Below are positions 1 to 64,000 of a stretch of DNA of 64,000 nt, piece after piece. The notes beneath the pieces are model-generated. The model saw only the letters and a list, made by a program, of their open reading frames with translations. It had not been told where the DNA came from and did not search any database. The stretch spans positions 34,237,501-34,301,500 of the forward strand of contig JAYKKT010000090.1 of assembly GCA_036023115.1 (NCBI GenBank), given 5' to 3'. Origin of the DNA: Brasenia schreberi. Lineage: Eukaryota > Streptophyta > Magnoliopsida > Nymphaeales > Cabombaceae. The position numbers and the translations under genes were made by a program. The first letter of the stretch is position 1. Every line of letters starts with the position of its first letter.

Positions 1-666
1 ATGTCTATGTGCGCATATACTTCCGTATCATTTAAAATTTCTGATAAGAACGTGATACCCCGCAGACGCTTGCTCAGGTGAAAAATGCAAAAGAGAAGAC
101 ACTAAGACTAAACTGAAAAAAGTACGCTTCACAAAATCGTGAGCACTGCTGAACTCAGTGCTAGTTCCCTGCACGACGATAAAAGAGGAACTTATGCTGC
201 CACCACAAACTCCCATTACCAACCCATGTGGTTACACTCATGAATCCACAAGTTTGGGCCGGATCTGCGATGCAAACACCCCCGTAAAGACCGAGACTCG
301 TTCAATCATTCAAGGATTATATTGGAAGTCAACTTGGGAAGGAGGTGGCGTTTAGGAGATTCAACCTCCTCTGGCCACCTAGCAGCCAAAGGCCATTACC
401 ACTACACCAAACCCCCTCGCCTTGCAACGAAAGACAACATACAATACAAGGATTAGGCACATTTACCACTATAGTTACAGCAAGGATCAATTGATGTTAC
501 ATTATAAACTTATAATAAAATTACTTAGTATCAGTAAACATGAATGGTTCCGTCTTAAATTTCCACCATTTAAGGGGAGAATTTCTTATATTAGGAAAAA
601 AAGTGCTTTTGCACTTCAATTACCAAAATGGGTCGTGGTCAAAAGGCAAGCACCATCATCTGGCTC
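1..666 (-). other. UGGT 3' untranslated and downstream region
   Basis: No gene recognised. The 3' UTR must lie here, but I see no clear AATAAA on the minus strand close to the stop codon. Confidence 0.5.
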
Positions 667-834
667 TCACAACTCTGACCTTGAGTCCTTATCAACTTGA
701 TCAACAGAGTCCACCTTTCTAGTGTCTGTTGTCGATGGAGATGAAGGTTCAAACTCCTCACCGAGGATTTTGGCCGTGAACCTTTGGGCCTCGGCATCTA
801 GTTCTGGCCACTCAGCAACAATTCTTCGAGCACC
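667..834 (-). CDS. UGGT: UGGT exon E-1 (terminal, stop codon)
   Basis: 56 codons starting [19 protein letters not shown] and ending SRSEL then TGA (complement of 667-669). This is the C-terminal end of the GT24 domain plus a short acidic tail. The acceptor is ...GTGTACAG before 834. Confidence 0.95.
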
Positions 835-3800
835 CTGTACACGGAGGAGGATTGAACGACAGAATATGAGGACTGAGAACATGAATGACATAAAAATCAA
901 TGGTACACAGACTTCAAGTACCTGGAGTTTTGGCTCCTTGGTCATGGGATTGTTGCAGAGGTCAATGGTCTTAGCCTTTGACTTTGTAGCATTTCCACAC
1001 CAAGATTCACACCAAAGCCACTCTTGAGGTAGCGAAAAGATCGGAACCGTATGTTGTGCATAGTTTGGAAGATCCTGTGGTCGCACAACAGAAAGCAAAT
1101 TTAGGGTAACACAAGATACCATGGAAACCAACCATAGCGGTTTTGATACAAATGAGTTCAATGATCAACTAGCAGTTTGAATGAAAATATTCTTGAAGAT
1201 GATGTCCGTTTCGACTTCACTATCCATGTATCGAATTATTCTAGCTTCAAGTAAATAAAAAATTCTAGCTTCACTTGCCTCCCACTGCAAACTACGCCCA
1301 AGCCATTGAATGGGATAAGAAGCATCTGACGACTGATGGATCTATTCAGTTTTGACTGAACCCAGGTTTGATACCAGCAGGGTCTGCATCAAACCGGATC
1401 CACTGACATGCCTAATACTGATCGGTCCACGCTTAACATTATATTTGGATCGAGGAATTCTAGTAGTCATATATAAAAATGGGATGTGACTTTGATGTAT
1501 TGAAGAGGGCAGATCAGGATTTCTACACGTCGGTGACACACCTAACATCCACCATGCCATGAAAATCTGATATAGACTTTGAAAGGGATATCCTCGGCTT
1601 GAATTTAATGATGTGCGAATGAGCAGCATAATCTTCCACTCAAAATGTACACACAGTTGAAGATGCTTAGATAGGAATATAAGATACGAGTTGTGTAATA
1701 CGTAGGCAACGGAGTTTGTGAAGAGTTTATGGCTCCTCTGCTAGAGCAGATATTGTCCTAGAAAGACAAGACAAGAAAATACTAAAGAGGCAGCCTTTAT
1801 GAAATGTCCCTAGCATCCACACACACTATAGAACTTGAGGCATATTCATGGTATGGTGTAGAGTATGCTGTTTAAAGAACAATGTTCCTCTTACATTCTC
1901 GAACTATGTATTTTATACATAACTACAGTGGTTCCTTTAGTTATTATGTTCTAACAGAGGGACCGCATATAATGAATTTATACATTTGGAATTAGCTCTC
2001 GGTCATCCCTGGATTCTTCCATCTGAAGAGACCAAGTCCCTGCTCTCCAAAGTATGGTGACTATGATCTTAAGTTTCTTAACATGAGGGTTAAACATGTT
2101 AAATGGGCTCAGCATAGACTCCAACTTAACCAGTTCCACTCCCTCAGAAAGGAGGACAGGTTATGGAATTCAACCAAGAACCGACTCCTACCTTTATATA
2201 AAAAAAGGATGGCACGCCAAAGCAAAATAAGTAAAACTATCTTTCTAACCAGCTGGGTGTCCATGTCATCATGGAACCTCAAGACAACCAAAAGAAAGAG
2301 CATCAGATAAAACCACATTGCAGCTGTTATTAACTTTGAGTACTTGCCTGGTCAAGATTGGCAAGACTGTTCGGGTCCTTGCTCAGGGTCTCGTAAAAAA
2401 TTCTCAGATTATCGCCAGCAGCAGTTTGCCGAAACTTCATCAAGTCAACAACGTACAATGCACTGCCCAATTAATAACATAAAAACCTGTGAATCTTTTA
2501 CATAGAAGCAACCCAAAGGAAGCACTAAGATGAGATGATGCCAAAAGTTGAAAGACAAAACAAGGTGCCGTAAAAGGCCCTCAGCCATAGTGGCATGCCA
2601 GCCTTTATGTCACAATCGTAGTGGAGACACAGATGGGGTGCTGGATCGGCAATTGCAAAAATCGAAGTACCCTTACCTTACTATAAGGTAGTGGGCAAGG
2701 CCGCCACCTGTTTACTGGTAGCAGTGGATAAGGTTAGATATGAGAAAGAAAAAATATTGGCTATCCCGCCACTCTTTTAGCTTTCTTTCCTGTCTGTCTA
2801 TACTCTATAGCTCCCATCATAGACTTTCATAGTATGGTCTTTCTCAAAACAGAAACACATAATATACATATACGTATATTATACATATATTGTTTTATAT
2901 AATTGATAATATCTTATAGAACTAACAGAAAATCCCAGATTTCATTAGTTATTACTCATTAATAAACAAGTAACCAGTGAATATTATATGAAGTATCCTT
3001 GAGACACAAAACAAAGTTATCTCCACGTACAAATCTTTGGTTAAAAAATACTTCAAATGGTTAGCATTGAGTCAGACATGAGAAGCACAAGTGTTGTGCC
3101 AGAGTGTCCGTCATGGGTGAGGCATCCCTATTAGTCATAGAAGCAAAGCATAAGCCAAAAGGCATAAAGCATAAGCACTGCCAATAACAAATGAAAGAGT
3201 ATCTATTTTATCAACAAAGCTGAAAAAAATAATTGAGGAAACATGTTTTATAAGACAAGGTAAAAGAAAATAAGGATTTGAAACAAAATGTAATCAAAGT
3301 AACAATGACCTAATGAGTTAACTAAGCATTTAATGACTAAAGTACGTAATTCAGCATCCCACCCACATAATCACAATGCACTGAGTTTGTAAATTTGAGT
3401 AGATGCTAACAAACACAAACCAATGAAAAACTGCCTAGCCATAACGAATAACGACAATGAACATGGTCAAAACATATCATACTAATAAAAGGAGTAAATT
3501 ACACGTATAAAATAAGTAGCATTTGGATAAACCAATTTATCAACAGTAATAAGTTCCAGATAATATCACAACTGGAAAGATGGAAAAGAACAATGTTAAA
3601 GAAACAGAAGAGAGAAAGGAGAAGAGAATTGAGAGAAAAGAAAAAAGGAGGGTGTTTTGCAAAGAAGGAAATGGGAAAGGGTAGGAAGAAAGAGATAACT
3701 AAAACGCATAGGTAAAAAAACAAAGGAAAAGAAAGAAAATTAACATCTTATCATAATTTCCTAAGTAAAAAAAAGAAGGAATATCCGAGAAGGGTACTCA

Positions 3801-6800
3801 TAACCATGTGGTATGCTTCAAGGCTTGTACGGTGCATACTTCATTCCATTACCACCCTAGACCAGAACTCAAGGCAGGAAAAGGTTTGCTCATGAACGTT
3901 TATGTAATTTGAGGCCCACTTTTAGTACCCATAACACAAGAAAGCATACCTGATGTGATATGGCTTCCCTTGTAAGTGATCCCTCCAGAAGCCCTGCCAA
4001 GAGGGGAAGGAAGAGCGGGGAAACAGAAATAAATTAGCTCCAGTTAGTTTAAAGAAATGCCAAATCAAAATGAACTCAAGTGACAGATTATATTGCCTCT
4101 CTCAACAGAAGAGCAGTAAAGCCACCAAAGAGACCATGACAGCGAAAAGCAAATGTCCAAATCTCTGTTCTTTACAGAACAGTGTTAGATACCTTCGTAA
4201 CAAGGGGAAGTACAATTGGAGATGTGCGAGCCATCTAAATAAATAAAACTTAGAAACTAACCTGTCTCCAAAAACGGTATCCATCCATTTCTTTATTGTT
4301 ATCACAAAATGGCGTGTAGGCAAGAGGCCGCCCTTTTATATCCATATCATACAGTTCCCCCATGTCAGCCCTCACAATTTGATCTGCATCAACAAATATC
4401 ACCTGCAAAGCTGTACAGTTAGTACGGGTAGCAAGTTCTAGACATCGTCATACCTAATATAAGCAAGCATCTATCTCTGCATGCTAGCACTAAGGACATT
4501 TTTGCAAGAAGATATCCAAATAGGTACAGGAAACAAGAGCATCATTTTAGAGAACATAGCCTTCACACCTTCTCAAGAGAAAGTGGGAAAATCACATCTA
4601 AGAATAAGATTTTGTACGCCCAGATGATTCGCTGTTTTTCTGTCTGTTTATGCAGCCAAGTAGGCCATTTGTATGTAATGAGCTCATAATCAAACCCATA
4701 CTCTCGTGCCATATGTGGTATCATGTCCTGCAAAGACAGACAAAGAATAGTCACACCATGCCAATATAAAGAACCAAAGAAATTTAACAAAGAAGGCTGC
4801 CACGCACCTTAAATTGTGGAGAAAGATAGTTCTTTATGAACCAAAACTTCAATGGTCTTTGGGTGTTCTTCAAAACACTAAGTATCATAATCTTAAGAAA
4901 ACGCTCATACCTGCACAAAGTCAGAAATGTGTGAACACACGCTCATGTAAATGAATTCAGAAGGTACAAAAGTTGGGTCTAAATTTAACTAAAACTAACC
5001 AAACACAGCGTGTTTCTGCTATTGCAAATGAATTGCCAGGAAGTACTGGTTCCACCGCAATGCAAATGTTAGCATGTTCCATGCCTTGTCTATAAGCAGT
5101 TTCATAAGTTAATTTTCACTGACATGGGTATCCCAACAACTCTATCATAAACAAGTCAAAGTAGAGTTATGGATGGGAAAATAGTAATAACAGTGGACAG
5201 AACCTCAGATCATAAATGTCAATCCACAGTTCAGAAGTGTGCCTTCAGTACTACTTAAGGTTATAGAACATGAAGATGTGATCATTAATTTCAAATTACA
5301 AGTTGTTGTAATTCGTAAGTAGCATAGCAGAAGATCAAACATAACAAAGAGTAAGAACATTCAAGAGGAAAAATGGGAGATCGAAGGCCCCCCCTCTCTT
5401 TCTCTCTTTCTTATTATCAACCTCTTAACCCTAATACAAAACATCCAACCCTTATATAATGGGCTGTAAAACAGAAAATAACCAAAATACCCTTAGTACT
5501 ACGCGCAATTACAATAATACCCAAATATTAGAAATTACAAAAATAACTCTTAAAACAGTAGATACATATATTCTTCAACACCCCCCCTCAAGTTGGGAGT
5601 GAGATACTTTGAATTCCAAACTTGCAGAAAAAATGATTCTTTCTTCACCACATGTGCATCAATGATCTTTATGAGGCTTCTTTAAATCAACTTGAACAAT
5701 CAAGAATACATGGGTAATACACGACCCTTCTATGGGTTTCGGTTACTCCGTCTCTTTCTTCTCCATGAAGTGATTAGGTGGCTGCTATCGGTGTGTTGGT
5801 TGGGTGTCCTCTCTCTACCACTCAAATAGCAAAATACACACTTGTGCTCATCCTAGTCGGTCTGTGCCCCTTCACATGGTGACTCAATCCGCTTTTTCTA
5901 GCCCTCCTTGCTGTTAACTTAGCAACTCAAGGTCTTAATCTTCATGATTTTTGGTGATACTACCACATTCCATAAGAAATAATGTATCTGCCTCTTCTCA
6001 GAGTTGATTTTCAGCATATGTAATGACAAGAAACACTGATTTTCTGCACTCTGTCTTTTTCTTCTATTTGCAATTTTGTTGTTTAACTAAACAAGAAAAC
6101 ACTTACTATGTACAAATTCATATTTTCTACATATTTTCTGAATTTTACAACACTCTTGGTTGTCTATTTTCAAGCAACCCTCTTGGCTACAACACTTTTC
6201 CAGCAACCTTCATGGCTGCAATAGTCTTCAACTCAACCTTCATGGCTGTTTATCTTCAATAGCTTCATGACTGCGATAATTTTGAACAGCTTCTTGGCTG
6301 CAACAACTCTTCAATTCAGCTTCATGGTTGTTTTTTTCAGCAGCTTTCATAATTGCAAATTTCTGTAACCTCACTGGCTAGAAATACAATCATTTCTATA
6401 ATCCTCATGACTGCAATTTCATCATCCTTAGCAACTCTTTTATGTAAACTTAAAAGAATCGGTAGATTGGAGACATTCCATCTAATATGCCCACAACTGA
6501 ACGTCGGCGCCCCTACACAACTGCCTTCTCTTTCTTCCTTTCTTCATAATGTTTTTGAACATCAAGAACCAGAGCAACATGTGCCCTCATAAGGTGCTTT
6601 CTTGACTGCACAATAAAGGAAGTAGGTCCTTTCTCCTTTTCTGGTCTTTGTAGCCAACTTGCAGTATCTACCAAATATATTGTTATTCCTCTAAACTGAA
6701 ATTGCACTCTTATTGAGTCCCTTGTCAAACCAACTTCAGGCCCCACAAAGTTCCAACACACGATCATCTTGCAGCAATGCATTCTGTAGAGTAAATTTAC

Positions 6801-9800
6801 CCACATTTGGGCGTCCTACAATTTCCAACCGTAGCTTTCTCTCATCTAGATCTCACAGTTGGGTTAATCTTTAACAGAACAACAACTCCTACCAACTTGA
6901 ATTCAAGCTAGAGATTCTATTTGTGGGAGTACTGAACAGTGGATGAGCTGTTGAAATTATGAACCCACATTCCTTAGACTTTAGTTGGCATGGTGAGACA
7001 CAATAATATAACCAGGTCCATTGGCATATGGTGGATATACTGCTTCTGGCCACTCTTTGCAGACATCTCCAAAGGCATTGATTTTACAAAGTCATATGCG
7101 GATTCAATTTCCATGCTTTTCTTAGGTTGTGAGCCAACATAAAATGAACTAAGATCATCTTGGGACGAACTTGTATCTCCACTTGGGACATCAGTCCTCT
7201 TCACCATATGCATCCCTCCAGCACCAAATATGCTAACAATACGTGGCCTTGCAGCATTTCGAACGCATTTTGTTGGGATACAACCCCAACATTAAGACTA
7301 CCAGAATCCCTTTTTCCAGAAGTTGGTGCCATTGGATTCTCAAACCTGTCATCCATGCAGTTTCCAACCGCCATACCAGAGATTGATTTTAGTTCATATC
7401 CCGTTCCATCATGCAACTTTGGCAGGTTTCTCCTCCTTTTTGATGTAAATTTTATCGACCTTATGCCCTGAAAAACTGGCAGATATTTGCTGCCCATCTT
7501 GCAATCAGTGACCTCTTCCTTTTCTATCTTTCCTTTTTCTTTTATCGTTTCCTTTCATCTTTTTCTTGCCTAAGCTGATTAATCATATCCTCTGTTGCAC
7601 CATGTCAATAGTCACCATCAAAATATGGTAACCGAGCTGCTGCCACTTTAGCTTTGCATTCACCACAAACAAAGAAATGGTCATATAATTATTTAGATTT
7701 ACAACAATGTTTTCTCTTTTTGGCTTTTCTCACCACATCGCACAATATTTGGGATGGATGGGCACACTAGGCAACTAACCACCTTCTTTTTCATCCTTCC
7801 TTTTTCTGCAGCAAGGGAAACAATTGCTAAAACCTTGGGGATTATCCTTTATGCCGTTAGTTTCTTTATCCAAATGATGACTGCAGTTACTAGCTTTCTT
7901 TCCTAAAATGGTGGGGATAATCCTTTCCTTTTTTTCTTATCCTTTCCACCAAATCAGGAAGATGATCTTCCATAACTATTTTCTGGTTTCCTTCCTCACA
8001 AAATCAGAAAAAGTAATTTTCCATGATTACTTTTCTGGTTTGCTTTTCCACAAATTCAAGAAAATAATTTGTAACTTCTTTTTTCATCATTTGAAATTCA
8101 AAAGAAATGAAATTACCTTTATCAAAAAATTCAAATATTTCTTTCTAGGATTTTTTATAAACTCTTTTGGAAAATCTAGAAAGAATGGGTCAGCCACCAT
8201 CGTCACTTTTGGAAGCACACCTTCCTTTTTCGTCTTCTTCTACCTTGAGAAAACCTTCACCCTAGGCTGCCAAACATCGGCCACTAGTTGTGGAAGGCCA
8301 CCGACTTAGCTACTCATAAAATTTATCAAATAAGCCTGCAAAAGCAGGCTTCAAATGTCCGCACACATACCACAATATTTTTGATCTTTGGTCAAGAGAT
8401 CTACTATGACTTGACCCACTCAGGAAGGGCAAGTCCTCGACCTAGCGGAGGTAAGTTAATGGGTAGTCTCACATTACCAATTTTCTTCATGGGACAATGG
8501 ACAATGCACAGAAAGCACATCACAAGATGCATGCATTTGGACTCTTGTGGATATTCACACCACTGCTCCACGTTCATCCCCCATGCCTTAGAGCCATTCA
8601 ACTGGTAGATTTCAACTCCAGCAGATTTGTCGAATCGATGACCACGTCCTGATCAACCATTCAGGTGCACAAAGAGCTCATGCAAACTTTTGTTGAGCTC
8701 ACAACGTGGCACGTTTGATTGGTTCTTGGAAATACTGCAAACAAATCCTCTGTTCGAATTGTTCGGCTTCCCCGTCCAGTGCAAGTGTTGAAGTAGGAAT
8801 CAAAGACATCTCGGACATCTTTTCCCTTTAAGTTAGGGTCTTCCTCAATATTTTCTTAGGCCACCAAGTCCGCCAAAGGCAATCAACAAATGTCTGAAAA
8901 CTGGAAGTGCGAATTCTGATGAATTGAGCACATCACCATGCTCTGAAGTTCCAATTTTGTAATCATAACCGCCCTTGAAAGGGGGACTCAGTAAATACAG
9001 AACCGATATTGGATGCATATCGAACTTTGTATCCCCAATACAGTCCCAATTCTTTTCTAGGATTAGAAGGATTAACCACTTCCAGCAAATAATTTGATTC
9101 CAATTGGTGATTGGATCCCATAGCTACTGTGACATGCCATCCCATGTTCAAGTTCCTTCCTGATATGGCTACCATTCATGTTTCTTCACATGGTGTGGTG
9201 CATCAAGAAGAAGTAACAGACCCACGAATCTTAAGCTGTTGTGTTTGGGGAAGAGGGCACGTTGCCAATATCGTGGTGTCTCTAGATACTGCAGTATTCT
9301 TATGAGAAAGGGAGCACCACCTTCTTCCTCCTCTTCCAGCTCTCATTCTCATGATGGCAGCCGTCGCCTCCGTTGGCATCCACCTTTCCCATCCCTTAGA
9401 AGAGTGTGTTGTTCCCCATCAATCGTACGACTCTGATACCATGTTGTAATTCGTGAGTAGCGTAACGGAAAATCAAACATAACAAAGAGTAGGAACATTC
9501 ACAAGAAAAAATGGGAGATCGAAAGAGGGGCAGTCCTCCAATGGAGGCTGCCCCCCTTCTCTTTCTCTCTTTCTTATTATCAACCTCTTAACCCTAATAT
9601 AAAACGTTCAACCGTTATATAATGGGTTGTAAAACAGAAAATAACCAAAATACCCTTAATATTACGGGCAATTACAATAATACCCAAATATTAGAAATTA
9701 AAAATTATCCTTAGTACTACGGGCAATTACAATAATACCCAAATATTAGAAATTACAAAAATAACTCTTAAAACAGCAGATACATATATTCTTCAACACA

Positions 9801-12800
9801 AGTGATGAGTTATTGATACCATGCTGAGCTTAGAAAGACTGAAAATAAAAACTTGATTATATCAGTATCATCTTCTGGTATTTCTCTCTCTATTATACCT
9901 CAGCTAGCAAAGGTTCCAGATGCAAAAGGGCACAGTGTCATCTTCTGGTATTTATCTCTCTGTTATACCTCAGCTAGCAAAGGTTCCAGATGCAAAAGGG
10001 CACAGTGTCATCTTCTGGTATTTATCTCTCTGTTATACCTCAGCTAGCAAAGGTTCCAGATGCAAAAGGGCAACGGTAATATTTTTACTGTTATAATATT
10101 TGTATTTTGTTAGCCAAAGTTTGTTGTACACATTTTATTTCATACTTTAGTGTCTCCAATCCCAGGTAACTGAAAAAGTGAATATCATTGTGAAAGTTAA
10201 CGTCCAAAATGCAGATGAACTCATGCACACAAACATGCACATGCAACACCAAAAACCACACTCAGTCACTCACTGAGACTACCACACACAAGGAGACAAC
10301 AAAACATGCACACAGGCACACCCATACACATGGACATACGCCTGCATGACATGGACATCATCACAACTGTGCGCATGTATAAGGCCAGACAGTTGAAGGA
10401 CATGATCACTTTCTAAAAAAAATCTTGTGAAATTCGTAACTAGTTTCTTGCACACATTTACATATCAAACTTCCATCTCAAATGTAGAATTATCTTAGAT
10501 CCACCAGAGTAAAACTCATTATGAGTATAAGAAGAAATGCATGTGATGAATTACTTACAAATGCCCAGAGGCAATTGAAAATATATTAATAGCGATTCCA
10601 TGTCTCCCAAATTTTCTATGTTCCTGCAAACCAATGGGAAACAAAATCAACATGAGTTTCCAGGAGTTGTAAAATGTTCCCAACACATAAATGGATGCTT
10701 AGTATGGGAAAAGGCTTAGTTGTTGTTGTATAAATGGATGCTTAGTAGCAGTAGAACAATCAGTAGTATGAAACTACTGCTCCTAATAGCTGCTGCTGCA
10801 CAACCGAAGGCCAGTCAGAATTTATCATGTTATGAGTCTCAGCTGGTAACAGCTCCTTGCATCATAAAATTCGTAGAAATTACACAATGGAACAATTGAT
10901 TTAGAAGAACATCAGGTATATGTACGATTACAATCATCCACCTCTCCATAAAAACATAGATACTTGAACTGATTTTATGACAATACTTTGGCACCAACTT
11001 GAACGAGGAATATGAAACTCAAAACAACAAGAATAAGTGTTGCTTACTATCATACATTCTGTTGTCACATACAATTGTTCGTAAGGAAAATGGTAACTTC
11101 ATGAAAATTTTCAACATGAATGGTATATAACGATACCGTACAGGAAGGAAGATGACATCTATGATAAGATCACAATGCTATCAGAATAAGATCATAACGC
11201 TATCAGAATATTTTCTAATTCCTTCAGCCTTCATGGATTTCAGGATTAAACTAGTGGAGAAAATAAAAAATACCAAGTCATTTACGAATATATAAGAGAG
11301 AACAAATGTTGCGTGTTATCTAGGTCATTTTTAGACCCTACACTACTTATTTCTTAAACCCAGAGTGGCATTTAGTCAAAGTCAAACAAGCTAAAGGGAC
11401 AAGAAATAAATGGATGGTTTGTCCGTTGAGCATGCGCTATATATAACATACCTGGAAAGAAACTACCATTGAGATTCTAGTCCCAAAGGCAATGGATGCA
11501 TAGCAACAATGCAGAAATGAAAAAAAGGATTGGCAGATGAAGTTAGAGTAGGACACAGATGTTACATGCACTAGTCATTTTCTTGTTAGTAGTGTTATTG
11601 GACCAAGTACGGTAATAGTGTATTCTATTCTATGCAACGGTACTGCCACTCTGTGCAAGTTTACATTCCTGAAAATTGATCGCTAAAAGTAAAGCATATA
11701 GAAAACAAACAAAAGTTTTGGGGAATTGACTTAATATTAGCCTGAACAAACTTTACCAATTCAGAGTGTAAAGGTAACCATAATAAAAGAAAATTTTGTA
11801 GGATTTCAAGGTCAAAGATCAATCAAAAAGTTGACAATATCACAAAAGAATAGTTTGGCTGATAGTTTTGATGCGCAGCCACTTGATAAGACTTAATGCT
11901 TGTTAAACAATCTCTCAACTAAATTTTGCAGAAGAGCATGGACTAATATGAAAAGATGATACTATCACAAACTTGCATGTACAGACTAACAATATCATGT
12001 CAAACATCCAAATACATAACGTTCATATGAGACCAAAATGACAATGACGGGCCTCTATCAATAAGTTGCACAAGGAATTTAGCAGGAAGGAGCATTATTT
12101 ACCCCAGAAGAAATTTGTCCCTTCTTAGAATGCTGATACCCTCCGACAAAGCCAGATGCCCACTTCATGATGTTTGCATTCCAACTGCTGAGGGTGCCCT
12201 GCCACCGATCAGACTGTAATCTTTGTATAGATTTGAACGTGATTAAAGACACTTTTTTTAGGATTCAGAACCCCATGAGTTTTATTACTGCTTTGACTTA
12301 CTTCCTTTGTTTTCTGGGCATGATCCTCCTCAGTTGCAGTTAACAATTGTTCATGTTCCTTCCCTTTCCGCTTCACTACATCCAGAAACACTACTTTTCC
12401 CCTTAGATCATCTATCACTATCTGTTTATCTGCCTGTTTATTTCCATATTCATGTCCAGCCATTGTGTATAGATCAACACTTCTGCCTGGAGCAAGCTGA
12501 AGATACCAAACCCCAGGAGAAATTTTCAGTTGCCAATAACCCAAATTAGCCATCACAATGGTGTCAACCAAGTGTGGCATGGATTTTGTTCCAAGAATCA
12601 ATTGAAGGCCCCGAGGAGGATCATGGTCTTTTTCAGAGCAATGACCTAGAGAACAAGACCCATAGGAATTACAAACTTTAAGGGGGGAAAAAGATCCATA
12701 GGAACTACAAACAATTACACATATATGCCTAATTTCTTGGAGGGAAAACAAAAAGAACAGAAATGGAGCACATGACACAAAAAATGTCCACGAAGATGAA

Positions 12801-15800
12801 AGAGACTACCAGTCAAAAGGAGGGCTTCGAGTTCAAATACAGCACGTAGTGTCCGAACATCGCCAAGGTTCTCAAGCAATATGTTATCCAAGTCATGTCT
12901 GCAAATATAAAACCCAAGATCACATTGATCTGAAACTGTTAGAAACCAAAAAGTGAGAAAAAAGTTACTGCAACTGATCTGTAGTCTAGTGTATCAAAAG
13001 AAGGTACTGCAATTAATGAAATGGCATACAATCTGTTAGAGTGTCACATACTTTATTTTATTTTCTGAGTTTTTATTTTTCCTTTTTACTTTGTTGTCGT
13101 AGCCATGGGGTTCCTTGAGCAGATACCCAACGGGTTAACTAGCCATTGGCTAGTCTTCTCTTACTCTCTTTCTCTTCCTTGTACATGTAGTAAAATAAAA
13201 ACAGAAACACGTCCCTTTGTAATACTATTTTCCCTCTCTTTGACAGGTTCCACAATAAGAATGTTTATTTATTTCTCACCTGTTCTTGATTTCCATTTTC
13301 ATTTCCTGACATGGTATCAGACCTAGAATTGCGAGGTGAGTGTTTTGGGTGGGGAATAAGAATAATGAAAAGAAATGTTAACCAAAGCCTAACATTAACA
13401 GTAGGAAACACTAGAGTTATAGGAAAACATACACAGCAATAACAGGCTCAATAAGCCATGGCTCTGGGACATCAATATTCATTGTAAGTGTTTTTGATAA
13501 TGGCATATTTGAAAAGAAGGCTTTTGGCCCAGTTATTGAAAAGTCAATGCTGCTGAAATCATCCTGCAAATAAGAACCCAAGTTTCACAGGAAGGTAAGA
13601 TAACATACGAGCCAGGAATGAGTGTGCATGTGTATGTGCAAGCATGTACTGAGGCTTGTGCACATGTACACACATGTATGTGCGTGTGTGAGCACATGCC
13701 TTTGTCTGTGTCTGTGTGTGTATATATGTGTGTTTCTGTGTGAGAGAGAGTGAGGGTGGTACCATTGATGGCACTACATATCTGTAGTAATTCTTCAGCG
13801 GAAGGTTGACAAGAGAACTCTGGAATCGGTCAAAAACATTTTCAAAATCAGTCACAAATAGTGCATCAAATATGGATTATAGAAATAACTTGTACAGCAT
13901 TGAGCATATCCTTAAGCCTCTTTTCTGAAGCCTATATCAAATATTCACTCAAAGAGAACCACCTTCCATAGAAAAATGTATTTCAGACCAATGTGTAAGT
14001 TTTTTCCATTTAGAAGATATTTAAATTAAACCATTACGCCAACCTTGCAGACAAGAAACATGTAATTTGCTCATCCTTTGTCTCTTCATCAGAAGAAAAT
14101 TACAACACTAGAGTTCCACAATACTCCACCAACTCCATTTCCTCATCCCAATAATTACAAAGTTTAAACGAGGAAACAATCAGGACGGCACAAATATATT
14201 ATGAAATCACCTAGCACAATTAGATGCATGAATCCTCTTCACGAACACATAAAGGACAATGGTAACAAAGCTTTTTGTATGATTCGTACCACTGGATTCA
14301 GCACAATTCTCATGTTTGGGTGCACAAGATTCCACAAGATACGAAGAAGAGGAGCAAGCTTTTGTCCAGAAGAGCTTAAGGGATCAATAACAGCATCTAT
14401 ATGAATGACAGAGTTCTCACTGTTCAATGTAACGGCACTGTTCACAAAACAAGGGTCAATAAGTCAAATAATCCAAAGTAAACTTGGAAGCAACAAAGGA
14501 TAGTCAGACAATCATATCCAATATAGACATAAGATGTGATTGTCAAGGATCAGTTACAAAAACTATTCAAATGCAATCTTAACCGACTAATTCACCATCA
14601 TAAATTGGTCATGTTAAAACTTTTGAGAAAAACTCCTAATGGAAAAGTAAAATTTTTCACCCATGCATGCAGTTGCTGAATGATGTGAACACTGGCATAT
14701 CTGTGTTAAGTGTTAACAACGAGACGTTTTTTACTCCAAAAATTGGTCACAGAGACACCAAATCTTTAACTTTTGGACCTACTTTTAGGGTGGTTCAACT
14801 ATTCACAAGCTTTCATTTTCCCATTGTTAATTTTATAAATCTGCTTCAAAAGCACATCTGGATGACTTTAGGATCATAAATATATGTTTATGATTTTAAT
14901 AAAATCATCAAAAGTAACCAGGCACAAAATATATATCATTGTACAGCAGATATGGCAAGCACATGCAAGCATACAAATTCTTCAAGCAGAAGAGTTTTCT
15001 ACAGAAATTTCATAATCTTGCATATGAGACTACATTTTGGAAGATCAACCAAAATGCTGCCCAAGTGAATCCGTGACGTGCCACTAAATGATGTTAGTGT
15101 TACGCTCCATCCAATCAATGTGTCCAGAAGCCATCTATGTACCCGTTGATAGTCTCATCTGTACGTTTATTACTAAGTCTCCAGTGACTTACAAAAGGTC
15201 ACATTTCTTATCAGTATAGTAAGCAGAATTTAAGAATTTTGTATTGGAAAAGGTCAAAAGATGTGTTAGGCGAATGTAAGGGATGCATACTGGCACAAAA
15301 GGTGGTGGATTGAAGTGGTGCAAGATAAGATCAAGGCAAAGAAGGCATGTTACAAATTGTATTATGCTAAGAAGACTAGTGAAATTTTGGAGGCTTATAA
15401 GAAAAGAATGACAGACTTCTTTGAAGTTAATATTGGGTTACATCAAGGATCAACTTTAAGTCCGTACTTATTTATAATGGTGATTGATGAGTTAACAAAA
15501 CATATTCAAGATGAAGTATCTTGGTGTATGTTATTTGCAGATGATATTGTGTTAGTGGAGGAGTCTAAGGAAAAAGTTAATAGAAAATTGGAACTATGGA
15601 GAGAAACATTATAAAGCAAAGGCCTCTGACTTAGTAGAACAAAGACAAAATATATGGAATGTAAGTTTGATCATCTGGTTACTTCAGAGGACCTAGAAAT
15701 TAAAAATGGCACACATTGCATCCCCCAAAAGGAAAGTTTTAAATACCCAGGGTCAATTTTTCAGAGTGATGGAAGAATTGATGGAGATGTTACACATTTA

Positions 15801-18800
15801 ATTAATGTTGGTTGGTTAAAATGGAGAGGAGCATCAAGTATTCTTTGTGATAAGAAGATACCATTAAAGTTAAAAGGTAAATATTATAGAGCAGCAATTA
15901 GACCTGTCATGTTTTATGGTTCTGAGTGTTGGGCAGTTAATCATCAACATGCACAAAAGATGTGTGTGACAGTGTGACAGAAATGAAGATGCTGAGATGG
16001 ATGAGTTGTCACACAAGAAAAGACCGTATACATAATGAGATTATTAGAAACAAATTAGGAGTGGCACCAATAGAGGATAAAATGAGAGAATATCATTTAA
16101 GATGGTTTAGACATATAGAAAGAAGATAAGAAGAACATGTAAGAAGATATGAAAAACTAAATTTGAAAAGTATTAAAAGAGGTAGAGGACAACCAAAGTG
16201 TTGGAAAGAAACAATAAAGAATGATCTAGCTTATTGTGAGCTAACGGCTAACATGACACATGATAGGGCTCTCTGGAAACAAAAAATCCATGTAGTCCAC
16301 CCTGTCTAGTATGGGAAAAGGCTTAGTTGTTGTATAAGAAAGAAAAAAAAGAAGCGAAAAATGCCGTTAGTGAAGCAAAAGCTAAAATTTGAGAAGATTT
16401 ATATAAAAAACATAACTCAAGAAATGAAAGAGATATTTTTAGGATACTAAAGCTAGAGATAAAAAAACTAAGGATCTTACTTTTGTTAGATGCATCAAAG
16501 ATGATGATGAAAAGATTCTAGTGGTGAATCATGATATCAAAAATAGATTAAAAAAAATACTTTTATAAGCTTTTTAATAAAAATACAGATGTTATTATTA
16601 GCTTAGGAGAGCTAGCCAAATAAAAAAAGTATATAAATCATACTTTCTACCGGCGTATTCAAAAGAATGAAGTAAAAGAGGCTCTTAAATATATAAAGGT
16701 TGGTAAATGTGTAGGACCAGACAATATTCCTATAGAAGTATGAAAAATCCTATGAGAGGTGGACTCACTTGACTCGACTATTTAATGAAATATGGAAAAC
16801 CCAAAAGATGTCCGAGGAATGGAGAGCAAGTACACTTATACCCATATATAAGAGAAAGAGAGATATTCAGAATTGTTTGAATTATCGAGGTATCAAGTTA
16901 ATGAATCATACTATGAAATTATGCAAAAGAATTATCGAGCGTAGTTAAGATAAGTATCATGTACAACATAGAACCAATTTGGATTCATGCCTGACATATC
17001 TACTATTGAAGCGATTCACCTATTGAGACGTCTTATGGAATATTTTAGAGCAAAAAAAAAAACCTTCACATGATATTTGTTGATTTAGAAAAGGCTTAGG
17101 ATAAGATGCCAAGAGATATTCTTTGGAGAACCTTATAAAAGAAAAATATCCCATTGACATAAATAAATCTTATAAGAGATATGTGCGATGTGCAAAAACT
17201 TGTGTGAAGACTCATGAAAGAATGACATACTCCTTTGAAGTTAATATTGGGTTATATCAGGGATCAACTTTAAGTTCATATGTATTTAAATTGGTCATTG
17301 ATGAGTTAACAAAACATATTGGTGTATATTATTTGGATATTGTGTTAGTGGATGAGTCTAAGGAAAAAGTGGAAAAAGTTAATAGAAAATTAAAATTATG
17401 GAGAGAAATGTTAGAAAGTAAAGGCTTCCAACTTAGTAGAATAAAGACAGAATATATGGAATTTAAGTTTGATCATTCAAGTACTTCAAAGGAAGTAGAA
17501 ATTAAGATTGGCACACAATGCATTCCTCATAAGGAAAGTTTTAAATACCTAGGGTCAATTTTTAAAGTGATGGAAAAATTGATGGAGCTTTTACGCATAG
17601 AACTAATGCCGGTTAACTAAAATAGAGAGGGGCATAAAGTATTCTATGTGATGAGAAGATACCATTGAAGTTGAAAGGTAAATATTATATAACATCAATT
17701 AGACTTGCTATGTTTTACAGTTCCGAGTGTTGGGCAGTTAATCATCAACATGTGCAATTGTTGCAGAAATGAAGATGTTGAGATGGATGAGTGGTCACAC
17801 AAGGAAAGACGGTATACATAATGAGGTTATAAAATCAAATTGGTAGTAGCAGCAGTGGAGAACAAAATGAGGAAAAATTGTTTAAGATGGTTTTGACATA
17901 TAGAAAGACGACCCAAAGATGCTGTCGTAAGAAGATATGAAAAGCTAGATTGTGAAAATGTTAAAAGAAGAAGACGACCACAAAAATGTTAGAAAGAAAC
18001 AATAAAGAATGATCTTGTTTAGATTGAGTTAACTGCTAGCACAGCACATGATAGGGCCCTGTGGAAAGAAAGAATCCATGTAGCTGACTCCATCTAGTAT
18101 GGAAAAAGGCTTAGTTGTTGTTGTATTGGAAAAGGTAAAATTAAGATAACTAGTTTATTGTACCTCACAGTATGAAAAGATTTGATTTTCTTAAGAATAA
18201 AATCAGGGTACTTATTACATGATAATTCATCCATAAAAATAAAGTAACTATCAAATAAAACTGATGTGTCATATGTGATCAAATTGGGTGGGTTTCACAG
18301 GTGGAGAAGCCGGTAGTAAACCACAACAAGCTGCTCCAGAAAGCAAACGAAAGTTCCTCAAGGAGCAGTGGTACAGCAGCCTGAAGCAGAGGAAAGGGAT
18401 CAAGCACCTGTAATATCCTCTTCTCCCACCCAAAGGCAGAAGTTTCTCTTGTCCCAAACCCTGCTGCAAGTAGAGGCAGACTTAAGAAGCACATTTCAAA
18501 ATTACAAAACGGTACTACCAGAAGGTTTAGGTTTAGAGCATTAGAACGTAATCCAAAATTCAAAAATTCCCTTAAGAAAGATAGATACCAACTGTTAGGA
18601 GAGTGCAGAACTCGAGTAGAAAGAGCCTTTATAGCTCCCATCAGGAAAAAGAAGATATGGCAACCTTTTTAATCAATCATGCAACAAGGTCTGTATATTC
18701 CTGTCATCTAAGACATGATACATGGGTGGTGAATGAGATATGGTGCATTTCAATCATAGCAGATGTTTGAAGGCCCTTGCACAGACCCAATTGCAAATAT

Positions 18801-21800
18801 TTAAGTTGGACTAGCTGCTCTTTCGCTATAGCAGTGATTTTCTCGTAATGATACCCGTCGGACCACATAGTACAACTTACAGCGCTGTTTCTGCTTCTTC
18901 CATCGTGCCTAGTATCCTGGCAGGGGCTGACAAAGTGACAATGTATCTTAAAAGCTAAAGCTTATGTAATTGCACCATGCTGAATGAACCGTTGACCTAA
19001 TGCATGCCTTCTTCTCTTAGTTTCAGATGTTAAATTAAAAATAAAGGTTTTGTCAAAATAACCTGCTCCAAAAGCATGGATAGAGTGATCAAATAGTTTG
19101 GTTACCTTTGGGATTGAAAATATAGAAGCAGCCAGTCAAGCCTGTCACCAAAAGGAACATGCAGATGGAATTGAACTTTTGCAATTGAGTTGTGTTTACC
19201 TGAACAGTGCTGCTGTCCTGGACCTATCAAACCCTGCGCAAACCCATTTACCACTCGTTGGTTTTGGTCAGGCCTAAAATCCTGAGATGTCGTGAAAACA
19301 GGTTGTTTCTTGGGTACGTAATAACTTAACTGAAAATCGTTTGAACCCAAAGTGTCCAATCACTTGTATAGAAACCAGATCTGAAAGTCTTCCATGTCCA
19401 ACCTGAACCCAACCATATCCAACCCAAAACTAACTGGATCCAAAATTAAAACATGAATTTTTGTGGATTCATATAGATCTATCATTTAGAAATTGTTATT
19501 CCTTGTTATTTTCTAAGAATGTAAAACTACTATCCAATAATTGATGCTTGTCTAATAAAAACTATGATGCATGCATTTTCGAGGCACACTTTCTTCCAAA
19601 GTTACATTATCAAACTAAATAGTAACATGAAGGTTCAATATCTCATACCTTCTCCAATTATTTTGATTATCAAAAATTGATGAACTTTTAAAAATGCTGT
19701 ACTATTTTTTTATTTAACATTCCTACTCATTGCCAACTTATTTATTTAATGCTGAAATATTTAAACCCATCAGGACTAAGCTATTGAAGATTGGGTTTGG
19801 ATCCAAAACTTGTAGCGGTTTTGAAGATGGATCGAGCTAAGATGGTACCAGGCATGTTGACATACCTGCACACGTTTTTATAAACTTTAATGTGCTCAAC
19901 ACAAACCTGGAACTAGGCCCACTATACCCCAAATCGAGAATGTTCCCTAGCTTTTATACTCTACCAAAGCCAAGCTCTACAGAATAGTTAACAGAGTCAT
20001 AAATCAACCTATCCTTACATAAATGGAACTACAACACGCTTACAGTTGATACGGTTGCATCCTTTTCTGTACCAAAAAAGACGCATAAGCACTTAAACTC
20101 CTTTGCAGACTGGATTATGAGACCTAATTATCAAAGACAGATCCACTCAGACATTCCTTAATATGACTAGACTAGCAGTAAGTTTCCACAGTGAGATGCT
20201 AAGAACAAGCAAAAACGTGGAAAGCATTTTTTTTTCAGCAATCAGCTCAAGGAGTATGATGAAAAAACATCCCAGCAGAAAAACGCCTGTTCTAGTTTCT
20301 TGAGAAAAGGGCAACTCCTGAATTCAAGCTTTAAAACAACAACTATGACAACAATAACTAAGCCTTTTCCCATACTAGATGGGGTTGGCTCCATGGATTC
20401 TTTGTTTCCACATAACCCTATCATAATTTGTAGAATCCATGGTAAATAAGTCCGACAAAGTTTTACGTTGGCTGTCGGAAGCCTAATGCAACCCTCCTCC
20501 TTTATCCGGGCTTGGGACCGGCCATGCAATGATCCCTTATATGGCATTCAAGCTTTAAAAGAGAAGAAAATAACATATTTGGCTTCATGAGACCCAACAA
20601 TTACTTAACATTATTGAGCTATAATTTGTCACCATCTATACCTGTACTTTGCATTCAAAATTTCAAACCGCAATCTCTCTGAGCTTTGTTTTCGAGTTGC
20701 CATTGATGAAGATATCAACATGATGATATCACTTAGAAATTTGCTGCATATTCCATCAAAAACTCAGGCAATTTAGATTCACTGAAGAATATTGCATGTA
20801 TAAATAGCATGGACGCTTATCAAACAGTTTAAACAGAAAATTTGCAATATATCACTGACTCACATCCAGGACAAGATGAATCTAAATAATTAGCTATTCT
20901 CCAAGTGACTTGAGAGAATGATTTGTATTACATAAGCACAAAACTGAACACTTACAAACCAGAATTTAATATGTGAAAATGTAGAAAAATAAACCAATAT
21001 TCATGAAGAACCTTCACATTCCTACAGTCATTAGCTTGAGCACCATAGTGTTTCATTTCATACTTTTTTATGAACAATTCATATAATAGCAGATAAAATG
21101 GCAAGCATATTGCATGAACATTCTCAGAAACATTTTAGAAGTAGAAAAATGAAAACTCGCACATTCACATCTTAAATACACAATGACATTCATTAGTTTT
21201 GCACGCCTCTTTTGCAATGAGGAAGCATGAACGTGCTTCTTAAAAGAGGCAACAGGTAGGGTAGCAGGATAGGCTTGTTTTGCAAGGCAAGGCAAGCTAG
21301 GTATGTAATGAAGATGATACTTCAACGTGTTGAATGGAGCAGCGAATATCCAATACACGTATATAACAATCGTGAGTCACCAAAAGATAACTATGAAAAG
21401 GCTAGAATAATAGCAAATACACTAAAAAAATGTATATAAATTGGCCAAGAAGGCTTACATTTATTGAATATAATGTGAGTATTTATAGAGTGGAGAGAAG
21501 AGAGGGGAGTGAGGTAAATAGTGGGCAACAAGCAGCATTCAGCTGCTGGCTGCTGAAGATAGCTGTTGGGCAGATCCCAACGGCTAGTAAGGTAACTGTT
21601 GGGCTACCCTAGTGGCCCGGGTGCTTGATTACATGTATTAGAAAAATAAAGTAAAATACCCAGCTAAATTCATGTATTTAACACCTCCCCTAAAATCATC
21701 ATTGAAAGTTTGCTAACTAGGAATTGAAAGCGCGGGACTGATAGTGATTTAGTGAAGACATCTGCAAGTTGATACTATGACTGCACAAAATATAACGCGA

Positions 21801-24800
21801 AGTGTGCGCTCATGAAATATATTATTATTGTTTAAACATAGTACTTTTGTTGTCATAGTATATTATAAGAGTAACTTCAAGTGAAGCTACAAGATCTTGA
21901 ACAAGTCTTTTTAGTCTAGTTAATTCTTTAGTTGTGTTGGTCATTACTCTGTATTTTGCTTCAATAGATGAGAGTGACACCTTTTGTTGATTTTGCATCT
22001 TCATAAGATAAAGGAGTCTATAAGAAAGATGCATGTAATCACCACCCCAATCGGCATGAGTATATGCAATTAACTGAAGTAAGGAGGAATTCGATAAAAA
22101 TTCTCCCTTTTAAGTGGTATGTCGAACATATCGTATAATCCGCATGACGACACCCATATTTACAGTGATAGGTACATGATTAAATTGACTTACAGTATCC
22201 ACAACATTAATGATGTCGGGACGAGTGATGGTTAGGTATGTTAATGATCTGACCATATGTCTATAACGAGTGAGATTCTTCAGTGGTTCACTATCTTTAA
22301 ATCTCATCTTTTGGTTAATCACCTGAAGTGTCTCAACTATCTTGTCATCTGTTAGATCAGATCTAACATCAATATCATTATCAAATTTAGTTTGAGACAA
22401 AAAGAAACCTTTATCATTTCTTGTTACCTCAATACCTAAAAAGGACTGTAGATGTCCAAGATACTTCATTTCAAACTCCTTAGGTCTTGTTTGATATTTT
22501 GGATCCCAAGAACATCACTACCTTTAATGATTATATCATCTACATATAGCAAGAGAATAACAATACCTACCACAAATAGCTTTATAAACAAATCAGTGTC
22601 AGTATAACAGATAGCGAAACCATTACATGTCATAAATTCACTCATTTTGTCAAACCAAGCCTTGGGAGATTGTTTAAAACCATACAAAGACTTTTTAAAA
22701 TGAAGAACTTCATTCTTTGTAATGTTAAGACCGGGAAGGGATTTCATGTAAACCTTTTCTTTTAGCCATCCATTTAAAAAAGCATTCTTAACATCTATTT
22801 CAAAAATATTTCAGTTTTTAATTACACTAACAGCAATAAGAGTCCTAACAATTGTCATTCTGGCTACTGGAATAAAGGTCTCTTCGTAGTCAATACCATA
22901 TTCTTTTAAGTATCCTTTGACTACTATCCTAGCTTTGTATCGTTCTAAAGTACCATTACTATTGGTCTTGATTTTGTATACCCATCTACACCCTATTGGT
23001 TTCTTGGTTTCGGAAAGTGTTACAATTTCCTGTTTGTGATTTATGTAGGGCATCTAGTTCCTCGTTCATAACGTGAATCGAGTCTTGGGATGTTTGAGCT
23101 TTCTTAAATGTTTTGGGTTCTTTTATAGCTAAAAGTGTAGTTAATAAAGCTTTATGTCTTAGAAAAAAGGTTTCATAAAAAATGAATCTATCGGGGGGGT
23201 CTAGAATCCCTATTGGATTTTTTTAGAGTAGGTTCGATAGTTTCGAGAGTTCTCCTCATGTAATGTCTTTTAAAAGGAGATAAAATGTGCAAGGAGATAT
23301 TGATTTGTCATGTTGACTTTCTATGTTTCCTTTTAGATTACCTAGAATATCACTCAAGAAGGAACATCTAGTTTCATCAATGGAATTAGTAGCTTGATAT
23401 TCAAACACAAATTCATTTTCAAAGAACTTAATATCTCTTACACATAGAGCTTGTCATTCTTGCTATCATAACATCTATAACCTCTTTTGTTTATACTATA
23501 CCCTAAGAACACACATTCAATTGTGCGCGGAGATAGTTTACCTTCTTTGATTGTAAATACAAAGCATTTACACCCAAATACTCTTAATCTAGAAGAATAA
23601 AAAGATATTTTGTAATAATGACGAAGGCATATGATTTATTGATAGATATAAGTCATAATGGCTTATGTCCAAAAAAATTTAGGACCTTCACTAGATACTA
23701 ATAAGGTTCTTGCGGTTTTCACAATGTATCGATGCTTTCATTCTGTAATACCATTTTGTTGGAGAGTTTTAGTACAAGATGTTTGATGAGAAATCTCATG
23801 TTTTCAAGATACCTTTCAAATTCATTTGACACAAATTCTCTTCCTGAGTCAAACCTAAATATATTTATTTCATAATCAAATTTATTCTTAACAAGGTTAT
23901 CAAAAGTAACAATTTTTTTAAAGACATCGGATTTGGCCTTTAATAGATATACCCATGTATATCTAGTAAAGTCATCAATAAAAATGACATAGTGGGAGAC
24001 GACTCCTTTGAAAAGATGGGTGTGGGACCCCAAACATGTGAATGTACAATTTCAAACGGTTTACTTGTAACATATGTTTTATTTGGAAATGAAACATATG
24101 TTGCGTTTTGCCAAGAACACAATCTTAGAAAAGAAATTTTCAACATTTTTATTTCAATGGGACATTCATATTTCATACAACTTTTGAATATTTAAATGGC
24201 TAAGTCTTTTGTGTCATACATCACTTGACAAAACATTGGAATGTCCAAAATTAGGCATATAATCCATTACATAGAGTCTTCTATAACCACATTAAATCAC
24301 CTTATTTGAGAGGCGATCCTGAACAATGCAACTCGTAGATAAGAAGGTTATAACACAACTATTATCCGATATTTGAGATACGAAAGTAAATTTAAATTTA
24401 ATTTAGAACATCACTAATTTTAGGAATTGAAAAGTCTTTGTTTTGAAGGTCCCCTGCTTTGTCAACCTTTAGTTTGGGTTCCATCAGCGTTAAACACAAA
24501 TGATAAAGGTTTTCTTATGCATGAATTCAAAAGTTTTTCATTGCAAGTTATATAAAATGAAACACCCGAATCAAGTAACAAGGAGTCATACACTGTGTGT
24601 CATGGGTGGAAGTAGTGCATATTGCACTAGTGATTGCCTTCACCAATTGTGCTTTAAGAAGCTTTACTTTTTCATGGAGAGCAAGAATTAAGGAAGAAGC
24701 TTCGTTCATCGGCTAAGGCCACCTTCTTCTTTAATCTTACGCAATTCAGCCTAATATGTCCGACATACTTATAAAAGTGCAATTCCTGGTGGCCCGGGTG

Positions 24801-27800
24801 CTTGATTACATGTATTTATACTTCATCATGAGAAAAATACAGTAAAATACCCAGATAAATACATTTATTTTAACAAGGCATGTAATGAAAAGTTGTGCTA
24901 ACATAGATTAAAAAGCTTCCCTATTGGGTTGATATAAAGAGTACTTAGGAGATTATACATGACTATTAGAAGTAGAAGTTAGAATGCCTATATGGAAAAC
25001 TAGTCTACACAGAAATTCCTAGATAAATTTTTGCTCATTCCATTCTATCTCATCTGGTTATGGACAACCTACTCAGCCTCCCTGGCTCTCCAGATCCAAT
25101 TTGACGTATATATATAATATACATGTATTATATGGCCGTTTTGAAATAGTGAAGAATAATTTCTATTTGCTCACGTTCTTGTCTTTGGATGATTTTGAAA
25201 TTCTTAGACAATCGGCACATGTTTTGAAAAAGTTTTGGCATTTACAGACACTTGGACCTTTGCTCTAGAACAGTTACATAAAAAGACAGCAGTACTCTGA
25301 CAGTTATTATTTTTAACTTACCACTACACGTCACACTTATAGGAAGTTTCCAGCATGTCAGCATTAAAACACTGAGCACAAGAAAAGCACGGTAAAATAG
25401 CCATGTCACAGAAAGACCAAGAGGTAACTTAGTAAACTCAAAAGAGCTAGTTCCATTTACATAACCCGAGTTTGAAAAGCTGGAAAGGAAATAAACAAAT
25501 AAAGATTCTACACACACCTGGTTAAGGAATCACGATCGACGTCCTTCCATTTGATTTCTTCAATTGTTGCTGCAATGCTTTTTACCCTTTGTCCAGATTC
25601 CACAGATTCTAGAAGACCTAAATCGCTACGGACCAGAGTGTTTTCATCACTACAAAGAATTACCTAGAAAATATGTCACAAAGACATTAGACAACAATTG
25701 ATATTTGCACAACATGCTAGAATTCAGCACATAATCTAGTGAAGACAGAATAATTGAATCAGAAAATAAATTTGATATTACTCACCCTTCCGTTAGTAAT
25801 GACACCATTGACTGCAAAAGGAAAACCCATTTGATTATATAGAAAATGTGCTACCTGCAACAAATGCAAAAATTCAACTAAAAAAATCATTCACTGGCAA
25901 ATCGCAACACATAGAACACTTGACACATTCTAGAAACCAAAATCTTGTTTGAGAGGTATACTGTAAAAGTTAGACACTGTCGAAAGGCGAATAGCATAAT
26001 TGGCTTTTCATAACACAAAATCCAACACATTGTCAGATACATCAGAGCGAAAAAATGACACGCCATCATGACCACCAATCAACTTTTAACAATTAGGTTC
26101 ATGAAAATCTAATGGCAAGTAACGATTCTTTAATGGATTACAGACCAAAAAAATCAAACCACAGATGCAAATTCATAGTTGGAAGCATGCCTCACTGAAA
26201 GTCAACTTAAATAGAGAAGATAGGGGCTTCCACGGCTTCCTGCTAAAACATCTGTTATACATGCTCTATTGCATAAAGAACTCAAGTCTACAATTAAAGG
26301 CTTCCGATCCTATTGAGAGTCATAAACCATCATGATCCAGCCAGACTGAGTGCTGATAAATAACTTAAAGGACTTTTCTTAGAGATGACCTAAAGACAAA
26401 AACGACCACGACTTACAAACCAAACTGGATTTATAAGAAGATCTACCATTGAGGTTATTCACTTATCAAGATGTTGATTGAACACTTTAGGACCAAAAAA
26501 AATTCACATACAGTACATAGTGATTTAGAAAAGGGGCTATAATATATTACCAAAAGATGGTATTCTTAAAACAACAGAGAATAGAAGAGTACCTCATCTC
26601 ATGCAGTAAATGGCAAGAAATTACTACATATCGGGCATGGGATAAATTGCATCAACAACAGATTTTGGTGTGAATGGGCACTCGTTCACACTGTTAAATG
26701 TAATAGGTACACGGGCCATTAGGGCCCATGTCTCTTGGAATTGGACTAGCCCAGGCCACTAGGGCTTGTGGCCGTAGCCGTTGGGACCTGGGAGCTCCCA
26801 GCTCCCAACGGCTAGTTAGGCCAGTAAGGCATTAACTAGCCATTGGAGGCCACCACCCTCCAACGGCTAGCTGGCTCTTCTTCTTTTCCCATTCAGCCTC
26901 TTCATTCCATGCTGTATTTTTACTGCTCCTCTTGCTCTATAAATAGAGTTGTAACATACTTCAATAACAAGCTATCTTAGAACAACCTTTGATTTGTATT
27001 GTGACTCTCTTGTTCTTGACTATTGTTGCATTCTTGGCTTGTAACATCCATACTTTGATGCTTTGATATCTTGGTCACTCGACCAACACTTTGACCCTTT
27101 GCGATTTGGCCGATTCAACATTCAATTATCAACGATTATTTACATGGTATCAGAGTCTCGTTTTGAAGAATTTGAGCACATCAAAAAGCGTGTCAAAATT
27201 GCAAAGTTCGTAAAATCACTCCAAATTTGATGTAACACTAAGGCCTTTGGTTTTTGCTTAAAATGGAGAGCAAAAATAAATCTTTTAGATGTATTCTTCA
27301 CTCGAAATGTATCAAAGTTGGGTAAAAACTATAAAAAAGTATTTTGTTAAAAAAAATTGGGATTATATTGACGAGACGATTCAAGAACCGACTTTAGATA
27401 TTGAAGATTTGGAAGATGATGATGCTTTTAAATAAATCAACAACAACTAAGTTGTTTCCCATACTGGAGGGGGTCGGCTATATGGATTCTTTGTTTCCAT
27501 AGATCCCTATCGTGTGTCATGTTAACAGGTAACTCAAAATAAGCTAGATCATTCTTTATTGTTTCTTTCCAACACTTTTGTGGTTGTCCTCTACCTCTTT
27601 TAATAATGTTAAGGAAAGTCGTCTTGACATGTAATGAGAGTCTAGTCATGTAAATAAGTCATGTCTTATGTTAATGTGTCATTTTGAGTCTTATGTCATC
27701 TTAGAAATAGTTAATTCTGAGTAAGGGTAGATTAGGAAATTAAGTTAGATAGGGTATTAATAAGTGATTAAGGTTAGAAAGAAGGTTTAAGCAAGAGAGG

Positions 27801-30800
27801 GGGACGGCTGCACAGGAGAAGCCGATTTTGGGCTTAAGGCAGATTCATTGTAAGTTCTTTTTATGTTTAATAATATGAAGTTTATTCACAATATGGTATT
27901 AGACGTCCAGCGTATTCTTGAATGGAGCTGCTCTCCCTGTGATTCCGTGTTTGTCAGCCTATTGTCCGACGACTTTTCTTGACTGGCGCTGTTCTTGAAG
28001 CCTCAGTTATCCTCGCACAGCCATTGCTCCATGATCAACATTGAGGCCCTGCTCAGCGTGAATCATTTTTTCCCTACACAGCTGCACTGAATTCTTTTTC
28101 TGTTTCGAGTCTTACCATTGGCCGCCTTCATCTTCTTCATTGCTGCCTACTTATATTCTGTCAACGCTGCACCTGATTTCATTCTGTCATTGCTGCGTAT
28201 CCCCAAGCATCTCCAGGCAGTGATCATCCTTCGTAGCGTTACACTCTTCTAGTGTATGAAACTGCATATCCCCAGTAACGGACTGCCATCTTACTGAATT
28301 TTGTGGATCTGCATATTCATTTACCCTTTGATCAATTGCTTGATGGTCTGAGGCATCCTTTACCACATTGACATCCACAACCATAGTTTTGGTTACTTTG
28401 TCTTGTACCCTGCCCTTGATTTTGTTCCTTCTCATTTCGTCTTTCATTGCTGACAAGGGTAAAGGCATTGACCTTTCTTCTCGTATTGGTGAATCCTTTG
28501 GTCTCTTTGACAAACCGGACCATCTTTAGATTACCACGACTAAACTGGATGGACATAATTACATGGAATGGGCACGCTCTGTGGAACTCGCCATTGTAGC
28601 AAGGGGGAGATGGGAACATTTGATGGGTCATTCCTCCATTCCAACGCCACATGACAGTCTTTATTCTACCTGGAAAAGAGAAGATGCCATACTCTCATCG
28701 TGGTTGCTCCAGTCCATGATTTCATCCATCGCTAAAACTTTCATATTTTTAGATTCTGCCCATATCATTTGGTGTGCTGTTGCTGAGAATTATTCCCGGA
28801 AGAAGAATGTTGCTAAAGAATATGAGATTCTGGAGCGCATCAGAAAGGGCAAACAAGCCAATCGATCTCTCAGTACATACTATGCAGATCTCCATGGTCT
28901 TTGGGATGAACTCTTCTACTATACGAATATCCAGTGTTCTACTTGTTATACTGAACGACAGGTTGCGCTTGAGAAAAAGAAAGTCTTTGATTTATTATGG
29001 GGTGTAAATCTAGAATTTGAATAAGTCAAACTAAATATCTTAGGCAGAGACGAACTTCCTTCTTTGGGCACTGTTTACTCATTATTAATCAGAGAAGAAG
29101 ACCGCAGAAATCTTGAAAATGATCAGCTTCTTACTCCAGACCAGCATGCACTTCAGGTTAGAGACGACAGTTCACATTTTCGTGGCAGAGGAGGCCTTCA
29201 GAGTCGTGGACGTGGCCGTGGACGACTTACTTCAGAAGATAAAAATAAACTGGTCTTCTCCCATTGTGGTGAATCACGTCATACCAGAGATCATTGTTGG
29301 GAATTACATGGTAAACCAGATTACTATCGACCTTGCCCTCCCTCAGTCCACTCTGCAGACAGTACTCCCAGCACTGATGGCATGCAGGAGATTCTCAAAC
29401 GACTCGAGGGTCTTGAACAACGATTCTCTGAAAAACCCTCTGCTCCTCTCAACCATGCTACACTCGCTCATGCTACCCATACCATTACGGGTACTCTCTT
29501 CTCTCCTTCCACTTCAAAAACTTGGATAATTGATTCAGGGGCTACAGATCATATGGTGGGCGACTCCAAATATTTTTCCACTTACCACTCTTACATATCA
29601 GGCACCCATTAAATTGGCAGATGGTTCCTTCACTTACATGATTGGGCAGGGCAGTGTCTCTACATGTCTTTCCGATTTACCATCCGTATATCATGTTCCC
29701 AATTTCCCGCTTAATCTACTTTCCGTCAGCTCTTTAACTCATACCTTAAATTGTTGTGTGACCTTTCATCCTACTGATTATGTCTTTCAGGATCTAAAGA
29801 CAGGGAAAATCTTTGGACATGGTAAATTACAGAGAGGATTATACATTCTTGAAGACTCATCTCCGCCTTCCACCTCCTGCAGTGTCTCATCCACACCCGC
29901 TCTCGATGCAGATATTCGTCTTTGGCATTATCGTCTTGGTCATCTCCCTGTGTCCAAGATTCCATATATTGTTCCTCAGTTTCGCGTAAAATCCAATAAA
30001 TTTCAGTTCCAATGTGAAGTTTGTCAACGGGGGAAACACCAGAGGGTCTCTTATCCTTTAAGTAATTCTCGCCGATCTCAGCCTTTTGAGCTTATTCACT
30101 CTGATGTATGGGGTCCTAGTCCAATCACCTCTTTGTTTGGTCATAAGTATTTTGTATCCTTCATTGATGATTGTACTCGACTTACCATCGTGTACTTAAT
30201 GAAATCAAAGTCTGAAATTGTTTCTATTTTTCCCATTGCATAAATTTATTTCTACTCAATTCCATGCCACTGTTAAAATTCTTCGATCCGATAATGGGGG
30301 CAAATATGTTGGGACTGAGTTAGCCAAGTATCTCCAAGCCCAGGGCATCGTTCATCAGACTACCTGTCCTAATACACCTCAGCAGAATGATCTTGCTGAA
30401 CAACGGAATCGTCATATTCTAGAGGTTGCCCGAACTCTTCTCCTTCAAAGTAATGATCCCAAATTCTATTGGGGCGAAGCTGTCCTTACTGCTGTTTATC
30501 TTATAAATCGCATGCCCAGTAATACTCTTTAGGGGGAGAGTCCTATTCATACTCTTGATAAAGCCTCCAAACCTTTTCATCTTATTCCTCATCTCTTTGG
30601 GTGTACCTGCTTTGTACATATTCCTCTTCTTCATCGTGATAAACTTGATGCCAAGTTCGATAAGTGTATATTTCTGGGCTACTCGACTTCTCAAAAGGGA
30701 TATAAATGTTATGATCCCTTGCTTCAAGAACTATACGTTTCCAGGGATGTTACTTTCTTTGAACTTACCTCTTATTATTCTCCTTCCATGGAAGCTTCTA

Positions 30801-33800
30801 CACCTACTAATTGTGTCCTTCCACTAGTTCCTAGTGAGGGGGAGTATCATGAGATAGTTGAAAGTCAGAGTGCGAACCCACAGCCATCCAAAGAGATTCT
30901 GACGTACAAAAAAGGACACCGACAGATTGTGTACACTGAAGAAGATCCATGTGCTAAAGAGATTTCCCCTGAATCATATCCTCAAGTACGAGTGGACAAT
31001 GACCTTGAGATTCCTATTGTTGTTCACAAAGGTAAGCATGCATATGCAAGATATCCAATTTTTAATTGTGTGTCATATGTCAATATTTCTCAAAGCTATC
31101 AAACCTTCGTTATGAATGCTGAAAAACAAAAGATTCCTTCAAAGTTTGAAGAAGCAATCAAGTGCCCCTTATGGAAAGCTGCAATTCACGAAGAACTGAA
31201 TGCATTGGTGAAAAACAATACATGGACCATCACACAGTTGCCTTCTGATAGACATACAGTAGGATGCAAGTGGGTGTTTAGTATTAAATATAAGGTAGAT
31301 GGAACAGTGGAGAGATATAAAGCTAGATTAGTTGCTAAAGGGTACAGTCAGTCATATGGCATTGATTATACAGAGACCTTTGCACCTGTGGCTAAATTTA
31401 CATCAATCAGAATACTTCTTAGCATGGCTGACAATTGGATGTTAAGAATGCTTTCTTACCGGGAGACTTAAACGAAGAAGTATACATAGAACTACCTCCA
31501 GGAATGACCAGAAATTTGTCATCTTCTAATAGAGTATGTAAACTCAATAAAGCCATATATGGGTTGAAACAGTCTCCAAGAGACTGGTTTGATAAATTCA
31601 ACAAAGCAGTATGTAGTTTAGGATACAGCAGAAGCCACAATGATCATACCATATTCTTCAAGAAAGAAACAAAAATATTGATTCTGGCAGTTTATGTTGA
31701 TGACATCATTGTTACAGGAGATGACCTTGAAGAAATATCAAAGTTGAAAATGAACCTTCATAGATTGTTTGATATTAAGGATTTTAGATTGTTTGATATT
31801 AAGGATTTGGGCAAGCTTCACTATTTCTTGGGCATAGAAGTTCTCTACTCTAACAAAGATATCTACTTGACTCAGAGAAAATACCTAATGGATCTTCTTA
31901 AAGACATTCAAATGCTTGAATGTAAACTTAGTGACATTCCCATAGAGGTAAACCAGAAATTTTTTAATGGCGATAGTGAAGAGTTCAAAGACATCCATAA
32001 ATATCAGAAGCTAGTGGGTAAGCTTATATACTTATCCATTACTCGACCAGACATTGCATATGGAGTTGGGATTGTGAGCAGATATATGCATTCACCAACA
32101 AAAAATCAGATGGATGCAGTGTATAGAATTCTTCGATATCTCAAAACAACTTCAGGAATGGGTTTACTTTATTCGAAATCATCAAATTTGGACATTGAAC
32201 TTTATTCTGATGCTGACTGGGCAGGTTCTTATGATGACAGAAAGTCAACTACTGGGTATATTACTTTACTGGGAGGTAATATTATATCTTGAAAAAGCAA
32301 AAAACAGACAGTGGTTGCAAGATCTACGGCAGAAGCTGAATATAGAGCTATAGCCCAAGCAATGTGTGAAGGAAAGTGGATATCTTCATTGATCACTGAA
32401 TTGGGGTATTTACTTAAACATCCTATACCCTTATATTGTGATAGCAGTGCAGCAATTCAGATGGCATCTAATCCAGTATATCACGAAAGGACCAAGCATA
32501 TAGAAATCAACTGCCACTTTATCAGAGAGAAGATATCTAATAGAGAATTCCGGAGTATGTTCATACTTCCAAGCACAGGGCTGATTTTTTAACTAAAGCT
32601 AATACCAGCAAACTATTAAAGGAGACCTTATCCAAGTTGGGTGTCATCAACATTTTCCACCCAACTTGAGGGGGAGTGTTAAGGAAAGTCGTCTTGACAT
32701 GTAATGAGAGTCTAGTCATGTAAATAAGTCATGTCTTATGTTAATGTGTTATTTTGAGTCTTATGTTATCTTAGAAATAGTTAATTCTGAGTAAGGGTAG
32801 ATTAGGAAATTAAGTTAGATAGGGTATTAATAAGTGATTAGGGTTAGAAAGAAGGTTTAAGCAAGAGAGGGGGACGGCAGCACAGGAGAAGCCGATTTTG
32901 GGCTTAAGGCAGATTGGAGGAATGCCTCCAATCTGCCGTTCATTGTAAGTTCTTTTTATGTTTAATAATATGAAGTTTATTCACAATAAATACTTTAAAA
33001 AAATTCACTCTCAAGATGATTTTGTCATTCAAATTTATCTTATGAAAAGGATGACAATGCTTAAACAAGAAAATTTAAGCATTAGAGATTATCACAATGA
33101 ATTTTAAGAATTATAGACTCAACTTAGATGTTTTGATAAATTTCAAAAACTTCAAAAAAATTGATGAATTTCAAGAATTTTTGAGCAACCAATATTTCTT
33201 TTTGTTCATGTGGGGTTTAAGGGATGAATTTGAAAACATTAGATCAAACTTAATACAAAACCTAAACCAAAAGGAGACTCTTTTTTGGCCGATCTTGTCG
33301 CCTCCAAACCATGAGCAATAATGAACACCTACAAGTCTCTGCATGTGAAGAACTCCGAAGGATCAAGAGAATGAGCAAATAAAAAACCCACAAAACCATG
33401 GCCAAATAAGGACACAATATGCCATTATTGCAAGGAAAGTAGTTGTTGATGACTAATTAGTTTATGTCGTTATGTAATTCTGATCCATTAGGACCCGTGA
33501 CTAGTTATGAGAAGTCTACTATTCATTAAGGGTAGTTAAGTACATTAAGTTAGATTAGGGTTACTTAAGTAGCAGTTAGGGTTACTTAGAGGATATCGGC
33601 TGAAAGGATAGATAGAAAAGAACGGCTGCAGACTATGGCAGCAGTTCCACTTCTTTTGTACTCTCTCATTCCAGAATATTTTTGATAAATGTGATGTTCA
33701 GCTTGATGTTTAGCATGGTATCAGAGCCTTAAACGCACGCACGCTCGCCTCATACGTCAAGGTATCCCTGAAAAAGGAGTTCAAGTAAGTGGTATATTAG

Positions 33801-36800
33801 TTTATTGAAAGATTTTATGAAAAATCTGAGATATTGTAATGAAAACAAGAATGAAAGATGATATACTATAGTAAGAATGATTGTGAATCAATGTACGTGA
33901 TTTAGAAGGATTTTAATCACGATTAGGAAGACTTATATTATCTACAAGATCACAATTTGATAGTGGAACTGAATTAGACGTGAATGCATTTCTTGAATCA
34001 CGAAGAACGACAACAGAAACAGTTCAGCCGCAGATCGCATTAAGTGACTGAATCACGACTCACTGCTAAGTCGATATACTTTGTGCATATTGGAAGATAG
34101 TGTAACTGAAATTTCAGTTGCAGACAACATCTACATACCGTGGTGGCCTGTATCGACCTACCTTGAAGAGGTGTGTTTATCTACAAGAAAAAAAAATTTG
34201 TGAGATAGAATCTGCAGAAATCAGCAGCAAGGTATATATATATATATACACAAACAGCCACAATATTACTCATACTGTGTGGTATCGATTGACTTGAAAT
34301 AACTCTTTTGTATTGATCAAGTGTGATGAATCATGGAAGGAAGAATGAAAGAAGAGTCCATATCATCGATATATGGACATGATCAAAAGATGGAGCCATT
34401 TCAAGTCACAAACATTCGTTTGGATGGGAAAAACTACAGAGAATGGGCCAGATCTATTGAGTTAGTGCTGAAATCCAGAGGAAAGATTGCTATTATCAGA
34501 CAAAGTCCTCCCAGCTCAGAAGGAAACAATGCAGACTATGAGAGATGGTGGCTAATTCAATCAATGAATACCTCTATTAGTAAGACCTTCATGTACATGG
34601 ATTCAGCAGCTGAAATCTGGTCTGTGCAGTGGAAGAAGCATATTCTAGACAAAGAAACATAGCAAAAGAATATGAAATCATTGAGAGAATAAGAAAATAT
34701 CACCAGGGAACCAGAACAGTCAGCGAATACTATGGAGAACTGAGAGAACTCTGGAATGAGCAAAGATTTATTGTGGAAAACAAATGCAATCATTGTGTAA
34801 AGGAAAGAACAACTGAAGGAGAAGTCAGAAAAGTTTTTGATTTACTATGGGGAATATCATCCGAGTATGAATCAATCAAATTGAATATTTTGAGTAAAGA
34901 AGAACTTCCTTCTCTTGGAACAGTGTATTCCTTGCTGTTAAGAGAAGAAGACAGAAAGAATTTAGAGAAAGGTGATCATATACAAACTGAAAAATCTGCA
35001 TTCATTGGTAGAGGACAAAATAATTACCAGAGAGGGAGAGAATCCTTTAGAGGCAGAGGAAGAGGAAGGAATCAGAACTACGATGATAGAAACAGAGTAC
35101 AATGCACTCATTGTGGAAAAAGAGGACATGCTCGAGAGTATTGTTGGGAAATTGTAGGGAAACCACCAGAACATAAAATCTATGGCAAGAAACCCGCAGA
35201 TTACAAAGAGTATGGTAGCCAAGCTGCAACAGTGTCTGAGAAGAAATCTGAAAAGAATCCTTTAGATGAGATGGCAGATTTGAAAAACAACTTACAGAGA
35301 TTGAAACCAGACTACGGGATCAACCCTTGACATCTTCAGCAAAGACAAAAAAATTAAGTCCTCCTACTTCTTACAGTGTTAGTGGTAATTACACCCTCAA
35401 AGGCTCTACTGCTTTCTCAAACTGGATTATAGATTCAGGAGCTATCGATCATATGGTAGGGAATAAATCCGATTTAATGCAATATGAATTGATTCCTAGT
35501 CCTCAATATGTAAAAGTAGCAAATGGTTCTTTGATTCCAATGGAAGGAAAGGGCATAATTCAGAGAGGAAATCTTCAGCTTAACTCAGTGATATATATTC
35601 CAGATTTTTCAGTAAATCTACTTTCAGTAAGTTCATTGGTTAAAGATATGAATTGTACAATTACTTTCTCTTCGTCTGGCTGTGTCTTTCAGGATCTGAA
35701 GACGGAAAAAATCTTTGGTCATGGTGAGCTACGGGATGGACTATATATCTTACCTGGAGATCTGAGGCAGAGAAGGAAGTTGACAACGAGTACTATAGCA
35801 GAAGAAATAAAGATTTGGCATTGCAGATTAGGACATTTGCCAGTTCAAAAATTAAGAGAACTTGTTCCTTTTTTTATTCCTAGTGATGTGATTATTAAGT
35901 GTGATGTATGTCAGACAGCAAAACTTCATCGAGCTACATTTCCTAGTAGTGACTCAAGATCAGTTGCTCCTTTTGAATTGATACATTCTCATGTTTGGGG
36001 ACCATGCATGATACCTTCAATTGGAAAATTTAAATATTTTGTTACTTTTATTGATGATTTCTCAAGACTTACCTTTGTTTATCTTATGAAATCTAAGTCA
36101 GAGATCTCTTTGATATTTCCTCGAGTTCATAATCTTATAAGGACTCAGTTTGGTTATACTGTTAAAACTCTTAGATCTGACAATGGTGGAGAATATTGTA
36201 ATACACAGTTGGACTCGTATCTCCAAGCTCACGGTATCATACATCAAACTTCATGTGTTTATACACCACAGCAAAATGGAATAGCAGAACGGAAGAATAG
36301 ACATATCCTGGAGATTGCTAGAACTTTACTTATTGAACACAATATTCCAAAATATTTCTGGCCAGATGCAATACTCACCGCAGTATATATTATGAATAGA
36401 GTTCCTACAGTGACTCTAGCAGGAAAATCTCCATTTAAGATGATTAAACCTGAGGATAACTCCTTTCATTTGATTCCCAGAATATTTGGATGCGTGTGTT
36501 ATGTGCATATTCATTCCCAATTCAGAGATAAGTTCGATCCAAGAGCAATAAAATGCATTTTTATTGGATATTCATGTGAAAAGAAGGGATATATTTGTTA
36601 TGACCCTAATTCACATAGAAGGTATGTTTCTATGGATGTAACCTTCTTCGAGACGACTCCATTCTACCAGAATTCCAATGAAATATCTAACTCCATTTTT
36701 GAAGAAACAGTTGTTTTACCATGAATTGGTGTGGATGAAGAACTAGAGGAAGCACAGATGGATCAACGAAAAAAAGAAGAAACCAGAATACAGGTATACA

Positions 36801-39800
36801 GAAAGGGAGAGAGAAATATCTTTATGAAGAAACAAAATAAGCATTAGAAAAGAATAGAACCCGGGAGTTTGTTGTTTTGCTTCGAGGGGAAGAAACCAAA
36901 ATTGGGTGCAAGTGGGTGTATACAAGTAAAGTATAAGGCCGATGGGTCAATAGAGAGATACAAAGCAAGGCTGGTTCACCAAAGGTTTTGGCTACACAAA
37001 CTTATGCGGGATTGATTACTGTAGAGACCTCTTGCTCCGGTTGCAAAGATGAATACAAACCGGTAATATTATCTCTGCGGCCAATTATGGTCGGGAATTA
37101 CAACAATTTGATGTAAAGAATGCTTCACAAGTTACATATGAATGATGGTGCTGAAAAAGTCAATACAATTAAATATCAACAACTGGTAGGAAAATTGATA
37201 TATTTGACTATTACACGTCCAGATATAGCTTATGCTGTAAGCATAGTGAGTAGATTCATGCAATCACCATCAAAGAATCATATGGATGTTGTGTTTTATA
37301 TATTGCGATATTTAAAGACAACCCCAGGATATGAGATTCTTTACACTTCCAATGGTCACACAGATGTTGAGATCTATACAAATGCTGATTGGGCAGGATC
37401 AAAACAGGATAAAAAGTCCACTACTGGATATTTAGCACTGATTGGGAGCAATATAGTATCTTGGAAGAGTAAGAAACAATCAGTAGTAGCACGATCGACA
37501 GCAGAAGCAGAATACAGGGCAATAGCATCAGGTATATGTGAAGGAAAATGGTTGCGATCATTATTGCAAGGAAAGTAGTTGTTCATGACTAATTAGTTTA
37601 TATCGTTATGTAATTCTAGAATAAGTATAGTATGTCAAGTTGAGTTACTTTGTAACACGGGTCCTAATGGATCAGATTCTGATCCATTAGGACCCGTGAC
37701 TAGTTATGAGAAGTCTACTATTCATTAAGGGTAGTTTAGTACATTAAGTTAGATTAGGGTTACTTAAGTAGCAGTTAGAAAAGAACGGCTGCTAACTATG
37801 GCAGCAGTTCCACTTCTTTTGTACTCTCTCATTCCAGAATATTTTTGATAAATGTGATGTTCAGCTTGATGTTTAGCAGTAGTCATATTAAAACCATTTT
37901 TCCTCTTCTTCGAAAAAAATATGAAAACATAGGAGCCGTAGAGGATAAAGATAGAGGAGCTTTGCCTACCAACATCAAAGCATACATAGAAAAAATGTTC
38001 AAAAACAAGGCAAGCAATTTCAAAAATGTTCTCTCCACTTCTCAAGGTATGTCTTGGTTCTTAGACTAAGTGTTCCTTTTCATATGACTCATTAGGATAA
38101 ATCTTTAAACAATTCTCATGATATCTTTAGAAAACATGTGTTTACGATCGATGACACAAAACTTTAAATTAAAAAAATATATAATTTAAAATTTTAAAAA
38201 GTAAGCTCTATACCTAAACTTAATTTAAACTTCCTATCAGTTGCTCAAATTTCTAATAATGACTCTATAATCACTTTCCCATCCAATAATTTTATGGTGC
38301 AGGATCACTTATCGAATAAGGTGATTGGTCAAGGTCAAAGAGGAAGTGGACTATACAAAATGGAATGTTTACCTATGCCAAATTTTGAATCTTCTAATGT
38401 ATCCCATGATGCTACACTTTGGCATAAATGACTTGGACTTATTGATAGGAATGAACTATATAATTTTCCTTTGTTGAAAAAAAATTAAAGAACAAAAATT
38501 TGATTATAAAGGATGCGTTCTTGAAAAAATACATCACCTTCCTATTGGAGAAAGAAATTATGGACCAAGCAAAGCTTTTGAATTAATACATTCTAATGTA
38601 TAGGGTCCTGACTCCATTGTTTTTAAAGGAGGAGTTCAATATTTGTAGATGATTTTACTCGCTTTACTTAGTTATACCTTTTAAAACACAAATCGGAGGT
38701 ATTTGAAAATTTTATAATCTTTTGCAATATGGTCAACTCCGCCCACGTAAGGGATCCGGTCCCAAGCCCAGATAAAGGAGGAGGGTTGTGTTAGGCTTCC
38801 GATAGCCAGTGTAAAACTTCGTCGGATTTTTTTAACATGGATTACAAAAATTATAAGCATTGCTTTGGGGCGTTCCCGCCAAGCGACATGCTGCAGAGCC
38901 CGAATGCAGTAAGAAGTAAGCAAGGGCCACTACATTTTCGCCCGAATGTAGTGAATCAATTGCAGAAAGGGTTCCCACATCATGGACAGATGTGGGTAAA
39001 GAAGTTAGTCCCGCTACATTGCCGCCCGAATGTAGTAAATAATTTTCATAGAGGATCTCTGTATTCTGATTATGGACGGATACGAGGGGTAAGGAAGCTA
39101 GTCCTAGATAATAAGATTCGTATTGGTTCTTGGAATATAGGAACATTATCCGGTAAGCTAATGGAGGTGGTAGATACTATGATTCGGAGAAAGATTCATA
39201 TTCTATGTTTACAAGAGACAAAATGGGTTGGAGAAAAAGCAAAGGAGATAGAGGATTCAGGTTTTAAATTATGGTACTCAGGTAAAGAAAAGGCTCGAAA
39301 CGGAGTTGGTATTATTATAAATAAGGATTTAAAGGAGAGTGTAGTAGACATACAATGATATGGTGACCGAATCATGACGTTGAAATTAGTGTTAGGAGCA
39401 TAGGTTTTGAATATAGTTTGTGCTTACGCACCCCAAGTAGGACTAGAAGATAGTATAAAGACAGTTTTTTGGGAAGAGTTAGATAAGGTGTTTCAAAAGA
39501 TTCCACAAAGGGAGATGATTTGTTTAGGAGGAGATTTAAATGGACATGCCGGTAAAGAGGCATTAGGATATCAAGAGATTCATGGAAACTTTGGTTTTGG
39601 GGATATAAACAAGGAAGGTAGGGAGATTTTAAACTTTGCTATGGCATTTGATCTCTTTATAGTCAATCCAATTTTCAAAAAGCGAGATGAACATTTAATT
39701 ACTTATAAGAGTGGCTTATCACAAACACAAATTCATTACTTTATTTGTAGAAAAAAAGATAGAGCGTGTTGTAAAGATTGCAAGGTAATTCCAAGAGAAA

Positions 39801-42800
39801 GCTTAACCACCCAACATCGACTTTTAGTTATGGATTTACAAATAAAAAAATGGACAAAAAAGAAAAGAGTGCATCGAGCTATTCAGACTAAATGATGGAA
39901 TCTCAAAAGCGAGAAAGAAGATATATTTAAACAGAAAGTCCATCAAGGAGATGTTTGGAATTATGTTGGTACACCCTGTGATATGTGGAACAATATGGCT
40001 ATACATATTAGGAAAGTGGCGAAAGATGTGTTAGGGGTATCTAAGGGAGGTGTACCGGCACAAAAAGAAGCTTCGTGGTGGACTGAAGTAGTACAAAATA
40101 AAATCAAGGCAAAGAGGGCATGTTACAAATTACATTATGCTAAGAAAACTAGTGAAACTTTAGAAGCTTATAAGAAAGAGAAGAAGGAAGCGAAAAAGGC
40201 TGTTAGTGAAGCAAAAGCTAAGATTTGGGAGGACTTATATAAAAAAATTCAACTCAAAAGAGGGTGAAAGAGATATTTTTAGGATAGCTAGGGCTAGAGA
40301 TAAGAAAACTAAAGATCTTAATTACGTTAGACGCATAAAAGACGAGGATGAAAAAATTCTAGTGGCAAATGATGATATAAGAAATAGATGGAAAAACTAT
40401 TTTTATAATCTTTTTAATGAAAATAAAGATGTTAGTATTAGTTTAGGAGATTTAGCCAAGTCAGAAGAGTATATAAACCACAATTTCTACCGACGTATTC
40501 AAAAGAATGAAGTGAAAGAGGCTCTTAAACATATGAAGAGTGGTAAATCGGTAGGACCAGATAATATTCCTATAGAAGTTTGGAAAATACTAGGAGAAAT
40601 AGGAATCACTTGGCTCACAAGACTATTTAATGAAATATGGAAAAACCAAAAGATGCCCGAGGAATGGAGAGCAAGTACACTTATACCCATATATAAGAAC
40701 AGGGGAGACATTCAAAATTGTGCGAATTATCGAGGTATCAAGTTAATTAGCCATACTATGAAATTATGGGAAAGAATTATCAAACGTAGGTTAAGACAAG
40801 TATCAAGTACAAGAGAGAACCAATTTGGATTCATGCCAGACAGATCTATTATTGAAGCGATTCACCTTTTTAGACGTCTTATGAAACATTTTAGAGCAAA
40901 AAAGGAAGACCTTCACATAATATTTATTGATCTAGAAAAAGCTTATGATAGGGTACCGAGGGTGGTTCTTTGGAGAACTTTGGAAAAAAGAGGTATCCCA
41001 TTGACATATATTAACCTTATAAGAGACATGTATGATGGTGCAAAAACATGTGTGAGGACTCATTAAGGAACGACAGACTTCTTTGAAGTTAATATTAGGT
41101 TACATCAAGGATCAACTTTAAGTCCTTACTTATTTATAATGGTGATGGATGAGTTAACAAAACACATTCAAGATGAAGTACCTTATTGTATATTATTTGC
41201 AGATGACATTGTATTAGTGGAGGAGTCTAAGGAAAAAGTTAATAGAAAATTGGAACTATGGAGAGAAACATTAGAAAGCAAAGGTCTCCGACTTAGTACA
41301 ACAAAGACAGAATATATGGAATGTAAGTTTAATCATTTGATTACTTCAGAGGACATAGAAATTAAAATTGGCACACATTGCATTCCCCAAAAGAAAAGTT
41401 TTAAATACCTAGGGTCAACTTTTCAGAGTGATGGAAGAATTGATGGAGATGTTACAGAGAATTAATGCTGGTTGGTTAAAATGGAGAGGAGCATAAGGTA
41501 TTCTTTGTCATAAGAAGATACCATTAAAATTAAAAAGTAAATATTATAGAGCAACAATTAGGCCTGTCATGTTTTATGGTTCTGAGTGTTGGGCAGTTAA
41601 TCATCAACATGTACAAAAGATGTCTGTGACAGAAATGAAGATGTTGAGATGGATGAGTGGTCATACAAGAAAAGACCGTATACATAATAAGGTTATTAGA
41701 AACAAATTAGGAGTGGCACCAATAGATGATAAAATGAGTGAACATCATTTAAGATGGTTTGGACATATAGAAAGAAGATCAAAAGAAGAACTTGTAAGAA
41801 GGTTAGAAAAACAAAATTTGGAAAGTATTAAAAGAGGTAGAGGACGACCACAAAAGTGTTGGAAAGAAACAATAAAGAATGATCTAGCTTATTCGGAGTT
41901 AACTGCTAATATGGCACACGATAGGGATCTGTGGAAACAAAGAATCCATGTAGCCGACCCCGTCTAGTATGGGAAAAGGCTTAGTTGTTGTTGTTGTTGT
42001 TTTGCAATATGGTCAAAATCAATTTAATTCCACTATTAAGAATTTTAGATTTAATTCAGGAGGGGAATACTTGTCAAATGATTTTCAAAAATTTATTAAA
42101 ACTAATAAAATTTTACATCAAAATTCTTTCACTAAAACTCATCAACAAAATGGCTTGACTGAGAGAAAACATAGGCACAATATAGAAACATGTAGAACTA
42201 TATTGATTGCTAGTAATGTTCTTAAGTTTTCATGGGCAGAAGCTACCCTCACTCTTGTATACCTAATTAATAAAATGCCTTCAACTAAACTTGAAAATAT
42301 TTCTCCTTTTAAAAAATTATATAATCTTTCTCCTTATTACGAAAGACTTAGAGTTTTTGGGTGCAAATACTTTGTTTATATAAGACAAAAGTAATAAATT
42401 GTCTCCTAGGGCCATTGAATGTGTATTTCTTGGTTATGGAATAAACAATAAATGTTATAAATGTTTTGATCCTACTAAAGATAAATTGTATGTTTCCAAA
42501 GATGTAAAAAAATTTAAAATGATTATTACTATAAGTCTAGTTCTTTCGAAAATAATGAAATCTTTTTTACAAGATTTCCCTAATTTAGAAGAAGATGATG
42601 ATTTTGACTCAAAAGCTCATCATGATATTCCTTGTGAGTCTGTTGATGTTCAAGATAGAACTTCTGACACACAACCCAAAATAGAACCGTTTTCATTACA
42701 TTATACTAGACGACATAAAGAATCTTACAACACAAGTTTAGAACCTAGAATTTTAAAACCTCCTCAATGTTTTGTCTCCTATGAATCTTTTGAACCTCAA

Positions 42801-45800
42801 CGAAAAAATTTGATTGCAACTCTTCATCAAGTAAAAGAACCTAAGTTAAATCACCAAGCTAAGGGTATTCCCGAATGGGAAGCTCCTATGAGTGATGAAC
42901 TTAGAGCCTTAGACAAAACGCAATCATGGATTGTTTTACCTAAGCCTAAAGATAAGAAGGTTATTGGATGTCGATGGGTTTATAAAATTAAAACTCATAG
43001 CAATGATAATATTGAAAGATATAAGGCTACACTGGTAGCCAAGGGTTATGCTAAAGAGCATGAAATTGGCTATAATAAAAATTTTGCTCCTGTTGCTAGA
43101 ATGACTACTATTAGAATTCTCATTACCCTTAGTGCTATTCAAAACTGGGATATAAATCAACTTGATGTTAAAAATGTATTTTTGAATGGATATTTAACTG
43201 AAAATGTTTATATGACTCCTTTCGGATTTGATCTTCCCTAGGATCATGTTCTCAAACTATAAAAGGTGTTTTATGGTTTAAAGCAAGCCCCAAAGACTGG
43301 TTTGATCGATTTGAAAAATTCATGCATCTGCATCACTTTATATCTTGTTATACTGACATTGCCTTGGTTATACGAAAGACAAATGCAGGTATTGTTATTT
43401 TACTCTTATACGTAGATGATATGATTTGAAAAATTCATCCACCTGCATTTATATAAAAAAACAACTCAAAAGAGGGTGAAAGAAATATTTTTATGATATC
43501 TAGGGCTAGAGATAAGAAAACTAAAGATCTTAATTATGTTAGATGCATTAAGCACGATGATGAAAAAATTCTAGTGGCAAATGATGATATAAAAAATAGA
43601 TGAAAAAACTATTTTTATAAGCTTTTTAATGAAAATAAATATGTTAGTATTAGCTTAGGAGAGTTGCCAAATCAGAAAAGTATATAAACCACAATTTCTA
43701 CCGACATATTCAAAAGAATGAAGTGAAAGAGGCTCTTAAACATATGAAGGGTGGTAAATCGGTAGGACCAGATAATATTCCTATAGAAGTTTGGAAAATA
43801 CTAGGAGAAATAGGAATCACAAGACCATTTAATGAAATATGAAAAAACCAAAAGATGCCCGAGGAATAGAGAGCATGTACACTTATACCAATATATAAGA
43901 ACAAGGGAGACATTCACAATTGTGCGAATTATCGAGGTATCAAGTTAATGAGCCATACAATGAAATTATGGAAAAGAATTATCGAATGTAAGTTAAGACA
44001 AGTATCCAGTACAACAGACAACCAATTTGGATTCATGTCAGGCAGATCTACTTTTGAAGCGATTCACCTTTTGAGACATCTTATGAAACATTTTAGAGCA
44101 AAAAAGAAAGACCTTCACATGATATTTATTAATCTAGAAAAAGTGTATGATAGAGTACCGAGGGAGGTTCTTGAGAACTTTAAAAAAAAGAGGTATCCCA
44201 TTGGCATACATTAACCTTATAAGAGACATGTATGATGGTGCAAAAACATGTGTGAGGACTCACGAAGGAATGACAGACTTCTTTGAAGTTAATATTGGTT
44301 ACATCAAGCATAAACTTTAAGTCCATACTTATTTATAATGGTGAATGATGAGTTGACAAAACATATTCAAGATGAAGTACCTTATTGTATGTTATTTGCA
44401 GATGACATTGTATTAGTGGAGGAGTCTAAGAAAAAAGTTAATAGAAAATTGGAACTATAGAGAGAAACATTAGAAACCAAAGGCCTTTGACTTAGTAGAA
44501 CAAAGACAGAATATATGGAATGTAAGTTTGATCATTTGGTTACTTCAGAGGACATAGAAATTAAAATTGGCACACATTGCATTCCCCAAAAGGAAAGTTT
44601 TAAATACCTAGGGTCAAATTTTCAGAGTGATGGAAGAATTGATGGAGATGTTACGGAGAATTAATGCTGGTTGGTTAAAATGGAGAGGAGCATCAGGTAT
44701 TCTTTGTCATAAGAAGATACCATTAAAATTAAAAGTTAAATATTATAGAGCAGCAATTAGGCATGTCATGTTTTATGGTTCTGAGTGTTGGGCAGTTAAT
44801 CATCAACATGTACAAAAGATGTCTGTGACAGAAATGAAGATATTGAGATGGATGAGTGGTCATACAAGAAAAGACCGTATACATAATGAGGTTATTAGGA
44901 ACAAATTAGGAGTGGCACCAATAGAGGATAAAATGAGAGAATATCGTTTAAGATGGTTTGGACATATAGAAAGAAGATCAAAAGAAGAACCTGTAAGAAG
45001 GTATGAAAAACTAAATTTGAAAAGTATTAAAAGAGCTAGAGGACGACCATAAAAGTGTTGAAAAGAAACAATAAAGAATGATCTACCTTATTGTGAGTTA
45101 ACTGCTAACATGGCACACGATAGGGATCTGTGGAAACAAAGAATCCATATAGCTGACCCCGTCTAGTATGGGAAAAAGCTTAGTTGTTGTTGTATGTAGA
45201 TGATATGATCATCATTGGGAATGATGAAGCAGGAATTGCAGACGTTAAATATAACCTTCATCAAGAATTTGATATGAAACATTTAGGTCTTCTTAGTTAT
45301 TTTTTGGGTATTGAGATTGTTAGAAATACTCGCGGATATTTTGTCTCAAACTAAATTTGCAAATGATGTAATTGAAAAATCTGGTATCACAGACAACAAG
45401 ATAGTTAATACTCTTGGTACTAAGTTAAGATCCATTAATGGTGAAAAATTAAAAGATCCCACTCCCTACAGACAACTCATAGGTGCTCTTACCAATCTTA
45501 CTATTACTCGTTTTGATATCTCTCATGCAGTACACACAGCTAGTCAATTTCAACAAGCACACACCACTGTTCATATGAGTGTTATGAGAATTATTAGATA
45601 TGTGAAAAGCTATGGAAATAAAGGGGTACTCTTAACTTCTTCCTCATCTTTTGATTTATCTGTGTATAATGATACTGACTGGGATAGAGATGTCAACAAT
45701 AGATATTCTATGACTGGTTTTTGTGTTTTTTTAGATGAATCACTCATTTCTTGAAAATGTAAGAAGCAATAAAAGGTGTAGCTCTCCTCTACCGAAACAG

Positions 45801-48800
45801 AATACAGAGTCGTGACTATTGTTGCTACCGAGATTTCCTGGATTATGGCAGTTCTGTAAGATATGGGCATCACTCCTCAATAACCAGTCACTATGTATAG
45901 CCTCCAACAAAAGCGCCATGTACATGACTCCAACAACACCTTTCATAAAAGCACAAAGAATATTGAGATGGACTGTCATTTTGTTCGTAAAGAGTACAAA
46001 AAGATCAATATGTGTCATGTCACATCAGAGACGCAACTCACTTCTTCACCAAATCTCTCTCTACTACTCGATTTCATTTCATGTTGGACAAATTTTTGAT
46101 ATATACATCATAAGTTTGAGAGGAGTTGTTAAATGTAATAGATACACGGGCCATTAGGGGCCATGTCTCTTGGAATTGGACTAGCCCAAGCCACTAGGGC
46201 ATGTGGCCATAGCCGTTGGGAGCTCCCAGCTCCCAACAGCTAGTTAGGCCAGTAAGGCATTAACTAGCCGTTGAAGGCCGGTAAGGCATTAACTAGCCAT
46301 TGAAGGCATTAACTAGCCATTGAAGGCCACCTGCCTCAACCGGCTAGCTGGCTCTTCTTCTTCTCCCATTCAGCCTCTTTATTCCATGCAGTATTTTTAC
46401 TGCTCCTCTTGCTTTATAAATAGAGTTGTAACATACTTCAATAACAAGCTATCTTAAACAACATTTGATTTGTATCCCGACTCTCTCGTTCTTGACTATT
46501 ACAGCCATTCTTGGCTTGTGACATCCATACTTGGATGCTTTGATATCTTGGTCACTCGACCAACACTTTGACCCTTTGCGACTTGGCCGATTCAACATTC
46601 ATTATTTACATTCCTAAGTTAAATGTGGCAAAAAGGCAGGCAGAGAAATGTATCGGGTATCCTACCTTTGATGTCAACATGAGTGATGAAGGTACACCGT
46701 GGAGAACTTTTTGTTGTACCGCATACATGGAATGCGGGTAATGATCCGCTTGGCTACACTCCCACCGGAAGTTATTGGAAGGAGTGCAGATCTAAGTTGA
46801 AACTTGTGCACTTCCGTCCTAGTACATGATTTCAAAAACCATGCTTGGCTCCACAGATTTACCTAAATATTCTTGCCAAACACTGGATGTGGTGTGATGG
46901 GGTGTGGGTTGGATCCAGTGCGTATTCGACCAATCAAGACCTGAATATGTATATATATATATATAGCTCGTTTCTTCCTATTGATTGTAAATAAAAAGGG
47001 AGAAATAGAATGTGTACCTTGTCTAGTTTTCTCTTTACAGAACCAACAGAGAATTCTGACAAAATAGTGTTGAACGTTTTGGATGGTAAGCCATTAGTTG
47101 CAGCAAGCTGAGACACATGTTCTAGAAAAGATTCCACCTTTTGACCACCTGATGATGAATCATTCATATAGCCACTTTCATAGACTGAGATTAATTTGTC
47201 TAAGAAGTCCAACACTTTTGGCTTGTGGCTGTATTGGAATATAAGGAGTAAAATATTAGTTCATAGACTAATTCAAGAGCCAAGCAACTTGGAAACTGGC
47301 AAAGGTTAATATGGATGGAATCAAAAGCTACAACAGATTATACTAAGAACAGAAAAAGAGCTTGGATATTCGTAACAAAGAATACAAACTAACCTAAACA
47401 AAGTGGTGGTCGTTTCAAACAACTTAGCAAAAAGTAGACAAGATGATCGTGTAGATAATGCAGTGCTATTAGCATTCATGAGAAAACCAACACGGGCACT
47501 GTTTGGACCTCCCATCTGTCAAAGCAACAATGTAACGAGCAAAATATAAGCTTCTAAACGCAAACTTTTTTCTTGAGAAGTCTGAAAATTCATCAAGGAT
47601 AGAATGTAAGCCTAGGGACAACAGGCCGTTGTGACCAGACATACAAAGTCAAACAAAACAGTAAAGATTATGCAGAAGTATGATGAATTAAAACAAGAAA
47701 AAATAAGTATGATAGAGATAACCAGGTAACGGAGTCCTTCATGAAGAAGCTTCATCCCTTTCTTTGATGTAATGTCAATAATTATGAGATGGGTAATTTG
47801 CTTCACATCATCAACAGCTGAGAAATATCCAAAAGCCTAAAGAAGTTATGCACTGTGCAATGAAAATAAAGATAAAAGTGCAGTAGAAGATGTTAAATAA
47901 AGAATTCACAGACTTACTTTCAGAAGGATGCAAGTAACTGATATCAGCTAGCACTGAATGGCCATCAAGAACTGCTTTGGCAAGAGAAATGAACTTCTTT
48001 TGACCCTTACCTTCGCCAACAATCTTAGTCCATGACATAAACATCAGCAAAGACAGGTAATTGAGGGTCCGACAAATAATACCAGAGACAATGGAGATAG
48101 TGTAAAGGATGCCAAACAACTTACCTGTGGATTATAATGATGGTAACTACTCACAGAAAGCAGTTTTTCAAGTATATCTGTATATGAGTCAATATTACCA
48201 TAGTAAACTTGTTCTTGAATCCTAGGAAGCTCTTCATTCATTGCATTTATAGTTGACTCCTGAAAATACGATTACTTTAGCATCATAATAAGACCAGCTC
48301 TGAGGGGTTTAGATCAGCTTAAACTGGTTAAAAACTTTAGATTTTCTCATCTCAGTGCAGTTAAAAGTGTTAAAAAAGAAGACAGATGCAGACACATCCA
48401 AGCTTCCAAAATCAAAAAGAATATAGTGGACATTTTCAGGTATCTCAGAGCCCAACTAGCCAGGAGAGTAGCAACCAATCCCTCTCTATCATCCTTTGGG
48501 TCAATCTGGTGCCTGTCAGGCTGGGTTTAAGACCAAGCACATTTTGTGGATAATGGCATAAAGCTCCGGGGACAACCTCACTCAGATACAAAACCAGCCC
48601 CAGTTACCTTGGGGTCCATGACAGATCAAGTCCACCTTAAAAAAGATCCTATTCGAGAGAATCGTTTGATCTAAAAGGCAAAACTTTGTTAACCTGCATG
48701 GCTTTGAAAATAATGAATAGACAATCTTACTTGGTCCAAAGGAAAGAAAAGAACTTATCAGATACCTCCGTTGACTCATAAACAAGCCCATTCATTAGAA

Positions 48801-51800
48801 GACAACACTGGAGCTTTGACAATCCAAGCTTGAAAACAAACAAGGAACTTTCAGCAGCTTTTTCTTTCAACAGCATGTCTGTCTCGAGCTTTAGTAAAAT
48901 TTCTTGGGGTGGGGATTTTGCCTTCGAACTAACCAAAACAATATTTTCACTGTTACCAATGTGATAAAAACTCTGCAAACATCTCTTGTGGCAATTTCTT
49001 CCCAAGACGAGAAGTGCCAGAGATAATATTTCTGGATAGAAACCATGCTGAGGGGAAATACGAAAAGAACCTAAAAGCATACGTTAGTGATTCTACAAAA
49101 GCTGCCTCAACTTGGTGTGATTCCAAACCTTCAGTTGAACCCTCAGACAACCCTGAAGTCCCCACCTGCCAACAAGGTTTCAGAAAGGCAAGTTACCAAA
49201 AATCATTGGAAAAACAGAAAAAAGATCATATACATATATACATTAACTGGATGGGCACACACAAATGCAAACACATATGCATACATAACATACATACGCA
49301 TATGCAAATGCATATATACCTTGGGTTGAGGAATGATTAAAAGAGAATGCACATGCATCATAGTGGCACATACACATGCACAAGAGATTACTCCCAGACA
49401 AGGACTCAGTTTGAGGTCCTATAGCAAGAGTCCAAACAAATGTACTAAAGCATGCAACCATTTCAAGGCAAGACACGATCCCCACAATGCATTTCTTTCC
49501 TCCCCCCAATAGGACTCAACAATGTTAGAAACGGAATAAACCTAAAGATAACACTTCTTTTTTCTCATGCAGATCCTTGAAAGAGGCAGACACAGCTATG
49601 TTACTTGACACTGACAAGACTATGGTATTAAATATTGTATGTAGTGTCAGACACAACTGAAACAATGAAACACACAAACACACCAATTTATGTACATAGT
49701 TGTTATATTGCCTCATATTGTACAATACCAAACATATCAATGAGGACTTACGAAATGATTCAGCGTCATACATTAAGCTCTTGCAACATGGGTTGCATAC
49801 TCATACTTACAACACCACTTATGTTCGATCACATGGTAGGTGTCAACTTACCATCTCAACAAATTAATCAATACAATAGATAGGCTATTTTATATATATC
49901 TCTCTAGTGCCCCAAACTGCACATCCGTCTATTACATTTAGCCCCAATGTTAGCTAAGAGGCTTTGCAGCATTCAAGTTGATTATTGGCAAACTCCAAGC
50001 GTCCACCCCTTAAGTAGCCAAAAGAGAGAACCGGATTCCATGATAGCTTCCACCCACCCACCCCCACCCGTCTCTGTGTGTGTGTGTGTGTTAGAATAGA
50101 GTTTGCCTTACTAGTTGCAGGCAATGTATTAAGCTAGTGCTTTAAAATATTTTTAAAGGTTCTTTAAATTAAGAGTCACTTATTAGGGGTAATATTGTCT
50201 TTTCTTTTATGGGTTGTATTATAAACCTAGTGGTCAACCGATTAAGAAAAGGGGTTGAACCCAATTTCCAATTTCTTCTTCTTCTACATGATTAGCATTG
50301 CTTCCTCGTTGATTGTTGATTATTTGTTGGTTGTTAATTATTCAACATGGTATCAGAGCATAATCATGTTTTTAGGCAGTGGGAAGCATACCCATTCGGA
50401 AAAAGAAAAAAACATATTTTTGGTTAAGATTTGAGTATAAACCCTAATAATTCAAGAAAAGTGTAAAAATGTGTCATAAAGCTAACATATTGAATCAGAA
50501 GATCCACCAACATCCACGACAAGATTAATGCATGGCATAGATCTCGAGGCGGCTAGAGTGTATGCACGCATATTCGGAAAAGATGAATTTTTTGACGATC
50601 CTATTCAATGTTTGGAAGAAAACGATAACAACAATAAGATAGATGCAGTAAAAATCACTTCTATTAAATTTAATGGAAAATTTATAAAGCTTAGTCTAGG
50701 GTATTATAATTTACCCTAATTGCAAGGGAAAATGAGAATTTATCACGGGAGAAATGTTTCAACCACATTCTTCAAATCCTAGATATTCAAAATGGAGAAA
50801 GGAGAATGCAATCATAGTCTCATGATTGATTAACTCCACAGTACCAAGTATTGACAACACATTTATGTACTTAAATACGACATGTGAAATATGGATAATT
50901 GTTACACATGTTTATTCGAGGAAAATCAATATTGCAAAAAAGTATGAAATACACACAAAAATCAAGAAGTGTCAACAAGAAAATAGCTTTATCGTATCAA
51001 TGAGTACTATGTAGAACTCAAAAACCTATAGGATGAACTGCGGTACTATACTCAAGGAGATTGTTCTCACTTCTCATTGTATTAAGAACAAAAATGCATA
51101 ATTAGAAGAAAAGAAAGTATTCGATCTATTGTGGGGAATATCTAGTGACTTTGAAAATGTAAAGGCGAACATCCTCAACAGTGAAACATTGTCATCCTTG
51201 GGTGTAGTATATTCGTTGCTTATACGAGAGGAAGACAAGAAGAACTTAGAGAAAGAGGAAGTACAGATAGGAGAAAAATCAGCTTTTGCGAGTCTCGAGC
51301 AGCAAGGAAGTAGTCATGGACGAGTTGCCTCCACGAGTAGTCGTGGACATGGGCGTAGATCCTCACATCCGAGAAAGACAAATTGAAGTGATCCTACTAC
51401 TAAAAATCAAGACACATTAAGGAGCAATACTGGGAGTTTCTTGGAAAATCAGCATACCTCAAGAATAAAGCATACAATGCAAGCTCCTCATGTACAATAG
51501 ATGAAGAGAACAATATGTTTTCTCAAATATTAAAGTGACTAGATGACTTTGATAAATCTAGAGAGGGACAAAAATCCACATCAAACCTATGAGCTCCCTT
51601 GGTTCATGCATCAAGCTTTAATTCCATGAACTCAACTAGTTTGTCTTCTTGTATTTCTTGGGTTATTGGTTCTGGAGCAACCCATCACATGGTTGGTAAC
51701 AGGAATATTTTTAATTATTATGAATGTATGAAAGTGTATAGTAGTGTAAAGCTTACAGATGATTCTCACATTCATATCCAAGAAAAAGGGAAACTGAGAA

Positions 51801-54800
51801 CAATTGGCAGTTTCCCATAAATATTGCATGTCTCTAAATTCCCTGCCAACCTTTTATTTGTCCATGCTATTATTAAAGAATTAGATTATTTACTTACATT
51901 CGATGAAAATGGTGGTGTCTTTCCTAATAGTGAGTCAAGAAAAATAAACTCATTTGAGCTTGTCCACTCAAATGTGTGGGATCCGAGTCTTGTAGTTGCT
52001 ATGTCTAACTACAGATACTTTGTTGATTTTGTGGATGATTGTTCAAGATTCACAATGGTTTAATTAATGAAAAATAAAAATAAAGTTTCAACTATATTTC
52101 CTATTTTCACAAGTTTGCGAAACTTTCTTTAAACATTATCTTAAAAATCATGGTATTATCCATCAGACTACATATGCTTACAAACCTCAGCAAAATGGAG
52201 TGATAGAGAAAAAAATTGTCACATCTTAGAGACAATTAGAGCCCTACTAAATGGAAGTAACACTCCTAAAGTATTTTGGGGCGATGTAGTTTTGATGACT
52301 ACCTTATTAACAGAACTCCCTCATCCGTACTATAAGGAGGAATCACACTTCAAGTACGGATGCCCAACAAGAAACTGTTTAATATTCCTCTCAGAATATT
52401 TGGGTGTATTTGTTATGTTCATGATCACTCCAAATATAGAGATAAACGGGATTCAAAAGCTATCAAGTGTATCTTTCTCAGATATTCCTCTACACAAAAA
52501 GGGTATGTTTGTTATGACCCTAATACGAGGAGAGTAAATAGGCCAATGGATGTAACTTTCTTTGAAGATTTCATCTACTATGATAGCAAGAGGGAGAAAC
52601 TACTTATAAAAAATCCAAATTTATTCGTCATGCCTATCAGTCCTAGGTTAAAAGAAAGAAGTGAGGCTAAAGTAAAACCACAATAAGAAGAGATGGAACA
52701 AGATAATCAGAATAGGCATAAATTGCAAGTGTATAACAGAAGGCACAAGGAGACTCTAAAGGAAACTGTGCAACCTACCATGTCCCAAGAAGAGGATCTC
52801 CCCTCCAATCTGTAGTTGGTTGATTTTGTGCCAAAACAGTTCGCCACATTACCCACTAACAATGAGTTGGATGTTTCCTTTGCATTGAGAAAAGAGGAGA
52901 TCTTGTACCTACCCTATATCCCAATGCATCTCTTACCATGATACTTCAAACACCTTCAAGATGTTTGCTCTTACTTCTAATCTTATATAGGTACCATAAA
53001 ACTATGAGGAGGCCAAGGACTCTAAACACTTAAAAGAAGCTATGGAAATTGAGATTTAAGCCTTAAGAAAAACATGTGGGAAATTATGAAACTACCTCCT
53101 AAAAGAAAACCGATGGGATGCAAGTGGGTCTACACTATCAAGTATAAAGTTGATGGCAGTATTAAGAGATACAACGCATGGTTAGTCAGAAAAGGTTACA
53201 GTCAAGCCGGTAGCAAAAATGACTACCATCGGAGTCATTATTAGTATAGTTAATAAAGGATAGAAACTTTCACAACTTGATATTAAAAATGTATTTCTCC
53301 AAGGATACCTAAATGAAAAAATTTGCATGGATTTACCACATGGCTCTTGTGATGGATATATTGTTAAAGTATGAATGTAATAGGAGAATGGCCATTAGGG
53401 CCCGTTGGTCTTGGACAAATAGTCCGGCCACTAGGGCCAATTAGATGTACCGGCCCCAATGGCTAGTTAAGGTAGTCGTTGGGGGACGCCCCCTTGCTAA
53501 TGTATTTTAGATTCTTCACTTGTTGTTGTATATTCCTCCTCTCTAGCTCTATAAATAGAGCATTCTCATACATCAATAATATGTTGTTTTGGTAGTACTT
53601 TGAATATTTGTTTGACTTGAGTGTATGATATTTGACTTGTTTTGATCATTTGATCATCAAGAAGATGATGCTTGAACTCTTTGTTGATACTTGATCGTGT
53701 TATTGGGATTTGGCATAGACACTGTAAAGTGTCATTCTTACATATACGGATGGCAGGATATACAAACTCAGGAAGGCCATATATGAACTGAAATAATCAC
53801 CTACAGCATGGTTTGAACGTTTAAGCTATGGTGTTACCAATTTTTTATTTACATAAAGTATAAGTGATCATACCATGTTTGTAAGGAAAGGTAACAGTGT
53901 TTGCATCCTAGTGGTTTATGTGGATGATATCATTATCACTGGAGATAATGATAATGAAATCAAGGAGTTAAAAGGTCAGTTGCTTAACTTGTTTGATATG
54001 AAAGATCTAGGACCTCTTCATTATTTCTTGGGAATTTAAGTATTGAGGAACTCAATAGGCATACTCCTAACTCAAAAGGAAATATACTCAGGGTGCACTG
54101 AAGGATACTCACATGTTACTGTAAACCAGCAAATGTGCCCATGGATAGCAGCTCAAAATTGGGTGCCAATACTGATGAATAGTTGCAGGAGGCTGTTGAA
54201 TATCAAGGATTAGTGGGACGACTCATATATTTGACGATCACACGTCCATATATCTCCTATGTTGTAAGCATGGTAAGTTAATTTATGCATTGTCCTACAA
54301 TATCTCATATAAACGCTATGAGACAAATATTGAGATACTTGAAACACACTCCTGGAAATAGTCTACTTTATACAACTCATGATCATCAAAATGTGGAGGT
54401 AAATACAGATGCCAATTAGGCAAGATATGTTGATCATAAAAGGTCAACCTCAGGGTATCTAATGATGGTGGGGGTAACAGTCTCTTAAAAAAGTAAAAAG
54501 CAAGTTGTAGTGGCGAGGTCATCGGCAAGAGGGTACAGGGTGGCTGCACTTGGAGTCTGTGAAGCAATCTAGCTAAAATCTCTACTACAAGAACTTGGTA
54601 CAGACTAAAGAATCAATCTTCTTCTATTGTGACAATCAAGCAGCAATTTAAATAACTATGAATCCTTTATATCATGAGAGAACCAAGCACATTGAAATAG
54701 ATCATCACTTCATAAGAGATGCAATAAAGTCAATAATCATTCATATGATATATGTATGATCATAAGAACAGTGTGTTGATTTCTTAACCAAATCCCTAAG

Positions 54801-57800
54801 AAAGGGGGAGAAACTCCTTAGCAAGTTAGGAACCCGAATTATCTTCGACCCAACTTGAGGGGAGTGTTAGAATAGAGTTTGTGTTAGTCATTACATACAA
54901 TGTATTAAGCTAGTGCTTTAAAATGTTTTTAAAGGTTCTTTAAATTAGGAATCACTTATTAAGGGCAATGTCATATTTTTCCTTTATGTGATGTATTATA
55001 AACCTAGTGGTCAGCCGACCACAACAAGTAAAAAAATAAAGAGAGAAGGCAGCCATCTGTTAAGAAAAGGGGCTGAACCCGATTTCCAATTTCTTATTTT
55101 GCATGATTAGCATCGCTTCCTCGTTGATTGTTGATTATTCAACACTCTCTAGTGCCCCCATAGGGCCCATACTGCACATCCATCTGTTACATTTAGAACC
55201 AGTGTTAGCTAAGGGGCTCTGCATCAATCAACTCAATTATTGGCAAACTCCAGGCGTCAAAGCAACAAGAGAACCGGATTTCGTATTCTTGAAGTTGAAG
55301 GCAACCGTTTGAAATGGGGTTAAAGACGCAGTGAGAACTTCCATTGGTGGGATTTGGTATATGATGTAGATTTGCATCTGCCTTCATTCTTCTTGATAGT
55401 TCCTCTTTAGCTATTGGGCATTTACTAGATTAAACACATACTCAGAATCTTCAACTATATGGATTTGGTATATCCAATATTTGTCAAAGATCCTCATAGA
55501 AATTTTCCCAAGAAATAGAAACCTACTTCTAGTTGTTAACAAGGAATTGAAATTTTTGACACTGACTGTTGCACCACCAGAGAAATCCTTCAAGGGTCAC
55601 GAAAAATACATCAACTTTTAGAGAAGGATTTTCCACTTCCAAAGGAATACCGAGGTGGGACTTGTACTTCTAAATTACTTGCATAAAAACAAGGTATCTT
55701 GCAATAGAGTAAATTGGCTTAGTTTTTGCTTAACATGTTTTTCACATTTCATCAGCCAATCACTTGGGACCAACAAAGGAAGGGAGCAATTGACAGGAAG
55801 CTTCAATATACAACCTCATATTCTGAAAGCAAATAGATGCGACAAACATCACACTAGATTTCCACCATTGGTAATACTTATATGATGAAATTAAGTATTA
55901 GAACAATTGTATGTATATTTATTTAATCCATTTCACTAGCAGGATTCTTAAGCAGGAAAGAACTTTTTGTGATATGTTTCTAATTAGGAATCATTTCTTG
56001 ATCAACATGAAACTCAGAAACAACAAGAACTAAACTTTTTCCCATACTAGATGGGGTCAGCTAAACAGGAAACTCAGAAACAGAACAAAATTCATCCACA
56101 TTGTCGCTAAGGTAAGGATAAGAAAAGAACATACTCTAGACAAAAATTGATATGCTAGCCTTGAACCATGGTTCTCCTCAATATATAAGAAAAGTCGTAT
56201 GATCTGAAACATTCAAAATCAAGAGCAAATGATTAGTTGTACTCATTTGTATATATACACACATGCACAATTGCATGGATGCACATGTAAGGCATAGAAG
56301 GCATGCATATGAAGCAGGTATATTTGTCTAAACCTTTGAAGAAGAAATAAAAGATGCTTATCATGGTGGAAGCCTACCCAGTACTGTTCGTTAGAGTAAC
56401 GGTTGATCAAGTATTTTTCGACAACTCAAAGAAAAATAACCAAAAATACAGGACACCACATTTGAGTATATTACTGCCATGACGTACAAGTGCACAACAT
56501 GCTTCAACTAATTCTTCAAAAATAGCAACCATTTTTCTTTCTTCCTTTTATTTGATTTGGAAGCTGGAATTTAGGTAGATCCCTCCCACCCCCCCCCCCC
56601 CACCCCCCCGCCCCGCAGATGAACAAACGAGGGTGCTGAATTCCACATCCAGGTTAAGAGCGAAGCCCCTAAGCCAGGTGAGTCCCGGCCCTTTGAGCAA
56701 ATAACAACAGTACTGATGGAAACTGATGCTTCAAGAATTACAAGGATTAATTACAGACTTAATACAGCTATAGTTCCTTACCAAAGTTGAGATATCTTCT
56801 TCTGTACTAGCACCATATTTATCAACAGGGAGATTGCCATCATTGGCTTCAATATTCGTAATTACTGGTGATGAAAAAAGAATAACCCCAAATCTCATAG
56901 GGACATTATTCTCATACAAAGATATAATCATCTCAATGGTCTGCAACATACCAAACACACCAATTAAGAGAAAAAAAACAGGTGAACTTATTTAATGAAT
57001 AAAAATGACGATAAATGATAAAAGTTATTCTATAACTAAAAAAACAGGAAAATGACAATCTACTTGCCTGAAGCCCACATGTTGTAGCTGGATCAATTAC
57101 GTAAACAGCATGGAATATATTCTTACGTATATACCGAAGCTGCCCAGGGAAGACTGGCATCAATAGCTGTGACAGGAAGAACAATCTCATGAGCAAAAGT
57201 TGAATTACACACACACAGAAGATTCTGAAAGAACCAGCAAACTCCATACATATGTTGACAATTGAAAATCATTGTCTATAAACATCTATCCACTTGGTCA
57301 TACCTCGTTTATGTTGCTTCGCCAACGCATGTACATGGGATCCTCCTCCAAGTTGTTCAAATAGTGAACATGGGTAGAACGAAAATCAACACGGAAAGTA
57401 ACAGAATCAGATGGTGGTGGAGCTAGCAACAATTTCTTTATTGTGCTTGAAGGGATCTGAAATTCAAAATCATTTCACAAAAAAAAAAGAAAAAGAAAAT
57501 GACTGTTAGGAACTTATGATACGTTCATTTGCCAACTGTGTGCGAACAAATCCACCAAGAGAACTGGTTTAATCAATTTTAGACAAGAGCAAGCATGTGC
57601 TCGAATTTGTTGGTATATGGCATCAATATGGCAATTGAAATATGGGAACAACGATCTACAATTCATTATCAAATGAAGGTCATATAATTTTTTAAACCTA
57701 AAAGTGCTTGTCAACATATCTAAATACTTAAACAAGTAATAATGTCAATTTCACACATGCTGCTTTGCAAGGACAACATTCATACTCCAACCAACCATAA

Positions 57801-60800
57801 TATTTTAATATACACCATATACACATGGACATGCACGTGCAGCTGCCGCAAGCATATATGCTTAGACAGAAAATGCTATGACGTGACCACCACCAATACA
57901 TACCAATTGCACAGTGCACACCAGCAACATTAAAGGTCATCATTGACGGTCTATGAATTCATCGCACAATTAGAGTTTACTGTCAACATACTAATTTATG
58001 CACACAGTGTACTTGATAAAAAAACAATTGATTTAAATTGTTTTTGTCAAGCAGAGGAATATTAATACCTACACAGTGTTTGAAAAGGAAACAATCAAAC
58101 ATGATCTTGCTTTTCTGGAGTTATAGGAGAAAAGGTTGAGCTCAATGGCAAGCAAGAATCCATGTGAAGTAACCAACCGCACTTGCTATGGAAAAAGACT
58201 TGGTTTTGGGCATTGTAAAATTAACCCCCTTCAATAGCACAATTGTTCTCTTTCTGGTTGTTGGTAGATGCCTTGTCAGTGACGGAGTCCAACAAGGAAA
58301 TAATTGAATCCCTACAACAACTTTTTTATGGGGAAAATTTTCAACAATTACTAGAACACATTAGAAATCTTAATACCAATTCACCATGTCACGGTTTGAA
58401 GGAAATGTTAAGACTCGTCAAGAAATGCAGACTCTGATTTCTGGCAAAACCAAGCAAAAGAGAGAGAGCATTATGGGTGCCAGATTGTTGCAGCAACCTT
58501 GTGAGTGAAGGAAGTAAAAAAAACTGGCAGATTTGTATTGTTAAGAAGGGAAAGTTGAGGCAGCACCAGGGCCACTAGAACCAAGTTCCACTCGGGCCAT
58601 CTAGGCCTTCAGGGGGGGGCAACGGTTAGTTTACTAGCCATTGGGCCCCTCCAACGGCTCTCAGATGTTGATGCTTCTCCTCTTGCTGCTCTATTTCATT
58701 TATAAATATCACCCTTGTATACAATAAACAGGAACAAGCCTTATGGCTTGATTTTATGTAAAATTCTTCTCTTATGAAAAGTTCATTCAATAAAGTTTGA
58801 TTTCATTCAATTTGATTTCAGGTTTTCGTACCTGTATTTTCTTACATGGTATTAAAGCCTAATCGTGGGTTTTGATTGTGTTGTGTTGCATTGGATGAGA
58901 GGGGAGAACGCCGCTGGTTGAGATGGTCCGGTTGTGGTGGGGCTTGCAAAAAGCAACTCAGTTTTGGGCAGCTGGTTGTTGGATTGGCGATGATAAGGAG
59001 TGACGATGGCCAGGAGCACGGCACTGAGAGAGAGAGAAGAGGGAAACGAAAACAGTGATGGTGGCAGGGCCACAACGAGGCGGCAAGTGGTGCTAGGGTT
59101 TTTCTGATCTTCGAAGCTTAAGAGGGTGGTTCTTGTATTCTAATAAGAATGTGCGCCGAAGAGCTTGCCTGCACCTAAGCGTCCCTCATCCTTTACGATG
59201 ATGGCATTCCCATCAGGGCATAGAAAATTGCAACATTGAAGTATGCAAATGACTCGATTGATTCATACTAGCCTAGCCTATTCTCCAAGCTTTTAGAGAA
59301 GAGGAATCTTGAAGATCTAATCTTGAGTGTTGGTTCTGGCGTGGGGAGGTTGTGGCAGTTGCAGTTCCTCCAGCTAGAGGTGATTGTGTTGCAGTTGGAG
59401 GCAGTGTTGGTGCCATTGTTGAAGAGACGATGTGAGAATGTGTCGGCATTGAGTGATGGATGGAGGCAGCGATGGATGGACGGATCGAGGGTAGAAGAGG
59501 TTTTGGGTGATGTATGGTCACGGGGATGATGCAGTAGCAGAGTGTTGGCAATGTTGATGATCAACTAAGAGAGAGGGGGAGTTGGTTTATGGTGAGAGAG
59601 AAAGGAATGTGATTTTGCGTGTGAGAGAGGGATCAGTTATGTTCCCCTTTGGCTTGTTTTTTTGTTGTAGGATGTTGATATTTTGGCAAAAGAAGAGATG
59701 CAGATCGGGTTCGACGGATCAGACCCGATTTGTGCCACTTGACCCACCGTTTGGTTCATATGCTTGCTGTAAGCTCCATTTCTTCATTTGGAGTCAACCC
59801 AGGTGTGTTCCTTCCAAGTTATTGATTTTTTTTATGATATTTAGCATATCAATTGGTTAGTTTTTTCTTATGAAGATAGATTGTTAGACAATAAGTTGTA
59901 TCGTCATGTGATTAAGATTTCGTGTTGTAGCTATATGTCACTGGTGTTGGCCATTTGTTAAAGACCTGTGTGTTAAGGTGCTTCAATTGGGATTATGACA
60001 ACCTATATGTTATTAGCCATTGGTTGGAGAAGAGTAAATGTTTTAAGATGCACTTAACTGTCATTTGATATCTTATGCTTGTAGATAGTTTATCTTGGTC
60101 ATGATAATTTTGTTATGCTTGATGCAGATAGTTGTTTTTCAAAAGGACATGCATAGTTTTTATGTGCAAAAGTCTTTGAAAACAATATATAAAAAGAGTC
60201 TTTTATGTATCATCTTGTTAAAAACCCAATTTTGATCATCTTGTTGAATTCTCTTATTCTTATTGAGTCACGTTTGGGCTTTCTTATTTAAGGGCCTTGG
60301 TGATTTGATGAGATTGATTTGATGGTCGAAGCTTAACCTTCAAGCTTTTGATGGTTCAAATTTAGTCTTAAAAGTCGGGTTGAAGCTTAGACTTACAGCC
60401 TTGGATGGTTTGAGCTTAGCCGTAAAAGCTCGGTTCGTGTTTGTTGAATCATTGATACATATTAGCCTCTTATAATATCTGAAATTTGTTATGACTCATG
60501 AACTTATTTGCCTTAAAAGTCGGGTTGAAACTTCCTCACATATGTTGAATGCATTCAGGTATCTGATCCTTTAGATGTTGTATAGAGTATAGTGGACAAA
60601 CAATTATATTGGATGCTGTTTGACGGTTCTAAGTGCACTAGAGGCATGGGAATTGGTATGTGCACCATCTCCTGAATAAGAAAGATAGGAATGCTCACTA
60701 CATTCTTACAGTGAGATCTCACCAATAATGAAACATAGTGTCAGGCCATCATCTATGGTCTAGACTTGATACCGGCCCGACATACAAAGGGTAGAGGTCT

Positions 60801-61401
60801 TTGGTGACCCCCATGTTGTTCTCAACCAACTCCCAACGGCTCTACTGCTTCTCCTCTTGCTGCTTTATTTCATTTATAAATACCACTCTTGTATACAATA
60901 AACATGAACAAGCCTTATGGCTTGATTTTTTTGTAAAATTTCCCTCTTATGAGAGGTTTATTCGATAAAGTTTGATTTCATTTATTTTGATTTCAGGTTT
61001 TCATACCTATATTTGCTTACATGTATTACACCAAGTGCACAAACAATATACAGAAGATAACTGAAATAGACAAAGCAACGTGTGCATTGGGATAACTGCT
61101 GATAATCATGAGAGGAACTCAAGCTACACCAAGCCATCATAGAGAGAAGAGGATCTAGAAGCATAAGATTAAGGACTCCGCTCTGAAACTCTGACTTCTT
61201 TAGCTCATGTCAGATACAAAATGAAGAAGGACGCGATAGTGACCCTCGATACATATTACCACTTCATAAATCAAGTGTACATTTGGAGCTATTCTTCATA
61301 CAGCTCAATCACAATTTTCAAACAAAAGATGTGAGATAATCACCTTCAAACTTGCAAACTGGTCAGATAATGATAACTCCTCATGAACCATGTCCAACAA
61401 C
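667..61401 (-). CDS. UGGT: UDP-glucose:glycoprotein glucosyltransferase (UGGT), 29 exons, 5' end outside window
   Basis: UGGT is the ER-lumen folding sensor. It transfers glucose from UDP-glucose to high-mannose N-glycans of misfolded glycoproteins so that they re-enter the calnexin/calreticulin cycle; the Arabidopsis gene is EBS1/PSL2. Twenty-nine exons, listed separately, join in one frame for 1193 codons plus stop. In order they encode later thioredoxin-like domains (E-29 to about E-15), the beta-sandwich region (about E-14 to E-10), a variable linker (E-9) and the GT24 domain (E-8 to E-1) with the DAD metal/UDP-sugar motif in E-5 and the conserved [10 protein letters not shown] in E-2. 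The protein ends in RSEL, an HDEL-like retention tail. By comparison with the roughly 1600-residue family, about 400 N-terminal residues (signal peptide, first thioredoxin-like domain) are missing because the gene runs past position 64000. All borders are GT-AG except two GC donors. Six introns are swollen by transposons. No coding damage is visible, so the gene is probably functional. Confidence 0.95.
835..921 (-). other. 87-nt stop-free UGGT intron (exitron-like)
   Basis: A canonical GT...AG intron between E-2 and E-1. It is a multiple of three and has no in-frame stop, so retention would insert 29 mostly hydrophobic residues (including [18 protein letters not shown]) without breaking the frame. 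The UGGT family continues directly from KLQ to GARR, which supports removal in the normal mRNA. Confidence 0.85.
922..1074 (-). CDS. UGGT: UGGT exon E-2
   Basis: 51 codons, phase 0: [19 protein letters not shown], then the highly conserved [10 protein letters not shown] and a stretch ending KLQ. Part of the GT24 catalytic domain. Confidence 0.95.
1075..2347 (-). other. UGGT intron with GC donor
   Basis: The donor on the gene strand is GACCAG then GCAAGTA, a GC-AG intron with an otherwise perfect donor consensus; the acceptor is GACCACAG. No gene is seen inside; the short open frames here do not resemble any protein I know. Confidence 0.85.
2348..2462 (-). CDS. UGGT: UGGT exon E-3
   Basis: 115 nt. 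[19 protein letters not shown] to NLDQ, GT24 domain. The first base completes the serine codon left by E-4. Confidence 0.95.
2463..3949 (-). other. UGGT intron, no element recognised
   Basis: AT-rich intron sequence with short A/T tracts around 2860-2920 and purine-rich runs near 3600-3780. I see no gene or identifiable mobile element in it. Confidence 0.6.
3950..3993 (-). CDS. UGGT: UGGT exon E-4 (44 nt)
   Basis: [15 protein letters not shown], matching the conserved GFWxxHLxGxPYHIS of plant UGGT. Too short to form an ORF of its own; found by matching family order and splice sites. Confidence 0.93.
4262..4402 (-). CDS. UGGT: UGGT exon E-5 (DAD motif)
   Basis: 47 codons starting [19 protein letters not shown] and ending YRFWRQ. 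DAD is the DxD motif of GT24 enzymes that coordinates the metal ion and UDP-glucose. Confidence 0.96.
4569..4727 (-). CDS. UGGT: UGGT exon E-6
   Basis: 53 codons: [20 protein letters not shown], then the near-invariant [19 protein letters not shown], ending SLEK. Core of the GT24 fold. Confidence 0.96.
4808..4910 (-). CDS. UGGT: UGGT exon E-7
   Basis: [20 protein letters not shown] to LSPQFK; GT24 N-terminal part. The first base completes the codon split with E-8. Confidence 0.95.
5304..5580 (-). repeat. 3' LTR of gene-capturing element
   Basis: 277 bp, preceded on the element strand by the polypurine tract at 5581-5590. It lacks the palindrome seen in the 5' LTR. Confidence 0.9.
6160..6440. 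repeat. Imperfect short tandem repeats in gene-capturing element
   Basis: A roughly 30-bp motif around CTTCATGGCTGCAA recurs about six to eight times with divergence. Function unknown. Confidence 0.5.
6556..6850 (-). pseudogene. Captured fragment of EngA/Der GTPase
   Basis: The minus strand encodes [20 protein letters not shown] (G1/P-loop), then after a frameshift [28 protein letters not shown] (DTAG-like G3 with Gly to Ser), and [15 protein letters not shown]. These are the switch and G3 regions of a Der/EngA-type G domain (organellar in plants). The S-to-F change in the P-loop and the frame break make it a pseudogene. Confidence 0.88.
6974..7497 (-). pseudogene. Unidentified open segments inside the gene-capturing element
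   Basis: Two overlapping minus-strand open frames (7201-7497 and 6974-7213) of ordinary amino-acid composition lie between the acetyltransferase and GTPase fragments. I do not recognise the proteins. Given the neighbours, they may come from a fourth captured gene or be the element's own leader. Confidence 0.4.
7548..7690 (-). pseudogene. Captured fragment of CBP/p300-like (HAC-type) histone acetyltransferase
   Basis: The minus-strand frame reads [20 protein letters not shown], then PYFDGDY, a stop where the family has Trp, then [20 protein letters not shown]. Plant HAC proteins have the same blocks in the same order in their acetyltransferase domain. Only about 45 codons remain and the Trp-to-stop change makes it non-coding. 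Confidence 0.8.
7940..8075. repeat. Diverged roughly 60-bp tandem repeats
   Basis: Three related units of the form CACAAATCAG...TTTTCTGGTTTCCTT in the AT-rich part of the gene-capturing element. Confidence 0.5.
8700..9175 (-). pseudogene. Captured fragment of SPOUT/C9orf114-type putative RNA methyltransferase
   Basis: The minus-strand translation contains [19 protein letters not shown] and, after a 1-base frame change, [38 protein letters not shown], then [17 protein letters not shown] and GSRTIRTE. These are signature blocks, in the right order, of the SPOUT1/C9orf114 (DUF171) family. The frame is broken at least twice. It lies inside an LTR element that has no coding genes of its own, so I read it as a transduplicated host fragment. 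Confidence 0.85.
9431..9441 (-). promoter_or_regulatory. Primer binding site (tRNA-iMet type)
   Basis: TGGTATCAGAG on the minus strand directly after the 5' LTR end ACAACA. Confidence 0.9.
9442..9798 (-). repeat. 5' LTR of gene-capturing element
   Basis: 357 bp. Longer than the 3' LTR because it keeps a palindrome (9527-9554) and a roughly 60-bp partial duplication near 9700-9760. Confidence 0.9.
9868..10072. repeat. 70-bp tandem repeat, three copies
   Basis: Units start at 9868, 9938 and 10008 with a 70-bp period. Copies 2 and 3 are identical where complete; copy 1 differs at two positions. It sits in the UGGT intron just outside the LTR element. Confidence 0.9.
10559..10623 (-). CDS. UGGT: UGGT exon E-8
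   Basis: 65 nt: [20 protein letters not shown], the start of the GT24 domain. The donor TTT then GTAAGT splits a Leu codon with E-7. Confidence 0.94.
10705..10729 (+). mobile_element. 25-bp extremely 5'-truncated RTE insertion
   Basis: TGGGAAAAGGCTTAGTTGTT plus tail is the exact 3' terminus of the RTE LINEs in this window. It is flanked by a perfect 18-bp duplication ATAAATGGATGCTTAGTA (10687-10704 and 10730-10747). Confidence 0.92.
10748..12102 (-). other. UGGT intron, no element recognised
   Basis: AT-rich intron sequence between E-9 and E-8. I see no gene in it. Confidence 0.6.
12103..12198 (-). CDS. UGGT: UGGT exon E-9
   Basis: 32 codons, phase 0: [20 protein letters not shown] and a lysine/serine-rich linker, as in plant UGGT between the beta-sandwich region and GT24. 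Confidence 0.92.
12302..12645 (-). CDS. UGGT: UGGT exon E-10 (largest)
   Basis: 344 nt: [20 protein letters not shown] through WYLQLAPGR and [20 protein letters not shown], ending KTKE. Beta-sandwich region. Donor GGAA then GTAAGT; acceptor TCTCTAG. Confidence 0.95.
12810..12898 (-). CDS. UGGT: UGGT exon E-11
   Basis: [20 protein letters not shown] to LLLTG, strongly conserved in plant UGGT. Confidence 0.94.
13433..13563 (-). CDS. UGGT: UGGT exon E-12
   Basis: [20 protein letters not shown], then [19 protein letters not shown]; the donor splits a Val codon. Confidence 0.95.
13614..13757. repeat. TG/CA-rich simple sequence filling a UGGT intron
   Basis: Most of the 199-bp intron between E-13 and E-12 (13564-13762) is alternating TG/TA dinucleotides ending in a GA tract, i.e. 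CA-rich in the pre-mRNA. Confidence 0.85.
13763..13819 (-). CDS. UGGT: UGGT exon E-13 (57 nt)
   Basis: Exactly 19 codons, [19 protein letters not shown], matching the family. Confidence 0.94.
14290..14437 (-). CDS. UGGT: UGGT exon E-14
   Basis: [20 protein letters not shown] to MRIVLNPV; conserved [11 protein letters not shown] block. Confidence 0.94.
15255..18122 (+). mobile_element. 5'-truncated RTE-clade LINE (outer copy), split by a second RTE
   Basis: The target duplication GTATTGGAAAAGGT is at 15241-15254 and 18123-18136. The element starts in the linker before the reverse transcriptase, is interrupted at 15405-16332 by another RTE, and resumes to the 3' terminus GGCTTAGTTGTTGTT. Remnants of the reverse transcriptase ([20 protein letters not shown]) and of the 3' IERR block are readable, but stops and indels are frequent. 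The same family as the copy at 38737-41999, and older. Confidence 0.88.
15405..16332 (+). mobile_element. 5'-truncated RTE LINE nested in the outer RTE
   Basis: Begins at the reverse-transcriptase block [20 protein letters not shown], contains [20 protein letters not shown] and runs to the TTG tail. The outer element's TATAAGAAA is repeated at 15396-15404 and 16333-16341. Stop codons at about 15612 and 15976 break it. Confidence 0.85.
18137..20321 (-). other. UGGT intron, unassigned sequence
   Basis: No gene recognised. Minus-strand open frames around 18269-18641 and 19102-19359 do not resemble UGGT or any element here. 19370-19440 has degenerate AACCCAA repeats. Confidence 0.5.
20337..20545 (-). 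mobile_element. 209-bp internally deleted RTE (SINE-like) with both element ends
   Basis: On the minus strand it starts with the RTE 5' leader (GGTCCCAAGCCC...GGAGGAGGGTT...GTAAAACTTTGTCGG, as at 38757-38825) and then jumps to the last ~100 bp of RTE (GGAAACAAAGAATCCATGG to GGCTTAGTTATTGTTG). A perfect 15-bp duplication ATTCAAGCTTTAAAA flanks it (20322-20336 and 20546-20560), so it inserted as one unit by target-primed reverse transcription. Confidence 0.9.
20642..20743 (-). CDS. UGGT: UGGT exon E-15
   Basis: 102 nt: [20 protein letters not shown] to FEILNAKYS. Isolated between two transposon-filled introns; identified by family order and by its exact phase fit to E-16 and E-14. Confidence 0.93.
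20744..21430 (-). other. UGGT intron, no element recognised
   Basis: AT-rich; nothing identified. Confidence 0.5.
21431..24875 (-). mobile_element. Copia-type LTR retrotransposon F, 5'-truncated
   Basis: The 3' LTR is 21431-21683, with a purine tract (complement of 21684-21690) before it. The matching 5' LTR survives only as 24788-24875 (shared GTGGCCCGGGTGCTTG), and the primer site and most of gag are deleted. The interior reads, 5' to 3' on minus: degenerate zinc knuckle (about 24735-24790), GAG-pre-integrase, integrase, reverse transcriptase, RNase H. No target duplication is recognisable. Confidence 0.85.
21825..24200 (-). pseudogene. Decayed copia F pol (integrase, reverse transcriptase, RNase H)
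   Basis: Integrase: HSHVWGP and [19 protein letters not shown] (24033-23900), with the family's DNGGE replaced by DSGRE. Reverse transcriptase: [20 protein letters not shown] (23053-22811), [15 protein letters not shown], and catalytic [14 protein letters not shown] (22747-22466). RNase H: SSIEAKYR and IYYDNKSTM (22034-21825). At least four frame breaks separate these blocks. Confidence 0.85.
24876..25517 (-). other. UGGT intron, no element recognised
   Basis: Nothing identified beyond AT-rich sequence. Confidence 0.5.
25518..25663 (-). CDS. UGGT: UGGT exon E-16
   Basis: [20 protein letters not shown] to KDVDRDSLT; matches the LLESxE...EVDPDxLTSK block of the family. Confidence 0.92.
25786..25854 (-). 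CDS. UGGT: UGGT exon E-17
   Basis: 23 codons, phase 0: [20 protein letters not shown] then NGR. Confidence 0.93.
26405..26590 (+). mobile_element. Ancient RTE reverse-transcriptase fragment
   Basis: Nucleotide order matches 40815-40990 of the better-preserved RTE (GGATT...GATCTACCATTGA..., then TGATTTAGAAAAGG...), with heavy divergence and no open frame. Confidence 0.65.
26692..27144 (+). repeat. 5' LTR of copia C
   Basis: 453 bp with TATA box TATAAATAG at 26938-26946 and MSA-like motifs upstream at 26775-26785 (inverted), 26804-26814 and 26859-26869. Confidence 0.9.
26775..26869 (+). promoter_or_regulatory. MSA-like MYB sites upstream of LTR TATA box
   Basis: CCCAACGGCTA (inverted at 26775, direct at 26804) and TCCAACGGCTA (26859) fit YCYAACGGYYA exactly; a one-mismatch inverted copy lies at 26837-26847. 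Plant MYB3R factors use this motif at G2/M genes. Activity here is inferred. Confidence 0.6.
27437..27596 (-). mobile_element. 5'-truncated RTE fragment in copia C gag
   Basis: The minus strand reads the RTE 3' end (GAAAGAAACAATAAAGAATG ... TAGTTGTTGTTGAT). Flanks CTTTTAAATAA (27425-27435) and CTTTTAATAA (27597-27606) are its near-identical target duplication. Confidence 0.85.
27607..27890 (+). repeat. 5' LTR of copia B
   Basis: 284 bp; lacks the 25-bp piece that forms a palindrome in the 3' LTR. Confidence 0.9.
28500..29560 (+). pseudogene. Copia B gag and protease start
   Basis: Gag capsid region [20 protein letters not shown] with [15 protein letters not shown] and [12 protein letters not shown] stop interrupts it at about 29022; it then resumes with [20 protein letters not shown], an Arg/Gly-rich stretch and a zinc knuckle whose first Cys is lost ([14 protein letters not shown]). 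Protease motif [12 protein letters not shown] follows at 29522-29557. Confidence 0.85.
29600..30830 (+). pseudogene. Copia B integrase region
   Basis: Pre-integrase [14 protein letters not shown], zinc-binding CEVCQRGKH, integrase core with [24 protein letters not shown] and [15 protein letters not shown] (DDE order kept, one position altered from NGLAER). A frameshift near 30230 and a stop at 30531 break it. Confidence 0.87.
30830..32592 (+). pseudogene. Copia B reverse transcriptase and RNase H
   Basis: [33 protein letters not shown], a frameshift near 31435, then [20 protein letters not shown], catalytic [10 protein letters not shown], a 24-bp in-frame tandem duplication (31762-31809), and RNase [21 protein letters not shown], a TGA at 32290, [13 protein letters not shown] and [20 protein letters not shown]. 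Confidence 0.9.
32677..32985 (+). repeat. 3' LTR of copia B
   Basis: 309 bp, with a palindrome at 32908-32937. Confidence 0.9.
33444..33715 (+). repeat. 5' LTR of copia D
   Basis: 272 bp; lacks one arm of the palindrome kept in the 3' LTR. Confidence 0.9.
34333..35330 (+). pseudogene. Copia D gag
   Basis: Begins [12 protein letters not shown]; capsid region [20 protein letters not shown]; frameshift near 34640; then [28 protein letters not shown], an RGRGRGR tract and an intact zinc knuckle [14 protein letters not shown]. One frame break in an otherwise well-kept gag. Confidence 0.87.
35327..36724 (+). CDS. Copia D protease-integrase ORF (open 465 codons)
   Basis: The longest open frame in the window. 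Protease [14 protein letters not shown], pre-integrase [18 protein letters not shown], zinc-binding [11 protein letters not shown], and an integrase core with an intact catalytic triad ([36 protein letters not shown]) and GKSPFKMI. It ends at a stop before the reverse transcriptase, so it cannot serve an autonomous element; the protein is probably not made. Confidence 0.9.
   Translation: MTSSAKTKKLSPPTSYSVSGNYTLKGSTAFSNWIIDSGAIDHMVGNKSDLMQYELIPSPQYVKVANGSLIPMEGKGIIQRGNLQLNSVIYIPDFSVNLLSVSSLVKDMNCTITFSSSGCVFQDLKTEKIFGHGELRDGLYILPGDLRQRRKLTTSTIAEEIKIWHCRLGHLPVQKLRELVPFFIPSDVIIKCDVCQTAKLHRATFPSSDSRSVAPFELIHSHVWGPCMIPSIGKFKYFVTFIDDFSRLTFVYLMKSKSEISLIFPRVHNLIRTQFGYTVKTLRSDNGGEYCNTQLDSYLQAHGIIHQTSCVYTPQQNGIAERKNRHILEIARTLLIEHNIPKYFWPDAILTAVYIMNRVPTVTLAGKSPFKMIKPEDNSFHLIPRIFGCVCYVHIHSQFRDKFDPRAIKCIFIGYSCEKKGYICYDPNSHRRYVSMDVTFFETTPFYQNSNEISNSIFEETVVLP
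36725..37578 (+). pseudogene. Copia D reverse transcriptase remnant and truncated RNase H
   Basis: 36895-37120 corresponds to GCKWVY...FDVKNA but carries many 1-base insertions. The central reverse transcriptase with YVDD is deleted at about 37120. 37120-37578 is open: [60 protein letters not shown], then an abrupt end after LRSLLQ. Confidence 0.85.
37580..37878 (+). repeat. 3' LTR of copia D
   Basis: 299 bp, containing a perfect 21-bp-arm palindrome at 37656-37698. The 21 bp upstream (37559-37579) equal the 5' genomic flank of the element. Confidence 0.9.
37884..38719 (+). pseudogene. Copia C gag end, protease and pre-integrase remnants
   Basis: An open stretch [17 protein letters not shown], then weak blocks [36 protein letters not shown] and [17 protein letters not shown], with many stops. 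Interrupted by the RTE at 38737. Confidence 0.75.
38837..39895 (+). pseudogene. RTE endonuclease domain
   Basis: APE-type endonuclease: [40 protein letters not shown], then stops at 39356 and about 39400, and [20 protein letters not shown]. Catalytic-type blocks (WNIGTL, QETKW, GGDLNGH) are readable; the expected final SDH motif is not evident. Confidence 0.85.
39983..41967 (+). pseudogene. RTE reverse transcriptase and C-terminal region
   Basis: A linker, a frameshift near 40260, then [56 protein letters not shown], a TAA stop at 41065, [20 protein letters not shown], catalytic [12 protein letters not shown], and the C-terminal block [20 protein letters not shown]. Typical RTE-clade order. 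Confidence 0.9.
42017..43425 (+). pseudogene. Copia C integrase C-terminus and reverse transcriptase N-terminus
   Basis: Integrase remnant [12 protein letters not shown] and [16 protein letters not shown], then [20 protein letters not shown]. Reverse transcriptase [52 protein letters not shown], broken near 43240. It stops at LLLYVDDMI, where the next RTE inserted. Confidence 0.85.
43426..45195 (+). mobile_element. 5'-truncated RTE LINE in the YVDD motif of copia C
   Basis: A 14-bp duplication GTAGATGATATGAT at 43412-43425 and 45196-45209. The reverse transcriptase is recognisable ([50 protein letters not shown]) but has many stops. The first ~27 bp are filler DNA resembling copia C 43308-43340. 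Confidence 0.9.
45210..46126 (+). pseudogene. Copia C reverse transcriptase C-terminus and RNase H
   Basis: Continues from the interrupted [73 protein letters not shown], then a stop and weak TETEYR and [18 protein letters not shown] blocks before the decayed polypurine tract. Confidence 0.82.
46127..46620 (+). repeat. 3' LTR of copia C
   Basis: 494 bp. It carries an extra tandem expansion of the AAGGCATTAACTAGCCATTG unit around 46250-46325 that the 5' LTR has once. Confidence 0.9.
47018..47228 (-). CDS. UGGT: UGGT exon E-18
   Basis: 211 nt: [20 protein letters not shown] to SVKRKLDK, joining VAHFL of E-17 across the 21-kb intron. Confidence 0.93.
47394..47515 (-). CDS. UGGT: UGGT exon E-19
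   Basis: [20 protein letters not shown] to FETTTTLF; matches GGSKSARLGVLFS of the family. Confidence 0.93.
47723..47817 (-). CDS. UGGT: UGGT exon E-20
   Basis: [20 protein letters not shown] then [11 protein letters not shown]. Confidence 0.94.
47918..48023 (-). CDS. UGGT: UGGT exon E-21
   Basis: [20 protein letters not shown] to YLHPSE, one base carried into E-20. Confidence 0.93.
48125..48259 (-). CDS. UGGT: UGGT exon E-22
   Basis: 45 codons: [20 protein letters not shown] to YNPQ; the [17 protein letters not shown] block is diagnostic of plant UGGT. Confidence 0.95.
48766..48928 (-). CDS. UGGT: UGGT exon E-23
   Basis: [20 protein letters not shown] then [20 protein letters not shown], ending YESTE. 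Confidence 0.93.
49083..49165 (-). CDS. UGGT: UGGT exon E-24
   Basis: [20 protein letters not shown] to AAFVESL. Low-conservation loop placed by phase and position; a further very short exon next to it cannot be excluded. Confidence 0.82.
49900..50038. repeat. Left copy of ~140-bp direct repeat flanking copia E
   Basis: CTCTCTAGTGCCCC...GAGAACCGGATTCC matches 55145-55282 with scattered substitutions and short indels. Confidence 0.85.
50528..52690 (+). pseudogene. Copia E gag, protease and integrase remnants
   Basis: Gag blocks: [62 protein letters not shown]. Protease [17 protein letters not shown] has Gly where the catalytic Asp should be. Integrase shows [21 protein letters not shown] and [20 protein letters not shown], but the DNGGE segment is deleted. 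Confidence 0.85.
53075..54864 (+). pseudogene. Copia E reverse transcriptase and RNase H remnants
   Basis: Weak [36 protein letters not shown], then the inserted LTR, then [13 protein letters not shown], catalytic [29 protein letters not shown], and RNase H pieces including [20 protein letters not shown]. Many stops. Confidence 0.83.
53362..53742 (+). mobile_element. LTR (probable solo LTR) inserted in copia E reverse transcriptase
   Basis: 381 bp, TGTTAAAG...CTTACA, related in layout to the copia C LTR (ATGTAATAGG, CCACTAGGGCC, TATAAATAG at 53550-53558). Flanks TATAT and TATAC differ by one base. The copia coding sequence continues on both sides with no interior between, as expected after LTR-LTR recombination. 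Confidence 0.82.
55145..55282. repeat. Right copy of ~140-bp direct repeat flanking copia E
   Basis: Begins at the first base after the 3' LTR; partner of 49900-50038. Confidence 0.85.
56023..56068 (-). mobile_element. 46-bp truncated RTE insertion
   Basis: The minus strand ends CTAGTATGGGAAAAAGTTTA... with a variant tail; 14-bp duplication GAAACTCAGAAACA at 56009-56022 and 56069-56082. Confidence 0.85.
56135..56203 (-). CDS. UGGT: UGGT exon E-25
   Basis: 23 codons: [20 protein letters not shown] to LSR; matches IRLFLYIKEHHG..AFQFL. Confidence 0.92.
56583..56616 (-). repeat. G-rich tract, quadruplex candidate
   Basis: A long C run on plus gives GGGGCGGGGGGGTGGGG... on the gene strand, four or more G-runs separated by single bases, inside the intron between E-26 and E-25. 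Confidence 0.8.
56782..56940 (-). CDS. UGGT: UGGT exon E-26
   Basis: 53 codons: [20 protein letters not shown] to EEDISTL. Confidence 0.95.
56941..57067 (-). other. UGGT intron with GC donor
   Basis: The donor is CTTCAG then GCAAGTA, the acceptor GTTGCAG. The nearest GT (four bases on) would shift the frame, so GC is required. Confidence 0.87.
57068..57166 (-). CDS. UGGT: UGGT exon E-27
   Basis: 33 codons: [20 protein letters not shown] then [13 protein letters not shown], one of the most conserved N-terminal blocks of the family. Confidence 0.96.
57304..57456 (-). CDS. UGGT: UGGT exon E-28
   Basis: 51 codons: [20 protein letters not shown], then [20 protein letters not shown]. Confidence 0.95.
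58085..58215 (+). mobile_element. Old RTE 3' fragment
   Basis: GAAACAATCAAACATGATCTTGC through AAGAATCCATG to TATGGAAAAAGACTTGG follows the RTE 3' end in order with many changes. Confidence 0.7.
58539..58846 (+). repeat. 5' LTR of pol-less element
   Basis: 308 bp with TATAAATA near 58700 and TCCAACGGCTC, one base off the MSA consensus, upstream of it. Confidence 0.85.
60590..60800 (+). pseudogene. Possible gypsy-type RNase H fragment in pol-less element
   Basis: The broken frame reads [16 protein letters not shown], then LTNNET and [10 protein letters not shown], resembling the FDGSxxxxxGAG...TNNxAEYEAxxxGL pattern of plant gypsy-associated RNase H. Only this piece of a pol gene is present. 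Confidence 0.6.
60826..61021 (+). repeat. Truncated 3' LTR of pol-less element
   Basis: Aligns with the 3' two thirds of 58539-58846 from the CCCAACGGCTCT motif onward. Confidence 0.85.
61344..61401 (-). CDS. UGGT: UGGT exon E-29 (most 5' in window)
   Basis: [19 protein letters not shown], preceded by one base of a split codon; continues in phase into IPSSTIKK of E-28. The upstream exon (family: NGALINIEDIDLY) was not found before 64000. Confidence 0.93.
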
Positions 61402-62407
61402 CTACAAGTAAAGCCCAAAAGCTTCCAAATGAACATGACAGATCAAGGACATAATAATTTAAATTACAGGAACCAAAAGAATTAAGCACAAAATATATCT
61501 GAAACAAGGACAATCCCAGGCCTATTTTCATAAGGAAATACTACTTCAAGGTCAAGTTTGTGATAATTATCATAAAGCATGGAACGAAACTGCATTCAAG
61601 AAGTGCAAATATATTGCTCCTGATGTGAAACAAAAAACACAAAAGAGCTTTGTACCAAGGATAACAAGAAAACTCTAAGCAACATCAGTAGTTTTCAACT
61701 AATTAGAAGAAGATAACACAAAAAGTAAGCACAGTAACTTCAGCAGTTCACGACTGATAACCCCAAAAGACACCAGCTGGTATGGTTCCTTCATGCAATT
61801 GCTGACAAAGTGTGAAAACATGATAGTATGGATTATGATGATGGATAATGTTGAGTACAATATGGTGCAAGGACAGATTCCAAAAAAAATAGCTATTGTT
61901 TCCTGTTTTTCTTTTTATAAATAAGATAAGTTTATTTAAAGGCACCAAAAGGTGAAACATAAATCGCATACCAGCTGAAACTAACCAAAAATGAAGAAAC
62001 CATACCAGCTGGTCACGATTACCTTTTCCTATTCCTTCCCTCCCAAGCTAACCAAAAATCGCAAAAGGCAATTTAAGCACTACACAATTTCTCCATTGGT
62101 ATTTACTATTTCCAGAAGAAACTCCAAACCTAAATATTTTCATGGATACACAATCAATCCAAACATCACGAATGCAACCTTGAAAAAGTGACAAACCTAC
62201 TTACAGAAAAATGAAGGTGCAATTCTCAAACTCCTGCCACACGTAAGGTGTTCATTATCTAAAGGTAGTCCCTTCAATAGAAAGTATCAAACCAAAGGAT
62301 CCTACTCCAAGCTGCCTCCCATGCAAAAGAAGACCCAAGCCGTTATGCCTCATTCAGCAAGAACTTCTTCTACTGCATGACTTGTCTAGGCCCACCTTCG
62401 ACAACAC
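61402..62407 (-). other. UGGT intron, no element recognised
   Basis: AT-rich sequence; no gene or exon seen. Confidence 0.5.
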
Positions 62408-63653
62408 CAAATAACAACTAAGCCTTTTTTTCATACTAGATGGGGTCGGCCACATGGATTCTTTGTTTTCATAGAGCTCGATCCTCTGCCGTGCTAATGG
62501 TTAACTCAAAACAAGCTACATAATTCTTTATTGTTTTCATCCAACACTTTTGTGGTATTCTTCTTCCTCTTTTAACATTTTTAACCTCTAGTTTCTCACA
62601 CCTCGTCTGAACCATCTTAAAAGATTTTTCCCCATTTTAGCATCTATTGGTACCACTCCCAATTTGTTTACAATCCTTGTGCGACCCATTCATCCATCTC
62701 AACATCTTAGTTTCTGTCACGGCCATCTTTTGCATATGTTGATGATTAATTGCCCTACACTCAAAACCATATAACAAAGTGGATCTAACAGATCTCTAAT
62801 ATTTACCTTTCAACTTTAGTGGAATCTTCTTGTCACATAGAATATCTGATGCACCTCTCCATTAACCAATCTCCATCAATTTTGATATCCCTATTAAAAT
62901 TGAACCAAGTATTTTAAAATTTCCTAATAAGAGACGCAATGTGTGTCAAACTTAATTTTTATATCTAAAATAACTAAATGATGAAACGCATAATTTTATA
63001 TTTGTTCTACTAAATCGAAAGCTTTAACTATCTAATATTTTCTCTTCATAGTTCAAATGTTTCTCGCCATAGTTCTAAAATTTCTCTCCATAGTTCTACT
63101 ACAAAGAGATCATATGTCATAACAAAATTTCAGACTTTTTTTAATTTAAATATCTGAAACCATAGTTTTCATGAATACCTTCATATCCTAATGCCTCTTT
63201 ACCGACATATCCATTTAGATCTCCTCCTAAACAAATCATCTCTTTTTGTGGGATTCTTTAAATTACATTACTTAACTCCTCTCAAAATGTCTCCTTTATG
63301 GTCTCTTTTGTAGTCCTATTGCAGGTGCATAAGCACAAACTATATTCAAAGCATTTGCTCTTAACACTAATTTCACAATCACAATTCGGTCTCCGTATGC
63401 CTACTAAACTATCTTTTAAAAACTTATTTATAATAATATCAATTTCATTCCAAGACTTTTTCTCTCCTTAATACCATAACTTAAAACATGTGTTTCAATC
63501 TTCTTAGTTTTTCTCCAATCCACTTTGTCTCCTATAAACATAGAATGTTAATCTTTCTCTTAATTATAGTATTCACCACCTCTATTATCTTACCAATCTT
63601 TGTTTTGATATTACAATTATCAATGTAATTTTTGTTATTTATGACTAGCTTTT
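62408..63653 (-). mobile_element. Decayed RTE LINE, inverted
   Basis: From 62408 the minus strand runs backwards from the TTG tail (AACAACTAAGCC on plus) through the C-terminal block. Near 63205-63245 and 63530-63600 it matches the endonuclease region (GAGATGATTTGTTTAGGAGG; GGTAAGATAATAGAGGTGGT). The reverse-transcriptase middle is deleted. Confidence 0.83.
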
Positions 63654-64000
63654 TGTTAAATATGATGTAGTCGGGCTACTAGAGCCCATGAATATCTTGT
63701 AACAAGACCACGAGCCACTAGGGCCTATGTATAACTAGTCCTGGCGAGAACCCCCAGGAGATAGTTGTTGGGCATCCCCAACGGCACTGGTCTCCAAAGG
63801 CTAGCCTATTGGCCAGCCATTGGAGGCCCTCTTCAACCCTCTCTTCTCCCCCTCTCTTGTAACCTCTGCTTTATAAATAGAGCTTCTGATAATCAATAAA
63901 GTGTGTTGTGATTTGCAGCCCTTTGACATTCGGTTTGTCTAGTGATATTGACTTGTTCTTGACTCGAAATAACTTTTCTTGGGTATGTTTGTATTTTACT
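63654..64000 (+). mobile_element. Start of an LTR element in the inverted RTE (cut by window end)
   Basis: TGTTAAATATG start, CCACTAGGGCC motif, TATAAATAG near 63872 and layout like the copia C LTR. Interior and second LTR are not in the window. Confidence 0.75.

Follow-up and report, generated by a model that had tools for sequence, protein, structure and literature searches.

A non-autonomous LTR retrotransposon in a UGGT intron of Brasenia schreberi with sense-oriented matches to at least five host genes

In this work, we have analysed a stretch of 64,000 nucleotides of the Brasenia schreberi genome (contig JAYKKT010000090.1, positions 34,237,501 to 34,301,500; here called the window, whose own numbering is used throughout). 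Positions 5304 to 9798 are occupied by a real LTR retrotransposon of 4,495 bp, which lies on the minus strand within an intron of the host UGGT gene and in the same orientation as that gene. The features are listed in the direction in which the element is read.

4911..10558, minus strand: host UGGT gene intron containing the element, with UGGT exons on both sides (donor 10558, acceptor 4911)
9799..9803, no strand: right copy of the target-site duplication CAAGT (LTR/flank alignment)
9442..9798, minus strand: 5' LTR, ends TGTTG...CAACA (LTR alignment)
9430..9441, minus strand: primer binding site of the TGGTATCAGAG type, directly inside the right LTR
8400..9397, minus strand: SPOUT1/C9orf114-type methyltransferase mRNA piece, frame broken; the comparison ended at 8400
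7725..8268, minus strand: middle module of the family backbone, present in L021, L022, L023, L025, L026, L027 and L032 at 66-83%
7527..7735, minus strand: HAC1 (p300/CBP-type histone acetyltransferase) piece, inside one parent exon
about 7060..7507, minus strand: EAF1-like (HSA/SANT protein) piece, with a similar exon on C92 at 40.84 Mb
6923..7058, minus strand: GALT2 hydroxyproline O-galactosyltransferase piece (tblastn), longer in L022 and L026
6560..6836, minus strand: EngA/Der second G-domain piece, with one intron precisely missing
5591..6563, minus strand: 3' module of the family backbone, with one common starting base in six relatives
5582..5590, minus strand: polypurine tract, adjoining the left LTR
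5304..5580, minus strand: 3' LTR, ends TGTTG...CAACA (LTR alignment)
5299..5303, no strand: left copy of the target-site duplication CAAGT (LTR/flank alignment)

Alignment and inspection bear out the earlier note on this DNA, which had described an LTR element with a perfect CAAGT duplication, a primer site and a polypurine tract, and without retroviral coding sequence. The two LTRs are direct repeats with TG...CA ends, the short target duplication is perfect at both ends of the element, a tRNA primer site follows the 5' LTR and a polypurine tract precedes the 3' LTR. We take the TGGTATCAGAG primer site to be of the Met-tRNA type, and presumably this type and the 5-bp duplication are Copia-like features, in an element that holds no pol. 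As in other non-autonomous elements, gag and pol are lacking: a scan of the interior's three sense frames gave no such family at E<=0.1. The LTR pattern gave 0 matches in viral contigs. The LTR pair differs by 18 substitutions over 277 aligned sites, and the 5' LTR contains an internal duplication of 55 nt as well as 25 nt without counterpart in the 3' LTR. Because the LTR divergence is 0.069 the element is judged to be old, a decayed and long-dead copy.

Comparison with proteins and with the genome indicates that the interior carries, in sense orientation, pieces of at least five host genes: SPOUT1, HAC1, an EAF1-like gene, GALT2 and EngA/Der. The earlier note had named SPOUT1, HAC1 and EngA/Der and counted at least three captured genes; the protein comparison that it proposed gave significant matches, well beyond chance, to all three families, and its count was too low, GALT2 and the EAF1-like gene having been missed. 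Its limits have been corrected: SPOUT1 reaches from about 9397 to 8400 or lower, and the limits are 7735-7527 for HAC1 and 6836-6560 for EngA. SPOUT1 matched PF02598 at 3e-25 from one raw frame. HAC1 was matched by plant HAC1 at 4e-16 (tblastn, raw DNA) and at 1.1e-21 on a hand-joined reading, with a p300 match of 0.0012 from one raw frame. EngA/Der was matched by eight plant proteins at 1e-32 to 2e-29 in tblastn, and GALT2 at about 1e-11 by five of six proteins and at 8e-9 by the sixth. The name EAF1-like, for the piece of a presumed HSA-domain gene, is our own assignment: upstream of the similar exon on C92 there is an HSA domain at E 1e-4, slightly below the Pfam threshold. The stretch itself had no match in Pfam or NCBIfam and chance-level matches in PDB (best E 0.063), and in three protein searches with queries that included it the matches listed were taken up by EngA, GALT2 and HAC1, one in each search (at least 120 matches in two of the searches). 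In this copy stops and frameshifts interrupt every captured frame; the longest stop-free stretch of the interior (142 codons) is found on the opposite strand.

The SPOUT1 piece covers the mRNA from around the start codon to part of the 3'UTR, and its DNA matches are nine ordered, consecutive parent segments, which are spread over 22.2 kb on C92 and contiguous in the element. Five of the eight joins fall at parent GT-AG sites, although at one of these five the exon lacks its initial 11 nt; a sixth join is compatible with a GC-AG intron, and a seventh omits an exon and uses an AG within the next exon. The remaining join leaps about 470 nt, not at splice sites but at a match of 5 nt. The EngA piece precisely lacks a parent intron, some 730 nt long and bounded by GT and AG. 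Thus the precise intron loss that the earlier note had put forward as a check is exact for EngA and holds for most SPOUT1 joins, not for all. The contiguity of the SPOUT1 segments and the missing EngA intron show that both pieces passed through spliced mRNA. Intron loss in the window copy could be demonstrated for these two genes only; the HAC1 piece does not extend beyond a single exon, and no parent was found for GALT2.

Does the element stand alone? A genome search with the LTRs, as the earlier note had suggested, recovered other copies with LTRs and backbone modules in common. Relatives were chosen by LTR similarity as the best 20 of 47 listed matches (40 of 3,217 first-look candidates scored); the 20 matches are the window copy and 15 other elements, 14 of which were analysed whole, C75:7389271 (L019) being left out. 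Identifiable host-gene pieces occur in 12 of the 14 relatives, and pieces of two or more genes in five; no host-gene match could be accepted for L023 (an IQ motif at 0.013 only) or for L033. Single reading frames led to a family in eight of the first ten (a kinase below the Pfam cut-off included; one gave none and one a chance-level match) and in four of the second ten, and one frame of L028 had no match in PDB. Across 21 hand-bounded cargo stretches of the 14 relatives, 63 sense frames yielded 20 Pfam families and 63 antisense frames yielded 1, which was marginal. L025 and L030 carry intron-free pieces of three further genes, a thiolase in L025 (eight parent segments over 6.9 kb; best 40 of 119 candidates scored) and in L030 an HVA22-type gene (six segments) and a DUF1218-type gene (three segments), with the best 40 of 1,232 candidates scored for the two together; these rest on segment matches, splice sites having been inspected for the SPOUT1 and EngA parents only. 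Since host gene pieces are present in most of the relatives examined as well, the family seems to take up such pieces time and again. The earlier note had missed this behaviour of the relatives.

The EAF1-GALT2-EngA block is found at at least six other places (best 40 of 112 and 40 of 439 candidates scored) and the HAC1 piece in at least a few other copies (best 40 of 112 candidates scored), while none of 24 further genome matches to SPOUT1 forms a contiguous piece like that of the window copy (16 of 16 candidates scored); the check proposed in the earlier note, whether other copies carry the same fragments, is positive for the block and for HAC1 and, among these matches, negative for contiguous SPOUT1. 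Other copies hold GALT2 alone, the EAF1-GALT2-EngA block, or HAC1, and the window copy holds all of these and SPOUT1. The primer site is identical or nearly so in 11 of the 12 relatives compared, the exception being L022, and the 3' module begins at one common base in six relatives, 4 nt before the EngA similarity ends. Family elements span 1.95-7.7 kb as measured, some including nested insertions. Two extra stretches were rejected as cargo, both recognised by eye within the 3' module: 3.0 kb in L022 is a nested LINE and 3.2 kb in L023 a hAT-like transposon. The 3' LTR of L032 was not found in the 9.9 kb examined, and L025 contains a match to reverse transcriptase.

How might such an interior have been assembled? 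Starting from the observed LTR anatomy, intron loss, sense orientation, common cargo and two short junction matches, we propose that the window element is very probably a decayed copy of a modular LTR family, with an interior generated by reverse transcription that hopped onto spliced mRNAs and back. At the junction of EngA and the 3' module, 4 nt (GATG) are in common, and about 7 nt at the junction between the L025 middle module and the HAC1 parent; both matches were found by eye, and they fit with template switching by reverse transcriptase. The enzyme would leave the element RNA at short matching stretches, copy spliced cellular mRNAs and then return. Minus-strand synthesis would have proceeded from the 3' LTR and 3' module to EngA, GALT2, the EAF1-like gene and HAC1, and then through the middle module and the SPOUT1 mRNA to the leader and primer site; the SPOUT1 template may have been an alternatively spliced mRNA, copied from its 3'UTR to the start-codon region. 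Because the EAF1-GALT2-EngA block and HAC1 each occur in other copies and contiguous SPOUT1 only here, the captures may have been stacked over several rounds and partly shuffled among family members. We infer that switching would take place inside virus-like particles from a postulated autonomous partner.

A different origin for intron-free cargo would be processed pseudogenes made by LINEs, inserted successively into an LTR element and then copied along with it. The cargo is indeed intron-free where tested, LINEs are present (the one nested in L022; the reverse transcriptase match in L025), and purine stretches rich in A are found both in the middle module and close to where the HAC1 piece ends. 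However, independent insertions are expected in both orientations, and the cargo is in sense (20 families against one marginal); six copies start the 3' module at one base, the two inspected junctions have short matches, and no long poly(A) run is seen by eye at the cargo ends of the window copy. We consider this origin improbable. Capture of genomic fragments at the DNA level, the route of Pack-MULEs and Helitrons, would account for pieces of several genes, which those elements also hold; their captured DNA lies between terminal inverted repeats or Helitron ends, whereas here LTRs, a primer site and a 5-bp duplication are present and introns are missing from the SPOUT1, EngA, thiolase, HVA22-type and DUF1218-type pieces, so that such an origin is hardly conceivable.

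It is equally hard to credit that the pieces are flanking genome enclosed by LTRs of two separate insertions: the 5-bp duplication is perfect, the same cargo and backbone pieces occur at other places, the flanks are the UGGT intron, and nothing was found in favour of this explanation. Neither of the outcomes that the earlier note had set against its own claim, a lack of family matches or LTRs from two insertions, appeared. Retention of the element for a chimeric protein with a function of its own, a proposal made for Bs1, would agree with pieces in sense and a host intron read in the same direction; yet the frames are broken, the longest stop-free stretch is on the opposite strand and the LTR divergence marks an old element, and we regard it as very improbable.

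Returning to template switching onto spliced mRNAs, what would it mean for the family as a whole? In the published surveys considered here, an LTR retrotransposon with captured host sequence mostly holds a single gene, Bs1 and two soybean TRIMs being the exceptions. In the present family most of the copies examined bear cargo and many are multi-gene, which makes the mechanism testable from sequence alone: junctions, the choice of mRNAs, spliced isoforms and the order of captures are readable across many events in one genome. If our proposal is true, exon shuffling in a plant can proceed as a matter of routine, and not just by accident, through reverse-transcribed cellular mRNAs. One may speculate that the filler holds non-coding elements at a well-packaged length.

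The window element is an extreme form of the multi-gene capture known from Bs1 and the two soybean TRIMs. Bs1 of maize is an LTR element with segments of three unrelated host genes, described as a transcribed and translated chimeric gene (PMC13317346), and its captured segments are given as exons only (PMC4717578). The window copy resembles it in holding pieces of several unrelated host genes, with intron loss for SPOUT1 and EngA, and differs in having five genes and broken frames, without a fused open reading frame like that of Bs1, and in a family cargo that varies from copy to copy. The soybean TRIM GmaRetroS15 is described as non-autonomous, with 5-bp duplications and exon-only pieces of three genes (Gao 2016, PMC4717578); in a set of 30 elements that hold gene pieces, two are TRIMs with more than two genes each, and the gene-carrying TRIMs measure 1.2-1.4 kb (PMC4717578). 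In contrast, the window element has 4,495 bp, and its family has spans above the TRIM range, separate backbone modules, up to five genes in a copy and cargo in 12 of 14 relatives. Host gene pieces in LTR elements are common in other plants too: 425 gene-carrying elements from at least 189 captures are reported in maize (PMC2774510), and 672 genes in rice and 1,343 in sorghum (PMC3726574). The maize survey, under its conditions, records none of the 425 as combining two or more standard nuclear genes (PMC2774510), whereas the window copy is multi-gene. Pack-MULEs, Pack-CACTA and Helitrons also hold host gene pieces, by DNA-level capture (PMC13317346, PMC4717578), and Pack-MULEs contain exons and introns (PMC4717578); in the Brasenia family capture would pass through spliced RNA. 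We hypothesize, as a reading that we favour with some reserve, that the family is a serial collector of mRNAs, in which a fixed backbone has its cargo positions refilled by template switching with sense spliced mRNAs, so that the copies are different chimeras, often multi-gene, and captures are inherited, stacked and reshuffled; read in this way, and with the same reserve, it would be the reverse-transcribing counterpart of Pack-MULEs, without a gene of its own.

Our results show that the retrotransposon at window 5304-9798 (4,495 bp, minus strand) has LTRs at 5304-5580 and 9442-9798 with termini TGTTG...CAACA, an exact 5-bp duplication (CAAGT) on both flanks, a TGGTATCAGAG-type primer site next after the right LTR and, ahead of the left one, a polypurine tract, in agreement with the structure proposed in an earlier note. 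That note had also claimed sense-oriented pieces of at least three captured genes and named SPOUT1, HAC1 and EngA/Der; all three are present, but the list was incomplete, since an EAF1-like piece and GALT2 are also there. The parts, all on the minus strand and sense in the element, are as follows.

9397 to at least 8400, minus: SPOUT1, from Pfam and parent DNA matches
8268-7725, minus: middle module, family backbone
7735-7527, minus: HAC1, from tblastn and a raw frame
~7507-7060, minus: EAF1-like piece, from a similar exon at C92:40.84 Mb (C numbers are contigs of the same genome)
7058-6923, minus: GALT2, from tblastn
6836-6560, minus: EngA/Der, from tblastn
6563-5591, minus: 3' module, family backbone

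SPOUT1 was recognised in a single raw frame (PF02598, E 3e-25; 1.1e-57 with frames joined by hand), and EngA in tblastn (1e-32 to 2e-29; 5.2e-39 joined by hand). HAC1 gave 4e-16 in tblastn with the Magnolia protein, 0.0012 against p300 in a single raw frame, and 1.1e-21 with 78% to Magnolia after joining by hand. GALT2 gave ~1e-11 in tblastn with five of six proteins (7e-4 joined by hand). The piece at ~7507-7060 is 77% identical over 440 nt to the C92:40.84 Mb exon, which has a long open frame and, upstream, an HSA domain (PF07529, E 1e-4, 22.9 bits, just below the cut-off of 23); we take it to be EAF1-like. A 200-bp part of it has eight more loci at 71-74% among the matches listed, exceeding expectation for a single parent gene.

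Parent genes were sought in the genome that the window comes from (92 contigs, 1.055 Gb in all). The SPOUT1 piece consists of nine consecutive segments of a parent on C92, from 22,533,000 down to 22,510,793, which adjoin in the element (query 45-122, 118-220, 219-287, 285-348, 349-469, 467-548, 546-617, 615-695 and 695-800); a paralogue on C89 matches partially. Five of the eight joins lie at parent GT-AG sites, the last of these leaving out 11 nt at the start of the parent exon, and a sixth is consistent with a ~79-nt GC-AG intron. The first and third depart from exon ends. The first is a ~470-nt jump at a 5-nt match, across sequence that may be wholly exon; at the third, what is presumably an exon near C92:22,525,200, from its likeness to plant SPOUT1, is skipped and an AG inside the next exon is used, which would fit alternative splicing. 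Beyond the stop codon the piece still resembles the parent as far as window 8400, where the compared stretch ends, so the 3'UTR was captured as well. In EngA, a ~730-nt parent intron with GT and AG ends is exactly absent. The loss of introns that the earlier note had named as the mark of capture through RNA is found in both genes, exactly in EngA and at most joins in SPOUT1. The HAC1 piece lies inside a single parent exon, which makes the intron test uninformative, and the GALT2 parent was not located in this genome. One of three loci matching the captured HAC1 exon alone at 88% is a HAC1 gene at C90:34412700-34413900, ~112 kb past the window end.

Among the relatives, the thiolase piece of L025 corresponds to eight segments in order across 6.9 kb of C87, the first piece of L030 to six across 1.9 kb of C58 and its second to three across 2.1 kb of C61; within the elements neighbouring segments abut, most overlapping slightly and some separated by gaps of up to 8 nt. 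With SPOUT1 and EngA, these segmented parents, judged in the relatives by segment matches, indicate RNA-borne capture in five genes and three elements.

An LTR search of the genome gave 47 matches (best 40 of 3,217 candidates scored), and the top 20 of these represent, besides the window copy, 15 elements, of which 14 were taken as the family sample. These have the LTRs in common and the middle and 3' modules partly so, yet differ in what lies between the modules.

Host genes in the 14 relatives
L021: protein kinase
L022: GALT2
L023: no accepted host gene
L024: pinin
L025: thiolase
L026: GALT2 and HECT
L027: protein kinase
L028: tubulin
L029: NPH3 and DYW
L030: HVA22 and DUF1218
L031: DCD, NPH3 and a weak PPR (0.0023)
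L032: GALT2, EngA, an EAF1-like stretch and a weak Ras (2.8e-4)
L033: no accepted host gene
L034: Snf7 (3.5e-5, under Pfam's cut-off)

Thus 12 of 14 carry at least one host gene and five (L026, L029, L030, L031, L032) at least two. In 21 cargo stretches, the 63 sense translations gave 20 Pfam families at E<=0.01, several being overlapping kinase or PPR models and one a reverse transcriptase from a LINE-like insert in L025; the 63 antisense frames gave one (0.0025). Target duplications are exact in L022, L023, L025 and L031, agree at 4/5 bases in L026, L027 and L033, and are not clear in L028 (the stretches inspected end too early for this reading in L024, L029, L030 and L034). L021 is rearranged: at C55:11247500-11255000 three LTRs stand in a row with a polypurine tract before the first, a tandem or nested arrangement. 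In L032 (C90:11152000-11161900) the 3' LTR was not found within the stretch examined; its EAF1-like segments, by eye from translations, apparently lie in another order than in the parent gene, as if copying of the mRNA had involved two jumps. Nested in L023, L027 and L034 or close to them is a 3.1-kb sequence (90-93% identity) that encodes a long protein, hAT-like by eye.

Some captures are common by descent: the kinase of L021/L027, a 440-nt block of L029/L031, and GALT2 in L022, L026, L032 and the window copy. Among the matches listed, the EAF1-GALT2 block occurs at six other loci (C75, C73, C90, which is L032, C16, C77 and C88), with EngA next after it at all six, and the HAC1 piece also at C39 and C82, fused to the middle-module end, and partly at C92:3.45 Mb. 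At C39:3138756 and C82:3482345 the middle module-HAC1 matches end where the EAF1-like piece starts; from these alignments, both are other family copies in which HAC1 has a different continuation. The last ~45 nt of the HAC1 piece open the matches at C75, C86 and C74. No second contiguous SPOUT1 piece was found among 25 genome matches. The check proposed in the earlier note, whether other copies carry the same fragments, is positive for EngA (within the EAF1-GALT2-EngA block) and HAC1, but contiguous SPOUT1 is seen in the window copy only, which therefore looks like a mix of lineages plus one further capture.

The comparisons demonstrate RNA origin, sense orientation, stacked captures and reused backbone positions. 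As for the mechanism, abnormal template switching between packaged RNAs has been described for plant LTR elements (PMC13317346); here, reverse transcriptase would switch between co-packaged RNAs inside particles from another element. By eye, similarity to EngA continues for 4 nt (GATG) past the start of the 3' module, a start that six relatives have in common, and ~7 nt are common to the HAC1 parent and the L025 middle module at the other junction. These short matches, a by-eye reading of two junctions, agree with template switching.

UGGT exons on the minus strand flank the element on the left (PF18404, E 2e-25 and 2.2e-27) and right (PF06427, E 1.9e-31); with a GT donor at 10558 and an AG acceptor at 4911, the element thus lies within one UGGT intron, in the gene's own orientation. 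A tandem repeat (70-bp unit x3, 96% alike, 9863-10072) lies just outside it in the same intron. LTR divergence is 0.069 (K2P, 277 sites), and 11 relatives for which it was calculated span 0.065-0.134; by this measure the insertion is therefore old, any date depending on the assumed rate. No further LTR of the family was found elsewhere in the 64-kb window, nor beside two coding elements at 28530-32292 and 34614-37578, Copia-like by eye from long reading frames. Stretches at 38944-41992, 43449-45191 and 15403-18122 are 83-96% like the LINE nested in L022.

In maize, a survey of 425 gene-carrying elements from at least 189 captures records, under its conditions, none that combined fragments of two or more standard nuclear genes (PMC2774510). 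Bs1 carries three genes (PMC13317346), and 2 of 30 gene-carrying TRIMs have exons of more than two genes, in pieces without introns (PMC4717578); captured genes in surveys number 672 in rice and 1,343 in sorghum (PMC3726574). No published account of a comparable family was found in searches of one open-access library. The observation in the earlier note is real, was rightly interpreted and is bigger than claimed: measured against these systems, the family is a new and extreme form of an already known kind of gene capture.
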